Shown here: in pieces, positions 1-64,000 of the stretch
How the letters are laid out: the number at the start of each line of letters is the position of its first letter
How positions within the stretch are numbered: the first letter of the stretch is position 1
Assembly (NCBI GenBank): GCA_029256085.1
Contig: JAQSYP010000009.1
Location: forward strand, 1-64,000
DNA: 64,000 bases
Origin: Caryophanales bacterium
GTDB lineage: Bacteria > Bacillota > Bacilli > CAJFEE01
Reading direction: 5' to 3'
The notes under the pieces: model-generated
What the model saw: the letters and a program-made list of their open reading frames with translations, nothing else
What the model was told of the DNA's origin: nothing
Databases searched by the model: none
Made by a program: the position numbers and the translations under genes

Positions 1-90
1 GTAGCTCATTATTTTAAAACATAAATTGACGCTTGGTTTTGTTGGTTGTTCAGTTTTCAAAGAGCACTATGTCGCAATGGCGACTTTATT
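1..90 (-). other. Leader of an rRNA operon (16S gene just outside window)
   Basis: Read on the minus strand, this stretch has the boxA-like stretch CTTTGAAAACTGAACAA at about 46-62, typical of Bacillus rRNA leaders and rRNA spacers. It then runs to the window edge with GAGCTAC. Together with the tandem promoters immediately upstream, this marks the transcribed leader of an rRNA operon. In B. subtilis an rRNA operon also follows pdaB. The 16S gene itself is not in the window, so its identity is inferred. Confidence 0.8.
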
Positions 91-119
91 AATTTATCAT
101 ATAGTCCGTCGTGTGTCAA
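91..119 (-). promoter_or_regulatory. rRNA operon promoter P2
   Basis: On the minus strand a perfect TTGACA (114-119) is followed by a 17-bp spacer and TAAATT (91-96). A G lies about 7 nt after the -10, consistent with the GTP start common at rrn promoters of Bacillus. It sits about 77 bp downstream of a second promoter of identical architecture, the usual tandem P1/P2 arrangement. Confidence 0.8.
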
Positions 120-167
120 TATATATTTTTAACTGAAATTCGCTATATTTCACCAACGACGATGTTT

Positions 168-196
168 AATTTATCATACATAAATCTAGCTGTCAA
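168..196 (-). promoter_or_regulatory. rRNA operon promoter P1
   Basis: On the minus strand TTGACA (191-196), a 17-bp spacer and TAAATT (168-173) repeat the structure of the downstream promoter, including the shared TATGATAAATTAA context. The TGA stop codon of the upstream small gene (193-195) lies inside this -35 hexamer, so gene end and promoter are superimposed. Confidence 0.8.
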
Positions 197-441
197 CATT
201 TCTTCTTTTTCTTTTTATTATAGAAATTAGTTGCTTTTGTCGGGATATATTGCTGTATTTGTTTTGGAGTAGATACTCTAGTAAATAGTTTAAATAATAT
301 ATCATACCTATCATATAGTGTTGTTTTTACAACTTGAGAAATTCTATTATCTTTAAGATCAAATAGAATTTCATCCATTTCCCTTTTTAATAAATATTCG
401 ATTTCCCTTACTTCTCTTTCGTTAATTAGTAGACCTCTCAT
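193..441 (-). CDS. Conserved small hypothetical protein upstream of rrn
   Basis: An 82-residue protein rich in charged residues, with the pattern RGLLINEREVREIEYLLKRE near its start and a lysine run at its C-terminus. It has no membrane segment or signal peptide. I do not assign a function; I believe similar small proteins occur near rrn operons in Bacillaceae, but that is memory rather than evidence here. I chose the ATG at 441 because an AGAGG ribosome-binding site lies 8-9 nt before it; an upstream GTG at 450 would overlap that site. Its stop codon is embedded in the -35 box of rrn P1. Confidence 0.6.
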   Translation of the reverse strand: MRGLLINEREVREIEYLLKREMDEILFDLKDNRISQVVKTTLYDRYDILFKLFTRVSTPKQIQQYIPTKATNFYNKKKKKKC

Positions 442-568
442 TATTAACACCTCTAATTCACAAGTGTGGTTATTTTAACCATAATTTGGATTTTAATTCA
501 TCAAATACATATTTTATTGGCTTGTACATATATTTTATTAAGTATGCTTAGTAATGGAGGTTTTGAAA

Positions 569-1333
569 ATGAATGGTTTTTATGTTGTTAGAGCTAGTAA
601 GCTTAAGCAATATATGTTTATTGCGTTAGCAGCATTGTTTTGTGCACTAATCCTGTTTGTTAACAATGAAGGAACGACTTCAGTTTTTCAAACAAGTAAT
701 GGCACTAAGGTTTTCTACAAGGGTGATACAAACGATAAGAATGTATCTTTAACGTTTGATGTTACTTGGGGTGATTCCAAATTAGAAAAAATTTTAGAGA
801 CCCTAGCAAATGAAAATGTTAGTAACGCTACTTTCTTTGTTTCTGGAGCATGGGCAGAAAGACATCCCGATCTATTTAAGAAGATTGTTGATTCGAAACA
901 TGAGATTGGCTCTCTTGGTTACTTTTACAAACCATATACTAAACTAAGTAGAGTGGAAATGGTTAGAGATCTAGGGAGAGCAGAAGAGGTCTTTAAGAGG
1001 TTAGGTTATGAAAAAGTAAGACTATTTAGACCACCACTAGGCTTATACAATAGTGACGTCATTGATATATCAGCACAATTTAATTACACTGTAGTTCATT
1101 GGAGTGTCGATTCTCAAGATTGGTTGAATCCAGGAGTAAATAAAATAGTAAACAATGTAGTAGGTAATTTAGATAAAGGGGATGTGATTTATTTTCACGC
1201 ATCTGACTCTGCTCTTCAAACTGAGAAAGCATTGCCTGTTGTAATTAAATCTTTGAGGTCAAAGGGTTATTCTAATTTAAATATAACAGATTTATCCTCT
1301 TTTTCTGTACCAAAAAGCTCAGAAATTAAATAA
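569..1333 (+). CDS. pdaB: PdaB-like sporulation polysaccharide deacetylase-family protein
   Basis: A NodB-fold polysaccharide deacetylase-family protein needed in B. subtilis for spore stability late in sporulation. An N-terminal membrane anchor (about residues 15-32 from the chosen start) is followed by the catalytic-type domain with TFDVTWGDS, RPPLGLYN and HASDSALQTEKALP motifs. The start at 569 is preferred over 554 because a TGGAGG ribosome-binding site lies at 555-560, 8 nt before it. The canonical metal-binding HxxxH of active deacetylases appears as SLGYFYKPYT, lacking both histidines. This agrees with the view that PdaB proteins are atypical and may not be zinc deacetylases. It is convergent with kbaA, as in B. 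subtilis. Confidence 0.9.
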   Translation: MNGFYVVRASKLKQYMFIALAALFCALILFVNNEGTTSVFQTSNGTKVFYKGDTNDKNVSLTFDVTWGDSKLEKILETLANENVSNATFFVSGAWAERHPDLFKKIVDSKHEIGSLGYFYKPYTKLSRVEMVRDLGRAEEVFKRLGYEKVRLFRPPLGLYNSDVIDISAQFNYTVVHWSVDSQDWLNPGVNKIVNNVVGNLDKGDVIYFHASDSALQTEKALPVVIKSLRSKGYSNLNITDLSSFSVPKSSEIK

Positions 1334-1349
1334 ATTTGTCGAAAAAGAA

Positions 1350-1382
1350 TCCCTGGTGATGGTATAGCCGGGGTTTTCCTTC
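1350..1382 (+). terminator. Terminator after pdaB
   Basis: A CCCTGG...CCGGGG stem (one G-U pair) lies about 20 nt after the pdaB stop and is followed by TTTTCCTT on the plus strand. It is a short but plausible intrinsic terminator. Confidence 0.55.
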
Positions 1383-1440
1383 AGTTTTTAAGAATGAATG
1401 AGCGACTCAGGAGTTTATACTTTTCTTTTGAGCAAATAAA

Positions 1441-1466
1441 AAGACTGCTATTTACGCAGTCTTCTT
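1441..1466 (-). terminator. Terminator overlapping the kbaA stop codon
   Basis: The perfect stem AAGACTGC/GCAGTCTT has a 7-nt loop that contains the kbaA TAA stop. On the minus strand it is followed by a T-rich run, so the terminator is built into the last codons of the gene. A-rich sequence on the other side may also let it act on pdaB transcripts. Confidence 0.7.
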
Positions 1467-2057
1467 TTGATTATTTTTAAGATATTTACTTATATAGAGT
1501 AGTTGATAGCTGTTACATACGATTAAAGTCCCAAAAACTAAAGTACTCCAAAACCACGTGTCAGAACCGAATGAAATTGAACCTTCAATTAAAGTTCCAA
1601 AGATTAAAAAGCAAATTGATGGAACAAATGAATCTTTTGTAGTTAGTTTCACTTTATACAGACTTACTACAAATGCTATTATTAAAAGAATACTTAAAAA
1701 TAAAATTGGTTTAAAAATACTTATATTATTATTTATCGAATATTGAAATGAGTAATTTGCACTAAATAGAACTGAAATTAAAGTTAAGATTATCTGAAAT
1801 ACGTAATATTTCTTTCTACTTCTTAAAATTATTAGTAATGAACCAATAAAATATTGATAAAAGAAATATCCCATATGAGCTAAGGCACTTATAGTAAAAC
1901 CTATCAACGCATAACTGCCTGTAACAATTACAGCTTCTGACATACTAACTTCAGAATTTTTACTCATAAATTCAAAAACTACACCTAGTACTGAACTAAC
2001 AACTATACCAAGTAAGCTATTAATTAGAAAAAATTTAATCCAATTTTTTATCCCCAC
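1452..2057 (-). CDS. kbaA: KbaA-like membrane protein (KinB signalling activator)
   Basis: A 201-residue integral membrane protein with about six hydrophobic segments (around residues 10-28, 40-75, 85-105, 115-133, 145-163, 168-188) and a basic C-terminus. In B. subtilis KbaA is needed for the KinB branch of the sporulation phosphorelay. The call rests on size, topology, the HMGYFFYQYFIGSL stretch and synteny between salA and pdaB. The start is GTG with only a weak, distant purine run. It lies 7 bp after salA, whereas in B. subtilis gerD occupies this junction; no gerD is present here. Confidence 0.8.
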   Translation of the reverse strand: MGIKNWIKFFLINSLLGIVVSSVLGVVFEFMSKNSEVSMSEAVIVTGSYALIGFTISALAHMGYFFYQYFIGSLLIILRSRKKYYVFQIILTLISVLFSANYSFQYSINNNISIFKPILFLSILLIIAFVVSLYKVKLTTKDSFVPSICFLIFGTLIEGSISFGSDTWFWSTLVFGTLIVCNSYQLLYISKYLKNNQKKTA

Positions 2058-2064
2058 GTAACTT

Positions 2065-3108
2065 TTACTTACCCTTCTCTATAATTTTCCTAGCTATATC
2101 ATCAAATAACTTTCCGTTCTCATCGTCCGATGTATATATGGATGGAGCATAGTTATCTCCTTCTTGTACAGATGGTTGTTTTAATGGAAGCTGTGCTAGC
2201 AGTTCTACACCTAATTCACTTGCAAGTCTTTCTCCTCCGCCTGTTCCAAATATATATTCGATTTCCCCAGTTTTAACACTTTCGTAATACGACATATTTT
2301 CAATTACACCAATAACTTCATGATCTGTTTTTTGAGCCATAATACCTGCTCTGGCTGCTACAAATGCTGCAGTTGGGTGGGGTGTAGTAACAATTATTTC
2401 TTTTGAGTTAGGTAGTTTCTGATGAATATCAAGAGCCACATCACCTGTTCCTGGAGGTAGATCTAATAATAAGTAATCTAATTCTCCCCATTGAACGTCC
2501 GAAAAGAATTGGCTTATAATTTTTCCTAACATAGGACCTCTCCATATAATTGGTGAGTTGTCTTCAACAAAGAATCCCATTGACATAACTTTTACCCCAA
2601 AGCGCTCAGCAGGATATATTTCCTGACTATCTAAAATTGGATTTTCAAGGATTCCCATCATATCCGGAATACTAAATCCATATATATCACAGTCAATTAA
2701 TCCAACTCTTTTTCCTAATCTCGCTAAAGCTACTGCAGTATTAGCAGTTACGGTAGATTTACCTACTCCACCTTTTCCAGATGCAATAGCAATAATAGTC
2801 GCGTCACCTAACGGGTTTTTATTGACACCTGATTCTGCTAAATGTTTTTTCAGAGTTTCCTCATCCATAGCATTAAATCTTAGGCCAACAGAACTTGCTC
2901 CCGCGTTTTTTAGCTTATCAACTATTTCTGATTGTAGTTTAAGTTGCTCAGGCGAATCTGTTTTTGCAACAGTTATTTTTACACTTACGTGGTTCTTTTC
3001 TTCTTTTACCTTAACTTCAGTAACCGTACCTAATTCTCCTAGTGGTTTGTTAAAGAAAGGATCACTAATACTATTTAACACTTCAAAAACTTTGCTCTCA
3101 TTAATCAT
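2065..3108 (-). CDS. salA: SalA/Mrp-family P-loop ATPase
   Basis: A 347-residue Mrp/NBP35-type ATPase (ParA superfamily, cytoplasmic). An N-terminal DUF59/MIP18-like segment (about residues 1-90) precedes the P-loop domain with the deviant Walker A GKGGVGKST near residue 111, then LIDCDIYGFSIPDM and LLLDLPPGTGDVALD. B. subtilis SalA (YbaL) acts as a transcriptional regulator derepressing scoC targets; Mrp relatives carry Fe-S clusters. Which role applies here cannot be told from sequence. The gene lies between cwlD and kbaA as in other Bacillaceae, with its own upstream spacer of 220 bp. Confidence 0.9.
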   Translation of the reverse strand: MINESKVFEVLNSISDPFFNKPLGELGTVTEVKVKEEKNHVSVKITVAKTDSPEQLKLQSEIVDKLKNAGASSVGLRFNAMDEETLKKHLAESGVNKNPLGDATIIAIASGKGGVGKSTVTANTAVALARLGKRVGLIDCDIYGFSIPDMMGILENPILDSQEIYPAERFGVKVMSMGFFVEDNSPIIWRGPMLGKIISQFFSDVQWGELDYLLLDLPPGTGDVALDIHQKLPNSKEIIVTTPHPTAAFVAARAGIMAQKTDHEVIGVIENMSYYESVKTGEIEYIFGTGGGERLASELGVELLAQLPLKQPSVQEGDNYAPSIYTSDDENGKLFDDIARKIIEKGK

Positions 3109-3184
3109 GTGTCCACCGCCTAATTTATTTTCATTTGTAGTATAGCATAAACTTGTATAAAACCCTTTTATGTAGACTTAGAAT

Positions 3185-3296
3185 AAAGAAAACCCGGCTA
3201 TTGCCGAGCCATAAGGGCGACGGCAGAGCCGTAGTTGCACTTATGCGTTAGGAAAGTATTAACTACGCAGAAGTTTATACTTTCCTATAGCTAAAC
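3185..3296. repeat. Structured intergenic palindromic element (cwlD-salA)
   Basis: A compact series of inverted repeats: CCGGCTATTGCCGAGCC; CATAAG...CTTATG enclosing ACGGCAGAGCCGT; and AGGAAAGTAT...ATACTTTCCT. The dense nested stems and higher GC than the surroundings suggest a dispersed Bacillaceae repeat or small structured RNA. A fragment with GTTTATACTTTTC at about 1413-1425, downstream of pdaB, resembles its end. Confidence 0.5.
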
Positions 3297-3298
3297 AA

Positions 3299-3324
3299 AA
3301 TGACCTCTTTAACCAGAGGTCATT
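3299..3324 (-). terminator. Terminator after cwlD
   Basis: The perfect 10-bp stem AATGACCTCT/AGAGGTCATT has a 6-nt loop and is followed by TTTTGTTT on the minus strand, a few bases after the cwlD stop. Confidence 0.85.
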
Positions 3325-3332
3325 TATTATTA

Positions 3333-4070
3333 TTATTCTTCTGGAGCTTTTTCATTAGTCAAACTTCTTAAAATACCTTTATATATTCCAAAAGCAATTT
3401 TGTCTTGGTAATCCTCATCCTCTAATAATGCTCTTTCTGTTGCGTTAGATAAAAATCCTGCTTCTACCAATGCACCAGGGATTTCTGCTTTTCTTAATAG
3501 GTATATATTATGTATTGGCTTAGCCACTCGGTTTGTGTTATTTAAGGTTTTTCTTAGTTCATCTTGGATAAATGCTGCTAACTCCTTATTATCATCGCTA
3601 CCAATATTATAAAAAGTCTGCGCACCGCTATACTTTGCTATAGGAAGTGAGTTTAGATGAATACTTAAAAACATATCTGCATCAGACTTATTAATTATTT
3701 TAAGACGTTTTCTTAAATCCTCAGTTTTACGTATGCTATATCCTTTTGTAAATGGACTTGCTAAATCCTTATCACTTTGCCTCGTCATTATAACTACTGC
3801 ACCTTGCTCTTGTAGATAATCTCTTAGCAATAAAGAAATTTTGAGAGAGACTTCCTTCTCAACAACTTCGCCTCCTGAAGCACCACCATCCGGTCCTCCA
3901 TGTCCTGGATCTAACACAATAATTTTACCAGATAACGGTAAGTTCCAAGTTCTCCAACTAGATAAGATCCTAAAGTCAAACTTATAGATAAAAATTACAA
4001 TTGCAATCAATGCGATAGCTGCAACAACTCTAACTTTTGTATTTTTGCTCATGTTCTTCGAAACCCCCAT
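3333..4070 (-). CDS. cwlD: CwlD, spore cortex N-acetylmuramoyl-L-alanine amidase
   Basis: An Amidase_3-family zinc amidase that, with PdaA, makes muramic-delta-lactam in spore cortex peptidoglycan, needed for germination. A signal/anchor helix (about residues 14-28) precedes the catalytic domain. Zinc ligands are visible in LDPGHGGPDGG (H57 region), VVEKEVSL (Glu) and SIHLN (His), with the catalytic Glu in ALVEAGFLSN. The length (245 aa, or 240 from the second ATG) matches B. subtilis (237). Two starts are possible: 4070 (AGGGA 7 nt upstream) or 4055. It follows ybaK at 48 bp. Confidence 0.95.
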   Translation of the reverse strand: MGVSKNMSKNTKVRVVAAIALIAIVIFIYKFDFRILSSWRTWNLPLSGKIIVLDPGHGGPDGGASGGEVVEKEVSLKISLLLRDYLQEQGAVVIMTRQSDKDLASPFTKGYSIRKTEDLRKRLKIINKSDADMFLSIHLNSLPIAKYSGAQTFYNIGSDDNKELAAFIQDELRKTLNNTNRVAKPIHNIYLLRKAEIPGALVEAGFLSNATERALLEDEDYQDKIAFGIYKGILRSLTNEKAPEE

Positions 4071-4118
4071 ACTTTTCCCTAATGTAATATATGGGACAAG
4101 TGGAGATTTTATGATTTA

Positions 4119-4562
4119 TTATCTTGTCAGTTTTAACTTATATCTTTTTTGTCCTTTATCAAAGCCTAAGTTCCACCAAAATTTAATGTACTCTTTGCAA
4201 ATTCTATATAGCGTTTCGAAATATACTTCCTCTTCATAAGGGATTTTCTCTCCGATAATACAATAAAGCGCGTCAACAAATTTTTTCTCCTTTAATGCTG
4301 TTCGTTCTTTTACATATTCTAGACTTTCGCCATAGTAACCAAATTTACTAATTGAAGCACCTAATAAAAACGCTTCTATTGCGTAATCCATACCGTATGT
4401 CTCAATATTATCAACTTTTAATCTATTTAGATTCAAGAATGGACCGAAACAGTTATTAAATACTTCCTTTAATTCATTTAAAGATAATTCTTGCAAAACC
4501 TGCTTTTCAAATCTTTTTTGTTTTGCTATTCGCTTCTCTTTAAAATTTGTATATAGCTTCAT
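4119..4562 (-). CDS. ybaK: YbaK-family protein (DUF2521)
   Basis: A 147-residue cytoplasmic protein matching YbaK in size and position (upstream of cwlD). It has a basic N-terminus (MKLYTNFKEKRIAKQKRFEK), a mainly helical body and a WWNLGFDKGQKRYK C-terminus. No catalytic motif or membrane span is seen and the function is unknown. AAGGGGGATGATT before the ATG gives a strong ribosome-binding site. In B. subtilis ybaK also lies between rpsI and cwlD; here the thiamine operon and the mobile element intervene. Confidence 0.75.
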   Translation of the reverse strand: MKLYTNFKEKRIAKQKRFEKQVLQELSLNELKEVFNNCFGPFLNLNRLKVDNIETYGMDYAIEAFLLGASISKFGYYGESLEYVKERTALKEKKFVDALYCIIGEKIPYEEEVYFETLYRICKEYIKFWWNLGFDKGQKRYKLKLTR

Positions 4563-4652
4563 TTATAATCATCCCCCTTGTTTATATTGTTAGACTTTCC
4601 GTCAATACAATACAAAGAGGTAATATGTAGTTCTATTAGAAAAACTTGCTTG

Positions 4653-5309
4653 TTATATTTTGACTTGTTTGGCTAATGACTTAGTAGCAACTTTTATAGA
4701 GTTTGCTTCTGTGATTGCTGTAATAACCGAAATTCCATCCGCACCAGCCAAAATTACTTCCCTTGCATTAGTTTCGGTAATACCACCAATACCAACTATG
4801 GGGGTTTTTATTCCTTTATCTCTTAATTCTTTAATGAATTTAAAGCCTTGAGGGTCATTAGCATCTTCCTTAGTTTTTGTACTGAAAATTGGACCTAAAC
4901 CTAAATAATCTGCCCCATCTAAAATTGCCTTTTTTGCTTCATCAATATTATGTACTGATACTCCTAAAATTTTACCTCGTCCGATATGTTTACGAACTAC
5001 ATCTGCAGCTGTATCCTCTTGTCCTATATGAACACCGTCAGCATTAATCTCTAACGCTAAATCAATATCATCATTTACTAAAAAGGGGATATTCTTTTGC
5101 TTGCAAATATTTTGAAGTCTCCTAGCTAGTTCAAGTTTATTTTTACCCACCAATGATCCTTTACCTTTTTCACGATATTGAAATAACGTAATCCCACCAT
5201 CTATAGCCTCTTGTAAAACTTTTTCAGGTAAGTCATTACAGTTATTACTGCCCATAATAAAATACATTTTCAGAAGATCTCTAATCCTGTTAGAATTATT
5301 TAATTCCAA
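4653..5309 (-). CDS. thiE: ThiE, thiamine-phosphate synthase
   Basis: A TIM-barrel enzyme joining HMP pyrophosphate and thiazole phosphate to thiamine phosphate. The motifs YFIMGSNN, FQYREKG, LVNDDIDLALEINADGVHIGQED, YLGLGPIFSTKTK and VGIGGI are all present, and 218 aa is the family length. I place the start at TTG 5307-5309 because GAGGAG lies 5 nt upstream; the ATG at 5366 would add 19 unrelated residues and a 70-bp overlap with thiD. From the TTG it overlaps the thiD stop by 14 bp, indicating translational coupling. It is the last gene of the riboswitch-controlled operon, and no clear terminator follows. Confidence 0.93.
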   Translation of the reverse strand: MELNNSNRIRDLLKMYFIMGSNNCNDLPEKVLQEAIDGGITLFQYREKGKGSLVGKNKLELARRLQNICKQKNIPFLVNDDIDLALEINADGVHIGQEDTAADVVRKHIGRGKILGVSVHNIDEAKKAILDGADYLGLGPIFSTKTKEDANDPQGFKFIKELRDKGIKTPIVGIGGITETNAREVILAGADGISVITAITEANSIKVATKSLAKQVKI

Positions 5310-6120
5310 GCGATTCTCCTCGCTTTCTTTTTTGAAAAGCCCAGTGATTTGTAGGTCCGTGTCCAACTCCTATACCTAACTCATCTTCTATTGCCGCTTT
5401 AATAAACATTTTTGCATTGTTAATTGATTCAACAACATCTTTTCCTTTTGCCAATTCTGCTGCAATTGCTGCAGAAAAAGTACATCCGGTTCCATGTGTA
5501 TGCATTGTTTTTACCCTTTTACTATCTATATATTCAAAATCTCTTCCATCATAAATTAAATCAGTGACTATATCTCCTGATTCATCATGTCCACCCTTAA
5601 TCACCACGAATTGTGTGCCCATTTCTTTAATTTTTCGGGCTGCCTTTTTTCGATCATCCAAATTATTGATATTAATATTAGCCAACACTTCAGCTTCAGG
5701 AATATTTGGAGTCACAACCATTGATAGCGGAATTAAGTTTCTAATTAGTGCATCAACCGCTTCTTGCTGTAATAGCGTAGCACCACCTTTTGATATCATA
5801 ACTGGATCAACAACTAAGTTTGCCCAGTTATACTTTGTTACCTCAGTTGCAACAGCATTAATAATATCTGCACTAAATAACATACCTGTCTTAACCGCAT
5901 CTGCACCAATATCATCACCAATGGATTTAATTTGCTGACATATTTCTTCTACTTTTAAAGGGTATACACCTTGGACACCCAACGTATTTTGTGCTGTTAC
6001 CGCTGTAATTGCAGACATACCATATACACCTAATTCTTGAAATGTCTTTAGGTCAGCTTGAATTCCCGCTCCACCACCACTGTCCGATCCCGCTATGGTT
6101 AACGCTCTACATACTTTCAT
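5296..6120 (-). CDS. thiD: ThiD, HMP/HMP-phosphate kinase
   Basis: A ribokinase-fold kinase phosphorylating hydroxymethylpyrimidine and HMP-P to HMP-PP for ThiE. Seen: substrate loop TIAGSDSGGGAGIQADLKTF, PVMISKGG, TPNIPEAEVL and the anion-hole/catalytic stretch HGTGCTFSAAIAA. The length of 274 aa is close to the usual ~270. It sits between thiM and thiE; the last 14 bp overlap the thiE start. The specificity call (ThiD rather than pyridoxal kinase) rests on the motifs and the operon. Confidence 0.93.
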   Translation of the reverse strand: MKVCRALTIAGSDSGGGAGIQADLKTFQELGVYGMSAITAVTAQNTLGVQGVYPLKVEEICQQIKSIGDDIGADAVKTGMLFSADIINAVATEVTKYNWANLVVDPVMISKGGATLLQQEAVDALIRNLIPLSMVVTPNIPEAEVLANININNLDDRKKAARKIKEMGTQFVVIKGGHDESGDIVTDLIYDGRDFEYIDSKRVKTMHTHGTGCTFSAAIAAELAKGKDVVESINNAKMFIKAAIEDELGIGVGHGPTNHWAFQKRKRGESLGIK

Positions 6121-6137
6121 TTAGAAAATACACCCCC

Positions 6138-6926
6138 TTAAATTTTGCTAATTTTTTCTAAAGTATTTATTTCGTCTATAGACACCTTAGCTAACTGATT
6201 TAAAAACTCAATCTGAAAACTTCCTGGACCATTTTCAATAGTCTTTTGAGCTGCTATTTCTGCTGCTATACCATAAAAAGATACTGCTTCAGCTGCTGCA
6301 TATAATTTTTCTTGAGACGCAGCAATGAATGCTCCTATCACCGAACCTAATAAACAACCTGTCCCTGTAACTTTTGTAAGAATTGGGTGTCCATTTTCAA
6401 CTTTATATGTTGAATCACCATTAGTTATTACATCGTCTTTACCTGTAATAACTGTTATACAACCAATTTGTCTTGATGCTCTTTGTGCAAGTTCAACCAC
6501 GTCTCCAGAACCACCCCCTGCATCAACACCTTTTATTAACCAATTTTCGCCAATAACATTGGCAACTTCAGCAGCATTACCTCTTAATACGGTCACTTGA
6601 ACTTCTTTTAAGATTTTTCTAGCAGCCTCAGTACGATACGGAGTTGCTCCTGCGCCAACTGGATCAAAAACAACTGGAACTTTATTTTCATTTGCTGATT
6701 TACCAGCAATTATAATTGATGTGACAACATTTTCATCAAGTGTACCCATATTCAATACAACAGCACTTGCTATTTTCGCCATATCTGCTACTTCTTCATG
6801 TGCGTAAGCCATTACAGGTGATGCTCCTAGCGCCAGTAATCCGTTAGCAGTAAAATTTGTTACAACGACATTTGTAATATTGTGGATCAGTGGATTTGTT
6901 TCTCGTACTTTCTCAATTGTTTTCAT
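6138..6926 (-). CDS. thiM: ThiM, hydroxyethylthiazole kinase
   Basis: Salvages 4-methyl-5-(2-hydroxyethyl)thiazole by phosphorylation, feeding ThiE. Motifs: [36 protein letters not shown] and [13 protein letters not shown], with the conserved Cys. I prefer the ATG at 6926 (AAGGGG about 9 nt upstream) over the one at 6932, which is too close to the ribosome-binding site. The thiazole salvage gene together with pyrimidine uptake and thiD/thiE makes a complete salvage route. De novo genes (thiC, thiG and others) are not in this operon. Confidence 0.93.
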
Positions 6927-6955
6927 AATCATATTCCCCTTATAGTTATATTTTT

Positions 6956-7945
6956 TTAAAAATTAACAAATGCATTTTTTGAATCTACTTTTACCTTTAA
7001 AATTCCATGCTCTAGTAACCAAGCCCCTACTCTTTCCCATGAATTTTCATCTTGATATAAGAAAGGCTTATCTTTAGCATCCATTAATGGTAAAAGTATT
7101 TCTAAGCTTTTTTTTTCGATTCCCTTATCAAGTGGGGAAGTTTTGTTCTCATGTACTAGAAGTACTGACAATCCTTCTTTAGGATTTTTAACAACATATT
7201 CTTGTCCTTCTGTTAGTGCTTTAATAAAACTCTTTAACGTTTCTGAATTTTGATCAATAGATTTTTCACTTGTAACTAGGACTAATTCATAATAATTTGG
7301 AACACCATACTCTGTTGGTTTGAAAATTTTAACAGCGTGACCTTCTTTTTCTAAAAGTAATAGTTCATGATTAATGAAACCACCCGCGATTGCATCTGTT
7401 TTCTTTGTAGCAAGTGTAGGTATTAAATTCCAACCTACATCAACTAATTTTACTTTTGTTGGATCACCATTGTCCGTTTTAACCATAGTATTTATCATTG
7501 CATCATTAAGTGGTATAGATGGATATCCTATTGTTTTCCCAGTTAAATCTTTAGGTGATTTAATTTTCCCATCGGCAGCCACCATTATCGTATTTAACGG
7601 TTCACGAACAAATGCACCAATAGATTTTACTGGGATATTTTCTCCACGAGCAATTAATACTTGAGGCTGATAGCTAAGTCCGATATCGACTTTTCCCGCA
7701 GCTACTAGCTTTAAAGGATCGTTTGTATCAGCAGGCATCTTAATTTCTACATCCAGACCATGTTTTTCAAAAAAACCTTTATCTAGCGCCACGTATATTG
7801 AGGAGTGTACCGCATTAGGGTACCAATCTAACATAATACTTACCTTTTGTAATTTCTTCTCACTTGATTGAGTATTGTTGTCAGAACCACAACCTCCTAT
7901 TAAAAGTAGTGTAATACTCAACACGATGCTAACTATATTCTTCAT
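6956..7945 (-). CDS. thiY: ThiY-like lipoprotein, pyrimidine-precursor binding protein
   Basis: A periplasmic-type binding protein of the NMT1/THI5-like family, 329 aa. Lipoprotein signal: hydrophobic helix then LIGGC (Cys about residue 19). Family features: [22 protein letters not shown] near the N-terminus, [10 protein letters not shown] and GGFINHE. ThiY of Bacillus halodurans binds N-formyl-4-amino-5-aminomethyl-2-methylpyrimidine, a thiamine breakdown product. Here the riboswitch and neighbours support a thiamine pyrimidine-type ligand, but the exact ligand is inferred. No tenA salvage hydrolase gene lies in this operon. Confidence 0.85.
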
Positions 7946-7974
7946 ATGCCTTCTCCTCGATCAATTTTATATTT

Positions 7975-8742
7975 TTAATAGTATCTCTTTTTCAATATTT
8001 GTCTTTCAATAATGCTAATTATTAAAAACAAAATAATTCCAAGTAATGATAGTAAAAAAACTGCAGCAAATAGTGCATCCGCTTCCATATTTCCAGACAT
8101 TCTTCTACTGAAATATCCTAATCCTTCACTTGCTCCAAGCCATTCACCTATTGTTGCGCCAACAACACAGTATACAATTGCCATTTTGAGACCTGATAAA
8201 AATGTTGGTAATCCCATTGGAATTTGAATTTTTTTAAATATGTCCCACCGGTTTGCACCCATTGTAAGTAATAAATTACTATAGTCGGTCCCTCTTAATT
8301 TAAGTCCATCATATGTACTGATAACTATTGGGAAAAATGCAATAAGAAATGTTACAGCAACCTTACTCCATATTGAATATCCAAACCACATTATAAAGAT
8401 TGGTGAGATAGCGATTAGTGGAATCGTTTGCGATATTACAAGAAAGGGATATATTATTTTTTCTAAAGCTTTTGAAAAATGCATACAAATGCCAAGCATT
8501 ATACCAACTATGACAGATAAAACAAAACCTATTACAACCTCTTTAAGTGTTGCTAGCAAATGAACCTCAAACAATACTTCTCTATGTTCTATTAGTGCCT
8601 GCAAGATCGATGTTGGTGCCGGAAGAATGAATGAAGGTATTATTTCTTTATTAACAGACCATTCCCAAATGCAACCTATTAGAATAGTCATTAACACAAA
8701 GGGCCCATAACTCTTAATCCTTGTTTTACAGCTATCTTTCAT
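7975..8742 (-). CDS. thiX: ThiX-like ABC transporter permease
   Basis: A 255-residue inner-membrane permease of the binding-protein-dependent transport family with about six transmembrane segments. The ATPase-contact EAA-type loop GANRWDIFKKIQIPMGLP is at about residues 163-180. The start ATG overlaps the thiZ stop by 4 bp (ATGA), so the two are translationally coupled. It lies 30 bp upstream of the lipoprotein gene. It likely forms the membrane channel of a thiamine-precursor importer; the family alone would also fit taurine/nitrate-type importers. Confidence 0.87.
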   Translation of the reverse strand: MKDSCKTRIKSYGPFVLMTILIGCIWEWSVNKEIIPSFILPAPTSILQALIEHREVLFEVHLLATLKEVVIGFVLSVIVGIMLGICMHFSKALEKIIYPFLVISQTIPLIAISPIFIMWFGYSIWSKVAVTFLIAFFPIVISTYDGLKLRGTDYSNLLLTMGANRWDIFKKIQIPMGLPTFLSGLKMAIVYCVVGATIGEWLGASEGLGYFSRRMSGNMEADALFAAVFLLSLLGIILFLIISIIERQILKKRYY

Positions 8743-9479
8743 CGAAGTAGCCTCTCTAAACTTTTTCTTATTTTTAAGAATTCTTGTGTGTATATAAATT
8801 CAGAACATCTAGGTCTTGATAACGGTATTTTTACCTCTATACAGCTTTTTTCAAAACGTTTTAAAACATAGATTCTGTCACTAAGTAAAATAGCTTCCTC
8901 CAAGTCGTGAGTTATAAATAAAACTGTTTTATTCAGATCTTCCCATATTCCTAACAACCACTCATGCATTGATCGCTTGGTAAAGCTATCAAGTGCACCA
9001 AACGGTTCGTCAAGTAGTAAAAGGTTCTTTCCAGTCATTAGTGTTCTAAGAAATGCAGTTCGTTGCCTCATGCCGCCTGATAACTCATGAGGGTAAAATT
9101 TTTCATAGTCCGAAAGACCAAACCTAATTAACCACTTTCTAATTCCTTCTTTTTTCTCCTCAAGACTGCCTTTTGTAATCTCTATTGGAAGAATTATATT
9201 ATCTAGTACCGTCCTCCATGGTAATAGCAAGTCCTTTTGTGGCATATATCCTACTTTACCAAGTCGTTGGTGTGTAAGTTTACCATTAAGAATAATCTCG
9301 CCCTGCTCAGGTTGAAGCAACCCAGAAATCAATCCAAAAAGTGTACTTTTACCTGAGCCACTCTCACCGATTATTGAAACAAATTCACCAGCTTGCACAT
9401 GTATTGAAATATTATCTAGAACGCTCTTTCCAACTCCAGTATCTGTAAACGAGTATGAAAGTTCATTGACCGTTAACAT
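8739..9479 (-). CDS. thiZ: ThiZ-like ABC transporter ATPase
   Basis: A 246-residue ABC ATPase, first gene of the thiamine operon. Walker A GESGSGKST (about residues 37-45), Q-loop MPQKDLLLPW, signature LSGGMRQR, Walker B LLLLDEPFGALD and the His switch FITHDLEEA are all intact. A strong GAGGAGG ribosome-binding site lies just inside the 3' edge of the riboswitch-linked terminator region, so both transcription and translation are downstream of TPP sensing. Confidence 0.88.
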   Translation of the reverse strand: MLTVNELSYSFTDTGVGKSVLDNISIHVQAGEFVSIIGESGSGKSTLFGLISGLLQPEQGEIILNGKLTHQRLGKVGYMPQKDLLLPWRTVLDNIILPIEITKGSLEEKKEGIRKWLIRFGLSDYEKFYPHELSGGMRQRTAFLRTLMTGKNLLLLDEPFGALDSFTKRSMHEWLLGIWEDLNKTVLFITHDLEEAILLSDRIYVLKRFEKSCIEVKIPLSRPRCSEFIYTQEFLKIRKSLERLLR

Positions 9480-9508
9480 TTTTTAACCTCCTCTTTTAAA
9501 AAATAAAA

Positions 9509-9541
9509 ACCCACTCACTTTCATAGGAAAGGAGTGGGTAG
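9509..9541 (-). terminator. Riboswitch-controlled intrinsic terminator
   Basis: On the minus strand ACCCACTC/GAGTGGGT extends into CTTTC/GAAAG around an ATAG loop (one bulged A), followed by TTTTTATTTTTT. Its place between the TPP aptamer and thiZ indicates transcription attenuation when TPP is bound. Confidence 0.88.
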
Positions 9542-9589
9542 ATTGTCTCTGTCATTAAACAAATAATTGTCACGACAAATCGTTCTATC

Positions 9590-9677
9590 AACTTCCCTAC
9601 GCTGGTATAATCCAGATCAGGTTCAAAGGGTCTAGAACAATAGTTCAGTCTCAGCCACTAATGGCCCCCCTAGTTTC
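9590..9677 (-). promoter_or_regulatory. TPP riboswitch aptamer (THI box)
   Basis: The minus strand shows the conserved THI-box parts in order: GGGGGGCC, GGCTGAGA, then ACCCTTTGAACCTGATCTGG, ATTATACCAGCGTAGGGAAG, with closing AACT/AGTT. It controls the thiZXY-thiM-thiD-thiE operon and is predicted to stop transcription at the following terminator when thiamine pyrophosphate is plentiful. Confidence 0.97.
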
Positions 9678-9712
9678 AATCGATCATCATATTAAGTTAA
9701 AAACTATTTAAA

Positions 9713-9742
9713 ACTATAGCATAGCTTAATTTTTATTGTAAA
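9713..9742 (-). promoter_or_regulatory. Predicted sigma-A promoter of thiamine operon
   Basis: On the minus strand TTTACA (9737-9742), an 18-bp spacer and TATAGT (9713-9718) lie about 36 bp upstream of the TPP aptamer. The interval 9743-9950 upstream is AT-rich; I see only a short GATGAATA/TATTCATC hairpin at 9766-9789 and no gene. Confidence 0.6.
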
Positions 9743-9951
9743 GTATTTTAAGTTCTTTTATATAGATGAATAATTTATTATATTCATCATGGGACAAATT
9801 ATTATATTTAATATTATGAATAAACATTCTTGCGGGCCAATTAAGACTGTAAATGCTTTTAAAAAAATAACCCACAAAATATGATTCAAATTAATATATT
9901 TGCACTCTTCTTATTAAAAATTGTTTATACTTTCTTTTTTAACCAAAAAAA

Positions 9952-9976
9952 GCCCCCAACCAAAATGGTTGAGAGC
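9952..9976 (-). terminator. Displaced original rpsI terminator
   Basis: GCCCCCAACC/GGTTGAGAGC stem followed on the minus strand by TTTTTTT. It is nearly identical to the terminator at 28865-28890 that now serves rpsI. This one lies on the far side of the mobile element. Confidence 0.8.
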
Positions 9977-9993
9977 CTTTGAAAGTGCCTGAA

Positions 9994-10058
9994 AATTAAC
10001 GCTTTGAGAACTGAGGAGCACGACGTGCACCTTTAAGACCGTATTTCTTACGTTCTTT
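9994..10058 (-). repeat. attR: 65-bp direct repeat (rpsI tail)
   Basis: Identical base for base to 28906-28970. It covers the last 20 codons of rpsI and its TAA. It is the target-site duplication flanking the integrated element. One base further on (10059) the two copies diverge, marking the element end. Confidence 0.95.
9996..10058 (-). pseudogene. rpsI 3' remnant
   Basis: Twenty C-terminal codons of ribosomal protein S9 ([10 protein letters not shown] to FSKR) plus stop, with no start codon or upstream coding sequence. It was cut off from rpsI by insertion of the element, which carries its own copy of this tail. It should not be annotated as a gene. Confidence 0.9.
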
Positions 10059-10108
10059 AATCTTTATATATAATAGCAAGAAAAATGAATAAAAGCAATT
10101 TAATTTAC

Positions 10109-10132
10109 GCCTGATTTATCAGGCTTTTTTTC
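10109..10132 (+). terminator. Plus-strand terminator at element end
   Basis: GCCTGA/TCAGGC stem and a 7-T run on the plus strand. No plus-strand gene precedes it in the integrated form. In the excised circle, int (plus strand) would read across attP straight into it, so it probably shields hsdS from antisense transcription. Confidence 0.7.
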
Positions 10133-10172
10133 GTTTTCATATAAATTAGAAAAATATCGTTATATATGTTTG

Positions 10173-10190
10173 GTGGTCAGAAGGTGGTCA
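10173..10190 (+). repeat. Paired GTGGTCA repeats (putative integrase arm sites)
   Basis: Two GTGGTCA copies with an 11-bp period, just inside the element's hsdS end. The same pair, same strand and same spacing, occurs next to int at 28823-28840. The two-ended distribution and helical phasing suit arm-binding by the tyrosine integrase. Confidence 0.65.
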
Positions 10191-10202
10191 CAAAATTGCT
10201 CG

Positions 10203-11714
10203 TTACTTTGCTTTTTCTTGTAATACCTCTTTTAATAATTCAATTGCGTTTTCTTCTGTTGGGTCATTTGTTCCAAGTTCACCCCGGAATGCTTTTTGTA
10301 GAATAGAATTTTTTAATACGTCCATTTCTAATATGGATTGTTTACAAATTTCTTCAACGGCATCAAATTTCTTAAATAAAGTATCGATCACTTTAACTAT
10401 TTCTTGTTGTTCCTCAAGAGGTGGAAGTGGTATTGCCATATATATAAGTCTTGTTAAACCCAAATCTTTATTTGTTACTCCCCTGGTTTGGGCTTGAGAT
10501 TGATTATAAACAAATCTACTAGTTAAAACATCTCTAAGGTAGTACGGTGATATATACGATTTAACTATCTTTAATAAAGCTAAGTGAACCCATATACTGA
10601 ACGGTTCAGTTTCTTCAACTACTGTAGCAATACCCGTTGTTCCACCTTTTGTTATAATTACATCTCCTAACTTAGCGTTTGTTCTTTTACAAAATTCTAA
10701 ATGGTCTTCTTCACTAACAAATTTACAATCAGTGAAATCTATACCCCTATACTTGATATTTCTGGTAGAAATAAAAGGTACTCCTTTATCCTCTTCAACA
10801 TAGTTAGGGGAGAAATGTGGACCATCTGAAACACTCCAAGTTACTTGATCAATACTAACCCATTGCCAACTTGATGGAATTTGAAATAAATCTCTGACAC
10901 CCTTTGTCTTATCTCCAAGATCAATTGGTACTGGTGGCGTATAACGTTTATTACTAATGTTTGTTTCTTTTAAACGTTTACGTTCATCTAATAAAGGTTC
11001 TATATGAACCCTCTTTCCCGTATTCCTACTTCTCCATTTTTCAGTTAACTCTCCTCTTATTGCTTTATCCAAAACAGCTGCTCTACGAAGTTCAAATGTT
11101 TCCTTTGTTTCGTCAATCAACTGCTTGGCTTCTTCAATTTTATTCAAAAGATAATCTAGTTTATCAGAAATTCGTTTTTGTTCATTGATAGGTGGTAGTG
11201 GAAAATTCATTTCCTCAATGAGCTTACCACTAATATTTGGTTGTGCTCCACCATAGGCTAGACTAAGTATTTCATCTTTTGACTTCTGTATAAAAAGGTT
11301 TTTATACGCCCTTTCTATCAACCTTCTGTCAATTTCCTTGATATTGCCAACCCGTTGATTTTGCATAGCATTTTCATTAGCGTAAAAAATCCCAGTCTTA
11401 CCAGTCGTTGCTCCTGACATCGCAATTAAAAGATCTCCCTTATTGATGATAAATCTTTCATTGTATAATTCATTTGGGACCTTTACAGCTTTTGATAAGT
11501 CATAAATTTTTCCTACTATATCCGAAATTCTAACGATAGGAATACCTTCTTCTATATAATCTTTACTTTTAAAAGCATAACCATTAACAAGACTCGCAAC
11601 TGTTCCAAACTTTACCCAAATCCAGTTATCCGGTAATTTATATGGTTGCTCTCCCTCGTCAACTAACGCTTCAAGAAACAATTCTTCAACTGTCTTTTGC
11701 TGATTCTTACTCAT
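10203..11714 (-). CDS. hsdS: HsdS, type I restriction-modification specificity subunit
   Basis: 503 residues with two target-recognition halves, each followed by a helical spacer. TRD1 is about residues 25-190, ending at PLPPINEQKRISDKLDYLL; TRD2 is about 280-440, ending at PLPPLEEQQEIVKVIDTLF. This is the classical Methylase_S layout that reads a bipartite DNA site. The ATG at 11714 overlaps the hsdM stop by 8 bp (ATGAGTAA) and has GGAG upstream; the longer reading from 11765 is unlikely. It is the last gene of hsdR-hsdM-hsdS and lies next to the element end. Confidence 0.93.
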   Translation of the reverse strand: MSKNQQKTVEELFLEALVDEGEQPYKLPDNWIWVKFGTVASLVNGYAFKSKDYIEEGIPIVRISDIVGKIYDLSKAVKVPNELYNERFIINKGDLLIAMSGATTGKTGIFYANENAMQNQRVGNIKEIDRRLIERAYKNLFIQKSKDEILSLAYGGAQPNISGKLIEEMNFPLPPINEQKRISDKLDYLLNKIEEAKQLIDETKETFELRRAAVLDKAIRGELTEKWRSRNTGKRVHIEPLLDERKRLKETNISNKRYTPPVPIDLGDKTKGVRDLFQIPSSWQWVSIDQVTWSVSDGPHFSPNYVEEDKGVPFISTRNIKYRGIDFTDCKFVSEEDHLEFCKRTNAKLGDVIITKGGTTGIATVVEETEPFSIWVHLALLKIVKSYISPYYLRDVLTSRFVYNQSQAQTRGVTNKDLGLTRLIYMAIPLPPLEEQQEIVKVIDTLFKKFDAVEEICKQSILEMDVLKNSILQKAFRGELGTNDPTEENAIELLKEVLQEKAK

Positions 11715-13161
11715 TTCTACCCACTCCAACTGGTTCAGTAGAAACCTTATCCTCTTCAACTTCACGTAGTTCAGTTACAACTTCATTCAACAACCCAAGT
11801 GCTTGTTCAAGCTTAGCAATTGCATCTTCTGCTGAATCAATAGGATCTGGTAGGTTCGCATATACCGATATAGATTCATCTGCAATTAAACCAATATCTA
11901 AACTGTAGTCTTTTTTCTGGATTTCTTCACGTGTAAAGACGTTAAACCTTTCATCTTTTATACTAAATCGATCTTCGGATAGAAATGCTTCAACAAAAGC
12001 CTCAAAGTGTTTTTCTGTTAAGGGGTTTCTTTTTCCAAAGCTAGACATATTCGTTCGTAAGTCATACACCCAAACTTCTTTTGTAGTATCCTTATCTGTT
12101 GCACCACGAGTGAAGAAAAGAACATTTGTCTTAACCCCTTGTGCATAGAAAATACCTGTAGGTAAACGAAGAATAGTATGTAAGTTACATTTGTCCAATA
12201 AATCTTCTCGGATTTTTGCTCCAATTCCACTTTCAAATAGGACGTTGTCTGGTAAAACCACAGCAGCTCGTGCTTCTCCATTTGGCTTTAGAGCACGATA
12301 AATATGCTGTAAGAAATTCAATTGTTTATTAGTTGATGTAAATGTTAAATCATCGCGTGTTGGTCTTTCTCCACCTTGCTTTGTCCCAAACGGTGGATTA
12401 GTCAAAATAACATCATAGTTTTTTAAGTTACTTCCAAGTTCAGAAAGAGTATCACCAAGAAAAATTTCACCATGAATGTCATGTAGTAAAGCATTCATCA
12501 TTGCAAGACGGTGAGTATCTTTTACAAGCTCAACCCCAGAAAATGCCTTATACTTTTGGAACTCTGCTTCTTTCTCCCCTAAATCAAAATAATCATCTGT
12601 TTTTAAACGAACATGTCGATCTGCTGCAATCATAAACCCAAATGTTCCAGCTGCTGGATCATTACAACGCTCTCCTGGTTGTGGATCAACCAATTTAACA
12701 ATTACATCTATTAATGGACGTGGTGTAAAATATTGACCCGCACCGGATTTTGTTTCACTCGCATTCTTCTCAAGTAACCCCTCGTAAAGATCACCTAACC
12801 CTTCTTCTTTTGCACTATACCAATCAAGCTCATCAATAGAACGTACAATTTTTTCTAGGTTTTTAGGCTCATCAATATTTGTTTTTGCATTTGTATAGAT
12901 TTGTTTTAGGATATCGTTTCCTTCGTTACCCAAATCAATAAGTAGTTTTTGATAATGTGTTTTTAGTTCTAGTCCATGAAGACTCACTAATGAATCCCAG
13001 CGATACTCTTCTTCAATAGACCCTTCGTTATCTGTTTCCTTCATCATTTTTAAAAATAACAAATACGTTAATTCTGTTACATATTGATGATAGGTAATAC
13101 CATCATCACGTAACACATTACATAAGTTCCACAGTTTCTGAACAATCTGTTGGTTACCCAT
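11707..13161 (-). CDS. hsdM: HsdM, type I adenine-N6 DNA methyltransferase
   Basis: A 484-residue modification subunit that methylates adenine to protect host sites and forms the complex with HsdS and HsdR. An N-terminal helical HsdM_N domain (about 1-125) is followed by the SAM-binding motif I NDPAAGTFGF (about 167-176) and catalytic motif IV NPPF (about 255-258). The length and order fit a standard EcoEI/EcoKI-like HsdM. It starts 4 bp after the hsdR stop and overlaps hsdS, so the three genes form one translationally coupled operon. Confidence 0.95.
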   Translation of the reverse strand: MGNQQIVQKLWNLCNVLRDDGITYHQYVTELTYLLFLKMMKETDNEGSIEEEYRWDSLVSLHGLELKTHYQKLLIDLGNEGNDILKQIYTNAKTNIDEPKNLEKIVRSIDELDWYSAKEEGLGDLYEGLLEKNASETKSGAGQYFTPRPLIDVIVKLVDPQPGERCNDPAAGTFGFMIAADRHVRLKTDDYFDLGEKEAEFQKYKAFSGVELVKDTHRLAMMNALLHDIHGEIFLGDTLSELGSNLKNYDVILTNPPFGTKQGGERPTRDDLTFTSTNKQLNFLQHIYRALKPNGEARAAVVLPDNVLFESGIGAKIREDLLDKCNLHTILRLPTGIFYAQGVKTNVLFFTRGATDKDTTKEVWVYDLRTNMSSFGKRNPLTEKHFEAFVEAFLSEDRFSIKDERFNVFTREEIQKKDYSLDIGLIADESISVYANLPDPIDSAEDAIAKLEQALGLLNEVVTELREVEEDKVSTEPVGVGRNE

Positions 13162-13164
13162 ATG

Positions 13165-16100
13165 TTATGCTTGCTCCCTTTCATCTTTTGTGTATAGTGC
13201 GTAGTTGATTTTACTCACAATTTCGTCTAGTTGTCCACCGAAGATCTTGTTTAGCTGCTTGTAGCCACCACGGCTCTTAAACGGCTCGACTTCAAAGGCC
13301 TTTTGCGGATCAGGATGAAGAACAGACTCTTTTAGCAATTGTTTTTCTATGCGCTCTAACCAGCCCTTTTGTACACTAGGCCATGCTTTCATCGCATAGA
13401 TCTTTTTCATAGCTCTCTTTATGCGCTCTTCATGGTCCATAAGCGGGTCACCTAATGCCTGCTGACGGATAAAGCTTATGATGTCTGCGGCAATATCCAC
13501 ATTTTTCGCATCACGCCACGCCGTCTGCAATGCCTTTTCTGTGAAGCCTTTTTGATCTAGTGCAATACGTAACTCTCGCAGTTGGTCACGTGTGAGTTCT
13601 TTCGGTCTTGTGCATACCACTTGCAAAGCTGGGATTAAATTCATATTCTCTTTTATAAACTGACCAAAGCTCTGTAAATAATCCTCTGGCTTTTTGGCGC
13701 TTCCATACCCGCGTGTTACCTCTTTTACCTCGTCCTCATGTGTCGAGATAAATTGAAGCACAGGTCTGCCTCTATTTTCATCGATATATTGAACAATATT
13801 TTGATTCTTCATCAACGTTTCAATGACATCATTAGGTTCTGCGGTTTTAATCCAATTCACAAACTCGTTAATCGTTTTTCCACCTGATAATATTTTAAAG
13901 TCGTCTTGATCCTTCTCATCCCACCGCTGTTTCTTTCGTTGAATTTTAGCGATAAGTTCTTCTTTGTGCTGCCGTTTCAAGCTGTCGTCATCAATTTGCT
14001 CTAATTCTTTTACCAATTGTTCTACTGTTACCTTAGGGCTTTTAACAACTGGCTTCATTTGTGTGTACGGCTTTAACGATTCATAAATACCGACTGCATC
14101 AAAAATAGAGAAATGATCTTTGCCAATCTCATCTTGTCTTCTTGTGGCACGTCCCAACATTTGCTCATACAAAATACGCGAGCGCACTCGTCGTAGAAAT
14201 ACAAGATTAACAATAGCAGGAACATCAACACCCGTCGTGAGTAAGTCGACAGTAACCACAATGTTTGGTAGCCGTTCATTTTTAAATAACTTAATTGCTT
14301 GTGAAGGATTTTTAATAGAGCCTGTTATTTTCATAACCGCATTATCATCGATAGGACCATGAATATCCTCTAACTCTTCTTTAAAAATTCTAACAACCAT
14401 ATCAGCATGATCATCAGTTGCGGCAAAAATTAATGTTTTCCCAAGACTTGTCGGATCAATATATTTAGCTAGTTCAGCTAAAATTACACGATTAAAGTTT
14501 TCCGTAATAACCATCTTGTTAAATTGTGTTACTTCAATATTAACTTCATCTTCTAACAACTCTGTTTCTATCTCTCCAGTACGAGTGTTATAAACTTCAA
14601 CAGTATCGCCTGCCTCCCAGTGTATACCAGATTGTTTAAGTGTTGTTTCAAATTGGTAAGGTGGTTCATGATCTATTAAATAACCATCCACGACAGCTTC
14701 TCGATAAGAATACGTAAATACAGGGCTACCAAATATCTCGACCGTATGCAGCGCTGGCGTTGCTGTTAATCCTACCTTTGTTGCATCAAAGTATTCAAGC
14801 ACTTGGCGGTATTTACTCACATAGTCCTGGTGATCTCGAAATAGCTCTTCTACCTCAGACATTTCTTTATCTAGCGTATAACCTCTGTGTGCTTCATCAA
14901 CAATGATGCAATCGTATTGATCAACCGTTGGGGTTTCTTCATCGCGCTCTGAATAAAATAATCGCTTTAACATACCCTGAACAGTAGCAATTTGTACTTT
15001 CGTTTCCGTATTTGGTTTAATATCCTCTAATGACTGTAGTTCAAAGATTTCTGTAAACGAATGATAATTCTCTAGTTTGGAATCTTTAAAGGCAGCCTCC
15101 GCTTGCTCACCTAATGCTGTTCGGTCTACTAAAAATAAAATTCGTTTGAAGCGGTTATGTTTAATCAGTCTATAGACAAGACCTATTGCCATCCTTGTCT
15201 TCCCTGTCCCGGTAGCCATAGCAAGCAAAACTTCTCTCTGATTTCTTTCTACCGCTTGCTCAACTGCTTTGATAGCTTTCTCCTGGTAGGGGCGTAGATT
15301 TAAGTAATCGAGCTTTTCATCACGAAGTTTTTCATTAGCCTTCTCTTCGTCTAGCTTTAATAACTCCTTTAAGCCTTTTGGCGAATACCAAGCTTTTAAA
15401 GGCCTTGGATGGTTAGTTGATTTCCTTGCATCTAAAAACCAAATGCCCGATCTCTCTTCAAATTGCTTAAGATAGGGTCTACCATTCGTAGCAAATAAGA
15501 ACGGAACAAAGTAGTCACCATATGGTTCTAGAATGATTTCTTCTCCCTTTTTTTCTACTAATCTTGCATAGTTCTTCGCCTGCTCAATGTCAGAAGGGAT
15601 GTTTTTACTTAGTCTTTTCGCTTCTATAATCCCTATAAGTTCTAATCCCACAAACAAGGCATAATCTGCAAATCCCTTTTTCAACGGCCATTCAGCAATC
15701 GCTAGATTCTTTCCCTTTTCAGGACGAGCGCCTTTACCATAGCGTAATTCTCTCGTATCGGCTACCCAACCCACTTCACGCAGCTGTTCATCAATGATGA
15801 CACGCGTTTCCTCTTCTGTTAGCTTTAGCTGTGTTCCGTGTACATTAGCGTCTTTCTTCCGTTTCAGCTTGTCCTCATCTGACACATAGTGCTGCTCTTG
15901 TCTCAATTTTTCAAGCTCTTGCTCAAGCTGCGCTACCTTTTCTTCATAGGAAGAGGATAGGTTATGTAGTTCTTCATCGTTCACTATACTCACAGGTGTT
16001 GGCTCTTTATAAGCAGGCTCAGTAAAGTCCCAATCGCCATATACCTGCATAAACCAAACACCTAGCCTATGTGCCATATGTAATAAGACTTCAGCTTCCT

Positions 16101-16407
16101 TCTGGGTTCCGAAGCCCTCGTGCATAGCCTTATTTCCTTTTTTTCGTATCGTATGCAAAATTTCCTCAAGCTCCTGTGAGATAAGGTCGTCTCTTCTTAA
16201 GGCATTTATGCGATCCGTTTGATTTGTATCATGTGTTTCCTTAATCTCTTCGTATGCTAATACATATTTTGTTAAAGTCTCCGCAAATACGCGCAGCTTC
16301 ATCAAGGTTGTGTTTGGATCTATGAAGACGTTTCTTTCTGCCGTTTCCCCCAAATTGGCTAAAATCTCCCATTTTTCAGAAAGAAAATTAAAGTTACTTA
16401 TCCCCAT
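13165..16407 (-). CDS. hsdR: HsdR, type I restriction translocase/endonuclease
   Basis: A 1080-residue restriction subunit. Order seen: N-terminal DUF4145-like helical domain (about 1-130), coiled coil (about 150-175), HSDR_N nuclease domain with D248 and E262-A-K264 of the PD-(D/E)XK fold, then the SF2 translocase with Walker A ATGTGKT (about 398-404), DEAH (504-507), TATP, TTGVDVP and QMLGRATRR. The EcoEI_R_C-type helical C-terminus follows. All catalytic motifs are intact, so the enzyme should cleave unmodified DNA. By eye hsdR is clearly richer in GC than the Septu-like operon in the same element, hinting at a different source. The start is ATG with a GGGG-type ribosome-binding site. Confidence 0.95.
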   Translation of the reverse strand: MGISNFNFLSEKWEILANLGETAERNVFIDPNTTLMKLRVFAETLTKYVLAYEEIKETHDTNQTDRINALRRDDLISQELEEILHTIRKKGNKAMHEGFGTQKEAEVLLHMAHRLGVWFMQVYGDWDFTEPAYKEPTPVSIVNDEELHNLSSSYEEKVAQLEQELEKLRQEQHYVSDEDKLKRKKDANVHGTQLKLTEEETRVIIDEQLREVGWVADTRELRYGKGARPEKGKNLAIAEWPLKKGFADYALFVGLELIGIIEAKRLSKNIPSDIEQAKNYARLVEKKGEEIILEPYGDYFVPFLFATNGRPYLKQFEERSGIWFLDARKSTNHPRPLKAWYSPKGLKELLKLDEEKANEKLRDEKLDYLNLRPYQEKAIKAVEQAVERNQREVLLAMATGTGKTRMAIGLVYRLIKHNRFKRILFLVDRTALGEQAEAAFKDSKLENYHSFTEIFELQSLEDIKPNTETKVQIATVQGMLKRLFYSERDEETPTVDQYDCIIVDEAHRGYTLDKEMSEVEELFRDHQDYVSKYRQVLEYFDATKVGLTATPALHTVEIFGSPVFTYSYREAVVDGYLIDHEPPYQFETTLKQSGIHWEAGDTVEVYNTRTGEIETELLEDEVNIEVTQFNKMVITENFNRVILAELAKYIDPTSLGKTLIFAATDDHADMVVRIFKEELEDIHGPIDDNAVMKITGSIKNPSQAIKLFKNERLPNIVVTVDLLTTGVDVPAIVNLVFLRRVRSRILYEQMLGRATRRQDEIGKDHFSIFDAVGIYESLKPYTQMKPVVKSPKVTVEQLVKELEQIDDDSLKRQHKEELIAKIQRKKQRWDEKDQDDFKILSGGKTINEFVNWIKTAEPNDVIETLMKNQNIVQYIDENRGRPVLQFISTHEDEVKEVTRGYGSAKKPEDYLQSFGQFIKENMNLIPALQVVCTRPKELTRDQLRELRIALDQKGFTEKALQTAWRDAKNVDIAADIISFIRQQALGDPLMDHEERIKRAMKKIYAMKAWPSVQKGWLERIEKQLLKESVLHPDPQKAFEVEPFKSRGGYKQLNKIFGGQLDEIVSKINYALYTKDEREQA

Positions 16408-16489
16408 GCTTACACCCCTATCAAATTTATATATAATTATAGTCTAACATCTTTTAATGATAGTAGCATTTAGAATAGAAACCTTTTAT

Positions 16490-16524
16490 AGAAAAAAAAA
16501 CAGCCATGCAATAGCTGTTTTTTG
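16490..16524. terminator. Bidirectional-looking terminator
   Basis: AAAAACAGC/GCTGTTTTT stem with an 8- to 9-nt loop. A run of A lies on one side and T on the other, so it can serve the minus-strand 200-aa gene that ends at 16649 and isolates hsdR from it. Confidence 0.75.
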
Positions 16525-16648
16525 ACTAAGTTAAAGGATCTTTAAAATGTAATGCCAATCCTTAAACTAATATATATATTACTGGTCCAGTGAATCCTCT
16601 ATCATCTTTATAACAAAAGTATTTATTAAGAAGAATGAATATTGCTAT

Positions 16649-17251
16649 TTACTTCCTAGTGAAGTCTTTCTTTATTTGATCAATATCTCTTCTAGTTATT
16701 TCTGAAATATATTTCAGTAGATCATCATATTTGTCACTATTATTGAGTTTTTTTAATCTCTCAACAAGACCCTCAAAACCCTTAAAATATTCACTTTGAT
16801 AATCTGAGTTGTTATAAAACTTAAAAAATTCAAGATAATCTTTTGTAGACATTTTATCTTTTATCTGTATAAGAATATCATTCCAATTTTTAATTCTTTT
16901 TTCATGTATAGGTTTTTTTAAGCTACTTCCTTCTTTTTTCTCATTTTTTATCTGTAGAATAAACTGTTCGATTTCAAGCATATATTGAAAAAGTTCATTC
17001 CTATTTTGACTATCCAATTCATATAGTAATTTAGCATTATAACGATTATAACGCCCTTTCCTATAATGTTCTTTTCCTTCTGTTTTGTTTGATTCTTCTT
17101 TCTTTTCTCTATGTTTTTTAACCGAATCTACTACACCTAAAAAATCTAATGCTGCTGTTATCTCTTTTCGGTTGTCTTTTAAAAATCCCCATGCTTTTGG
17201 TCCATATTTTTTTACCCCTTCTTTAATTGGCCCCATAGGTATTCTAGACAT
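16649..17251 (-). CDS. Hypothetical protein between the two defence operons
   Basis: A 200-residue, highly charged, mostly helical protein (many Lys/Glu, no Cys). It begins MSRIPMGPIKEGVKKYGPKA with a short moderately hydrophobic region (AALDFLGVVDSV) near residues 33-44 and has no clear signal peptide. I do not recognise the family. GGGGGGC before the ATG acts as ribosome-binding site. It stands alone between terminators and separate from hsdR, so it may be an independent accessory or defence gene; that is inference from location only. Confidence 0.65.
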   Translation of the reverse strand: MSRIPMGPIKEGVKKYGPKAWGFLKDNRKEITAALDFLGVVDSVKKHREKKEESNKTEGKEHYRKGRYNRYNAKLLYELDSQNRNELFQYMLEIEQFILQIKNEKKEGSSLKKPIHEKRIKNWNDILIQIKDKMSTKDYLEFFKFYNNSDYQSEYFKGFEGLVERLKKLNNSDKYDDLLKYISEITRRDIDQIKKDFTRK

Positions 17252-17444
17252 ATTTGCCCCCCTTAGTTAGTAAACTGAAACATCCATTTTAAATTAATAG
17301 ATTTTTGATATATATTCATCAACTATTATGGGTTTAACCCATTTACCAAGACCACCAAATTATTTGACACCTCGAATCATGGTTAAGCCCCTAACAATTG
17401 AATTTAAGAACACTCTAATTTTCCCATTAGGAATCAATTACTTT

Positions 17445-17486
17445 AATTATAGTAATTATTAGTTAAATTCAATAATTACTATAATT
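17445..17486. repeat. Perfect 16-bp inverted repeat
   Basis: AATTATAGTAATTATT (17445-17460) and its exact complement (17471-17486) with a 10-nt loop, all AT-rich, in the 635-bp non-coding stretch 17252-17886. It has no poly-T tail, so an operator, cruciform or origin-like element is more likely than a terminator. Its function is unknown. Confidence 0.7.
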
Positions 17487-17551
17487 CGACACTAATTCGT
17501 GAAATACCTTTACTAGATATAGACCTTTTCATAGTATGAGATTATTTAAAA

Positions 17552-17594
17552 AACCGAGAGTTAGCGGTTATATTGTTTATGCTAATCCTCGGTT
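17552..17594 (-). terminator. Terminator-like hairpin downstream of the Septu-like operon
   Basis: A 14-bp stem, AACCGAG..TTAGC with GCTAA..CTCGGTT (one mismatch, one wobble), and a 15-nt loop. On the minus strand it is followed by a short T run. It is the first such structure below ptuB, about 290 nt downstream, and may end that transcript. Confidence 0.55.
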
Positions 17595-17686
17595 AATAAT
17601 TTATTTTATATGAATACTAGCTATTAATACTTAGCAAGTTTATGTATATTGAGCCCTGAATTTACTATATCCGATAGTCATCTGTT

Positions 17687-17825
17687 ATACGCTCTTTTAT
17701 TTGTTGTATATATAATATGAAGAAACACAGATAAAAGCAATTTAATTTATGCCTGATTTTATAAGGCTTTTTCCGTTTTCATCGATGCTAGATAAATATT
17801 GTTATATGTTTGGTGGTCGGGGTCA
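17687..17825 (+). repeat. Decayed internal copy of the element end (vestigial att)
   Basis: Aligns along its length with the element end at 10048-10190. An att-core-like ATACGCTCTTTTAT (11 of 14 with the rpsI site) is followed by an exact 19-bp match (17731-17749 to 10089-10107), a degenerate GCCTG..AGGC hairpin with T run, TGTTTGGTGGTC and a shortened second arm repeat GGGGTCA. It marks an old junction between two elements within the island. Confidence 0.85.
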
Positions 17826-17886
17826 AAATGTAACACCTAATTATTTTTACTATTTAAACTAGCCATTCTATAAAATCTATTGATGG

Positions 17887-18558
17887 CTAAACACCCACTA
17901 GTGCTTTATTTAGCCTTTTTTGTAGAAAATACACAGCCACACCATAAAACTGCTTGTGTTGCCCATCAGCATTTTTAGATTCCCACTTGTCAATTAATTC
18001 TCTAATCTGTTTAGCTGTCCAATTGGATTTATTACTACCAAGTTGCTTTCTAACTTGATCATAGATGTCTGCACGATAATCTTTTAACCGTTGTAAATTC
18101 AAATTTAGATTTTCATTAATGTCTACATTTATATCAACTATTGAAGAACTTATCTTTCCATCTTTATTGTAGGTAATACTATCTATATGACTTTTTTTAG
18201 TCATGCATAGGGTTACCACCTTATCACCTTTAAATGTATCACAGTGTTGATAATCTTTAGGCTTTTTTCTCGATTGTATTTTTTCGTCACCATCACAAGC
18301 AGCAAACAGATTGTTGTAACTAAAGATTAGATGTTCTTGCTTACTACTCTTACAAAAACTTTGGGGTAAAAGATGCTCTATTTTAGTGGACTTATAATTA
18401 TTACGAATACGCTTCATACAATAACAGCAAATATATCCTTGCTCTTGTAGTAATGAAGTCCGAAGATCAGATTTATCTAAATCATCAAATCTAGTTGCCC
18501 CACTTAACCTTGATACAGTCCAAGATTTAGGTTCACTACCTTTAGTAATTAATAGCAT
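17887..18558 (-). CDS. ptuB: PtuB-like HNH endonuclease
   Basis: A 223-residue HNH nuclease of the PtuB/retron-effector type. The beta-beta-alpha metal site is visible: CCYC (44-47), I-E-H (H62) in IEHLLPQSF, YNNLFAACDG (N82/N83, C88) and HCDTF (H105, C106). In Septu systems the PtuA ATPase and PtuB nuclease together cleave nucleic acid upon phage infection. It starts 6 bp after the ATPase gene. Unlike retron-Septu loci there is no reverse transcriptase; unlike simple Septu, a methyltransferase and a specificity subunit share the operon. Confidence 0.85.
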   Translation of the reverse strand: MLLITKGSEPKSWTVSRLSGATRFDDLDKSDLRTSLLQEQGYICCYCMKRIRNNYKSTKIEHLLPQSFCKSSKQEHLIFSYNNLFAACDGDEKIQSRKKPKDYQHCDTFKGDKVVTLCMTKKSHIDSITYNKDGKISSSIVDINVDINENLNLNLQRLKDYRADIYDQVRKQLGSNKSNWTAKQIRELIDKWESKNADGQHKQFYGVAVYFLQKRLNKALVGV

Positions 18559-18564
18559 AAATAT

Positions 18565-19833
18565 TTAATCCCTTTCAAATTCAATAATACTATTCGCTCT
18601 AGTTATTCGTTTATCATCCTCACCCATCAATTTAGAAAGTTTAATTAAAATATTTTCAGCTTCATTGTATTTCTCTTCTTCGATTAAGTTAAATATAGTG
18701 TCAAAATCGTTTTCAATGTCATCAACATAAACATTAACACCCATCGCTTCATTCAATATTGAATCAAAATCACGTCCATAAGTATAAGGAGAATTAATTA
18801 TTTCTCCCTTATCAATGATAAAAACATTCTCCTTCCTCACATGAGGTAACATAATAGGAGAGTGTGTGGTAATTAGGAACTGTTGATTAGAATTTATTAA
18901 ATTTATTTCACTAATTAAGTCTATTTGCCAGGTAGGATGCAAGAAAGAATCAGGCTCATCAAGTAGAAATAATGTTTGATTATTAGAAAACAATTCACTT
19001 ACTGCATAAATTGTAATTAATTGTTTTTCTCCTTCACTTAAATCCATAAAATCCAATTGTGAACTGTGGTTTATTAACAATTCAATTGAATTTACCTTTA
19101 AGCACCCTGCCCTATATAGCCAATCTAAAGCAGTATAGAGATCATACTCATATCCAAATAAATCCTTAAGATTCATTAAATCTTCGTTAGTAGCAAGAAT
19201 AATTTTGTCATCATTTCCACTAAGTTTATAATGTTCTCTTAATTTCTGATACAGTGATTTGGCCGGTTCCCTTAAAGTACTTTTTTTCTCTATGGACAAC
19301 TCTATTCTAGTAAAATTATTTATACCAATCTTTTTTTCTATAAATTCACTTAATTGCGATCCCTTTTCAAAAGATAAAAGATATATAAATAAGAACGGAA
19401 ATAATTCAGGAGTTACATAATAAACAGGCATTAGCCAATTTAATTTACCAAGTGAGGCCATATATTCCATAAATAAATTCTCTTGTTCATGTATTACTTT
19501 TTCAAGTCTTTTTGTGGTACCGGAGTATAATACAACTAGATTAGGAGAATAGCTTAATCCCACCCCTAAATGACTTACCCTAACTTCCTCTCTTGTTTTG
19601 TTAGATAAGTGGTTCAATTGGCCATTATAAATACTATCAAGTAAGTAGGAGAAGTTGGTATCTTTTCTACTATAAAAACTAATAAAAATTTCCGTAATTG
19701 CCTCAATTAAATTAGATTTCCCCGAACCATTCTTCCCAATTAACAGTATTTTATTGTTTATAGAATTAGAGAGGTCTAATCTGAAATCTCTAAGGTTTTT
19801 ATAATTCTCTATATATAATTGATTAATTTTCAA
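18565..19833 (-). CDS. ptuA: PtuA-like AAA/ABC-type ATPase
   Basis: A 422-residue SMC/OLD-type ATPase: MKINQLYIENYKNLRDFRLD N-terminus, Walker A GKNGSGKS (33-40), signature-like LSEGEKQ (265-271), Walker B LFLLDEPDSFLHP (288-300) and the H-loop TTHSPIMLP (about 322-330). An AAA_15/AAA_21 architecture, as in PtuA and other defence ATPases. The ATG overlaps the stop of the upstream specificity gene by 4 bp, so its synthesis is tied to the DNA-recognition subunit. It probably senses infection and controls the HNH partner; the trigger is unknown. Confidence 0.85.
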   Translation of the reverse strand: MKINQLYIENYKNLRDFRLDLSNSINNKILLIGKNGSGKSNLIEAITEIFISFYSRKDTNFSYLLDSIYNGQLNHLSNKTREEVRVSHLGVGLSYSPNLVVLYSGTTKRLEKVIHEQENLFMEYMASLGKLNWLMPVYYVTPELFPFLFIYLLSFEKGSQLSEFIEKKIGINNFTRIELSIEKKSTLREPAKSLYQKLREHYKLSGNDDKIILATNEDLMNLKDLFGYEYDLYTALDWLYRAGCLKVNSIELLINHSSQLDFMDLSEGEKQLITIYAVSELFSNNQTLFLLDEPDSFLHPTWQIDLISEINLINSNQQFLITTHSPIMLPHVRKENVFIIDKGEIINSPYTYGRDFDSILNEAMGVNVYVDDIENDFDTIFNLIEEEKYNEAENILIKLSKLMGEDDKRITRANSIIEFERD

Positions 19834-21170
19834 TAAAAAATTGCCTCCTCAAATTCCATTTTAGCTTCCTTTTTTAGAGATTCAGATAATTCTCTTAACT
19901 TTACTACTTCACTTTTAATATTTTTAATATAACTTACAATTTCCTTTTGCACTTCCAAAGGAGGAGTTATAACCGGATAATTATTTATCATTTCTGCATT
20001 TAAATTGGGTTGGTTATTTCCACTCGCTAAAACACGTAAACGTTCATACTCGTTCATTAAATAAAACCATAAGAAGTCAGTATTAATTTTATTATTATCA
20101 AAATTATATAACACTGCACAGGCTTGATTAGTTGCTGCCTCAATTCCTAGTTTAGCAGTTCTACCTCTAGTTGCACCTTGCCCATACATGGCTATTATCA
20201 AGCTTCCTACAGGATAAATCTTAGCACTACTATCTTTTATTGCTTCCTCGGTTATCTTTTCCTCGGCATCAAAAATTGTGCTATTTATTACTTCACCTGT
20301 CTTTATCCAAGGTATTGTGCCGTTATAATAATCTTTTCTGTTCCTGCTAGGAGTTCCTCCACTACCAACTCTACATAATGAACTAATTATATTCATTTTA
20401 AAATTTGAAGTGATCTTAGTGTTTACAGCTGTTAAAAATTCAAACCCCCATTTGTTTAAGTTCGAAAATGATTTAATTAAAAAGCGTTTTGACTCACTTG
20501 ATTCATGTTCAGAGTCTATTCCTAATATTTCTTCTAGGTATCTTTTAATTTCATCCTCTAGTTTTTGGGATTTATTAACCATGAATTCAGCTTCTTCTAC
20601 CTTTTTATAATAATTTACCAACATCTTTTCCTGTTCTAATAAAGGCGGAAGAGGTATTTCACTGTTTAAAAATAAATCCTCCTGTAGATAATGCCGATTC
20701 GTTGTACCATTACTACTAGATTCCCAAATATCTTTAAACTGCTTTGTGGCAAGGATAAATGATAAATAATTCGGATTAATTATCGACGTTTCAATATCAA
20801 AGGTCCAAAAATTCCCTGTTATTATCCCTTTGTCAAGTTCTTCTGGAATAACACCAAAAGCTCCATTACGGGCATCTATTTTTGATAGTATTAATTGTCC
20901 AGCTTTAACTAGGTATTGTTCCTTCGTGCCTATTGAGTTTCCCTGGACTATATCCCTCAACACCACACCTTCATTGTTCATTTTTATTTTAATTCTCTTG
21001 TATTCAACATTATCCTGAATATTTATTTTAGTTTTATTCCTTTTTAAGAGGCTGCTTAATTTGACTGCCGGATACACCAAACTAATATTATTTGAAAGAG
21101 TTAAATACTGTATACTCCAATTTGTTAGATTTTTATAAGAAATCGATTTGATAAAATTCACCTTAGACAT
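19830..21170 (-). CDS. Type I-like HsdS specificity subunit of the Septu-linked operon
   Basis: A 446-residue protein with two Methylase_S-type halves. The first (about 1-195) ends in PLPPLLEQEKMLVNYYKKVEEAE; the second (about 225-430) ends in PPLEVQKEIVSYIKNIKSEVVKLRE. TRD2 contains RVGSGGTPSRNRKDYYNGTI and a GNNQPNLNAEMINNYP segment. It overlaps the methyltransferase gene by 13 bp and the ATPase gene by 4 bp. No hsdR partner lies in this operon. It is distinct in sequence from the HsdS at 10203-11714, so it should read a different DNA site. Confidence 0.88.
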   Translation of the reverse strand: MSKVNFIKSISYKNLTNWSIQYLTLSNNISLVYPAVKLSSLLKRNKTKINIQDNVEYKRIKIKMNNEGVVLRDIVQGNSIGTKEQYLVKAGQLILSKIDARNGAFGVIPEELDKGIITGNFWTFDIETSIINPNYLSFILATKQFKDIWESSSNGTTNRHYLQEDLFLNSEIPLPPLLEQEKMLVNYYKKVEEAEFMVNKSQKLEDEIKRYLEEILGIDSEHESSESKRFLIKSFSNLNKWGFEFLTAVNTKITSNFKMNIISSLCRVGSGGTPSRNRKDYYNGTIPWIKTGEVINSTIFDAEEKITEEAIKDSSAKIYPVGSLIIAMYGQGATRGRTAKLGIEAATNQACAVLYNFDNNKINTDFLWFYLMNEYERLRVLASGNNQPNLNAEMINNYPVITPPLEVQKEIVSYIKNIKSEVVKLRELSESLKKEAKMEFEEAIFY

Positions 21171-23422
21171 TTTGGACTTTTCAGCTCCTGTTCCTCATTT
21201 CCAATAACTCTTACCAAGTTCCCATTTTTTGCTAATTTGTAGGATATTTCCTTCTTTTCCGAATTCCAGAGCATAGTTTCTTTATTAAATTCGTTAAACT
21301 CCTTTTCAACATCTAAAAGTTCATTTTCACAAACTGCACCTGTTGTAGTAATCCCAGCTTTTTCAACCTTTGCTATTGGAATTTTGTAATCAAATAGAGC
21401 TTTTATCTTTTCCTTTATTTCAATTTCTTTTCTTTGGTTAATTACTTTTAGACACTCTTTGTACTCTTTATCCTTTTTTCTATTTGCATATTGAATATTT
21501 AAAGTATCTACATCAGGTATATATTTTTGATTTATTTCCTCCGTTACTAATTCCTGAATATTATTATATTTATCCTCTTCTTCTTGAGAAAAACGTTTTA
21601 TAAATACAAGACTAGGTTTTACTGTGGCACCAGCTGCTATAAAAACGTCTTGTGGAATTGAGCATATAAATAGTATTTTAGCTCGCCCTTCAAAATACTC
21701 TCTTACCTTTTGCATGTTAGAATTGTTAAGTATACCTTCAGGCAAAACAATTCCCATTCTTCCGCCTTTCTTTAGAAGTTTTAGACATCTTTCCATAAAA
21801 AGAACTTCGGTTAAGCCGGTGAATTTTCCCGTATCAAATAAGCTTAAAACTGAGTTTCCTATATTATCATCAGTTTGTCTTAGTGCCTCTTTATAAGCTT
21901 GTCCGTATCTTCTAACTAGTTTATTTATTGCCACTTCATCTCTAAATCTATCTGCTTCGGTTATTTTAAGACTTTTATCAATTCTGGCTCCAAATGGTGG
22001 GTTTGTTAGAATTACATCGAACCTTTCTTCAAATATTCCATTCACATTTAGTAGGCCATCATGATGATGAACTCCGCCATGCCCATCTCCATGCATTATC
22101 ATATTCATTTTAGAAGTTCGGGCCATACGAGAATTAGCATCAACACCATAAATACAGTTATGTGATAAATCGTATAATCTACTTTCAAAATTCCCCTCGT
22201 TAGATACTTCAAATTCTTTATTTAATAAATCAAAGATATTGTTAAGCTTTCTATTAATCTCGGTTTGCTCTGATTCAGATAGAGAGTCATAATCTTCACC
22301 CATGAGCTCATTCTTAAATTTTTCTTTATAGTATTGTATATCTAACTCAATTTTTTCTCTAATATATTCAAATGATTTAATTAAAAACCCACCACTCCCA
22401 CATGTTGGATCACATATTGTTTCACCTTCCTGTGGATCCAGGATATTGGTCATAAAATCAACTATTGTTCTGGGCGTGAAAAACTGGCCTAATTCTCCTC
22501 TAAAAGTTTTTCCTAGAAATTGTTCGAAGGCTATCCCTTTAACATCATCCGATGTATCAGATAAGTTATATTTTTCTAGTTCTTCTAGAATCGCCTCAAA
22601 ACTATTTTGTCTTATCCTAATTAGTTCATTTTCTTCAAAGAGTTTATCTTCGTTGTAAAAATTTTTTGTATTCATAAATAAGTACTGCATATACGGTAAA
22701 TCCAAATGTGTATTCTTTAGATTTGGGCGTATATTTTGTTCAAAAGTGAGTTCATCCTGTTTAAACTTTTCTTTAGTGAAAACTATACTTCCCTTATTAT
22801 TCTTTTCAAAATTAATTTTCATAAAAAGTACCTTACTAATCTCATCAAATGCAGCTTCCGGGGAAAGTTTATCATTGTTTCTGATAATACTATGACACCT
22901 AAATAATAATCTGGTAAATTCCTCCCTTGTAAATGTCTTTGTTTGAGAGAGTAATTCTAGTATTTTGTTTGTGTCATTTACTTCGTCTGCTTTAGGTATT
23001 GCTAATATTTCCTCTAGACTTTTAGGGAGATATTCTTTATTAATATTAAAGTATTTCGTTTCCTTTAAATTCGTGGTAACAAAAAAGGTTGCTCCTGCCC
23101 AAGCAGCATAATTATACCCTTGAAAGTAATCTTCTACGTGAATTTTTAAATTTTGGGACTTACACTCAACAACTATAAATGCTGCCTTTCCATCTTTCTT
23201 GTCCTCTTCACTTTTCCATATAACGATATCTGCTCTAGCCTTTCCTTGACCACGCTTTGAATTATTTACTATAACCTCTTGAGCCATTTGATTTATGGAA
23301 TAACCATATTCATTAACTAATTTCTTTATATATTCCTGTCGAACTCTTTCTTCGGGGGTTTCTACAAGCCATTTATTAATTAGTGGCGCAAATATTTTTG
23401 ATTCTTTTATTTGGATTTCCAT
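21158..23422 (-). CDS. N6-adenine methyltransferase with N-terminal HSDR_N-like nuclease domain
   Basis: 754 residues, much longer than a plain HsdM (about 500). The first ~125 residues look like the type I R-subunit N-terminus: VRQEYIKKLVNEYGY, then RADIVIW (D65) and VVECK (E86, K88), the PD-(D/E)XK pattern. A helical region follows, then the methylase with motif I DPTCGSGGF (338-346), a His-rich HGDGHGGVHHHD (about 445-455) and catalytic NPPF (474-477). It could both modify and nick/cut, as in type IIG-like enzymes, with the specificity gene downstream. A strong AGGAGG precedes the ATG. It is the first gene of the M-S-PtuA-PtuB operon. Confidence 0.88.
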   Translation of the reverse strand: MEIQIKESKIFAPLINKWLVETPEERVRQEYIKKLVNEYGYSINQMAQEVIVNNSKRGQGKARADIVIWKSEEDKKDGKAAFIVVECKSQNLKIHVEDYFQGYNYAAWAGATFFVTTNLKETKYFNINKEYLPKSLEEILAIPKADEVNDTNKILELLSQTKTFTREEFTRLLFRCHSIIRNNDKLSPEAAFDEISKVLFMKINFEKNNKGSIVFTKEKFKQDELTFEQNIRPNLKNTHLDLPYMQYLFMNTKNFYNEDKLFEENELIRIRQNSFEAILEELEKYNLSDTSDDVKGIAFEQFLGKTFRGELGQFFTPRTIVDFMTNILDPQEGETICDPTCGSGGFLIKSFEYIREKIELDIQYYKEKFKNELMGEDYDSLSESEQTEINRKLNNIFDLLNKEFEVSNEGNFESRLYDLSHNCIYGVDANSRMARTSKMNMIMHGDGHGGVHHHDGLLNVNGIFEERFDVILTNPPFGARIDKSLKITEADRFRDEVAINKLVRRYGQAYKEALRQTDDNIGNSVLSLFDTGKFTGLTEVLFMERCLKLLKKGGRMGIVLPEGILNNSNMQKVREYFEGRAKILFICSIPQDVFIAAGATVKPSLVFIKRFSQEEEDKYNNIQELVTEEINQKYIPDVDTLNIQYANRKKDKEYKECLKVINQRKEIEIKEKIKALFDYKIPIAKVEKAGITTTGAVCENELLDVEKEFNEFNKETMLWNSEKKEISYKLAKNGNLVRVIGNEEQELKSPKCLR

Positions 23423-23727
23423 TAATAAAACCTCCTAATATTATTTTATTTAGTTATTCATAGTAAAAACAAAATAAAAATCTTAAGTCATTAAAGTTAG
23501 CTTATTTCAAAATATTAAAAATATCAACTCCCTCCTTTGGGAATTAGCTAAATATATCCTTATTGGCTGTTTTTGGCTTTAATCTTTGTACAGCAATGAT
23601 TACGGCATTCATATACACAATACAAAAAGAAAAGGCCTCTAACATTTTAATAAAAATGAAAAGAAGCCTTTTCCTATAATTAGATATTCTAGATGGTTAA
23701 TAAATCATGTCCTAATTGTCTAATTCT
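23423..23727. other. Intergenic region between helicase-loader gene and Septu-like operon
   Basis: About 305 bp, AT-rich. It contains one terminator (23636-23672) and presumably the promoter of the downstream methyltransferase operon. Candidate -35/-10 pairs on the minus strand are weak and I do not commit to one. No small ORF with a ribosome-binding site was seen. Confidence 0.5.
23633..23673 (-). terminator. Terminator after helicase-loader gene
   Basis: AAAAGGC/GCCTTTT with an inner ATTTT/AAAAT stem. On the minus strand it ends in TTTTCTTTTT, about 55-90 nt after the stop of the DnaC-like gene. It separates the replication block from the defence operon. Confidence 0.75.
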
Positions 23728-24606
23728 TTATTTTATTTGTAATGTCATTCTGTAGTCACCTGTTAATAACTCAATAAATCTAGTATTATTATGAAGACGA
23801 CTGAATACACGCTCACCGATGGCCGTCGGTAAGTATTTTTCGTTTAAGTTGCTTGTATAGATCGTCGGCTTGCCAATTCTCTTGTTGACGATCTCAAACA
23901 ACTTATTTTTACTCCAGTCAAACTCATCCGTACTCCTTGCTTCAGACCCTATGTCATCTAGTATTAATAAGTCAAACTTTCCTAGATCATTTAGTATGCT
24001 TTCTTCTGTTTTACTCGCCCCTTGTTGATAGGTGGCCTTTATTTTAGCTAATAATGCCCCTGTAGTTATATAACCTACCAAAAAACCTTTATCCTTAATA
24101 GTTCTTGCTATCGCTGTTGCTAGGTGTGTTTTTCCTGTACCTGGGTTTCCGAGAAGAACCAAATTATATCTCTTATCTGGATTTTCTAAAAAGTTTTTTA
24201 CGTATTCAATAGCTGATATCTTTGCTTCATATATACTACTAGGCATACCTTCAATATAGAAATTTTTGAAACCCGCTTTTTTTAAATCCTCTGGTATATA
24301 CCAATACTCTTTACCAAATCGATTATTCAGTTGATCATGTAGTTGATGCTTATTATAGTCCATATCCTCTGATAACATCATTTTATCTGTACATGATTTA
24401 CACTTGATTTCATTTATACAAATAATTGGTATCCATTCATTTGTGCCATGTATTCTGTACTCTGCTATATTTGCCTCCCCATTACATACTGCACATAAAG
24501 TACTTGCCATTCTTGCGTCATAATCATCCCTTTCAGCAATCTCCTTAATATGATATTTCATATTGTTTTTAAACCTATCATGTAATAAGTTTTGAATACT
24601 TTGCAT
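23728..24606 (-). CDS. DnaC/DnaI-like helicase loader ATPase
   Basis: A 292-residue AAA+ ATPase of the IstB/DnaC family. An N-terminal zinc-binding region (C38xxC41 and C69xxC72) is followed by Walker A GNPGTGKTH (153-161), Walker B LLILDDIG (213-220) and sensor TSNL (about 251-254). Such proteins load the host replicative helicase at the element's origin. It lies 15 bp downstream of an O-like replication gene, the pairing found in lambda-like phages and satellites. An IS21 IstB helper is unlikely because no transposase is present. Confidence 0.87.
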   Translation of the reverse strand: MQSIQNLLHDRFKNNMKYHIKEIAERDDYDARMASTLCAVCNGEANIAEYRIHGTNEWIPIICINEIKCKSCTDKMMLSEDMDYNKHQLHDQLNNRFGKEYWYIPEDLKKAGFKNFYIEGMPSSIYEAKISAIEYVKNFLENPDKRYNLVLLGNPGTGKTHLATAIARTIKDKGFLVGYITTGALLAKIKATYQQGASKTEESILNDLGKFDLLILDDIGSEARSTDEFDWSKNKLFEIVNKRIGKPTIYTSNLNEKYLPTAIGERVFSRLHNNTRFIELLTGDYRMTLQIK

Positions 24607-24621
24607 GATACCCTCTCCCTT

Positions 24622-25464
24622 TTAATACGGCAAATCATCTTCTAACCGTGTTATATCTTGAATTTCTTTTTTGCTAAGATTCCGTTTAACACCCTTTGTA
24701 TTATTAAACATATTTTTTAGTGTTGGAATTCTATAATTTTTTGATTTTGACCTATTATCAAATTCATCATTGTATTTTCTTACATCCTTGATCGTATACA
24801 TTCTTAAATTGCTTAGATGATTTAAAATACTATCAATATAGGATTCCGGATGCGATGGATTTTGCGACTTTGCTCTCCGAATAATTTCACATATTATTGC
24901 TTCTGGATCTTGAAATGAATTACTTTCAATCCACCTATTTAAAATTTGGTACATTTTCTTTGATAGCTTGCCAAAATTATTTTCATATTCAAGAAAAGGG
25001 TTTGGCTTATCATAATCAATGTTTATATATATTTCTTTATTTATTTCTTGATTGTCTATTTCACCTATAGTACCTTTATCAGAATTACCAAAGGTAATAT
25101 TGATACTTTGACCATTGGTTAGTTCACCATTGTCTAAATCACCGTACCCATTTCTACCAATCCATCTGTCAAAATCTTTAACAAAAGTTATTTTCCTATT
25201 ACAACCTGAACGTATCTCTTGAACTATTACATTACGCTTCTCAAGTATTTTTAATTCTCGTTGAATTTGTCTAGGGTTACATCCAGTAGCTTTACTTAAA
25301 AAGTTTAAGGACATATCATGGATCTTCCTATTAAACCCATATGTATATCGAAAAATAACAAATATTAATCTAAATTGTGTTGGACTCAACTTAACTTTTG
25401 CCAGTTCCTCCAAAAGTTGATTTGCTATTTTTGTATACCCTTTATCTAATTGTACATCAGCCAT
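24622..25464 (-). CDS. Phage O-like replication initiation protein
   Basis: 280 residues. The N-terminal ~100 residues match the phage replication protein O winged-helix type (YTKIANQLLEELAKVKLSPTQFRLIFVIFRYTYGFNRK, then an SKATGCNPRQIQRELKILEKRNVI recognition region). The C-terminal part is charged and probably contacts the helicase loader encoded next. The middle of the gene (about residues 105-150) has repeated CAATGGT-like words and a TTACC/GGTAA palindrome followed by AT-rich DNA, resembling the in-gene origin of lambda O. An AGAAGG-type ribosome-binding site lies upstream. Confidence 0.8.
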   Translation of the reverse strand: MADVQLDKGYTKIANQLLEELAKVKLSPTQFRLIFVIFRYTYGFNRKIHDMSLNFLSKATGCNPRQIQRELKILEKRNVIVQEIRSGCNRKITFVKDFDRWIGRNGYGDLDNGELTNGQSINITFGNSDKGTIGEIDNQEINKEIYINIDYDKPNPFLEYENNFGKLSKKMYQILNRWIESNSFQDPEAIICEIIRRAKSQNPSHPESYIDSILNHLSNLRMYTIKDVRKYNDEFDNRSKSKNYRIPTLKNMFNNTKGVKRNLSKKEIQDITRLEDDLPY

Positions 25465-25497
25465 ATACCACTACCTTCTTTTTAGTAATTTCTATTA

Positions 25498-25725
25498 TTA
25501 ATTCTTATAATGTGGTCTTGGTATGGAATGTAAAATAAATACATGATTATTAAACTTCTTTTTAAATTCCTCAAACTCTTCTAAGTTACCTACAAACAAT
25601 TCCTTCGAACCTTCTGTTACACGCACATAATTTTCTTCTTTATTTACATAACTGAAAAAATATCTTTGGTTTTGCAATTTACGATTAATTACCACAGCTT
25701 CAAGCTTACTAATCCGTTTTCTCAT
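25498..25725 (-). CDS. Small hypothetical protein of the element
   Basis: 75 residues, basic, soluble: MRKRISKLEAVVINRKLQNQ..., ending HSIPRPHYKN. No recognised domain. It sits in the replication/regulation block with 8 bp to the preceding gene and 33 bp to the O-like gene, so it is likely co-transcribed. Confidence 0.6.
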   Translation of the reverse strand: MRKRISKLEAVVINRKLQNQRYFFSYVNKEENYVRVTEGSKELFVGNLEEFEEFKKKFNNHVFILHSIPRPHYKN

Positions 25726-25733
25726 AAATTCAC

Positions 25734-26135
25734 CTATATTCTGTTTTGCTTATTTGATAAGTTCTTTTCTATCTCTTCAAGTCTCTTTAATAAATCTTCT
25801 AGTTCAAACGACTTAAACGCCATATCCAGTATTAATTTGCATGCAGACACCTTGCTACTAGTTGGGGAGGTCTCATCAGATATTATTTCCTTTAATGTCT
25901 CTACAGCCTTATATGCGTCTACTTGTAACATAGTAATGGTCTGCTCTAACACTTTTCTCCTCGAAAGAAAATACTTATGATTAAAATTATCATCTTGCAA
26001 CCAACGGTACAGTGTAGATTCACTTACTCCAGCTAGTTTTGCAGCTAAGGTAATAGTCGGTTCTTTTAATAGTGCAATAATTGCTTTTTCCTTCTTGGCA
26101 TCTAATTGGATCAATTCCCTATCATTTTCTCTCAA
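25734..26135 (-). CDS. HTH protein of the phBC6A51 transposase-helix type
   Basis: 133 residues. The N-terminal helix-turn-helix (KEKAIIALLKEPTITLAAKLAGVSESTLYRWLQDDNF region, about 14-50) is of the type found in phage proteins annotated as insertion-element HTH or terminase-small-like. The rest is helical with a charged coiled-coil tail (LEDLLKRLEEIEKNL). It could be an early regulator or a TerS-like DNA-binding protein; the early position favours a regulator or replication role. Confidence 0.7.
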   Translation of the reverse strand: MRENDRELIQLDAKKEKAIIALLKEPTITLAAKLAGVSESTLYRWLQDDNFNHKYFLSRRKVLEQTITMLQVDAYKAVETLKEIISDETSPTSSKVSACKLILDMAFKSFELEDLLKRLEEIEKNLSNKQNRI

Positions 26136-26153
26136 ATTCTATCACCCCTTTTT

Positions 26154-26426
26154 TTATTGACCATTCTGCTGCATCCATTTAATTACATTTGATTTATTCA
26201 ACCTAATAACTTGACCCCGCTGAAAGTATGGTATGTCACCTTTTTCTATTAAACTACGTACAGTCGGTACACTTACTTTTAAGAAATTGGCAACCTCCTT
26301 AATGGTAAGAATTTCGGCTATATTATTCTCGAGATTAATTTCATATAATATATCTTTAATTACTAGCTTTAAATCATCGCGTTTTACAACAAATGAATCT
26401 GATGGTAGTTCTAAATTAACTCTCAT
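26154..26426 (-). CDS. Excisionase-like HTH protein
   Basis: 90 residues with a C-terminal MerR/excisionase-type winged helix: ILTIKEVANFLKVSVPTVRSLIEKGDIPYFQRGQVIRLNKSNVIKWMQ. This is the HTH_17 pattern used by Xis proteins and small regulators. It is divergent from the integrase side and overlaps the preceding Cro-like gene by 11 bp. It is the best candidate for the directionality factor of the integrase. Confidence 0.72.
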   Translation of the reverse strand: MRVNLELPSDSFVVKRDDLKLVIKDILYEINLENNIAEILTIKEVANFLKVSVPTVRSLIEKGDIPYFQRGQVIRLNKSNVIKWMQQNGQ

Positions 26427-26607
26427 ACCCTTTCACCATTTCTACTATTTTTTTTATAAGTTCCTCTTTTTGTTCATTTGTGAGTTCTTTTCTCAACTTT
26501 CTTGAAAATGTACTTTCTCCTAGATTTAGCCCCTCTCCTACCTCCCATTGAGTTAAACCGACAGACTTAATTAACTCTCTAATGTCATTATTTGCTTTGG
26601 TTTTCAT
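26416..26607 (-). CDS. Small Cro/XRE-like HTH protein
   Basis: 63 residues with the pattern IRELIKSVGLTQWEVGEGLNLGESTFSRKLRKELT, a compact XRE-type helix-turn-helix. It is the first gene of the leftward early block, facing the divergent zinc-finger/int genes across a 122-bp spacer. It may be the switch regulator of the element. Confidence 0.7.
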   Translation of the reverse strand: MKTKANNDIRELIKSVGLTQWEVGEGLNLGESTFSRKLRKELTNEQKEELIKKIVEMVKGYES

Positions 26608-26729
26608 AATAAATCCACCCCCTTATTCTTGTAATTCTGCTTGATCTTGGTGTACTATAAACTTATCATTTTGTAGTCACCTTTAAAATATAACGAAAGG
26701 GTGACTAGTATGAAGGAGGATATATCAGT
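26608..26729. promoter_or_regulatory. Divergent control region with 8-bp inverted repeat
   Basis: Holds the start signals for the leftward HTH genes and the rightward zinc-finger/int pair. TAGTCACC (about 26674-26681) and GGTGACTA (about 26700-26707) form a perfect 8-bp inverted repeat around an AT-rich centre, a plausible repressor operator. Promoter boxes are not clear enough to assign. Confidence 0.55.
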
Positions 26730-27647
26730 TTGAAAAAATTAATTTACAACAGGGATCAGATACATAAGGGACCTAGAGCTAGATTTAAAATTGTAAATGA
26801 AAAAGGAGTTGAATTTATCGAAGAGGTAAGTTTAGAAGATCATAACAGTGAGGTCACAGATAATAATTTGATTAGCTATAAAGGTATTAATAAAATGCCA
26901 TATTCACCAGCTGATAATATCTATGACTCACCAAAGGTAGCATTAGCAAACCTAGATTGGAATAATTCTGATGAAATTATCTTGTTTGTTAATACGTGGG
27001 GACTTTTAGGCCTTAGAAACGTTACAGTTTACGAGAAGAAAACACATGAACAAAGAAAAGGAATACCATATATCTCCCTTTTTAAAGCTTTTGGTAGAAG
27101 ACGGGAACCTTTGGAACTTTTTAAAGATGCAGTTAAGGATTTTCAAACTTTACTTAATTATAAAAACTTATGGGAGACAAATAAGGATACCACTATTAAG
27201 TACAAAGGATCGGTGACGAGTATTCATAGCGTTATAAAACAAATGCTAGGCGATGTCATTGATGATGCTAAACCTAAATTAACCTATAACGGTAACTCAT
27301 TTGAAATCAGTTTATTTAATAATTCCTTATTGGGATTTGTATATTTGGATACTGCTCTTGATCTGGATAGAGGAATTGGCTTGAAAATATGTTCTAGGGA
27401 AAACTGCAAAAAATACTTTGAACCAAATCGATTAGACAATAAATATTGTTCTGATTTATGTACTTATGCAGTAAGGCAGAAAAATAAACGGATAAGGGAT
27501 AAAGCAATTAAGGAACTAATACAAGAGTATCCAACTATACTTAAAGGCGAAATTGAAAGGTTTGTTAAGGATAGTGCACTAAAAAAGCATTTATCTTTAA
27601 AGGAAATTAAAGAATTATTTTACAACAATTATAAAGAAAGGAAATAA
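26730..27647 (+). CDS. Zinc-finger (CGNR-like) protein next to int
   Basis: 305 residues. A long N-terminal domain of unknown type is followed at 221-244 by C-x4-C-x13-C-x3-C (CSRENCKKYF...KYCSDLC) and a basic stretch RQKNKRIRDKA, the look of a CGNR-type zinc finger with a DNA-binding tail. The start is TTG at 26730, with AAGGAGGA 9 nt upstream. It ends 4 bp before int, so the two are co-transcribed. It may occupy the master-regulator slot that stl-type repressors fill in phage-inducible islands; that role is inferred from position only. Confidence 0.7.
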   Translation: MKKLIYNRDQIHKGPRARFKIVNEKGVEFIEEVSLEDHNSEVTDNNLISYKGINKMPYSPADNIYDSPKVALANLDWNNSDEIILFVNTWGLLGLRNVTVYEKKTHEQRKGIPYISLFKAFGRRREPLELFKDAVKDFQTLLNYKNLWETNKDTTIKYKGSVTSIHSVIKQMLGDVIDDAKPKLTYNGNSFEISLFNNSLLGFVYLDTALDLDRGIGLKICSRENCKKYFEPNRLDNKYCSDLCTYAVRQKNKRIRDKAIKELIQEYPTILKGEIERFVKDSALKKHLSLKEIKELFYNNYKERK

Positions 27648-27651
27648 AATT

Positions 27652-28803
27652 ATGGCATCCTTCCAAAAGTACATTACAAAACATGGTCAACTTTGGTTAT
27701 TCAAAATGGATACTGGGATTAATCCAGCAACAGGTAAGCGACAAACTACCACTAGAAGAGGGTTTAAAACAAAGAAGGAGGCACAACTCGCTGCATCAAA
27801 ACTAGAAGAAGAATTACAAAGTGGAATACTAATAAATAACAATAATTTAACTTTCTATGATGTCTTTATTCTATGGTTCAATCAACATAAGAAATCTATC
27901 AAATTAAGTACAATAAAAATCATTGAATCAAAATTTAAGAGTCACATATTGCCTCGTTTTGGCCAATTAAAAATAAAGGATATCAATAAGATTTATTGCC
28001 AGAAACAAATTAACGAAATTGCTTTATCCATAAAATCTGTTAATGATATTAAAATTCAAGCTAACCAAGTATTTAAATATGCAATCAAGATGGATATTAT
28101 CTCTAAGAACCCTCTTGAACATGTAACAGTCCCGAAAATAAAACAAGAAATAGTAGCAGACAAACCAATAACCGACACACGTAATTATTGGAGAAAAGAT
28201 GAAATACAGAACTTTCTTGAAATTACTAAAAATGAATTAACATTAAGAGATCATGTTCTGTTTCATTTACTAATATATACTGGTGCACGTAAAGGTGAGT
28301 TACTTGCACTTACATGGGAAGATATTGATTTTAAAAGAGGTACATTACGTCTATGGAAAACCTTATTCCATAGTAATAATGAGCATATCTTTCAGCAGCC
28401 TAAAACGAAAGATTCTAAGCGATTAATTAGTTTAGACACCAAAACCTTAGCTCTATTAAAAAAGTGGCGTATAGCCCAGTTAGAAGAGGAGTTTGCTATT
28501 GGTAAAAGAAAGGATAAAGTTAATATAGTGTTTACAAAAGCTGATGGAAGCCCCCTACGATTAGCCTACCTTAATGAAAAGTTAAACATTTTAATAAAAA
28601 AGCATAAACTCCATCCTATTACTATCCATGGTCTAAGACATACACACGCTTCATTACTTTTTGAAGCTGGAGCAAATATTAAAGAGGTTCAAGAACGCCT
28701 GGGCCACTCTGATATTAAGATGACTATGAATATCTACACTCATGTAACAGATACCGTAAAGGAACAAACTGCCTCAAAATTTCAAATGTATTTGGAGCAA
28801 TAA
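27652..28803 (+). CDS. int: Tyrosine recombinase integrase
   Basis: 383 residues. An N-terminal arm-binding AP2-like domain (about 1-55) is followed by a SAM-like core-binding domain (about 65-160) and the catalytic domain with R213 (GARKGE), H326-x-x-R329 (HGLRHTH), H352 (LGHSD) and nucleophile Y362 (NIYTHV). All catalytic residues are present, so it should be active. It lies about 100 bp from the 65-bp att repeat in rpsI and reads towards it, which identifies the rpsI 3' end as its target. GAAAGGAA precedes the ATG. Confidence 0.96.
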   Translation: MASFQKYITKHGQLWLFKMDTGINPATGKRQTTTRRGFKTKKEAQLAASKLEEELQSGILINNNNLTFYDVFILWFNQHKKSIKLSTIKIIESKFKSHILPRFGQLKIKDINKIYCQKQINEIALSIKSVNDIKIQANQVFKYAIKMDIISKNPLEHVTVPKIKQEIVADKPITDTRNYWRKDEIQNFLEITKNELTLRDHVLFHLLIYTGARKGELLALTWEDIDFKRGTLRLWKTLFHSNNEHIFQQPKTKDSKRLISLDTKTLALLKKWRIAQLEEEFAIGKRKDKVNIVFTKADGSPLRLAYLNEKLNILIKKHKLHPITIHGLRHTHASLLFEAGANIKEVQERLGHSDIKMTMNIYTHVTDTVKEQTASKFQMYLEQ

Positions 28804-28822
28804 TTAAAGATATTATTATTTC

Positions 28823-28840
28823 GTGGTCAAAATGTGGTCA
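28823..28840 (+). repeat. Paired GTGGTCA repeats next to int
   Basis: GTGGTCAAAATGTGGTCA: two copies with an 11-bp period, same strand as the pair at the other end of the element. Likely integrase arm-type sites. Confidence 0.65.
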
Positions 28841-28864
28841 AAACTATTTTTGGGATATAAAAAA

Positions 28865-28890
28865 GCCCCCAACCAAAAATGGTTGAGAGC
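28865..28890 (-). terminator. rpsI terminator (element-supplied)
   Basis: A 10-bp GCTCTCAACC/GGTTGGGGGC stem followed by TTTTTT on the minus strand, 17 nt after the rpsI stop. It is carried by the element and is slightly diverged from the displaced copy at 9952-9976. Confidence 0.9.
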
Positions 28891-28905
28891 CTTTGAAGTG
28901 TTGAT

Positions 28906-28970
28906 AATTAACGCTTTGAGAACTGAGGAGCACGACGTGCACCTTTAAGACCGTATTTCTTACGTTCTTT
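28906..28970 (-). repeat. attL: 65-bp direct repeat inside rpsI
   Basis: Perfect copy of 9994-10058, spanning the last 20 codons and stop of rpsI. Position 28971 onward is chromosomal rpsI only. The crossover must fall within this block. Confidence 0.95.
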
Positions 28971-29300
28971 CATACGTGGGTCACGAGTTAATAGACCAGC
29001 ACGCTTTAATGGCGTACGGAACTCAGGGTCAACTGCTAACAATGCACGAGAGATTCCGTGACGGATTGCTCCTGCTTGTCCAGTGTAACCACCACCATGA
29101 ACCTTAACGATTACATCGTAGTTACCTAAAGTTTCAGTAATATTTAATGGTTGCTTTACTACTTCACGTAGTGCTGCAAACGGAACATACTCATCGATAG
29201 TACGATCGTTGATTACGATACGTCCTTCTCCTGGAACTAAACGAACACGTGCAACTGAACTCTTACGACGTCCAGTACCGTAGTATTGTACTTGTGCCAA
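28908..29300 (-). CDS. rpsI: Ribosomal protein S9
   Basis: A 130-residue 30S subunit head protein whose basic C-terminal tail ([11 protein letters not shown]) reaches the P-site tRNA. Family pattern [20 protein letters not shown] at the start and [18 protein letters not shown] at the end. The last 20 codons are supplied by the integrated element, restoring an intact protein. It is 21 bp downstream of rplM in the usual L13-S9 pair. Confidence 0.98.
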
Positions 29301-29321
29301 AGTAATAACCTCCTTATCCTA

Positions 29322-29759
29322 TTAACCGCGAAGTTCGTAAACTTCTGGTTGTTGTGCTTGGTGTGGATGTTCAGCACCAGCGTATACATTTAACTTCTTG
29401 TACATTTGACGACCTAAGCTATTTTTTGGAAGCATTCCCTTAACAGCAAGTTCGATCATTTTAACCGGGTAGTGAGTACGCATTTCTAATGCAGTTCTCA
29501 TTTTTAAACCACCTGGGTGTAAAGTGTGACGGTAGTAAATCTTATCATTTAATTTGTTACCTGATAAGTGGATCTTACCAGCGTTGATGATGATAACATG
29601 ATCACCTGTATCTACGTTTGGTGTGAATGTAGGTTTGTTCTTTCCACGTAGGATTGAAGCTACCTCACTTGCAAGACGACCTAAAGTTTTACCTTCAGCA
29701 TCGATAACGTACCATTTACGATTAACTTCACTTGTTTTTGCCATGAAAGTTTGACGCAT
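29322..29759 (-). CDS. rplM: Ribosomal protein L13
   Basis: A 145-residue early-assembly 50S protein, same length as in B. subtilis. Conserved [22 protein letters not shown] and [19 protein letters not shown] are present. It is preceded by an L13-type leader hairpin and its own strong promoter, so rplM-rpsI can be expressed independently of truA upstream. Confidence 0.98.
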
Positions 29760-29769
29760 GTTGAATTTC

Positions 29770-29846
29770 CCTCCTAATCAAAGACGATCTTAATTTATCT
29801 TAACGTTTTGTTCACGATTAAATTCCGGGGCTAATCGTGGTAAAAC
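29770..29846 (-). ncRNA. L13-type ribosomal leader in rplM 5' UTR
   Basis: The minus strand contains CACGATTA and TTAATCGTG forming a stem around a GCCCCGGAA loop, then AACAAAACGTTAAGATAAATTAAGATCG before the ribosome-binding site. The position and the ACGATTA...TAATCGTGAACAAAACG pattern match the Firmicute L13 leader, a putative L13 autoregulatory site. Confidence 0.75.
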
Positions 29847-29859
29847 AATACCATATAAA

Positions 29860-29888
29860 ATAATATTACTTTTAGAAAGTAATGTCAA
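29860..29888 (-). promoter_or_regulatory. rplM promoter
   Basis: On the minus strand TTGACA (29883-29888), 17-bp spacer, TATTAT (29860-29865), just upstream of the L13 leader. A near-consensus sigma-A promoter. Confidence 0.85.
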
Positions 29889-29918
29889 TAAAATGTTACA
29901 CCAGGTGACGTTGTTTTT

Positions 29919-30656
29919 TTAATATTTTACATCATATAAATATAATCCATGTGCTGGAGCAGTTTTCGGTGCATTTCTTCTATCACGAGATTTTAAGATA
30001 TTCTCTACATCTGTAGTACTTAGCTTGCCTTGTCCAACTTCTAGTAACGTCCCAACTAAGATTCTGACCATATTATACAGAAAGCCGTTACCAGTAAAAT
30101 TAAATTGTATTTCATTGCAAGTTTTAATAATAGATATCCCACTAATTGTTCTGACCTTATCTTCAACTTCACTTCTTGCTGAACAAAATGCTGTGAAGTC
30201 GTGAGTACCTTTTAACACATCTGCAGCTGATTGCATTTTATCTATATCCAATTCATACGGGAAGTACAAACTGTAATTCCTTAAAAATACATCTTCATGC
30301 TTACTATTATAAATTTTATACTGATAGGTTTTTTCTTTAACATCGTATCTAGCATGAAAACTAGATTCTACCTCGACACAACTAGTAATTCTTATATCCT
30401 TAGGTAGTTGGGCATTTAACGCCTTAACCCAACCTTCACTACTAATTTTTAAGTTTGAATCAAAATGGAAAACTTGGTTAATTGCATGTACACCTGAATC
30501 AGTCCGCCCAGAGCTTGTAATAGAAATACTGACGCCCTTATGCATAACTGTTAGAACTCTTTCTACCTCAGACTGAATCGTGTTTGCATCAGGCTGCTTT
30601 TGATATCCGTTGTAATTTGTTCCATCATACATCATTGAACATTTATATCTTTGCAT
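29919..30656 (-). CDS. truA: TruA, tRNA pseudouridine(38-40) synthase
   Basis: A 245-residue enzyme that makes pseudouridine at positions 38-40 of the tRNA anticodon stem. Catalytic Asp is in SSGRTDSGVHAINQV; also RYDVKEKTYQYKI and GNGFLYNMVRILVGTLLEVG. Family length. It follows ecfT by 9 bp and is part of the ecfA1-ecfA2-ecfT-truA run found in Bacillus. Confidence 0.96.
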   Translation of the reverse strand: MQRYKCSMMYDGTNYNGYQKQPDANTIQSEVERVLTVMHKGVSISITSSGRTDSGVHAINQVFHFDSNLKISSEGWVKALNAQLPKDIRITSCVEVESSFHARYDVKEKTYQYKIYNSKHEDVFLRNYSLYFPYELDIDKMQSAADVLKGTHDFTAFCSARSEVEDKVRTISGISIIKTCNEIQFNFTGNGFLYNMVRILVGTLLEVGQGKLSTTDVENILKSRDRRNAPKTAPAHGLYLYDVKY

Positions 30657-30665
30657 GGTGACCTC

Positions 30666-31454
30666 TTATATTATGTAAAAAATTACCATGAATATAATCG
30701 TAGTAATAATTACCATATTATCTTTATTTGTCCATATTAGTTGTCGATATCGAGTTCTGCCTATACCGCCTCTATAACCTCTTGACTCCATTGCATTCGA
30801 AAGCTCTTCTGCACGTTTAAAGGAATTAATAAATAATGGAATAATTATACTTACCATACCAAACATTCTTTTTAGATAGCTTCCCTGGTCGATTTCCAGG
30901 CCTCTGGATGCTTGGGCTTTAATTACCTTATCAGCTTCATCTGCGAGCGTGGGGATAAACCTTAAAGCTATAGAGAGCATTAAAGCACCTTCATGCACAG
31001 GAAACCCTATTTTTTTAAGTGGATTAAACATTGTTTCGAGCGCATCTGTTATTTCAACAGGAGTCGTAGACAGTGTCAATAAAGTAGTAACTAAAATTAA
31101 TAACAAAAACCTTATTAGTATCTCAAAACCTTGTTCTAAGCCTTGTTGGTATATTACTATAAACCCTAAGTTAAGAAGCAAATCTCCCTCTTTCGTTGTA
31201 AGAATATGTAATAAAAAAACAAAAACTAGTATTATCCAGAACGGTTTAACGCTCTTGGCAAATATAATCGGACTAACCTCAGATTTATAAATAATGAATG
31301 CTGTAATAACAGAAAGAATTCCATATTCGAGCAGACTTTCACACAAAAAGGTTAGTATTACGAAAAGCATTACGAAGATTAACTTAGTTCTTGGGTCTAG
31401 TCTATGGATTTGTGAATCTGTAGGAACATATCTCCCTATTAAAATACTACTCAT
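30666..31454 (-). CDS. ecfT: EcfT, energy-coupling factor transporter transmembrane subunit
   Basis: A 262-residue membrane protein with about five to six hydrophobic segments and the coupling motifs AQASRGLEID and AMESRGYRGG (the two Ala-Arg-Gly-type helices that contact the ATPases). Together with EcfA1/EcfA2 it powers many vitamin S-components. Its ATG overlaps the ecfA2 stop by 4 bp. S-components for thiamine or other vitamins are not in the window. Confidence 0.95.
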   Translation of the reverse strand: MSSILIGRYVPTDSQIHRLDPRTKLIFVMLFVILTFLCESLLEYGILSVITAFIIYKSEVSPIIFAKSVKPFWIILVFVFLLHILTTKEGDLLLNLGFIVIYQQGLEQGFEILIRFLLLILVTTLLTLSTTPVEITDALETMFNPLKKIGFPVHEGALMLSIALRFIPTLADEADKVIKAQASRGLEIDQGSYLKRMFGMVSIIIPLFINSFKRAEELSNAMESRGYRGGIGRTRYRQLIWTNKDNMVIITTIIFMVIFYII

Positions 31455-32314
31455 AATTCACCTACTCTTAAATGAGGAGTAATTTTTTCAATTGCGTCTT
31501 CAAGTGATCTAACATTCTTGTTAACTTCAACATTAAATTTGGCTTCAAATCTATTTAGAAAACTTAATGGAAAAGGTATTGAAAGATTTGTTTTACTTAA
31601 AAGTTCGTGTTCACTGATAAAAATTTCGTATCCACCATTAAATAATACTTTTCCTTCATGCATTACTATAAACTTGTCTGCGTATTTAAGTGCATCCTCC
31701 ATGTTATGAGTTACAAGTATTATTGTTATACCATCTTCCTTATTAAGTTTTCTTATTAATTCCATCAGTTGTTTTTTTCCTCGCGGGTCTAATCCAGCAG
31801 TTGGCTCATCCAAAACTAAGATACTCGGCTTTGACGCTAGGATACCTGCAATTGCAACTTTCCTCATCTGCCCACCACTTAATTCAAATGGAGACTTGTT
31901 AAGTATATCTTTATCTAAACCTATTAATGATGCAGTTTCTTCTGCAACTTCCATTGCATCCTTTTTACTTAATCCAAAGTTAATTGGACCGAACATTATA
32001 TCCTTTAGTACTGTTTCTTCAAAGAGTTGTTGTTCAGGAAATTGAAATACTACTCCAACTTTTTTTCTTAATTGTTTTAATCTCAATGTTTTCCTATTAT
32101 CAATATTGAAATCATCAATTTCAATATTGCCTTCTTGCGGTAATAAGAGGGCATTCAAGTGTTGGATTAAGGTTGATTTACCTGATCCTGTATGACCAAT
32201 TATCGCTGTGAAAGTGCCTGGGGTAACCTCTATTGTGATGTCATTCAGTGCTTTTTTCTCAAACGGTGTATTCGCTTGATATGTATAACTTACGTTTTTG
32301 AATTTAATTCCCAA
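31451..32314 (-). CDS. ecfA2: EcfA2, ECF transporter ATPase
   Basis: 287 residues: Walker A GHTGSGKST, Q-loop FQFPEQQLFEE, signature LSGGQMRK, Walker B ILVLDEPTAGLDPRG and switch VTHNMEDAL. The start is TTG (32312-32314) with GGTGG about 7 nt upstream, and the gene overlaps ecfA1 by 25 bp. It pairs with EcfA1 to form the ATPase dimer on EcfT. Confidence 0.95.
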   Translation of the reverse strand: MGIKFKNVSYTYQANTPFEKKALNDITIEVTPGTFTAIIGHTGSGKSTLIQHLNALLLPQEGNIEIDDFNIDNRKTLRLKQLRKKVGVVFQFPEQQLFEETVLKDIMFGPINFGLSKKDAMEVAEETASLIGLDKDILNKSPFELSGGQMRKVAIAGILASKPSILVLDEPTAGLDPRGKKQLMELIRKLNKEDGITIILVTHNMEDALKYADKFIVMHEGKVLFNGGYEIFISEHELLSKTNLSIPFPLSFLNRFEAKFNVEVNKNVRSLEDAIEKITPHLRVGEL

Positions 32315-33129
32315 AGTTCTTCCACCAGTCCTTCTAACTCAAGTACTTCTTTGCTTATTTTAATATTTCTTACTTTTAGCAAGTTTTTCAATTTAATAAT
32401 TTGCGGAAAATCTAATGCTAAAAGTTCTAGTAAAGTATGTTCTTCAAACAGATCTGTTGGTAATCCATCAAATGCTATTTGTCCCTGATGTAAAACAATT
32501 ACTCTATTAGCATTTATTGCTTCATCTAAGTCATGTGTTATTGAGATAACAGTCATTTTATTAGTTTTGTTTAATTTTCTTATTGTATTTAGAACTTCTT
32601 CCCTACCTATCGGGTCTAGCATGGATGTTGCTTCGTCTAGAATTAAAATTGATGGATTAGTGGCGATTGCACCAGCAATTGCTACCCTCTGCTTTTGTCC
32701 GCCCGAAAGTTTATGTGGCTCTGACTTTTCAAAACCCTCCATCTTAACGTGTTTTAAAGATTGTCTAACAATTTTATGCATGTCGTTATATGGAATCCCA
32801 ATATTCTCTAATCCGAAAGCAACATCATCTTCTACTGTTACTCCAACAAATTGATTGTCTGGGTTTTGAAAAACCATTCCTACATCTTTTCTTACTTCCC
32901 AAATAGTATCATCATTTACGACTAAATTTTCATTAATGATTATTTCCCCTGAGTTGGCTATGTAGAGACCATTTATTAATTTTGCGAGTGTAGATTTACC
33001 TGAGCCATTTTCACCTAGTATGCATACCCATTCACCCTCATTTACACAAAAATTAATATCATTAAGAGTATTTATTTCACTACTATAATATTTAAAACTT
33101 AGTCCTTTAACTTGCAGCTTAATATTCAT
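32290..33129 (-). CDS. ecfA1: EcfA1, ECF transporter ATPase
   Basis: 279 residues: Walker A GENGSGKST, FQNPDNQFVGVTVEDDVAFG, signature LSGGQKQR, Walker B ILILDEATSMLDPIG and ITHDLDEA. First gene of the ecf set, after the rplQ terminator. The Q-loop NPDNQ pattern is typical of EcfA1-type (CbiO1) subunits. Confidence 0.95.
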   Translation of the reverse strand: MNIKLQVKGLSFKYYSSEINTLNDINFCVNEGEWVCILGENGSGKSTLAKLINGLYIANSGEIIINENLVVNDDTIWEVRKDVGMVFQNPDNQFVGVTVEDDVAFGLENIGIPYNDMHKIVRQSLKHVKMEGFEKSEPHKLSGGQKQRVAIAGAIATNPSILILDEATSMLDPIGREEVLNTIRKLNKTNKMTVISITHDLDEAINANRVIVLHQGQIAFDGLPTDLFEEHTLLELLALDFPQIIKLKNLLKVRNIKISKEVLELEGLVEELWELNSKT

Positions 33130-33212
33130 AAACTAGCACAAGACTGTGCTTCCCCCTTTATTTCGATGAAACTAAATATACTATATATGAAAAATCAAAC
33201 AAAGTCTAAATA

Positions 33213-33262
33213 AAAAAAGGGCATAGAATCAGTCTACCGTCCAACTGTCATGCCCAATTTTT
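33213..33262 (-). terminator. Terminator of the S10-spc-alpha cluster (after rplQ)
   Basis: Minus strand GGGCAT/ATGCCC with an inner CAGT/ACTG stem, ending in a run of seven T. It closes the long ribosomal transcript. Confidence 0.85.
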
Positions 33263-33266
33263 TATA

Positions 33267-33629
33267 TTAAACTAATTCAATGATAACCATTGATGCTGCG
33301 TCACCACGACGTGGACCTAACTTCGCAATACGAGTATATCCACCTTGACGATCAGCGAAACGAGGAGCGATATCAGCGAAAAGCTTTTGAACTGCGTCTT
33401 GACCAGTTTCTGTGTTAGCAACTTCTGGACGAACGAATGCAGCAGCTTGACGACGTGCATGTAAGTCTCCACGCTTACCTAAAGTTATAAGCTTCTCAAC
33501 AACAGAACGTAATTCTTTAGCCTTTTGTTCAGTTGTCTCGATTCGCTCATTAATAATTAAATCTGTAGCCAAGTCACGGAAAAGTGCTTTTCTTTGTGAA
33601 CTTGTGCGTCCAAGTTTTCTGTAAGCCAT
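33267..33629 (-). CDS. rplQ: Ribosomal protein L17
   Basis: A 120-residue 50S protein near the exit tunnel. [24 protein letters not shown] start, typical Gram-positive length. Last gene of the alpha operon, 79 bp after rpoA, then a strong terminator. Confidence 0.98.
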
Positions 33630-33708
33630 GAGTTTGATTCCCTCCTTTTTTGAAGTGGTGCGGACATGTTTGTTCGGAAGAAAATCTATTGACCTTTACA
33701 AGTCTAGA

Positions 33709-34653
33709 TTAGTCGTCCTTACGAAGGTCAAGTCCTAGTTCTATTAACTTATGTTTAACCTCTTCAAGAGATTTACGTCCAAGGTTACGTACCTTCATCA
33801 TGTCTTCTTCTGTCTTATTTGCAAGCTCTTGAACAGTGTTAATACCAGCACGCTTTAAACAGTTATATGAACGTACTGAAAGATCTAGTTCTTCGATAGT
33901 CATCTCTAGAACTTTTTCTTTTTGGTCTTCTTCTTTTTCAACCATAATCTCAACATTTTGAGCTTCATCAGTAAGTCCAACAAAGATGTTTAAGTGCTCT
34001 GTTAGAATTCTTGCACCTAAAGAAATTGCTTCCTTTGGTCCATTACTTCCATCTGTCCAAACATCAAGAGTTAGCTTGTCATAGTTAGTCATTTGACCGA
34101 CACGAGTGTTTTCTACATGATAAGATACACGAGATACAGGTGTGTAAATTGAGTCAATTGGAATAACCCCTATTGGTAAATCGTCTCTCTTGTTAAGATC
34201 TGCAGGTGTGTAACCACGCCCACGTCTTGCGTTCAAACGAATGCGAAGACTTGTATCTTTTGCAAGAGTAGCGATTTTTAAATCTGGGTTAAGAATTTCA
34301 ACATCACTGTCATGTGTAATGTCAGCTGCTGTTACTTCTTCTTGACCATTTACATCAATCTCAAGAGTTTTCTCTTCATCAGAGTATATCTTAAGAGCAA
34401 GCTTCTTTACATTCATGATGATTGTAGTTACATCTTCCACAACACCAGGAATAGTAGAGAATTCATGTAGCACCCCATCAATTTGGATGGATGTTACAGC
34501 TGCACCAGGAAGTGAGGATAATAGGATGCGACGTAGTGAGTTACCCAATGTTGTCCCATATCCACGCTCAAGTGGTTCGATGACAAATTTACCGTACTTT
34601 GCATCTTCACTTATTTCAATCGTTTCGATTTTCGGCTTTTCGATTTCGATCAT
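33709..34653 (-). CDS. rpoA: RNA polymerase alpha subunit
   Basis: 314 residues. N-terminal dimerisation domain ([22 protein letters not shown]), a linker, and C-terminal DNA-binding domain with [19 protein letters not shown] and [15 protein letters not shown]. Same length as B. subtilis RpoA. A 162-bp leader with two hairpins separates it from rpsK. Confidence 0.98.
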
Positions 34654-34815
34654 TAATATAAACCCTCCTTCAAAACGTCGAAACCCCGGCTAGACCAATT
34701 GTCTAACCGAAATTCCCCAATCAGCATTTCCTACTGTGCACAACAACAGTTAATTCTATTGCTAAAAAGTGCATTATTTTCCATTATAGACAAATTTATG
34801 CACTTTATACCCAGG
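34654..34815 (-). promoter_or_regulatory. rpoA leader with terminator-like and leader hairpins
   Basis: On the minus strand, AAGTGCAT/ATGCACTT (34767-34805) with T run lies just after rpsK and looks like a leaky terminator. Closer to rpoA, CGGTTAGAC/GTCTAGCCG (34687-34709) forms a strong 9-bp stem in the 5' UTR. Together they suggest that rpoA-rplQ output is adjusted separately from rpsM-rpsK. Confidence 0.6.
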
Positions 34816-35211
<396 letters not shown>

Positions 35212-35228
35212 TTAACCTCCTTTAACTA

Positions 35229-35594
35229 TTACTTCTTCTTATTAGCTACGGTCTTACGAGGACCTTTACGTGTACGTGCATTGTTCTTTGTGTTTTGACC
35301 ACGAACTGGTAAACCACGACGATGACGTAAGCCACGGAATGATCCTATTTCGATTAAACGCTTAACGTTAAGAGAAATTTCACGACGAAGGTCTCCCTCA
35401 ACCTTTAACTTATCGATAATTGAACGGATTTGATCTAACTCATCTTCAGTTAAATCACGAACACGAGTTTCTTCAGAAACACCTGCTTCAGCTAATACTC
35501 TTTTAGCTAGTACATTCCCGATACCATAAATATATGTTAACGATACTACAACGCGTTTATCACGAGGAATATCAACACCAGCAATACGTGCCAT
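35229..35594 (-). CDS. rpsM: Ribosomal protein S13
   Basis: A 121-residue 30S head protein contacting the P-site tRNA and the B1 bridge. Conserved [25 protein letters not shown] start, [25 protein letters not shown] near the C-terminus. Follows rpmJ. Confidence 0.98.
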
Positions 35595-35613
35595 GCATTA
35601 CACCTCCTTATAA

Positions 35614-35730
<117 letters not shown>

Positions 35731-35765
35731 TTATACCTCCTTGTTTCTTACGGAGCGCGGTAGGT

Positions 35766-35984
35766 TTACTTATAGCGATAAGTGATTCTCCCTCTCGTCA
35801 AATCGTAAGGAGATAATTCTACTGTTACTTTGTCACCCGGAAGAATTCTTATGAAATTCATTCTGATCTTACCTGAAACATGAGCTAGTACAACGTGGCC
35901 ATTTTCAAGCTCAACCTTAAACATCGCATTTGGTAATGTTTCAGTAACAGTACCTTCTATTTCAATTACATCATCTTTCGCCAT
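35766..35984 (-). CDS. infA: Translation initiation factor IF-1
   Basis: A 72-residue OB-fold factor that blocks the A site during initiation. [20 protein letters not shown] start, [30 protein letters not shown] core. Usual length. The 190-bp gap upstream (35985-36174) lacks the KOW-domain gene found here in some Bacillus. Confidence 0.98.
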
Positions 35985-36012
35985 TAGGGTGCTCTCCCTT
36001 CTTCAAATCAGT

Positions 36013-36021
36013 ATTATAACA
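36013..36021 (-). promoter_or_regulatory. Predicted extended -10 promoter for infA
   Basis: On the minus strand TGTTATAAT, an extended -10 (TGnTATAAT), about 28 bp before the infA start. No good -35 is present. It would let infA-rpmJ-rpsM-rpsK be boosted separately from secY-adk-map. Confidence 0.5.
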
Positions 36022-36174
36022 AATTGGTTAGCTATACTGTTCTGAACTTTGGAGAAACGAAATATTCAATTTACCGAACGTTTCGAATTAACCTAGGGTG
36101 GATAATTTAAGTTAAAATCAACCCATCATCCAAAACAGCTTTTTAACATAGTTACCTTTCAGGATACAACCTCT

Positions 36175-37622
<1,448 letters not shown>

Positions 37623-37627
37623 TCAAG

Positions 37628-38926
37628 TTATTTAATAAAACCTTTATAGTGTCTTTTTACAAGTTGACTTTCTAATTGTTTCATTGTTTCTAATGCAACA
37701 CCGATAACAATTAGTAAGCTAGTTCCTCCAATTTGTGCTGATGCAGGAAGGTCTGCGACTTTTGTAAAGAATACTGGTAAAACAGAGATAATTGATAAGA
37801 AAAGAGCACCAACAATTGTTAGTCTATATAGCACTTTCGTAACATACTCTTGTGTAGTTTTACCAGGGCGAATTCCAGGAATGTAACCGCCTTGTTTCTT
37901 TAAATTATCAGCCATTTGTTCAGGATTAACCTGAACGAATGTATAGAAATAAGTAAATGCGATGATCAAAGCAACATATAGTACCATTCCAACTGGCTTA
38001 GTGTAATCAAATGTGTTAACAATCCAAGTTGTTACATCATTTGTTCCAAATAGCCTAGCTATAGTTGGAGGAGTGATAATAAATGATACTGCGAAGATTA
38101 CCGGGATTACACCAGCTGAGTTTACCTTAAGTGGTAAGTGTGTTGAATGTCCTCCGACAGGTGTATTACTATTTCCAGTTATTTGTTTAGCATATTGAAT
38201 AGGAATTTTTCTTACTGCCTCTTGGAAGAAGATTACTCCTACAATAATTGCTACAACTAGTATTGCTATTAAAACCATTGTAACTATACGTAAGAACAAT
38301 TGGTCTCCTGCATCAGTAAACTGTTGAGAGTAAATCTGATTTAAAGTTGTTGGAATTGCAGAAACAATACCACCAAAAATTATAACAGAGATACCATTTC
38401 CAACTCCTTTAGCAGTGATTTGCTCTCCTAACCACATTAGGAAAGCTGTACCAGCTGTTAAAACAGTCGCAATGTATAAATACGTTCCAATACCAGGGTT
38501 ATTAACTAATTGTCCTCCAAACATATTGTTAAATCCGTAAGACATACCAATAGCTTGGATAAAACCTAGTACAATTGTGAAATATCGTGTAAATTGTGCT
38601 AACTTACGACGACCTACTTCACCTTGTTTCGACCACTCGGTAAATTTAGGTACAACATCCATTTGTAATAGCTGTATGATAATTGAAGCTGTAATATAAG
38701 GCATAATTCCCATTGCGAAAATAGAGAAATTCTTAAGTGCTCCACCACCAAATACATCTAGTACACCAAGCGCATTTAATTCGCCTTGAATCTTAAATGC
38801 GTCAACATTTACATTTGGAACTGGAATAAAAGTACCTAAACGGAATATTACTAGCATTGCTAGTGTAAAGAATATTCTATTTCTAATATCAGCCACGCGC
38901 ATAAAGTTGGATATTGTGCGGAACAT
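37628..38926 (-). CDS. secY: SecY preprotein translocase channel
   Basis: 432 residues, ten membrane segments, the protein-conducting channel for Sec export. RLGTFIPVPNVN near TM1, the GIMPYITASIIIQLLQ plug/TM2 region and a C-terminal cytosolic loop with GYIPGIRPGKTTQEYV. Its ATG shares an A with the rplO stop (TAATG). Confidence 0.98.
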   Translation of the reverse strand: MFRTISNFMRVADIRNRIFFTLAMLVIFRLGTFIPVPNVNVDAFKIQGELNALGVLDVFGGGALKNFSIFAMGIMPYITASIIIQLLQMDVVPKFTEWSKQGEVGRRKLAQFTRYFTIVLGFIQAIGMSYGFNNMFGGQLVNNPGIGTYLYIATVLTAGTAFLMWLGEQITAKGVGNGISVIIFGGIVSAIPTTLNQIYSQQFTDAGDQLFLRIVTMVLIAILVVAIIVGVIFFQEAVRKIPIQYAKQITGNSNTPVGGHSTHLPLKVNSAGVIPVIFAVSFIITPPTIARLFGTNDVTTWIVNTFDYTKPVGMVLYVALIIAFTYFYTFVQVNPEQMADNLKKQGGYIPGIRPGKTTQEYVTKVLYRLTIVGALFLSIISVLPVFFTKVADLPASAQIGGTSLLIVIGVALETMKQLESQLVKRHYKGFIK

Positions 38927-39366
38927 TATACCACCTCAGTTACACCGCCAGCAGCTTCAATTGCTTCTACAGCAGAACGTGAGAAGTTATGAGCTTTGAC
39001 AGTAAGTTTCTTTTCCACCTTACCGTTACCTAAAATCTTGATTCCTGATTTTTCATTACGAACAATACCAGTTTCAATTAATAATTCAGGTGTAACTTCT
39101 GTTCCGTCTTCGAAGCGATTTAATACATCTAGGTTAACTATTGCAAATTCTTTACGGTTAATGTTCGTAAATCCACGTTTTGGTAAACGACGGAATAAAG
39201 GAGTTTGACCACCTTCAAATCCAGGACGAACACCTCCACCAGAACGAGCGTTTTGACCTTTATGACCTTTACCAGCAGTTTTGCCGTTTCCAGAACCAAT
39301 ACCACGACCTTTTCTCTTAGGCTCTTGGCGAGAACCAGCAGCTGGCTTTAACTCATGTAGCTTCAT
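38926..39366 (-). CDS. rplO: Ribosomal protein L15
   Basis: 146 residues; glycine/arginine-rich N-terminus [19 protein letters not shown] and the [18 protein letters not shown] motif. Last ribosomal gene before secY, overlapping it by one base. Confidence 0.98.
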
Positions 39367-39395
39367 AAGGGCACCTCCTTGTTTTATGAAGATCC

Positions 39396-39578
39396 TTAGA
39401 TTTCTTTGATAGATACTAAGTGTGAAACTTTATTTATCATACCACGAATTGCAGCGTTATCTTCGTGTACAACTGTTGAATTTAATTTTTTAAGACCTAA
39501 AGTCTTAACAGTTAACCTTTGGTCCTCAGGACGGCCGATTAAACTACGTTTGAGGGTGATTTCAAGATTCTTTGACAT
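39396..39578 (-). CDS. rpmD: Ribosomal protein L30
   Basis: A 60-residue single-domain 50S protein; [20 protein letters not shown] start and [10 protein letters not shown] near the C-terminus. 12 bp after rpsE. Confidence 0.97.
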
Positions 39579-39590
39579 GTAATTCCCTCC

Positions 39591-40091
39591 TTAACCTAAT
39601 AACTCTTCTACTGATTTTCCACGAAGTTTTGCAACTTCTTCTGCACGCTTTAATTGCTTTAATCCACCCATAGTAGCGCGAATCATGTTAATTGGTGTGT
39701 TAGAACCTAGTGATTTAGATAAGATATCATGTACACCAGCAAGTTCTAATACAGCACGTACAGGTCCACCAGCGATTACTCCAGTACCTTCAGATGCAGG
39801 CTTTAGGAATACTTCACCAGCTCCGAATTCACCAAGTACTTCGTGAGGAATTGTTGTACCTTTTAATGGTACAGTGATTAAGTTCTTTTTAGCATCTTCG
39901 ATTGCCTTGCGGATAGCTTCTGGTACTTCTTGTGCTTTACCAGTACCGAATCCAACATGACCGTTCTTATCGCCTACAACTACTAAAGCAGCGAAGCGGA
40001 AACGACGTCCACCTTTAACTACCTTAGCAACACGATTAACCGTAACAACGCGTTCTTCAAGTTCCATTTTGCTTGGGTCAATACGACGCAT
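39591..40091 (-). CDS. rpsE: Ribosomal protein S5
   Basis: 166 residues. The N-terminal RNA-binding domain [24 protein letters not shown] (spectinomycin-linked loop) and [19 protein letters not shown] are intact. Same length as B. subtilis. Confidence 0.98.
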
Positions 40092-40112
40092 TCATTTTCC
40101 CTCCTTCGACGA

Positions 40113-40475
40113 TTAGAATTCTAAGCCAGCTTCGCGAGCTGCTTCAGCAAGAGCTTGTATGCGACCATGATACAGGTATCCACCGCGGTCAAACTTTACG
40201 ATTTTAACACCTTTTTCAATAGCACGCTTAGCTACTAATTCTCCTACTTTTGTTGCAGCGTCAACGTTACCAGTTGATTCTAGTCCGATTTCTTTATCTA
40301 AAGTAGATGCACTAACGATAGTAACACCTTTAATGTCATCAATTAATTGAGCATAGATATGCTTGTTAGAACGGAAAACGTTTAAACGTGGACATTCAGT
40401 AGTACCTGATACTTTTGTACGTACTCGAGCATGTCTTTTTTTACGAACAACATTCTTATCTGGTTTAGTGATCAA
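40113..40475 (-). CDS. rplR: Ribosomal protein L18
   Basis: 120 residues, binds 5S r[33 protein letters not shown] and [12 protein letters not shown] are conserved. I choose TTG at 40473-40475: AAGGAG lies 8 nt upstream and the length equals B. subtilis L18. GTG at 40484 overlaps the ribosome-binding site and is unlikely; GTG at 40478 is possible. Confidence 0.95.
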
Positions 40476-40493
40476 CACGTTCACTCCTTTCTA

Positions 40494-41033
40494 TTACTTC
40501 TTAGCAGTCTTACCTTCCTTACGACGAACTGTTTCGCCTTCGTAACGGATACCTTTGCCCTTATATGGCTCAGGTGGACGGATTGCACGGATATTTGCAG
40601 CTACTGCACCAACGCGTTCCTTGTTGATACCACTTACAATAATTCTATTTTGAGCTGGTACATCAATAGTGATGCCACTTTCAGCTTCAACTTCTACCGG
40701 ATGAGAGAAACCAATACTAAGTACAACTTTCTCACCTTGCTTATTTGCACGGTAACCTACCCCGATTAACTCAAGAGTACGAGTATAACCGTTGCTAACT
40801 CCTTCAACCATGTTTCCGATGATTGCACGAGTTGTACCGTGAAGAGCACGATGATTTTTATCATCAGATGGACGCTCTACTGTTAAAACGTTATTCTCAA
40901 TAACAACCTTCATATCAGGATGGATTGTACGAGATAACTCACCTTTTGGACCTTTAACAGTAAGGTCACTTCCGTTTAATGTAACTGTAACGTTAGCAGG
41001 AATTTCTAAAACTTTTCTACCTACACGAGACAT
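40494..41033 (-). CDS. rplF: Ribosomal protein L6
   Basis: 179 residues, two similar alpha/beta domains; the C-terminal RNA-contact motif [17 protein letters not shown] is intact. 27 bp after rpsH. Confidence 0.98.
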
Positions 41034-41060
41034 TAGGACACCTCCATTTCTGTTAAAAAA

Positions 41061-41459
41061 TTACCAAACGTATGCTAGAACTTCTCCGCCAGCGCCTTGT
41101 TGACGTGCTTCTTTGTCAGTTAAAACACCTTTAGATGTAGATACTATAGCAATACCTAAACCGTTAAGTACGCGTGGTACTTCATCAGATTTAACATAAA
41201 CACGTAATCCTGGCTTTGAGATTCTCTTAAGACCAGTGATAACGCGTTCATTGTTAGCACCAAACTTTAAGAAAATACGGATTAAACCTTGTTTACTATC
41301 TTCAATATATTCAACATCACGAACGAAACCTTCACGTTTCAAAATTTCAGCAACTTCCTTCTTTAAGTTAGATGCAGGAAATTCTACTTTATCGTGACGT
41401 ACCATGTTTGCATTACGAATGCGAGTAAGCATATCTGCAATTGGATCTGTCATTACCAT
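41061..41459 (-). CDS. rpsH: Ribosomal protein S8
   Basis: 132 residues, binds helix 21 of 16S rRNA and serves as spc-operon regulator in some bacteria. [20 protein letters not shown] start and [22 protein letters not shown] end are standard. Confidence 0.98.
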
Positions 41460-41491
41460 GTAAAAGTACCTCCTTCCCTATTCGGGTTTAA

Positions 41492-41689
<198 letters not shown>

Positions 41690-41709
41690 TTAATTAGCGT
41701 TTACTAGCA

Positions 41710-42249
41710 TTACTTTTGGAACGGCATTCCAAGTTGTGTTAATAATTCGCGTGATTCTTCATCAGTTTTTGCAGTTGTTACAATAACGATATCCATTCCA
41801 CGTACTTTATTAACCTTATCATAATCTATCTCAGGGAAAATCAATTGTTCTTTAACACCTAAAGTGTAGTTTCCACGACCGTCGAATGATTTTGTAGAAA
41901 TTCCACGGAAGTCACGTACACGTGGTAAAGAAACAGCGATTAATTTATCTAAGAATTGGTACATACGCTCACCGCGTAATGTAACCTTTGCACCGATTGC
42001 CATTCCTTCACGAAGACGGAAACCAGCGATTGATTTCTTAGCGCGAGTTACTACCGGCTTTTGACCAGTAATTTGAGTTAACTCTTCAACAGCAGTATCA
42101 AGAGCTTTAGCGTTTTGTACTGCGTCACCTACACCAATGTTTATAACAATCTTTTCGACTTTTGGTACTTCCATAACCGATTTATAGTTAAACTTGCTCA
42201 TTAAAGCAGGTGTAATATCTTTAATGTACTTTTCTCTTAAACGATTCAT
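41710..42249 (-). CDS. rplE: Ribosomal protein L5
   Basis: 179 residues, 5S rRNA-binding central-protuberance protein. [33 protein letters not shown] and [16 protein letters not shown] are conserved. Confidence 0.98.
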
Positions 42250-42279
42250 TAAAGGTTACCTCCTTTCACGGTGTTTTTA

Positions 42280-42585
42280 TTAAAATACTTCACCTGATTT
42301 TTTTGCATAACGTACCTTTGTTCCGTTAACTTCTTTGAAACCAACACGAGTTGGTTCACCCTTTTTAGGATCCATTAGCATAACGTTCGATACGTGAACT
42401 GGAGCTTCTTTTGTTACGATTCCACCTTGAGGGGCATCTTGGGATGGCTTAGCATGCTTCTTAATCATGTTAACTCCTTCAACAAGTACGCGTTCCTTCT
42501 TAGGGAATGATTCAAGAACAACTCCAACTTTACCTTTGTCTTTACCTGAAATGACTTTTACTTTGTCACCTTTTTTAACATGCAT
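42280..42585 (-). CDS. rplX: Ribosomal protein L24
   Basis: A 101-residue assembly-initiating 50S protein with a KOW motif: [33 protein letters not shown] is also conserved. Confidence 0.98.
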
Positions 42586-42618
42586 TCTATTGGCACCTCC
42601 TTAAAGGCTTTTAACATA

Positions 42619-42987
42619 TTAAAGTACTTCTGGAGCAAGTGAAACAATTTTCATGAAGTTAGAATCACGAAGTTCACGAGCAACAGGACCAAAAATACGA
42701 GTTCCACGTGGACTCTTATCGTCACGTATTATTACAGCAGCGTTTTCATCGAATTTGATGTACGTACCGTCTGCACGGCCAACACCACTCTTTGTTCTAA
42801 CAACAACTGCTTTAACAACGTCACCCTTCTTAACAACGCCACCTGGTGTTGCTTGTTTCACAGAACAAACAATTATATCACCGATGTTAGCGTATTTACG
42901 GCCAGAACCGCCTAAAACTTTTATAGTTAATAGTTCACGAGCACCTGAATTGTCTGCAACTTTTAATCTAGTTTCAGTTTGGATCAT
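42619..42987 (-). CDS. rplN: Ribosomal protein L14
   Basis: 122 residues; [20 protein letters not shown] start and [14 protein letters not shown] are typical. 33 bp before rplX. Confidence 0.98.
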
Positions 42988-43035
42988 TTAATGTACCTCC
43001 CTTCGGACTAATAAATACCGTACCGAATTTGTTCA

Positions 43036-43299
43036 TTAGATAATAACTGCCTCTTCAACTACCTCTACTAAACGGAAACGTTTTGTAGCAGAAAGTGGAC
43101 GAGTTTCCATGATTTTAACTACGTCGCCAGTCTTAGCAACATTGTCCTCATCATGAGCTTTATACTTTTTAGTGTATTTAACGCGCTTACCGTATAACTT
43201 ATGTTTTCTATAAGTTTCAACAACAACCGTAATCGTCTTGTCCATCTTATCAGAAATTACACGACCTACATAAACTTTACGTTGGTTACGTTCGCTCAT
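43036..43299 (-). CDS. rpsQ: Ribosomal protein S17
   Basis: An 87-residue OB-fold 30S protein: [20 protein letters not shown] and [20 protein letters not shown]. 22 bp after rpmC. Confidence 0.98.
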
Positions 43300-43321
43300 T
43301 ATGCAAACCTCCCCTCATTAA

Positions 43322-43949
<628 letters not shown>

Positions 43950-43951
43950 GA

Positions 43952-44608
43952 TTATTTTCCTCCTTCCACATCTTTCTTTTTCGTAGGAAGAACTTCTCCA
44001 CGGTAGATCCATACTTTAATTCCAAGTTTTCCATAAGTTGTGTCAGCTTCTGCTGTAGCATAATCAATATCAGCACGAAGTGTGTGCAGTGGCACTGTAC
44101 CTTCACTATAAGATTCAGCACGAGCGATATCTGCTCCACCAAGACGTCCAGATACTTGAGTTTTAATACCCTTTGCACCTGCACGCATAGCGCGTTGAAT
44201 TGCTTGCTTTTGTACACGACGGAAAGATGCACGATTTTCTAATTGACGAGCAATATTTTCAGCTACTAATTTAGCTTCAACGTCTGCTCTCTTAATTTCG
44301 ATAATATTGATGTGAACCTTCTTATTAGATAAGTCAGTTAAAGCTTTACGAAGGGCTTCAACTTCAGTTCCACCTTTACCGATAACCATACCCGGTTTAG
44401 CAGTGTGAATCGTAACATTTACACGGTTTGCTGCTCTTTCGATTTCAATCTTTGAAACAGCTGAATCGTTAAGACGAGTTTCTAAAAACTTACGAATTCT
44501 TAAGTCTTCATGTAATAAATCAGCATAGTCCTTTTCTGCGTACCATTTCGCTTCCCAATCACGGATGATTCCGATACGCAAACCGACTGGATGTACTTTT
44601 TGACCCAC
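43952..44608 (-). CDS. rpsC: Ribosomal protein S3
   Basis: 218 residues, 30S head; KH domain with [18 protein letters not shown], plus the C-terminal [19 protein letters not shown]. Starts 3 bp after rplV. Confidence 0.98.
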
Positions 44609-44611
44609 TTA

Positions 44612-44953
44612 TTATCCCTCCTTCTTCTCAGTTAAAACGATAGTAATGTGGCTTGTACGCTTGTTGATAGCACTTGCACGACCTTGTGCACGTGGACGGA
44701 AACGCTTTAACGTTGGACCTTCGTCAACAAATACTTTACCAACAACTAGGTTATTTGGATCTAATTCGTAGTTATGCTCTGCGTTCGCAATAGCAGACTT
44801 TAATAACTTCTCTACTACTGGAGAAGCAGCCTTTGGAGTGTGTTTTAAAATAGCGATTGCCTCGCCAACTTGTTTCCCGCGAATTAAGTCTACTACTAAG
44901 CGCACCTTACGAGGAGCAATACGAACTGTTCTTAATACTGCTTTAGCTTGCAT
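44612..44953 (-). CDS. rplV: Ribosomal protein L22
   Basis: 113 residues; its hairpin ([18 protein letters not shown]) lines the exit tunnel where macrolides bind. The ATG at 44953, with GAGGAGG upstream, gives the B. subtilis length; the reading from 44971 would overlap rpsS. Confidence 0.97.
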
Positions 44954-44970
44954 CGGATTTCCTCCTCTCA

Positions 44971-45249
44971 TTAGCGTCTAGTTTTCTTGTCATCATAATC
45001 ATGGCCTTTGTAAGCACGAGTTGGAGCGAATTCTCCAAGTTTGTGTCCTACCATGTCCTCTGTTACATAAACAGGAACGTGTTTACGTCCATCATATACA
45101 GCGATCGTATGACCGATGAAGTTCGGGAATATAGTAGAACGACGAGACCAAGTCTTTACAACTTGTTTTGAATCAGTTTCGTTCAATACTTCAACCTTTT
45201 TCATTAAATGATCATCTACAAATGGTCCTTTTTTTAAGCTGCGACCCAT
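44971..45249 (-). CDS. rpsS: Ribosomal protein S19
   Basis: 92 residues; [40 protein letters not shown] and [16 protein letters not shown] are standard. Located 58 bp after rplB. Confidence 0.98.
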
Positions 45250-45307
45250 TAGTGTACCTCCCTTCGCGATTGTGATACGGCTCTTTTGAACCGTAGCTCA
45301 ATCCCGT

Positions 45308-46138
45308 TTATTTCTTACGACGACGAATAATTAATTTATCAGAAGCTTTAGTTTTCTTACGAGTTTTGTAACCAAGTGTTGGTTTACCCCATGGAGTCAT
45401 TGGTGAATTTCTACCGATAGGAGATCTACCTTCACCACCACCGTGTGGGTGATCAACTGGGTTCATTACAGATCCACGAACAGTTGGGCGTTTGCCTAAC
45501 CAACGAGAACGACCAGCTTTACCAATATTGATAAGTTCGTGGTGCTCATTTCCTACCTGACCGATTGTAGCACGGCAAGTTCCTAATATTAAACGAACTT
45601 CACCTGAGTTCAAACGGATAATTACATATTTACCATCACGACCTAAAACTTGTGCAGATGTACCAGCAGAACGAACTAACTGACCACCTTTACCAGGCTT
45701 AAGCTCAATGTTATGGATTACAGTACCTACCGGAATGTTTTCTAGTGGTAATGCGTTTCCTACTTTAATATCAGATTCAGGACCTGACATTATTTCCATA
45801 CCAACTACTAGGTTCTTTGGAGCTAAGATATAACGCTTTTCTCCATCTACATAGTTGATTAGAGCGATGTTTGCAGAACGGTTTGGATCGTATTCGATTG
45901 TAGCAACGCGTCCTGGTATTCCATCTTTCGTACGTTTGAAGTCGATGATACGGTATTGACGTTTGTGTCCGCCACCTTGATGACGAACTGTGATTTTACC
46001 TTGATTGTTTCTACCAGCACGCTTACTTAAAGGCGCAAGTAGAGATTTTTCTGGCTTATCAGTAGTTAGTTCAGCAAAGTCATTTGTAGTCATATTTCTA
46101 CGACCATTAGTGGTCGGTTTATACTTTTTAATTGCCAT
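45308..46138 (-). CDS. rplB: Ribosomal protein L2
   Basis: 276 residues, essential for subunit joining and the peptidyl-transferase centre. [19 protein letters not shown] and the conserved [16 protein letters not shown] with the key His. 27 bp after rplW. Confidence 0.98.
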
Positions 46139-46165
46139 CGTGATTTTACCTCCTTACTTTAAGAA

Positions 46166-46456
46166 TTAAACACCTTCAAAAATTTCGATTTCTTTGCTAT
46201 CAGCAGTTAAAGTTATTACAGCTTTACGACGACGAGGAGTAAAACCTGCATGGCGTCCCATTCTCTTGAACTTACCTTTGTAGTTCATAACGTTAACTTT
46301 TGATACTGTAACTCCGAAAATTTTCTCAATAGCGTCTTTTACTTCAGTTTTGTTAGCTTTATATTCTACTTCAAAAGTATATTTTCTTTCAGACATTTGT
46401 GCCATTGAACGTTCAGTAATTAGTGGACGTTTAATGATATCGCGAGGATCCTTCAT
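46166..46456 (-). CDS. rplW: Ribosomal protein L23
   Basis: 96 residues, docking site for trigger factor and SRP at the tunnel exit. [20 protein letters not shown] start. Its ATG overlaps the rplD stop by one base. Confidence 0.98.
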
Positions 46457-47079
46457 TATGCAAGCACCTCCTCTATTTTCTCAACAGCACCCTTAGTAAT
46501 GATTAACTTATCGTGGTGTGCTAAATCTAAAACGTTCACAGCTTCTGCATTTAATACAGTAACTCCAGGAATGTTACGAGCTGATAATTCTACCATTTCG
46601 TTAGCATCAGTAGTTACGATTAAAGCTTTACGCTCAACATTTAAACCGCTTAATACTTTAACCATTTCCTTAGTTTTAGGTGCATTTAGTGTTAATTCAT
46701 CTAATACTAAGATTTCGTCAGCTTGAACTTTGCTAGATAAAGCAGACTTAAGTGCAAGTTTACGAACTTTTTTATTTAATTTATATGAGTATGAACGAGG
46801 TGTTGGTCCGAATACGATACCACCGCCACGCCATTGTGGAGAACGGATAGATCCTTGACGAGCACGCCCAGTTCCTTTTTGTTTCCATGGTTTACGTCCG
46901 CCACCACGCACTTCAGAACGACCTTTAACTTTATGTGTTCCTTGGCGTAAAGTAGCACGTTGCATAATAATTGCATCAAATAGTACCGCTTGGTTCGGCT
47001 CGATACCAAAAACAGCATCATTTAGTTCGATTTCACCGATCGAAGCACCAGTTTGATTATATAAAGTAACTTTTGCCAC
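46456..47079 (-). CDS. rplD: Ribosomal protein L4
   Basis: 207 residues. The tunnel loop [20 protein letters not shown] and [19 protein letters not shown] are intact (wild-type at the usual macrolide sites, as far as sequence shows). In E. coli L4 represses its own operon; in Bacilli this is not established. Confidence 0.98.
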
Positions 47080-47101
47080 TGTATTTCCTCCTTTCTACCA
47101 A

Positions 47102-47731
47102 TTATTTAGACTTAACAGCACTACGAACCATAACAAGTGATTTTTTAGCACCCGGTACGTTACCTTTGATTAGAAGTAAGTTCTTCTCAACATCAACTTT
47201 AACGATAGCTAAGTTCTGTACTGTAATTCTTGTTCCGCCCATTTGTCCAGCAAGTTTCTTTCCTTTGAAAACTCTGTTTGGAGCAACAGGACCCATTGAA
47301 CCTGGACGACGGTGATAACGAGATCCGTGAGCCATTGGTCCGCGAGATTGTCCGTGGCGCTTAATTACACCTTGGAAACCTTTACCTTTTGATGTTCCTG
47401 TTACGTCTACTAAATCGCCTTCAGCGAAAATATCAACCTTGACTTCTTGACCTACTTCGTAGCCAGTTACTTCAGCACTACGAATTTCTCTAACGAAGCG
47501 CTTAGGTGTTGTGCTTGCCTTTGCAACGTGTCCTTTTTCTGGCTTGTTTGAAAGCTTTTCACGCTTGTCATCAAAACCTATTTGGATCGCTTCATATCCA
47601 TCAGTTTCAACTGATTTCTTTTGAAGTACTACGTTTGGAGCAGCCTCAACAACAGTTACTGGGATTAAATCCCCATTTTCAGCAAAGATTTGAGTCATTC
47701 CAATCTTTCTACCTAAGATTCCTTTGGTCAT
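47102..47731 (-). CDS. rplC: Ribosomal protein L3
   Basis: 209 residues; [20 protein letters not shown] start, [20 protein letters not shown] with the loop reaching the peptidyl-transferase centre. 23 bp before rplD. Confidence 0.98.
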
Positions 47732-47762
47732 AAGTCACACCTCCTATAAATATACATTAGTA

Positions 47763-48197
<435 letters not shown>

Positions 48198-48202
48198 TTA
48201 AT

Positions 48203-48231
48203 ATTATATTACTTGTAGCTTTTAATTGCAA
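48203..48231 (-). promoter_or_regulatory. S10 operon promoter
   Basis: On the minus strand TTGCAA (48226-48231), 17-bp spacer, TATAAT (48203-48208). It lies upstream of the S10 leader and downstream of the tuf terminator, so it drives rpsJ through the spc/alpha genes. Confidence 0.8.
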
Positions 48232-48337
48232 GACAAATTATGAAATATCTAAAGCACACTTTTAAAATTATACATAAAAGTTAATTCCATTTCAATTAAA
48301 TAATAAAAAAATATTTTTTGTATTAATTTCCATATAA

Positions 48338-48365
48338 AAAAGGTTGGGTATATTCCCAACCTTTT
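48338..48365 (-). terminator. Terminator after tuf
   Basis: Perfect 11-bp stem AAAAGGTTGGG/CCCAACCTTTT with a 6-nt loop, directly after the tuf stop. It separates the str operon from the S10 operon. Confidence 0.92.
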
Positions 48366-48378
48366 AATGTGTTATAGA

Positions 48379-49566
48379 CTATTCAAGAATTGTAGTTACA
48401 ACACCTGAACCAACTGTACGTCCACCTTCGCGGATTGAGAACTTTGTTTGTTCTTCAACAGCGATTGGAGCGATTAGTTCAACTACCATTTCTGTGTTGT
48501 CGCCAGGCATTACCATTTCTACGCCTTCTGGTAATTGGATGATTCCAGTTACGTCAGTAGTACGGAAATAGAATTGAGGACGGTAGTTACCGAAGAATGG
48601 AGTATGACGTCCACCTTCTTCTTTAGATAAAACGTAAACTTCAGCTTTGAACTTTACGTGAGATTTAACTGAACCTGGCTTTGCAAGAACTTGTCCACGT
48701 TGGATATCGTCACGAGCAACCCCACGAAGTAGAGCACCGATGTTGTCTCCAGCTTCTGCTTGGTCTAGTAATTTACGGAACATTTCTACTCCAGTTACAG
48801 TAGTAGATTTGTTTTCTTCTTGTAAACCGATGATTTCAACAACATCACCAACTTTAACGATTCCACGCTCAACACGTCCAGTAGCAACTGTACCACGACC
48901 TGTGATTGAGAATACGTCTTCGATTGGCATTAAGAATGGCTTGTCAGTTTGACGAGCTGGTGTTGGGATGTAAGTATCAACTTGCTCCATTAATTCATGG
49001 ATTTTTGCTTCCCAAGCAGCATCTCCTTCAAGAGCCTTAAGAGCAGAACCTTTGATTACAGGTACATCGTCTCCAGGGAAGTCGTAATCAGATAATAAAT
49101 CACGGATTTCCATTTCAACTAATTCTAATAATTCTTCATCGTCAACCATGTCACACTTGTTCATGAATACTACGATGTAAGGCACACCAACTTGGCGTGA
49201 TAAAAGAATGTGCTCACGAGTTTGAGGCATTGGACCATCAGCAGCAGATACTACTAAGATTCCTCCGTCCATTTGTGCAGCACCAGTGATCATGTTTTTA
49301 ACATAGTCAGCATGTCCTGGGCAGTCAACGTGTGCATAATGACGAGATTCAGTTTCGTACTCAACGTGAGCAGTTGAAATCGTGATTCCACGCTCTCTTT
49401 CTTCAGGAGCTCCATCGATTTGATCGTATGCACGAGCTTCTGCTTTACCTTCTTTTGCTAATACAGTTGTAATTGCAGCTGTTAATGTAGTTTTACCGTG
49501 GTCAACGTGGCCAATTGTACCGATGTTAACATGCGGCTTTACACGTTCGAATTTAGCTTTTGCCAT
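48379..49566 (-). CDS. tuf: Elongation factor Tu
   Basis: A 395-residue GTPase delivering aminoacyl-tRNA. G1 GHVDHGKT, G3 DCPGHAD, G4 NKCDMVD and the domain 2-3 sequence [19 protein letters not shown] are intact. A 125-bp spacer after fusA contains GGAAGCAA/TTGCTTCC (about 49620-49645) and a possible promoter. Confidence 0.99.
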
Positions 49567-49691
49567 TTCGAAATTCCTCCTTGATATTTGGTAAGTATTT
49601 TTTTTAAGTATATTAGTCTAGGAAGCAAGTCAAATGAATTGCTTCCTTAGATTACATAAATAGTTATACTTTAATTTTAAGCGAAAATCAA

Positions 49692-51770
49692 TTACTCGCC
49701 TTTATTCTTTTTAATGATTTCTTCAGAAATTGATTTTGGAACTTCTTCATAGTGATCAAAGTGCATTGTGAATACTCCGCGACCTTGCGTACTTGAACGA
49801 AGTGAAGTAGCATATCCAAACATTTCAGAAAGCGGAACCATTGAACGAACAACTTGAGCATTACCACGAGCTTCCATACCTTCTACACGTCCACGACGAG
49901 CAGTAATACCACCCATGATATCTCCTAAATATTCTTCAGGAATTACAACTTCTACTCTCATAACCGGTTCAAGAATAACTGGCTTACACTTAGAAGCTGC
50001 ATTTTTTAGTGCCATTGATGCTGCAATTTTGAACGCCATTTCAGACGAGTCAACATCATGGTAAGATCCATCGAATAATCTAGCTTTTACGTCAACTAAT
50101 GGGAATCCAGCAAGTACCCCTCTATCTAATGCATCTTCAAGACCAGCTTGTACAGCAGGAATATATTCACGAGGAACAACCCCACCTACGATGCCATTTT
50201 CGAATTCAAAGCCTTTACCTTCTTCATTTGGAGCGAATTCAATCCAAACATGACCGTATTGACCACGACCACCTGATTGACGAGCGAACTTACCTTCTAC
50301 TTGTGCAGATGCACGGAAAGTTTCACGGTAAGCAACTTGAGGAGCACCAACATTTGCTTCTACTTTGAACTCACGACGCATACGGTCAACGATGATATCA
50401 AGGTGTAATTCACCCATACCAGCGATGATAGTTTGTCCTGTTTCTTGATCAGTATGTGCACGGAATGTTGGATCTTCTTCTTGTAGCTTTTGTAGAGCTG
50501 TAGACATTTTGTCTTGGTCAGCTTTTGACTTAGGCTCTACAGAAAGTTGGATTACTGGCTCAGGGAATTGCATTGATTCTAAGATAACTAAGTTCTTATC
50601 ATCACATAATGTATCCCCAGTAGTAGTATCCTTTAAACCTACAGCAGCAGCAATGTCACCAGCATGTACGATCGAAATCTCTTGACGGCTATTTGCATGC
50701 ATTTGTAGGATACGACCGATACGCTCACGCTTACCTTTTGTTGAGTTTTGAACATAAGATCCAGCTTCAATTGTACCTGAGTACACGCGGAAGAATGTTA
50801 ATTTACCAACATAAGGGTCAGTCATAACTTTAAACGCTAGTGCAGAGAATGGAGCATTATCGTCTGCTTCACGTGTAGTTTCTTCTTCAGAGTTAGGATC
50901 AATACCTTTAATTGCTTCAACATCTACAGGAGATGGTAAGTAATCAACAGCAGCGTCTAACATTAATTGAACACCTTTGTTCTTGAATGCAGATCCACAA
51001 ACAACTGGGAAGAAGTTAACAGATAATGTAGCTTTACGGATAGCAGCTTTCAATTCTTCGATTGAAACATCTTCTCCTTCAAGATACTTCATCATTAATT
51101 CTTCATCATAGTCAGCTAGAGCTTCGATAAGTGTTCCACGAAGTTCCTCAGCTTGATCTTGATATTCTTCAGGAATCTCAATAGTTTCGATATCTGTTCC
51201 AAGGTCGTTTACATACTTATAACCCTTCATTTCAACGATATCAATAATGCCCCAGAATTGATCTTCGGCACCCATTGGTAATTGAATTGGATGAGCGTTA
51301 GCTTGTAAACGATCATGTAAAGTTTTCACTGAGTAAATGAAGTCCGCACCGATTTTATCCATTTTGTTAACGAATACGATACGAGGTACTCCGTAAGTTG
51401 TTGCTTGACGCCAAACTGTTTCTGTTTGTGGTTCAACACCTGATTGAGCATCAAGTACTGCTACCGCACCGTCAAGTACGCGTAGTGAACGTTCAACTTC
51501 AACTGTAAAGTCTACGTGTCCAGGTGTATCAATTATGTTGATACGGTTACCTTTCCATTGAGCAGTCGTTGCAGCTGATGTGATCGTGATTCCACGCTCT
51601 TGTTCTTGCTCCATCCAGTCCATTTGTGAAGCTCCTTCATGAGTTTCACCAATCTTATGGATACGGCCAGTGTAGTAAAGTATACGCTCAGTTGTTGTTG
51701 TTTTACCAGCATCAATATGAGCCATAATACCAATATTACGAGTTTTGTCTAAGGAGAACTCTCTTGCCAT
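49692..51770 (-). CDS. fusA: Elongation factor G
   Basis: 692 residues, five domains, drives translocation. G1 [28 protein letters not shown] and NKMDKIGAD; domain [17 protein letters not shown] and [12 protein letters not shown]. Standard length; fusidic-acid region unremarkable. Strong AGGAGAAAAAA upstream. Confidence 0.99.
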
Positions 51771-51818
51771 ATGGTCTTTTTTCTCCTTCCTATTTAGGAA
51801 TTTATTGTTATTTTGATT

Positions 51819-52289
51819 CTACCAACGGTAGTGAGCAAACGCTTTGTTAGCTTCAGCCATTTTGTGAGTATCTTCACGCTTCTTAACAGATGCACCAGCA
51901 CCGTTAGCAGCATCAAGAATTTCATTAGCTAAACGTTGTTCCATAGTTTTTTCTCCACGAAGACGTGAATAGTTAACTAACCAACGTAAGCCTAATGTTG
52001 TTCTACGGTCAGGACGAACTTCTACAGGAACTTGATAGTTTGCACCACCAACACGGCGAGCTTTAACTTCAAGTACTGGCATGATGTTCTTGATAGCAGC
52101 TTCAAAAACTTCCATCGGATCCTTACCTGAACGTTCTTGGATTATGTTAAATGCATTATAAATGATAGTTTGAGATTTCCCTCTCTTACCATCTAACATT
52201 AACTTGTTGATTAAGCGAGAAACAAGCTTTGAATTGTAAATCGGATCTGGTAAAACGTCTCTTTTTGTAACAGGTCCTTTACGAGGCAT
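51819..52289 (-). CDS. rpsG: Ribosomal protein S7
   Basis: 156 residues, initiates assembly of the 30S head. [21 protein letters not shown] start, [24 protein letters not shown] core. 37 bp after rpsL. Confidence 0.98.
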
Positions 52290-52325
52290 ATTGTTTCCTC
52301 CTTTCAGTAATTGTTTAGGTGTCTA

Positions 52326-52748
52326 TTATTTTTTTGCAGCTTTAGGTCTCTTAGCACCGTATTTAGAACGACTTTGCATACGGTTGTTAACACCAGAAGT
52401 ATCTAGTGCACCACGTACGATGTGATAACGTACCCCTGGTAAGTCCTTTACACGTCCACCGCGAATTAAAACTACGCTGTGCTCTTGTAAATTGTGACCA
52501 ATACCTGGGATATAAGCTGTTACTTCAATACCATTTGTTAAACGTACACGAGCATACTTACGTAATGCTGAGTTCGGCTTCTTTGGCGTCATTGTACCTA
52601 CACGAGTACAAACTCCACGCTTTTGAGGAGAAGAAACATCAGTTTGAGATTTCTTGAAGCTGTTATAGCCTTTGTTTAATGCTGGTGATTTAGATTTCCA
52701 TACTTTTGAAATACGTCCACTTCTTACTAATTGGTTAATAGTAGGCAT
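52326..52748 (-). CDS. rpsL: Ribosomal protein S12
   Basis: 140 residues, decoding-centre protein. [18 protein letters not shown] and [17 protein letters not shown] keep the lysines whose mutation gives streptomycin resistance, so a sensitive genotype is expected. Preceded by an ACCAC/GTGGT hairpin and a strong terminator-like stem. Confidence 0.98.
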
Positions 52749-52816
52749 TATTTATCCTCCCTTCACACTTTTCTATGACCACACATCCAGGTGGTTCATT
52801 TTTTAGCAAAAACAAA

Positions 52817-52852
52817 GTTTTTGCAGGAAGGGTAACCCCTTCTTGCAAAAAC
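52817..52852 (-). terminator. Terminator/attenuator between rplGB and rpsL
   Basis: A 16-bp stem with one mismatch (GTTTTTGCA-GAAGGG with CCCTTC-TGCAAAAAC), 4-nt loop, then TTTGTTTTT on the minus strand. It can limit readthrough from rpoB-rpoC-rplGB into the str operon. Confidence 0.75.
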
Positions 52853-52856
52853 GTTT

Positions 52857-53105
52857 TTAGTTAATGATTCCAACACTAGCTGCACCAACACTGATTCCAC
52901 AATTAAGACCAAGCTTCTTCATAGAATCTACTTCAATAATTGGTATACCGTTTTTTTCAGCAGTAGATTTAATCTCTCCGATCAAATCATGCCTTGCATC
53001 ATTGGCTATTACAACAATTTTAACAGTATTATGTTGTACTGCTCTTAAAGTTTGTTTTATACCAATTACTCTATCGGTTGCATTCGCTACTTTTTCATAA
53101 GACAT
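52857..53105 (-). CDS. rplGB: L7Ae/L30e-family K-turn-binding protein (YbxF)
   Basis: 82 residues of the L7Ae/L30e fold: MSYEKVANATDRVIGIKQTL, VKIVVIANDA and GISVGAASVGI. B. subtilis YbxF binds kink-turn RNAs and associates with ribosomes. Its position between rpoC and rpsL is conserved in Bacillus. Confidence 0.93.
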   Translation of the reverse strand: MSYEKVANATDRVIGIKQTLRAVQHNTVKIVVIANDARHDLIGEIKSTAEKNGIPIIEVDSMKKLGLNCGISVGAASVGIIN

Positions 53106-53154
53106 TTAAATATCCTCCAAAGTATACGCTGTAATGTTGTCAAACACAAAGATT

Positions 53155-53184
53155 ATAATATCATTTTGGCGATTCTGTTGTCAA
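53155..53184 (-). promoter_or_regulatory. Promoter upstream of rplGB
   Basis: On the minus strand TTGACA (53179-53184), 18-bp spacer, TATTAT (53155-53160), within the 100-bp gap after rpoC. It gives rplGB and, by readthrough, the str genes an independent start. Confidence 0.7.
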
Positions 53185-53204
53185 TAGTTTTTAATTATTA
53201 AATT

Positions 53205-56200
53205 CTATTGCTCTACTAGTACATCCTCTTCTGAAAAACTCTCAGTTTTATTTTTTTCAACTAGATTAATTTTTCTGTAACGAGTCATACCAGTTCCTGC
53301 AGGTACTAATTTACCAATTATTACGTTCTCTTTAAGGCCAAGAAGCTCATCACGCTTACCTTTAATCGCAGCATCAGTAAGAACTCTTGTAGTTTCTTGG
53401 AATGATGCAGCTGATAAGAATGAGTCTGTTTCAAGTGATGCCTTAGTAATCCCTAATAGAATTGGTCGACCTGTAGCTGGTGTTCTACCTTCAAGAAGTA
53501 CCTTCTCATTTGCTTCAGTGAACTGATGAACATCAAGTAGTGTGCCTGGTAAAACATCTGTTTCACCCGCATCCATAACTCGAACCTTACGAAGCATTTG
53601 GCGGACCATTACCTCGATATGCTTATCACCAATTTCTACACCTTGCATACGATATACTCTTTGTACTTCTCTTAAAAGATATTCTTGAACAGCATATATA
53701 TTTTTTACTTTTAATAGTTGCTTAGGGTCGATTGAACCTTCTGTTAATACTTCACCAGGTTCAACAACTTGCCCTTTAGTAACTTTTAATCTAAATCCAT
53801 ATGGTATAGGATAAACTTTTGTCTCAACTTCACCTGTTACAATAATCTCCTGCTTTTCGTTACTTTCTGGGAATGAAATTACTCCACTGATTTCTGAAAT
53901 AAGCGCCTGACGCTTAGGATTTCTTGCTTCAAATAATTCTTGAATACGTGGTAAACCTTGTGTAATATCGTCCCCAGCAACCCCACCTGTGTGGAAAGTA
54001 CGCATCGTTAACTGCGTTCCTGGTTCTCCGATTGATTGCGCAGCGATTATACCAACCGCTTCACCTACTTCAACCTCTGATCCAGTTGCTAAGTTTCTAC
54101 CATAACACTTCTTACATACTCCGTATCTAGCATTACATGTAAACGCTGATCTAATGTTTACTTCTTCTATGCCTGAATCTACTATTATTTTAGCAGTATC
54201 TTCATGGATTAAATCATTTTCAGCTACAATTATTTCATCTGTCTCTGGATGTTTAATTGATTTTCTAGCATATCTACCAATAAGTCGATCTGCTAGTGGT
54301 TCAATAACTTCCGTTCCATCCATAATTGCACTAACTTTAAGTCCTTTATCAGTTCCACAGTCATCTTCTCTTACGATTACATCTTGTGCAACGTCGACTA
54401 GACGACGAGTAAGATAACCTGAATCGGCTGTCTTAAGTGCTGTATCAGCAAGACCTTTACGAGCACCGTGTGTAGAGATAAAGTATTCTAGTACTGTTAA
54501 ACCTTCACGGAATGAAGATTTGATCGGTAACTCGATAATACGACCAGCCGGGTTGGCCATTAGACCACGCATACCAGCTAATTGCGTAAAGTTTGATGCG
54601 TTACCACGCGCTCCAGAATCACTCATCATGAAGATCGGATTACGTCTATCGAGGGTTGCCATTAATTTTCCTTGAATAACGTCTTTAACGTCACTCCAGA
54701 TTTTTATGACACGATCGTAACGTTCTTCTTCAGTAATTAAACCTCTTCTGAATTGCTTTATTACTGTATCAACCTTTTCTTGTGCTTCTTTTAATAATAC
54801 TTCTTTTTCAGCTAATACTATGATGTCAGACACACCAACTGTTATACCAGCTTTTGTAGAGTATTTAAATCCTAAATCTTTCATTCGATCTAGCATTTTC
54901 GATGTTTCAGTTATCTTAAAGCGTTTGAACACTTCTGCGATAATATTTCCAAGAATCTTTTTCTTGAAAGGTGAGATTTCTTCTCTGCCTTCAATTTCCT
55001 TCTTAACGTCAGAACCTTTTTCTAAGAAATACTTTACAGGTGTTTCCTTTTCAAGGTTATACTGTGTTGGTTCGTTAATAAACGGGAATGATTTTGGTAA
55101 TATTTCATTAAATATAATTTTACCAACCGTTGTGATTAGTAGCATGTTATTTTGTTTTTCAGTAAATGTTACATTATTTAGAGAACCTGCATATACTGCG
55201 ATTCTAGTATGAAGATGTACGTATCCATTGCTATACGCAATTAAGGCTTCGTTTGCATCCTTGAATACCATACCCTCGCCAATAGCACCAGGTCTCTCCA
55301 TCGTTAAGTAATAGTTTCCTAATACCATATCTTGAGAAGGTGTAACAACCGGCTTTCCATCTTTAGGGTTAAGGATATTCTGAGCAGCTAGCATTAATAA
55401 TCTCGCCTCAGCTTGAGCCTCAGCAGATAACGGAACGTGAACCGCCATTTGGTCACCATCGAAGTCAGCGTTATAAGCTGTACATACTAATGGATGTAGA
55501 CGAATTGCTCTTCCTTCAACTAGAGTAGGTTCGAATGCTTGAATACCTAATCTGTGTAGAGTAGGGGCACGATTTAACAATACAGGGTGTTCACGGATAA
55601 CTGATTCTAATACATCCCAAACGTCAGGATGGACTCTCTCAATTTTACGTTTTGCACTCTTAATATTGTGTGCGTATCCTCTTTCTACTAGTTCCTTCAT
55701 AACAAACGGCTTAAATAATTCAAGTGCCATTTCTTTTGGTAATCCACATTGATACATCTTAAGGTTTGGTCCTACTACGATAACCGAACGTCCAGAGTAA
55801 TCAACACGTTTTCCTAATAAGTTTTGACGGAAACGACCTTGTTTACCTTTTAACATATGAGATAAAGATTTTAATGGTCTGTTTCCAGGACCCGTTACAG
55901 GTCTTCCTCTTCTACCGTTATCTATTAGAGCATCCACAGCTTCTTGAAGCATACGTTTCTCATTTTGAACGATAATATTCGGAGCACCTAAGTCTAATAA
56001 TCTTTTTAAACGATTATTTCTATTAATAACACGTCTATACAGATCATTTAGGTCAGATGTTGCAAAACGGCCACCATCTAATTGAACCATCGGTCTTAAT
56101 TCTGGTGGAATTACCGGAAGAACATCTAAAATCATCCAATCAGGATTATTTCCAGAGTTTCTAAACGCCTCTAACACTTCAAGTCGTTTAATAGCACGTG

Positions 56201-56810
56201 TTCTTCTTTGACCTTGAGCTGTCTTTAACTCTTCTTTTAACACGCCAACTTCCTTCTCGGAGTCGATGTCTTGAAGAAGTCTTTTAACAGCTTCAGCTCC
56301 CATTCCAGCAGAAAACGAATTACCAAACTTTTCTTTAGCAGCTCGGTATTCTTTTTCTGATAGAAGTTGCTTCTTTTCATAAGTTGTATCGCCAGGTTCT
56401 ATAACTACATATGAAGCAAAGTAAATAATCTCTTCAAGGTTTCTCGGAGACATATCTAATACAAGGCCCATTCTAGAAGGGATACCTTTAAAGTACCAGA
56501 TGTGAGAAACTGGGGCAGCAAGTTCAATATGCCCCATACGCTCACGTCTTACTTTTGCTTTAGTAACCTCAACGCCACAACGATCACAAACTACACCTTT
56601 ATAGCGTACACGTTTGTATTTACCACAATGACATTCCCAGTCCTTAGTAGGTCCGAAAATCCTTTCGCAAAAAAGGCCGTCCTTTTCAGGTTTTAACGTT
56701 CTATAGTTAATCGTTTCTGGCTTCTTAACTTCCCCATAAGACCATTCTCTTATCTTATCTGGAGATGCTAATCCAATCTTCATGTACTCAAATTTATTTA
56801 CGTCTATCAA
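53205..56810 (-). CDS. rpoC: RNA polymerase beta' subunit
   Basis: 1201 residues. N-terminal zinc site CHCGKYKR...CDRCGVE, active-site NADFDGDQM (three Asp binding Mg2+), bridge-helix/trigger-loop region [23 protein letters not shown], second zinc site [13 protein letters not shown]. Length matches B. subtilis (about 1199). Lies 38 bp after rpoB. Confidence 0.99.
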
Positions 56811-56848
56811 AGGGCTACCTCCCTTTCAAATGTAACGTTTACCCGATC

Positions 56849-59800
56849 TTATTCTTTAGTAAACTCGATATCTAAATTTAATCGATTAGCAGATTGATGG
56901 TCATCATCATCTTCTATATCGCGCATTTCTATTTCCTTGTCGTCAATAGATAACATCTTAACATCCATACCTAAACTTTGAAGCTCTTTCATTAATACTC
57001 TAAATGATTCTGGAACTCCTGGTTCTGGAACATTTTCGCCTTTAACAATCGCTTCATAAGTTTTAACACGGCCAACAACGTCATCCGATTTTACAGTCAG
57101 AATTTCTTGTAAAGTATAGGCAGCACCATAAGCTTCAAGTGCCCAAACCTCCATCTCTCCAAAACGTTGTCCACCAAATTGTGCTTTACCACCTAATGGT
57201 TGCTGTGTAACTAAAGAGTAAGGTCCGGTTGAACGTGCATGTAACTTATCGTCAACCATGTGTGCTAGCTTGATCATATACATAACACCAACAGATACAC
57301 GGTTATCGAAAGGTTCGCCTGTACGACCATCGAAAAGAACTGTCTTAGCATCACGTGCCATTCCTGCCTCTTCAATTGTTGACCATACATCTTCCTCACG
57401 AGCACCATCAAAAACTGGTGATGCAACATGAATGCCAAGTTTTCTTGCGGCCATACCAAGATGCAACTCAAGAACCTGACCGATATTCATACGTGATGGT
57501 ACCCCTAGTGGATTTAACATTATATCTACAGGTGTTCCATCAGGCAGATAAGGCATATCTTCTTCCGGAAGGATTCTAGAAATAACACCCTTGTTTCCGT
57601 GACGACCAGCCATCTTATCGCCTTCAGATATCTTACGTTTTTGAACAATATATACGCGAACAAGTTGGTTAACGCCAGGAGGCAATTCATCCCCATCTTC
57701 GCGGTTGAAAACTTTTACATCAAGAATTATTCCGCCACCGCCATTTGGTACTCTAAGCGAAGTATCACGAACTTCACGTGCTTTTTCCCCGAAAATAGCA
57801 TGTAATAGACGTTCTTCAGCAGTTAGTTCTGTTACACCTTTAGGCGTTACTTTCCCAACTAATAAATCACCATCTTTAACTTCTGCTCCGATGCGAATAA
57901 TTCCACGATCATCCAGATTACGTAGAGCATCTTCACCAACGTTTGGTATATCTCTAGTAATTTCTTCTGGTCCAAGTTTAGTGTCTCTAGCCTCAGATTC
58001 GTACTCTTCAATATGGATTGAAGTATATACATCATCCTTCACTAGACGTTCACTCATAATTATTGCATCCTCGTAGTTATAACCGTCCCATGTCATGAAG
58101 GCTACTAAAACGTTTCTTCCTAGTGCTAATTCACCCTTTTCCATTGATGGGCCATCTGCTAGGATTTCACCTTTAGTTACATAGTCACCTTCAGTAACGA
58201 TTGGTCTTTGGTTATAACACGTACCTTGGTTTGAACGTACGAATTTTAATAATCTATATGTGTCGATGTCACCTTTAACTTCGTTGCCATCAACAGTTGA
58301 AACTCTACGAACTTTAATTTGTTTCGCTTCAACTCTTTCAACAATACCGTCAAACTTACAGATAACTGCAGCTCCTGAGTCTTTACCAGACACATATTCC
58401 ATTCCAGTACCTACAGTTGGGGCTTCAGGCATCATTAAAGGCACAGCTTGTCGTTGCATGTTCGCTCCCATTAGGGCACGATTCGAGTCATCGTTCTCTA
58501 AGAAAGGAATACATGCAGTTGCAGCAGAAACTACTTGTTTAGGAGATACATCCATGTAGTCAACTCTATCTCTGTTAACTACTATGTTTTCACCACGGAA
58601 TCGAGCGATTATGTTATTTTCAATAAAACTTCCATCTTCCGCAAGTAGCATGTTCGCTTGAGCTACTACGTAATTATCTTCTTCATCAGCAGTTAAATAG
58701 TCGATTCTAGAAGTAACTCTACCCGTCTCCGGATCTACCTTTCGGTAAGGAGTTTCAATGAAACCGAATCTATTAACTTTTGCAAAAGATGATAAAGAGT
58801 TTATTAGTCCAATGTTTGGTCCTTCAGGAGTTTCAATCGGACACATACGGCCATAGTGAGAATAATGCACGTCACGTACTTCAAATCCAGCACGTTCACG
58901 CGTTAGACCACCTGGTCCTAAAGCAGATAATCTTCTTTTATGTGTTAACTCAGCAAGTGGATTCGTTTGATCCATGAACTGAGATAACTGTGAACTACCA
59001 AAGAACTCTTTAATAGATGCAATTACAGGTCTAATATTTATTAGTGCCTGTGGTGTAACTGCGTTAGTATCTTGGATAGACATTCTTTCACGTACTACTC
59101 TTTCCATACGAGATAACCCGATACGGAATTGATTCTGTAAAAGTTCTCCTACAGAACGAAGACGTCGATTTCCTAAGTGGTCGATATCATCTGTATCGCC
59201 AACGCGATGTAGCAAATTAAAGAAATAGCTTATCGAAGCAATAATATCAGCAGGTGTAATGTGCTTAACACTTACATCAATATTTGCATTTCCAATTACA
59301 GAAATGAACTTCTCTTCTTCACCTACATCTGTCGGTGCGAATATCTTAACACTTTGAAGACTTACATCTTCTTCAAGTACTCCACCAACTGGACGAACAG
59401 TCAAATGACCAACATTCTTCTCTATATATGGAAGAATTCTATCAAGTGTTCTACGATCTAATAGAGTACCTTCCTCAACTAGAACTTCTCCAGTTTCTGG
59501 ATCAACTAGTGTTTCGGCAATCTTTTGGTTAAATAATCTATTTTTTATATGAAGCTTTTTGTTGATTTTATATCTTCCTACATTCGCTAAGTCATAGCGC
59601 TTAGGATCAAAAAACCTAGAGAATAATAGACTCTTTGCATTCTCTGCAGTTGGCGGTTCACCAGGTCTAAGACGCTCATAGATTTCAATAAGTGCTCTTT
59701 CAGTATTTTCAGAGCTATCTTTTTCTAGAGTGTTGCGTAGGTACTGGTTCTCACCAATCAAATCTACTATTTCTTGATCTGTACTAAAACCTAAAGCTCT

Positions 59801-60397
59801 TAGTAAAACTGTTACGGGTAGTTTACGAGTACGGTCAATACGTACATAAACGATGTCTTTTGCATCTGTTTCGTACTCCAACCAAGCTCCGCGGTTAGGG
59901 ATAACTGTCGCTCCAAACCCACGCTTACCATTTTTGTCTATTTTTCCATTAAAATAAACACTAGGTGAACGAACAAGCTGCGATACAATTACACGCTCTG
60001 CACCATTAATAATGAAAGTACCTGTTTCAGTCATTAATGGGAAATCTCCCATGAAGACTTCTTGCTCTTTTACTTCTCCTGTTTCCTTGTTAATCAAACG
60101 AACCTTCACTCTTAGTGGAGCGGAGTATGTAACATCGCGTTCTTTTGATTCTTCAACAGAGTATTTTGGATCGCCAAGGCTGTAGTCTACGAATTCCAAT
60201 CTAAGGTTACCTGTGAAGTCTTCAATAGGAGAAATATCAATAAACATTTCTCTTAATCCTTCATCTAAGAACCATTGATAGGATGAGGTTTGAATTTCAA
60301 TCAAATTTGGTAATTCTAAAACCTCACTAATTCTTGCATAACTTCTGCGTTGGCGGTGTCGTCCATACTGAACTAACTTACCTGTCAATTCATTCAC
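56849..60397 (-). CDS. rpoB: RNA polymerase beta subunit
   Basis: 1182 residues, slightly shorter than B. subtilis mainly at the acidic C-terminal tail. The rifampicin-binding region [20 protein letters not shown] and [12 protein letters not shown] is wild type. [21 protein letters not shown] and [20 protein letters not shown] are intact. GAGGGG precedes the ATG at 60397. Confidence 0.99.
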
Positions 60398-60810
60398 CCC
60401 TCAAATGAAACGTTATTTTTTTGACTTGTGGACTCATTCTATTCTTTATGTAAATAATAAGGAAAACTACTTAAATGAAGAGTATGTGTGAGATGTGGTT
60501 TATAGCAGCCCTTATACTTAGCCAGCTTGCACTAGTTAAGTCAAGCAAAAATAACGCACTAAACCCGTTCTTTTAAAGAACTTGTAGTTCATAGCGTTAC
60601 CAATAAATGTGGATCTATTTTGCCGTTACACTAAATCCTAGAACAATATTCACAAGGCAAAAATAAAAAATGGTTTCTAGTTAAATAGGAACCATAATTA
60701 AGTTACGTTCTTACGATTTTACTATTTTTTCCAAATGTAACAAAATTATACATTTATACAAGAAAAAATACGTAGGCATTTTATAATGTTAACACAACTA
60801 AAAAAAAACG
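60398..60810 (-). promoter_or_regulatory. ybxB-rpoB intergenic region with leader hairpin
   Basis: About 410 bp without a gene. Besides the ybxB terminator, the minus strand has TAACGC/GCGTTA (60552-60599) enclosing GTTCTTT/AAAGAAC and followed by TTTTTGC, a terminator-like hairpin about 155-200 nt before rpoB. It may be an attenuator or the end of a short leader transcript. No convincing promoter boxes were assigned. Confidence 0.5.
60671..60696 (-). terminator. Terminator after ybxB
   Basis: ATGGTT-C-CTA/TAG-A-AACCAT (one mismatch), 6-nt loop, then TTTTTATTTTT on the minus strand, 115 nt after the ybxB stop. Confidence 0.75.
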
Positions 60811-61416
60811 TCAATATTTTTTCGATTTTATGATATAATACCCTTTTTTCTTTTCGACAACTTGGACGTCGTCATATGTTGCTTTAAGTTTTTCAACAGT
60901 TGAAGCTGCACCTTGTTTTTTTTGTATTACTATCCAAAGTTCACCATCAGCTTTTAGCTGCTTATAAGCATCGTCGTATAACTTGAAAATTACTTCCTTT
61001 CCAGCTCTTATTGGAGGATTAGAAATAATTAAGTCAAACAACTCATTTTCTTGAATGTTGTCCAACAAATAACTTCCATAGATTATTATGTTTTTAACAT
61101 TGTTCTCAATTGCGTTTCTATTAGCTAGTTCAATAGCTCGTTCATTTACATCTACCATATGGACCGTAGACGTAGGCACAAGTTTTGCCATACTTAAACC
61201 AATAGGACCATAACCACAGCCTATATCTAGTATTTTCTCTTCTTGCCCTGAAATCGAAATTGAATCTATTAATAATTTTGATCCATAGTCAATTTCACTT
61301 TTCGAAAAAACACCAGAATCAGTATTAAATTTAAAGGAAAAACCCCTAAGATTCATTGTAATATTCTTAGGCTTACTCTCAGAAGCAGGGGTTTTTGAAT
61401 AGTAATGATCACTCAT
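60811..61416 (-). CDS. ybxB: RsmC-like class I methyltransferase (YbxB)
   Basis: A 201-residue SAM-dependent methyltransferase of the MTS family. Motif I ILDIGCGYGPIGL, MVDVNERA and catalytic NPPIRAGKEV resemble RsmC/RsmD-type rRNA guanine methyltransferases, but the substrate is unproven. The ATG at 61416 has AAGGTG upstream; GTG 61425 overlaps it. Position between rplL and rpoB is conserved in Bacillus. Confidence 0.9.
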   Translation of the reverse strand: MSDHYYSKTPASESKPKNITMNLRGFSFKFNTDSGVFSKSEIDYGSKLLIDSISISGQEEKILDIGCGYGPIGLSMAKLVPTSTVHMVDVNERAIELANRNAIENNVKNIIIYGSYLLDNIQENELFDLIISNPPIRAGKEVIFKLYDDAYKQLKADGELWIVIQKKQGAASTVEKLKATYDDVQVVEKKKGYYIIKSKKY

Positions 61417-61570
61417 TAATTTCACACCTTAACTTTTTATCTACTATCCTAATAACGCCAAGTCTTTTTTACATAGATAATTTTTATTTTTAGCTTTACG
61501 GAAAAAATTATACTCTATTTGTTTAAAATAAACTTGGCTTTGCCAAACCCTTTTTATAAATAAGATAAAC

Positions 61571-61700
61571 GTACACGAAGCTAGAAACTGCTCGACTCCA
61601 GCGGGAACAGCACGAGCCGAAAATCCATTTTTGCAAGTGAAGCTTGCAAAAAAAGCCTGAGGCCGTGCCCGCGGAAAGCGAGCAGTTTCTGCGAGTGTAC
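61571..61700. repeat. Large Bacillaceae-type palindromic repeat
   Basis: A ~130-bp imperfect palindrome: GTACAC/GTGTAC, then AGAAACTGCTCG/CGAGCAGTTTCT, GCGGG..GCACG/CGTGCCCGC, and an apical TTTTTGCAA/TTGCAAAAA hairpin. It is GC-rich against an AT-rich background. Words such as CTGCTCGACTCCAGCGGGAA and GTGCCCGCGGAAAGCGAGCA recall a dispersed hairpin repeat that I believe is common in Bacillaceae genomes. It sits between the ybxB start and the rplL terminator. Confidence 0.75.
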
Positions 61701-61730
61701 TATCAGAAATTTGTACTTTCTTTAATTTTA

Positions 61731-61757
61731 AAAAGCCCGCAACTGCTTGCGGGCTTA
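61731..61757 (-). terminator. Terminator after rplL
   Basis: AAGCCCGCAA/TTGCGGGCTT stem with a 4-nt loop, then a T run on the minus strand, about 10 nt after the rplL stop. Confidence 0.9.
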
Positions 61758-61766
61758 AAAAGTTAA

Positions 61767-62126
61767 TTACTTAACTTCAACGTTTGCTCCAACTTCTTCA
61801 AGTTTAGCTTTTAATTCTTCTGCTTCTTCTTTGCTTACGCCTTCTTTAACAGCTTTAGGAGTGTTGTCAACTAAGTCTTTAGCTTCTTTTAATCCTAATC
61901 CAGTTAATTCACGTACAACTTTGATAACCTTGATCTTTTGATCTCCAGGGCTAGCTAATACTACATCAAATTCAGTCTTTTCTTCAACAGCAGCAGCAGC
62001 AACGCCACCCATTACTACAGGTGCAGCAGCAGTTACGCCAAACTCTTCTTCAATTGCTTTAACTAAGTCGTTTAATTCTAAAACAGTCATATTTTTAACT
62101 GCTTCAATGATTTGTTCTCTAGTCAT
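61767..62126 (-). CDS. rplL: Ribosomal protein L7/L12
   Basis: 119 residues, the mobile stalk protein that recruits translation factors. N-terminal dimerisation domain, Ala-rich hinge ([16 protein letters not shown]), C-terminal domain [20 protein letters not shown]. 51 bp after rplJ, then a strong terminator. Confidence 0.98.
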
Positions 62127-62177
62127 TTTAAATATCCTCCTAATAAGGTTTAGTTTTTTTGTTTTTTAATTAAGCTA

Positions 62178-62678
62178 TTAAGCTGATTCTTTTTGATCTG
62201 CAACTGCTTTTGTAGCAAGAGCAAGGTTGCGAATCGGGGCCTGTAATACGCTGAGTAACATAGATAGTAAACCTTCGCGTGATGGAAGTTCAGCAAGAGC
62301 CTTAATTTCCACATCAGAAGCTAAATTACCTTCGATAACACCAGCTTTGATTACTAGATTTTCGTGCTTCTTAGAAAAATCGTTTAAAATTTTCGCAGGA
62401 GCAATTACATCTTCGTTTGAGAAAGCAACTGCAGTAGGACCTACTAAACTTTCAGTTAATCCACCAAGTCCAGCAGCTTCAGCAGCACGTTGAGTAAGTG
62501 AGTTCTTATAAACCTTGAAATCTACGTTTGCTTCACGAAGTTGCTTACGTAATTCAGTAACCTCAGAAACGTTTAATCCACGGTAATCAACAACAACCGC
62601 AGTTTTAGCTTCGCTAAACTTTGCAGTAATTACATCAACTGTTTGTTTCTTTTGTTCAATAATTGAGACATTAGCCAT
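62178..62678 (-). CDS. rplJ: Ribosomal protein L10
   Basis: 166 residues; base of the L7/L12 stalk. [20 protein letters not shown] start, C-terminal helix for L7/L12 binding. In bacteria L10-(L7/L12) represses its own operon by binding the leader, which is present upstream here. Confidence 0.98.
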
Positions 62679-62718
62679 AATGACACCTCCCTAAGATTTA
62701 AGTAAACCGAGACAGTGT

Positions 62719-62835
62719 TAAAAAGAAAACCCTTGTGCCAAAGACACAAGGGTATTGTTCATATATCCGAACATACACCTCGGTAGGAAATTAAGCTTTT
62801 AATAAAGCACCTACTGTCTACGGTAATAAATGTAT
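62719..62835 (-). ncRNA. L10 ribosomal leader with attenuator
   Basis: The minus strand carries ACCGTAGACAGTAGGTGC... CCTACCGAGGTG, the conserved features of the bacterial L10 leader. An intrinsic terminator (ACCCTTGTG/CACAAGGGT, 62729-62753, then TTTTCTTTTT) follows. It allows premature termination of rplJ-rplL when free L10 is in excess. Confidence 0.88.
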
Positions 62836-62852
62836 AAAATTCAACGTTACCA

Positions 62853-62881
62853 ATTATATAAAATTGATATCGTAATGTCAA
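62853..62881 (-). promoter_or_regulatory. rplJL promoter
   Basis: Perfect consensus on the minus strand: TTGACA (62876-62881), 17-bp spacer, TATAAT (62853-62858), placed just after the rplA stop and before the L10 leader. Confidence 0.92.
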
Positions 62882-62890
62882 CGGGTGTTA

Positions 62891-63589
62891 TTATTTCCCA
62901 GCAATTGTAGCAATGTCAACTCTTACTCCAGGACCCATAGTAGAAGTAACTGTTACGTTCTTCATATAAGTACCCTTTGCAGCAGATGGCTTAGCTTTTA
63001 ATAACGCTTCGTGTACAGTTGCTAAGTTTTCCTTTAACTTAACGTCTTCGAATGAAACTTTTCCAATAGGAACATGGATGTTTCCAGCTTTGTCTACACG
63101 ATATTCAACTTTACCAGCCTTAATATCGTTAACTGCTCTAGTCACATCAAAAGTAACTGTTCCAGTTTTAGGGTTCGGCATTAAACCTTTTGGACCTAAT
63201 ACACGACCTAACTTACCAACTTCAGCCATCATGTCAGGAGTTGCAACGATTACATCAAAATCAAACCAACCTTGTTGGATTTTGTTGATCATATCGCTAT
63301 CTCCAACGTAGTCAGCACCTACAGCTTCAGCTTCTTTAGCCTTATCACCTTTAGCAAATACTAAAACACGTTGTACTTTACCTGTACCATGTGGAAGAAC
63401 AACCGCTCCACGGATAGCTTGGTCAGCTTTCTTAGGATCAACTCCTAAACGGAATGCCGCTTCAACTGACGCATCAAACTTTGCAACACTAGTTTGCTTA
63501 ACTAAAGCAATAGCTTCTTCAGTATTATAATTCTTCATGCGATCTACAAGCTTTGCAGCTTCTAAATACTTTTTACCTCTTTTTGGCAT
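62891..63589 (-). CDS. rplA: Ribosomal protein L1
   Basis: 232 residues, the L1 stalk protein. [20 protein letters not shown] start, [19 protein letters not shown] and the C-terminal [11 protein letters not shown]. Usual length. A hairpin and a GTGGGAGG sequence, possible L1 binding, lie in the upstream gap. Confidence 0.98.
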
Positions 63590-63689
63590 GTTTTTATCCT
63601 CCTCGAATGTGGTTATAACGGAATTTTACCTCCCACTAATAAAGGCTGCGAGATATTATTATTGATACTCGCAACCTTCAAAACCGTAA
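63590..63689 (-). promoter_or_regulatory. rplK-rplA intergenic hairpin (possible L1 site)
   Basis: GGTTGCGAG..AT/AT..CTCGCAGCC stem on the minus strand followed by TTTATTAGTGGGAGGTAAAA. GTGGGAGG resembles L1-binding sequences in rRNA and mRNA leaders, so this may be the L1 autoregulatory site or a partial terminator. Low certainty. Confidence 0.45.
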
Positions 63690-64000
63690 TTAGTCTTCAA
63701 TTACGATACCCATACTTCTTGCAGTACCTTCAACCATACGCATAGCAGATTCTACGCTAGCAGCGTTAAGATCAGGCATTTTTTCTTCTGCGATTGCACG
63801 TACTTTATCGCGCTTAACTGTTGCAACTTTCTTCTTGTTAGGTTCACCAGAACCTGACTCAATACCAGCAGCTTTCTTTAATAGAACTGCAGCTGGAGGA
63901 GTCTTTGTGATGAAAGTGAACGAGCGATCTTCAAATACTGTAATTTCAACAGGAATTATTAAACCAACTTGTTCAGCTGTACGAGCATTGAACTCCTTAC
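63690..64000 (-). CDS. rplK: Ribosomal protein L11 (partial, cut by window edge)
   Basis: The C-terminal ~103 codons of L11, ending [13 protein letters not shown]. The N-terminal ~38 residues lie beyond 64000. The central [20 protein letters not shown] (thiostrepton-loop and linker region) is readable. Precedes rplA by 100 bp as in all Bacilli. Confidence 0.97.

Follow-up and report, generated by a model that had tools for sequence, protein, structure and literature searches.

The 200-aa open reading frame (ORF) at positions 16649-17251 of the 64,000 nucleotides analysed here (the window) belongs to a conserved family that is frequently found in the company of restriction and nuclease genes, shares one of its slots with several other kinds of occupant, and lies beside an HNH gene in every copy from the genus labelled g17 (which, from its gene content, we guess to be Exiguobacterium). 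The best reading is that of an accessory gene, so far undescribed, of nuclease-type defence islands, i.e. a horizontally transferred single-gene cassette carried as defence-island cargo, most likely encoding a putative anti-phage accessory protein beside nucleases (a probability of roughly 45%). Because the gene has moved alone between distant bacteria and often stands beside DNA-cutting defence genes, it makes a good candidate for an anti-virus gene not yet described. If it is indeed phage-protective, the list of defence genes would gain a family that is invisible to the libraries searched here.

The gene and its island

The ORF is read on the minus strand from an ATG ending at position 17251 and contains GPIKEGVKKYGPKAWGFLKDN. 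The initial annotation had proposed it without giving a strand; the plus-strand reading of the same positions holds many stops, and 28 homologues align with the minus-strand product. The choice of start codon is supported by these homologues, most of which open with a similar M-x-K/R-I-P. As had been claimed as well, the gene has its own ribosome-binding site (AAGGGGGG, directly before the ATG) and its own terminator (a 13-pair hairpin followed by a T-run), and it is positioned between hsdRMS and a Septu-like operon (Table 1). Its ribosome-binding site resembles that of the copy in Sutcliffiella. On both strands of the 2-kb region three terminator-like sites were found versus 0.5 expected, and a promoter scan of this region stayed at chance level (9 found versus 12 expected). 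The gene is separated from hsdR by 241 bp and from ptuB by 635 bp, and has a GC content of 27.4%, below the 32.8% of the island and the 36.9% of the remaining window.

Table 1 Positions of the family gene, its signals and the surrounding island in the window
Feature	Position	Strand	Description
Family gene	16649..17251	-	200-aa basic protein; low-confidence N-terminal ~60 residues and helical C-terminal domain (about 61-197)
Ribosome-binding site	17257..17264	-	Strong, directly upstream of the ATG
Terminator-like hairpin	16495..16523	-	13 pairs and T-run, between the family gene stop and hsdR
Inverted repeat	17445..17486	.	Perfect, 16 nt with 10-nt loop, within the 635 bp that separate ptuB from the family gene
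hsdR-hsdM-hsdS	10203..16407	-	Type I restriction-modification operon, downstream neighbour; profile matches
N6-methyltransferase, specificity subunit, PtuA-like ATPase, PtuB-like HNH nuclease	17887..23422	-	Upstream neighbour; profile matches
Tyrosine integrase	27652..28803	+	Integrase of the island, adjoining rpsI; profile matches
Distal direct repeat	9994..10058	.	Exact, 65 bp, island end
Proximal direct repeat	28906..28970	.	Exact, 65 bp, island end, covers the 3' end of rpsI

The type I restriction-modification and Septu (PtuA/PtuB) genes lie in the same island and on the same strand as the family gene. This integrative island at rpsI measures 18,977 bp (9994-28970) and bears, besides its tyrosine integrase, DnaC/O-like replication genes. 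The 3' end of rpsI is a known integration site of the Macrococcus McRImecD islands, which are like the window island in their tyrosine integrase, insertion at the rpsI 3' end, direct repeats (McRImecD-1) and restriction-modification cargo, but differ from it in what the cargo consists of, the window island having replication-type genes and two restriction-type operons (PMC5341023).

Elsewhere in the island, a gene at 25734-26135 matches terminase small subunit families (best E 1.3e-8), and adjoining the integrase is a 305-aa gene (26730-27647) that matches nothing in NCBIfam at E <= 1 and PHROGs only weakly; by eye, its product has a cysteine motif near the C-terminus. The methyltransferase of the operon at 17887-23422 bears an HSDR_N_2 domain, but a separate hsdR gene is missing from the operon, where PtuAB may replace the restriction subunit. 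Rfam matches in the window, all on the minus strand, comprise a TPP riboswitch (9577-9681), an S10-Clostridia leader (48084-48187) and an L10 leader (62715-62841).

Family membership and predicted structure

The window protein has no match at E <= 1 in Pfam, NCBIfam or PADLOC, while its best hit in PHROGs has an E of 0.0058 (over 45 residues) and its best hit in the PDB an E of 0.7 (0.076 when a 17-member profile is used). Searched against Pfam, 17 family members hit 12 families, each with one member only and with a best E of 0.0012. The initial statement that the protein matches no known family therefore stands, and neither a housekeeping nor a phage structural family was matched in the profile searches, PHROGs or the PDB. 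With this lack of a family match and the patchy distribution of the gene, a housekeeping or phage structural role was rejected. Of the titles listed for GmrSD/PtuA, Septu and defence hot spots, none names the family, in a partial literature and for a family without a name to search by; within these limits no description of it was found, and it appears to be previously undescribed.

Matches at E <= 0.01 were obtained in 20 of the 398 genomes sampled from the class (15 of them below 1e-10, with the window's own genome counted) and in five of the 398 sampled from the phylum, where only two are strong, one being the window's own genome and the other already known. The gene is present in 7 of 19 g17 genomes and matched in 21 of 261 genomes of family f3, 18 of them strongly, including one degenerate copy (G797); the order and family samples around the window's genome consist of two genomes only. 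Weak matches (E 1e-4 to 0.01; loci L017-L021, L040-L042 and L066-L068) were regarded as chance hits or fragments and not used further, and the G797 copy (two stops, locus L081) was left out of the alignment (A2).

The alignment covers 28 copies from 27 loci along their length; these come from Sutcliffiella (Bacilli) and from three families of the window's class (f1, f3 and f16). M1, L87, W123, Y139, E141, S153, T186 and F197 are invariant. The 28 aligned copies and the dN/dS ratios of 0.07-0.48 in the 10 pairs computed argue that the ORF is more than a chance one; the ratios also point to purifying selection on the family. One genome (G044) carries two divergent family paralogues in tandem (L034 9102-10834), with DUF6119, a MazG-like gene, a PLD-helicase and McrBC upstream of them.

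AlphaFold models from 17 and from 28 sequences agree on a low confidence for residues 1 to ~60, the N-terminus being no better with the larger set, whereas residues 61-197 are modelled as helices at a pLDDT of ~90, among which long helices at 84-107 and 110-147. Each of the 28 members has a net charge of +5 to +12 over its first 58 residues, versus -6 to +7 for the remainder. A Foldseek search with the 17-sequence model (best E 1.5) gave nothing above common-helix level, and the best fold match, a long helical hairpin of a large-subunit ribosomal protein (presumably uL29/L35; VIA Z 7.9, rmsd 3.2, 84 residues), likewise falls in the common-helix range. The always-positive and presumably flexible N-terminal segment may contact nucleic acid, or possibly a membrane surface, and the conserved helical C-terminal domain could serve in protein contact or sensing.

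The same two parts could also make up a lone abortive-infection effector, with basic, Ala/Gly-rich N-terminal helices acting as a membrane or ribosome toxin that the C-terminal bundle would restrain until a phage cue arrives. Such an effector would fit the travel of the lone gene across genera without a constant partner, as well as the weak hydrophobicity that many members show at about residues 26-44, but no toxin family was matched and a transmembrane helix is unlikely, since the 17-residue hydropathy maximum is 0.38-1.76 and exceeds 1.6 in only 1 of 28 members. The effector is considered unlikely on the whole, and its transmembrane version was rejected, hydropathy being too low.

Transfer as a single gene and the slot beside the PLD-helicase

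The Sutcliffiella horikoshii copy is 76% identical to that of the window with a silent-site difference of 23%, whereas TruA of the same pair is 53% identical with a difference of 88%. Between the window and genome G888 these values are 69% and 43% for the family gene versus 50% and 79% for TruA. The DNA similarity in two close pairs stops at the gene ends, covering window positions 16661-17262 in the case of Sutcliffiella (ending within the ribosome-binding site) and 16657-17268 in the other. In two pairs of distant bacteria the gene has thus been transferred by itself. No recent transfer is seen for G151, G347, G044 and G815, since the family gene (49%, 38%, 29% and 33% identity with the window, respectively) is there as diverged as TruA (51%, 48%, 48% and 48%) or more.

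Four genomes of genus g60 (L076-L079) carry the family gene between a glutaredoxin gene and the gene of a PLD-domain helicase, as a cassette of a TATAAT box (by eye), ribosome-binding site, ORF and hairpin (by eye). This PLD-helicase gene is at least 91% identical in 11 genomes, and the family gene adjoins it in 4 of these. The other seven, together with G871 (87%), provide eight loci for comparison in which the family gene is not there. Half of them have a bare slot with a 90-140-bp spacer (L102, L103, L104 and L109), L108 has an OrfB/TnpB-like gene in the slot, and L107 a 199-aa ORF (here the alignment does not reach the glutaredoxin gene). A gene with GmrSD_N and GmrSD_C domains lies exactly between the glutaredoxin and PLD-helicase genes in L105, and beside the PLD-helicase in L106, where the glutaredoxin gene is only partly matched. 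GmrSD (DUF262) type IV restriction thus takes the same slot as the family gene in L105 and adjoins the same helicase in L106, but is a 627-629-aa two-domain restriction enzyme without sequence relation to the 200-aa family. From these occupants it follows that the family gene behaves as a discrete unit, positionally interchangeable with a restriction gene. More widely, some match to the PLD-helicase occurs in 83 of 261 genomes, and 7 of the 18 strong f3 loci contain such a helicase gene within their 20 kb.

A small and charged protein encoded on an integrative island, as it is here, could also be an anti-defence protein with which mobile elements evade host restriction. However, tblastn found no copy in phage records (50,697, queried with the window protein and three members) or plasmid records (72,556, queried with the window protein and four members), nor did any turn up with four queries in viral contigs, a search with a reach of close relatives only. 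The phage-borne anti-defence reading is weakened by this and seems highly improbable. The initial annotation had placed the gene in a slot for either defence or anti-defence factors, of which the former is strengthened by the recurrence beside restriction and nuclease genes and the slot shared with GmrSD, and the latter weakened by the lack of copies in these phage, plasmid and viral-contig searches.

Nuclease neighbours and fixed partners

All seven g17 copies are located 45-56 bp before an HNH gene, which is present in 8 of the 19 genomes of the genus. In G096 this HNH gene is broken, its first piece adjoining the family gene and the rest lying ~3.4 kb away. In the eighth genome with the HNH gene (G318), the same HNH gene is intact and is directly preceded by a DUF6904 gene (PF21845; L082 7172-7885) instead of the family gene; DUF6904 differs from the family in being a separate Pfam family of 237 aa here, and nothing was found in the literature under its name. 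The HNH protein itself gives weak matches to PtuB models over the HNH motif.

Outside g17, the family gene follows T5orf172 nuclease genes (by 6 bp in L073, and by 274 bp), GIY-YIG-like genes (109 and 158 bp; motif by eye, no Pfam match), a DUF6119 gene (70 bp), a 217-aa gene that Pfam does not match significantly (3 bp) and an 88-aa ORF that adjoins an Mrr_cat gene (16 bp, L074), while McrBC, GmrSD and SIR2-type genes are near some copies. The GIY-YIG-like gene encodes 173-177 aa (L032 10311-10844 and L071 9039-9560) and occurs in 9 of 46 g60 genomes. The gene of 212-217 aa (L033 7583-8221 and L072 2811-3464) has, by eye, a restriction-endonuclease-like D...ExT motif.

Neighbours of 100 aa or more, no more than three per side, were compared systematically with Pfam (147 of 159 genes). 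Among the 25 of 119 families listed, ResIII (6), Helicase_C, PLDc_2 (5) and HNH_4 (5) were most frequent, with HNH (4), Methylase_S (3), GmrSD_N (3), T5orf172 (3), N6_Mtase (2), acetyltransferases and ABC_tran also listed; the core genes RNB and SmpB appear because of the shared g17 site. Control regions (19, set at round coordinates in as many genomes carrying the family gene, with 114 genes in all) showed no restriction family among the best 25 of 166 families. The gene is therefore enriched near known defence genes relative to arbitrary regions, the controls not being from the same islands and loci within a genus not being independent. Island crowding alone could place the family gene beside nucleases.

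That the gene is cargo of another kind, with some other adaptive or element-maintenance role and merely the same integration hot spots as defence genes, is rather unlikely. Hot spots do carry mixed cargo, the g60 slot also houses the TnpB-like gene and the 199-aa ORF, and no restriction gene evidently adjoins the family gene in L031, L070 and L075, but the difference of the neighbour families from those of arbitrary regions of the same genomes, and the HNH gene beside 7 of 7 g17 copies, speak against such a role.

None of the neighbours is constant across genera. The close T5orf172 group (at least 75% identity) occurs in seven genomes, with the family gene adjoining or one gene away in three. 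The family gene lies beside the GIY-YIG-like gene in 2 of the 9 genomes having the latter, and 7 of the 11 close PLD-helicases are without the family gene. Among the fetched loci, only the window has PtuA and PtuB, blastp giving no homologue of either elsewhere. On these counts, the family gene is an obligate subunit of none of these systems. Blastp clustering places hsd-type genes close to the family gene at four loci only: the window, L002, L080 and L081 (the degenerate copy). Accordingly, a Septu component (PtuA/PtuB linkage only in the window) and a type I restriction-modification accessory (no constant hsdRMS linkage) were both rejected. Nor is an obligate partner of one nuclease supported by the occurrences of T5orf172, the GIY-YIG-like gene, the PLD-helicase and the HNH gene of G318; since partners vary, obligate pairing is unlikely.

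The operon-like spacing at several loci (6 bp in L073, 16 bp in L074 and 45-56 bp in g17) would suit an immunity or regulatory partner, antitoxin-like, that shields the host from the resident nucleases or tunes them. Nucleases of the same close groups nevertheless occur without the family gene, and in G318 the HNH gene is intact without it, with DUF6904 instead. Rather than the constant two-gene operon of a toxin-antitoxin pair, the gene is a lone cassette in g60 and in the DNA common to distant genomes, and g17 is the only genus in which each copy has an HNH neighbour. An antitoxin-like role appears quite improbable.

With the preferred reading of an anti-phage accessory protein, the family protein would act in phage defence by assisting whichever nuclease is resident, instead of one fixed partner. 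It would be a considerably bolder step, and one that we consider doubtful, to regard the family as an undescribed single-gene anti-phage family of Bacilli, in which one mobile adaptor with a basic tail serves many nucleases (HNH, GIY-YIG type, Mrr and PLD-helicase). The bare slot, GmrSD in the same slot and DUF6904 before the same HNH gene form natural matched pairs for testing function.

Finally, ~70 bp upstream of the gene are common to two distant genomes (L002 7927-8000 and L070 9629-9694). This stretch holds GGAAACGGTCTTT, which in L002 belongs to a short inverted repeat and is a possible control element.

Follow-up and report, generated by a model that had tools for sequence, protein, structure and literature searches.

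The rpsI island and its outer ends

The window (the whole stretch of 64,000 nucleotides analysed here) contains, at about 10.04 to 28.97 kb, an integrative element inserted into rpsI at its 3′ end. Two modules are distinguished in this island: a distal one, B (10.04 to ~17.25 kb), with a type I restriction-modification (RM) cargo, and a proximal one, A (17.7 to 28.97 kb), with the integrase and a Septu cargo. The arm at the outer left end is called L, and a similar sequence between the modules is called M. The features of the island are as follows.

9996 to 10060, minus strand: second, displaced copy of the rpsI 3′ end, from the former chromosomal tail
10035 to 10057, plus strand: attL core at the outer left end, intact
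10049 to 10190, plus strand: L, functional-looking left arm of the putative distal element B, with a hairpin at 10109-10124
10173 to 10178 and 10184 to 10189: arm-type repeats of L
10203 to 11765, minus strand: hsdS, type I RM specificity subunit (module B)
11707 to 13161, minus strand: hsdM (module B)
13165 to 16407, minus strand: hsdR (module B)
16649 to 17251, minus strand: 200-aa ORF without a family match, inside the junction stretch 16411-17686
17887 to 18558, minus strand: PtuB-like HNH protein (Septu-type, A cargo), its stop adjoining M
18565 to 19833, minus strand: PtuA-like ATPase (A cargo)
19830 to 21170, minus strand: second type I specificity-like subunit (A cargo)
21158 to 23422, minus strand: second type I-like methyltransferase, with an HSDR_N_2 domain (A cargo)
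23728 to 24606, minus strand: DnaC-like helicase loader (A backbone)
24622 to 25464, minus strand: replication protein O / DnaD-like protein (A backbone)
26154 to 26426, minus strand: small HTH_17 protein, excisionase candidate, present in most complete relatives
27652 to 28803, plus strand: tyrosine integrase of A
28823 to 28839, plus strand: right-end arm-type repeats GTGGTC (28823, 28834)
28908 to 29300, minus strand: rpsI (ribosomal protein S9), the target gene, restored by the element
28947 to 28969, plus strand: attR core inside the rpsI 3′ end

The integrase, the arms, the cores and the rpsI duplication mark one single outer pair of ends. A 23-bp core, AAGACCGTA-TTTCT-TACGTTCTT, was found exactly at 10035 and 28947 and nowhere else in the window. 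It is composed of two 9-bp half-sites, inverted with one mismatch, that flank a 5-bp spacer, a layout suggesting that the half-sites are core-type integrase sites. As in rpsI-integrating (McRI-like) islands, the integrase is located beside the restored rpsI 3′ end, and the rpsI 3′ end is present as a direct repeat at both ends (9966-10061, 95% identity to the right end). Just inside each island end, the word GTGGTC is paired with an 11-bp period. This pair was matched 26 times in 194 genomes, with many of the matches beside tyrosine integrase genes and none (0) for the reversed control pattern, and it seems to serve this integrase class generally as an arm-type word. The integrase of A contains arm-binding, SAM-like and catalytic domains, with the Arg, HxxR and His residues and a candidate Tyr present (GAR, HGLRH, LGH and a C-terminal Tyr), and is apparently intact. 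The ORFs that were scanned included none recognisable as conjugation or mobilisation genes.

The replication genes in the backbone of A are of phage type, and its cargo (17887-23422) joins PtuAB-like genes to a type I-like methylase (HSDR_N_2 + N6_Mtase) and a specificity subunit. This gene run has no HsdR and is an unusual mixture of Septu and RM genes; its methylase also gives a MADS2-like match, below the cutoff. The region of B, at 10.2-17.69 kb, holds hsdS, hsdM, hsdR and the 200-aa ORF only, and the latter has no match in Pfam, PADLOC, PHROGs or NCBIfam. The junction stretch (16411-17686) is AT-rich, with 27% GC, and the integrase-side half of B is missing there: no remnants of a B integrase, of replication genes or of a right arm were detected in 16.4-17.69 kb by blastn, tblastx and tblastn. 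An inverse-orientation TTTGGTGGTC-like word (GACCACCAAA) is located in the same stretch at 17345-17360, about 330 bp from M, and is either a chance occurrence or a further arm relic.

A second left-arm sequence between the two modules

The following parts were recognised at M.

17674 to 17696, plus strand: att-core remains, with the left half-site and spacer gone (ATAGTCATC TGTTA) and the right half-site kept (TACGCTCTT)
17688 to 17819, plus strand: M, putative vestigial left arm of the proximal element A, from the alignment and a set of 19 left arms
17751 to 17767: degenerate terminator-like hairpin
17813 to 17824, plus strand: arm-type GTGGTC and a truncated second repeat (GGTC)

In a local alignment, M (17688-17819) pairs with L (10049-10179) at 80% identity and with a score of 130, compared with a top score of 42 for 500 first-order Markov shuffles of both 500-bp stretches, and a chance origin of the match is excluded. 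The match of about 130 bp to the true left end that the sequence-only reading had described is therefore real, and further parts that it named are present in M, namely the hairpin, the GTGGTC word, an exact 19-bp block (ATAAAAGCAATTTAATTTA) common to L and M and absent from other known ends, and a shortened second arm repeat (GTGGTCGGGGTCA in M vs GTGGTCAGAAGGTGGTCAC in L). That reading had named a repeat scattered at many unrelated sites as the finding that would count against it. A search of the bacterium's own genome returned M and L as the only two copies (E = 6e-25 for the pair) and, from the rest of the genome, short matches of 20-40 bp only, all with E > 0.003; a common dispersed repeat is thus ruled out.

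The att-core-like word that had been ascribed to M proved to be half a core: the right half-site, TACGCTCTT, matches at 8 of 9 positions, whereas the left half-site and spacer match at 5 of 14, a random level reached by 33% of window positions. Homology of M ends exactly at the spacer/half-site boundary of the core, and the likeness between L and M is limited to the arm, from the core edge on one side to the arm repeats on the other. The hairpin is weaker in M (−5.1 kcal/mol) than in L (−9.2 kcal/mol), and in the tree of 19 left arms the branch of M (0.356) is longer than that of L (0.133). Arm-repeat spacing is lost in M and kept in 9/9 left ends found without the arm pattern (L and eight of relatives), the ends found via the pattern keeping this spacing by construction and not being counted. 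Since one half-site and the spacer are gone and the second GTGGTC is damaged, M is read as a dead end, a vestige in which the inner att site would no longer work.

M is located about 60 bp past the ptuB stop codon, and L likewise adjoins the stop of hsdS. It had been placed exactly between the hsdRMS and Septu modules; it does lie between them, but the 200-aa ORF and about 435 bp of AT-rich DNA separate it from hsdR. Among the known ends, L and M are each other's nearest (support 0.93), and L is nearer to M than to the corresponding end of a Fictibacillus element, although the latter has the same cargo as L.

Related elements at rpsI

This Fictibacillus element, from Fictibacillus enclensis NIO-1003 (L076), is a free-standing rpsI element of ~12.7 kb with its own integrase (71%). 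It carries hsdR (83% aa), hsdM (84%) and hsdS (36%) in the same order as B, beside the left end. At the DNA level, the window and the Fictibacillus element match without a break over 9946-10295 (78%), which covers the rpsI tail and the left arm and extends into hsdS, and also over 11777-16419 (76%), the match stopping just upstream of hsdR. Past hsdR, the Fictibacillus element continues with ~5 kb of backbone followed by the integrase, both of which are missing in the window. The backbone of A is related to that of the proximal element in Bacillus sp. FJAT-44742 (L006), where the integrase (70% aa), the HTH protein (49%), the replication protein O (47%) and the DnaC-like protein (58%) are found in the same order. 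B has a relative that is free at rpsI, in Fictibacillus, and of A the backbone was recovered in FJAT-44742; a free element with the Septu/methylase cargo was found in 0 of 194 genomes of the family of Neobacillus, in a search run without a positive control.

An internal relic is also present in FJAT-44742. It comprises a C-terminal fragment of a second integrase (44 aa), a right arm that has decayed, an rpsI tail and a core; the DNA beyond is unrelated and has no left arm. The FJAT-44742 island is a composite as well, its internal relic mirroring M of the window. Genome G561 has an almost intact internal junction ~5 kb away from rpsI: its rpsI tail and core lie between a well-preserved left arm and a right arm in decay (GTAGTC..GTGATC), the arrangement expected in a tandem array. 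An internal right-end relic was found in G468. In four genomes (G494, G539, G553 and G585), left-end homology stops at or a few bp from the core edge, and for outer ends such stops may simply result from erosion of the dead rpsI tail. The other genome analysed from the source organism's family, G001, has an rpsI gene but neither this integrase nor this end.

Several further loci were recorded. In G492 (L213/L215), the reverse complement of L213 contains at ~18489-18778 the attP order of right arm, rpsI tail, core and left arm, the last of these decaying; this junction is chromosomal and carries a C-terminal integrase piece. It was dropped as a candidate intact tandem junction, no rpsI gene having been found in the ~59 kb read on that side, and a stray attP-like copy is as likely. 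G553 (L211) has two core and left-arm starts in a row, at ~1395-1425 and 6835-6864 and 5.4 kb apart; non-rpsI DNA precedes both, and no integrase was found. They look like stacked left ends, the second of which lies at the end of the contig. In G494 (L206, reverse complement 316-6631), a left end with a 24-bp core is followed by another type I RM set, and a left end with defence genes next to it is seen repeatedly in this rpsI element family (G494; G443, by eye from translations). An rpsI element with an eroded left end in G522 (L099, reverse complement ~4100-15100) carries a cargo that resembles, by eye from translations, a YcaO/TOMM-type peptide modification cluster. Viral contigs scanned for the integrase and the arm pattern yielded relatives of the integrase class, and no further rpsI composite was recognised among them.

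Probable origin of the island and comparison with known systems

How did two cargos come to share one integrase? The island is probably the product of a tandem insertion of A and B at rpsI, after which the integrase side of B was lost and the inner att site was inactivated. Three ends are present at one target (L, M and the right end), and the inner one comes from an element end, as in tandem accretion. Two related elements would have inserted in tandem at rpsI, and the intermediate would have held a hybrid att between them, consisting of the A left arm, the core and the B right arm. B would then have lost its integrase, right arm and backbone, and the B side of the hybrid att would have been removed up to the core edge, so that the A left arm and half a core remained and the internal site was inactivated. 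In the composite a single integrase, a single right end and a single outer left end are left, each of them sequence-intact, and recombination by the A integrase between the outer cores (10035 and 28947) is predicted to mobilise all ~18.9 kb together. Direct observations are the repeat, the half core, both intact outer cores, the free B relative and the A-backbone relative.

The sequence-only reading had proposed that a first element ended at M and that a second, now integrase-less, module was inserted at the same site. The accretion of two elements at one site is supported by Fictibacillus, FJAT-44742 and G561, but the sequence does not show which of them came first, since a newcomer could have used either att site of an element already in place with the same outcome. 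B most likely lost its integrase half after joining, although it could have decayed before. The loss may have been a plain deletion or may have been brought about by the integrase at the core; the sharp core edge favours the latter, whereas the spacer mismatch speaks against it. Counted against accretion are the absence of a free Septu-cargo element among the genomes searched, the absence of a B integrase or right-arm trace in 16.4-17.69 kb, and the closeness of L and M, which is unlike two elements of very different sources. This closeness could have come about if the tandem copies underwent gene conversion or if both elements were drawn from one local pool.

The same parts could also have been joined by another route, in which the attP of A recombined with a secondary core-like site in B, or the integrase joined an internal att to such a site, and the integrase side of B was then lost between two right ends. 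An integrase-made junction would account for the exact stop of M homology at the spacer/half-site boundary and for the recurrence of core-edge breaks at G494, G539, G553, G585 and the internal relic of FJAT-44742, a clustering at the core edge that is not expected of random deletions. Tyrosine recombinases usually need identity in the overlap, however, and the spacer of M agrees with that of the core at only 2 of 5 positions; at the outer ends, decay of the dead rpsI tail together with selection on the core also yields a sharp edge. This route is considered unlikely. Less probable still is an in-place duplication, by which the left end of a single element was doubled (or converted) as the cargo grew, no second integrating element being involved. 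The grouping of L with M and the 19-bp block restricted to these two ends would be expected from such a duplication, but hsdRMS with the left end also exists free-standing, in an element that has an integrase of its own and another backbone, and the likeness of L and M is confined to the arm, from the core to the arm repeats.

A current function of M, as the terminator of the Septu operon or as an alternative att site kept for that function, is the least credible of the explanations and is given hardly any weight. Its position behind ptuB, like that of L beside hsdS, and the presence of a hairpin are compatible with such a function, whereas the weaker hairpin, the lost half of the core, the damaged arm repeat and the long branch speak against it. 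A leftover terminator role is possible, yet it leaves the arm and core parts of M unexplained.

With tandem accretion as the preferred reading, two anti-phage cargos, a type I RM system and a Septu/methylase cluster, would have become one mobile unit. The window, FJAT-44742, G561 and G468 would then form a series of fusion stages at one site, and this series makes random versus integrase-driven loss of the inner att testable by breakpoint counts. As a tentative and rather doubtful generalisation, Bacillaceae rpsI islands may grow by a ratchet, in which erasure of half of the inner att at the core fuses tandem elements, possibly by action of the integrase at secondary sites. If so, defence systems of separate elements would be locked into one mobile package.

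Tandem rpsI islands are known from Macrococcus caseolyticus, in which McRImecD-1 and McCI-IMD0819 lie side by side, and McRImecD-1, McCI and the composite were all shown by PCR to excise, singly or together (PMC5341023). Related integrases beside rpsI in Bacillus are mentioned in the same work (PMC5341023). The Macrococcus islands and the island of the window have in common a tyrosine integrase at the rpsI 3′ end, direct repeats with a common rpsI core and a tandem pair. In Macrococcus, however, the middle repeat is usable, whereas in the island of the window half of the middle att has been erased and the second integrase has been lost, so that movement is predicted for the entire island alone; Macrococcus has mecD as cargo, this island defence genes.

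Accretion of ICEs and IMEs with cis-mobilizable elements (CIMEs) is a standard model (review PMC5704250, citing Pavlovic 2004 and Bellanger 2011). The window agrees with it in that tandem elements occupy one target gene and one of them is decayed, integrase-less and movable only with its neighbour. Like a CIME, B has no integrase or transfer genes. A CIME, however, keeps both attL and attR by definition, whereas the hsdRMS part here has no inner att, half of that site having been erased, and B is therefore not filed as a CIME.

The Fictibacillus NIO-1003 element shares with the window the integrase family, the core, the left arm and the location of hsdRMS beside the left end, but it is single, with a complete backbone, its own integrase, another replication module and another hsdS. 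The FJAT-44742 composite shares the module A backbone, the fusion of two elements and an internal end relic; there, unlike in the window, it is the distal element whose right end survives as the relic (integrase C-terminal piece, right arm and core), and the proximal left arm is lost. Tandem accretion is thus already known, also at rpsI, and the island of the window adds a case in which half of the inner att is erased.

Follow-up and report, generated by a model that had tools for sequence, protein, structure and literature searches.

The window, that is, the whole stretch of 64,000 nucleotides analysed here, encodes an operon of four minus-strand genes in the order M-S-PtuA-PtuB, at the positions first reported. 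The genes, the parts of M discussed below and the flanking signals are:

21158..23422, minus strand: M gene, encoding a predicted type IIB-like RM protein of 754 aa (N-terminal PD-(D/E)xK nuclease plus N6-adenine methyltransferase; Pfam HSDR_N_2 and N6_Mtase, Foldseek BsaXI)
22994..23356, minus strand: N-terminal nuclease domain of M, residues 23-143 (Pfam HSDR_N_2; residue alignment to BsaXI)
21992..22003, minus strand: NPPF methyltransferase motif of M, residues 474-477 (alignment)
19830..21170, minus strand: S gene, encoding a specificity subunit of 446 aa with two target recognition domains (Pfam Methylase_S, two stretches)
18565..19833, minus strand: gene for a PtuA-like ABC-type ATPase of 422 aa, TTG start (PADLOC PtuA, 153 bits; Foldseek; conserved motifs; S-linked clade)
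17887..18558, minus strand: gene for a PtuB-like HNH nuclease of 223 aa (PADLOC PtuB, 200 bits; PDB profile matches; alignment)
23525..23546, minus strand: terminator-like hairpin upstream of M (pattern match only)
17552..17569, minus strand: terminator-like hairpin downstream of PtuB (pattern match only)

M and S overlap by 13 bp, S and PtuA overlap by 4 bp, and 6 bp separate PtuA from PtuB, confirming the gene order and joints described in an earlier note on this DNA. The start sites are credible because AGGAGG precedes both the M start and the TTG start of PtuA, and relatives align from about residue 1. The family calls on the four genes agree across Pfam, PADLOC and NCBIfam. The hairpins are weak evidence, six such patterns having been found in the region against 2.6 expected.

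The operon is cargo of an integrative element of ∼18.9 kb, which is bracketed by 65-bp exact direct repeats at rpsI and has its integrase beside this gene. Further 22- and 20-bp matches lie beside the 65-bp repeats. The genes of the element include, in addition to the integrase, excisionase-like, RepO-like and DnaC-like genes, and its cargo comprises two RM systems. The second of these is a complete type I R-M-S operon (10203-16407), located on the same strand 1.5 kb downstream of the M-S-PtuA-PtuB operon. The features of the element are:

9994..10058, no strand assigned: attachment-site copy at the distal end of the element, a 65-bp exact repeat of the rpsI 3' end (repeat match)
28906..28970, no strand assigned: attachment-site copy in the rpsI 3' end, integrase-proximal end (repeat match)
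27652..28803, plus strand: integrase of the operon-carrying element (Pfam Phage_integrase)
13165..16407 (R), 11707..13161 (M) and 10203..11765 (S), minus strand: separate type I operon (Pfam, PADLOC, NCBIfam)

No HsdR-type helicase is encoded within the four-gene operon, which therefore differs from a classical type I locus, where HsdR is encoded with M and S. The earlier note was thus correct that the operon contains no HsdR-type translocase, but such a subunit is encoded nearby in the separate R-M-S operon. The idea that this downstream HsdR serves the M-S pair was rejected as a main explanation, as that R is encoded in one operon with M and S genes of its own. A 200-aa protein encoded between PtuB and HsdR (16649-17251) had no match in Pfam, PADLOC or NCBIfam.

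M as a predicted type IIB-like restriction enzyme

M contains an HSDR_N_2 domain (residues 23-143) followed by an N6_Mtase domain, and matches the PADLOC MTase_I profile over its full length (1161 bits). The description of M as a methyltransferase in the earlier note is consistent with the second domain, but the protein is not only that, as an N-terminal BsaXI-type nuclease is fused to it. An AlphaFold model of M, built from 46 sequences (pLDDT 82), was compared with the PDB using Foldseek. The top match was the type IIB enzyme BsaXI (8w0p, E 1.5e-21, 886 columns), where the large rmsd reflects a different placement of the domains. RM.BsaXI also ranked first for M in a profile search. Mutagenesis has shown that E73, D90, E105 and K107 are essential in the nuclease domain of BsaXI (PMC11997821). 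These residues correspond to E49, D65, E86 and K88 of M in the profile alignment, of which the N-terminal stretch is collinear and, taken alone, weak (6.5 bits). All four are retained in 82 of 83 aligned M sequences, while the NPPF motif is kept in every one of the 83. The sole exception to the nuclease quartet is the PtuAB-linked M of locus L080, in which position 86 is a glycine. The same locus encodes a second ATPase of 743 aa (L080 15762-17993) immediately 3' of PtuB.

BcgI and BsaXI, type IIB enzymes with a separate S subunit, form (RM)2S complexes that both methylate and cut DNA without a motor subunit (PMC4081073, PMC3874165). The operon resembles these systems in that a nuclease and an N6-methyltransferase are fused in one chain, S is separate and has two target recognition domains (two Methylase_S stretches), and M retains the four essential BsaXI nuclease residues within a full-length fold match. 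It differs in that its RM protein is shorter (754 versus 916 aa) and that a PtuA-PtuB pair is added; its cleavage and methylation activities are predicted from sequence. On the basis of the fold match and the conserved residues, M is predicted to be a type IIB-like fused nuclease-methyltransferase (RM). M-S probably constitutes a complete (RM)2S restriction enzyme by itself and, therefore, PtuAB need not replace HsdR.

The PtuA-PtuB pair and comparison with known systems

The PtuA protein displays the conserved motifs Walker A, SEG..Q and DEPD, together with H324. Although it is only ∼30% identical to its relatives, its model, which is of moderate confidence (pLDDT 76), gave as best Foldseek matches retron Ec83 PtuA and other solved PtuA chains from retrons and Septu. 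AriA of the PARIS system was found among both the sequence and the fold matches, lower down the fold list. PtuB keeps C44, H62 and N83 in the alignment, and a profile search of the PDB returned PtuB chains. The structure and profile matches, with the PADLOC scores for PtuA (153 bits) and PtuB (200 bits), uphold the proposal that the pair is a Septu-type effector, as do the adjoining positions of the ATPase and HNH genes and their intact motifs. The operon departs from other surveyed Septu-like pairs in that its PtuA belongs to an S-linked clade (see below) and is translationally coupled to M-S. Two characterized PtuAB systems, those of retron-Eco7 and Septu EcB88, deplete or cleave tRNA-Tyr (PMC11555353, PMC13096335).

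Several other systems share elements of this arrangement. Type I-A retrons (Eco7/Ec78, Ec83) have the same kind of PtuA-PtuB effector pair, but in the operon M-S would occupy the sensor position, and a retron of this type was rejected as no reverse transcriptase domain was found by Pfam among the scanned neighbouring genes. EcoprrI/PrrC likewise has an ATPase-nuclease effector encoded inside an RM locus, which in the PrrC case is held by the RM enzyme; PrrC, however, is a single protein with another nuclease domain, located in a full type I locus. In PARIS (AriA-AriB) an ABC ATPase sensor is paired with a nuclease effector, but this effector is a Toprim tRNase rather than an HNH protein, and PARIS has no M-S genes. 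In MADS, too, an HSDR_N-MTase occurs with an S subunit and an AAA ATPase. Membership of MADS was rejected, as the scores lie far below the NCBI cut-offs (MAD2 287/720, the match being M itself; MAD3 36/420; MAD5 42/400 bits), and the genes around the operon included no other recognisable mad gene.

Gene neighbourhoods of M-S, PtuA and PtuB

A genome scan with an M profile identified 435 relatives, of which the best 80 were used together with five loci from other searches. Of the resulting 85 loci that were read, 75 contained M, S and at least 1.5 kb of downstream sequence. A PtuA-like ATPase follows S in 48 of these 75 loci, directly in 35 and one to three genes later in 13, while in the remaining 27, about a third, none was recognised. 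PtuB-like HNH proteins are present in 12 of the 75. The order M-S-PtuA-PtuB recurs in L009 and eleven other loci of this survey (in L046 with an extra gene between S and PtuA), and so is not a matter of chance. Elsewhere the S-linked ATPase is accompanied by other partners, namely GIY-YIG with DUF4357, GmrSD with a 129-aa protein, DUF6602, DUF5655 (which shows NucS_C similarity), FRG and others. The M tree requires at least 25 changes of effector class among 74 labelled loci, compared with at least 34 when the labels are shuffled, indicating that effectors are partly inherited yet often exchanged. No relative was found in the phage records or the E. coli genomes searched, and a plasmid search returned only three close relatives of M.

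Several of these neighbourhoods have features of their own. The 129-aa and GmrSD-like proteins are a conserved pair behind the S-linked ATPase (L067 9546-12019, and also L074, L089 and L091). Proteins of 818-876 aa lie behind M-S in L033 (13676-16141), L050 and L053, where no PtuA-like ATPase was recognised; that of L033 has a DGQHR domain. L070 encodes a TIR-domain protein behind M-S (4101-5513), and a locus with a closely related M, L068, carries an ATPase and GIY-YIG instead. In L069 a 499-aa protein behind M-S (6917-8416) has weak matches to DndB and nucleoside deoxyribosyltransferase.

The surroundings were also approached from PtuB. A search of 399 genomes from the window's phylum gave matches at four other loci, and M-S adjoined none of them. 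Among 396 genomes of the phylum of genome G783 there were 46 matches, and of the 40 loci that were read S adjoins PtuAB in four and does not in 36. In the four, PtuAB lies behind a type IIB-like RM-S (L136 and L138), another type I M-S (L139) or a complete type I R-M-S locus (L175). Some of the 36 are flanked by an SNF2/NOV_C helicase and a DUF1156 methyltransferase, or have GmrSD proteins as neighbours. The first of these arrangements (L158 2012-10601, with similar sizes in L155, L156, L162 and L166) is another methylation-linked setting.

Because the M-side sample favours M-S contexts, a PtuA profile was in addition searched against 392 genomes of the phylum of G783. Upstream sequence was sufficient for 11 full-length matches, and every one of these is immediately preceded by an S gene; three matches at contig ends were left out of this context count. 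Four of the 11 follow a type IIB-like RM-S, while the other seven come after classical type I genes, with R present in at least five cases. Weaker matches to the C-terminus only proved, where read, to be PtuAs that are not linked to S, with the exception of the S-linked ATPase of L209.

A tree of 47 S-linked and 39 other PtuAs requires two changes of label, whereas 200 shuffles, which do not allow for the sampling scheme, gave at least 22 changes (mean 28). The count remained at two when type I-linked ATPases were included (55 versus 39 rows). The tree was built by a quick method, is supported by SH-aLRT values only and has several long branches, such that details within the clade are unsure; L139 and the long-branched L078 stand apart. 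M-side ascertainment inflates the clade, and the PtuA-side search nevertheless points in the same direction. Members are always beside S where context is available, and also lie behind complete type I R-M-S loci (L175, L201, L202 and L204). The S-linked ATPases thus form nearly one clade, dedicated to S-containing enzymes. One member, the ATPase of L209, falls within a family already named by NCBI as a restriction system-associated AAA family ATPase (TIGR04435, 828 bits); the PtuA of the operon scores 89 bits against this model, below the cut-off of 300. The refuting condition set in the earlier note, that M-S and PtuAB are usually apart in homologous loci, points in both directions: 36 of the 40 PtuAB loci are not beside M-S, but the S-linked ATPases are almost all of one specialised clade. 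The link is between an S subunit and a PtuA-like ATPase, and not specifically between M-S and PtuAB.

A possible second layer of defence

The coupling as such is well supported, and the view that the four genes are one functional unit gains from the dedicated S-linked ATPase lineage, which also argues for PtuA working with S or RM-S. As the clade occurs behind complete R-M-S loci as well, and the RM nuclease is intact, PtuA appears to be an addition to the restriction enzyme rather than a substitute for HsdR. The reading we favour, to which we give an even chance, is of a restriction enzyme with a dedicated second-line effector, providing a two-layer defence read through PtuA. In the first layer RM and S would form a type IIB-like (RM)2S enzyme on a bipartite site, methylating this site on host DNA and cutting unmodified DNA; the assignment of DNA recognition to M-S in the earlier note is supported. 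In the second layer the S-specialised PtuA-like ATPase may hold the PtuB HNH protein and read the state of the RM-S-DNA complex. Interference with this complex, for which a phage anti-restriction protein or DNA mimic is the most likely cause, would lead the ATPase to release or activate PtuB; the nuclease would then cut nucleic acid (phage DNA or host tRNA) and so halt infection.

We infer the contact between PtuA and RM-S, the trigger and the substrate of PtuB, and the proposal that PtuA monitors RM-S and sets PtuB free when the enzyme is inhibited is made by analogy with PrrC, PARIS, retron-Eco7 and Septu EcB88. PrrC, embedded in EcoprrI, is kept sequestered by the type I enzyme until T4 infection sets it free (PMC3874165). 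In PARIS a tRNase is held by the ABC ATPase AriA, which detects the anti-restriction protein Ocr (PMC12409363). The suggestion in the earlier note that PtuAB may guard M-S against anti-restriction proteins is live and, in our view, the best option. The 27 of 75 M-S loci in which no ATPase was recognised, and the PtuAB-linked L080, whose M lacks E86, argue against the two-layer model.

The main rival to the guard model, which we regard as possible but on the unlikely side, is direct recruitment of PtuAB to target DNA. Here RM-S would bring PtuAB to unmodified sites, or to DNA ends that it has made, so that PtuAB adds cleavage and amplifies restriction directly rather than guarding against inhibitors. 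The dedicated linkage of the ATPase to S is equally consistent with such a role, and the GIY-YIG with DUF4357, GmrSD and DUF5655 (NucS_C similarity) partners found at the same place resemble DNA nucleases. However, RM already has a conserved nuclease, the two characterized PtuAB systems act on tRNA-Tyr, and the FRG and DUF6602 partners are unlike restriction nucleases.

It is improbable that the modules are mere neighbours, in other words independent defence systems co-selected within mobile cargo. The operon does share its integrative element with another RM system, most surveyed PtuAB pairs are not beside M-S, and defence genes embedded in RM loci are common (PMC12255303); such a view is nevertheless difficult to reconcile with the translational overlaps, a single S-specialised ATPase clade (two label changes versus at least 22) and the position behind S of 11 of 11 matches in the PtuA-side search. 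Equally improbable is the explanation advanced in the earlier note, in which M-S only methylates and recognises DNA and PtuA-PtuB, in place of HsdR, is the only effector of restriction: it would account for an operon that has PtuA and PtuB directly after S and no HsdR gene, but it was rejected as the main model given the BsaXI-type PD-(D/E)xK residues intact in 82 of 83 sequences, the ability of type IIB enzymes with a separate S to cut without a motor subunit (PMC4081073), the presence of the same ATPase clade behind HsdR-containing loci (L175, L201, L202 and L204) and the many M-S loci (27 of 75) in which no ATPase was recognised.

The two-layer reading can be extended, tentatively and with somewhat less confidence than the model for the operon itself, to the clade as a whole. 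Its PtuA-family ATPases would then serve type IIB and type I enzymes alike as a general adaptor seated on S, with many exchanges of the attached effector (HNH, GIY-YIG, GmrSD, FRG and others), and restriction enzymes would at the same time act as sensors for a second immune response based on effectors. Part of this picture is already known, as NCBI lists a restriction-associated ATPase family and effectors have been found inside RM loci, examples being PrrC and DarTG2, the latter in a type I locus (PMC12255303). In the literature searched, of which coverage was partial (subscription papers, preprints) such that prior mention is possible, neither a type IIB-like RM-S with PtuA-PtuB nor an S-dedicated PtuA clade with exchangeable effectors was described, and TIGR04435 was not mentioned under that name.

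The occurrence of this ATPase lineage almost only beside S suggests a second line of phage defence, dedicated and exchangeable, in many restriction enzymes. Provided that the coupling has a function, PrrC would be a single instance of a wider principle, in which restriction enzymes have their own exchangeable back-up effector via a dedicated ATPase. This would help to explain why defence genes are frequent beside hsdS and would provide a second answer to phage anti-restriction proteins. It would also open the trigger of PtuAB to experiment, as here the likely sensor, RM-S, shares its operon.
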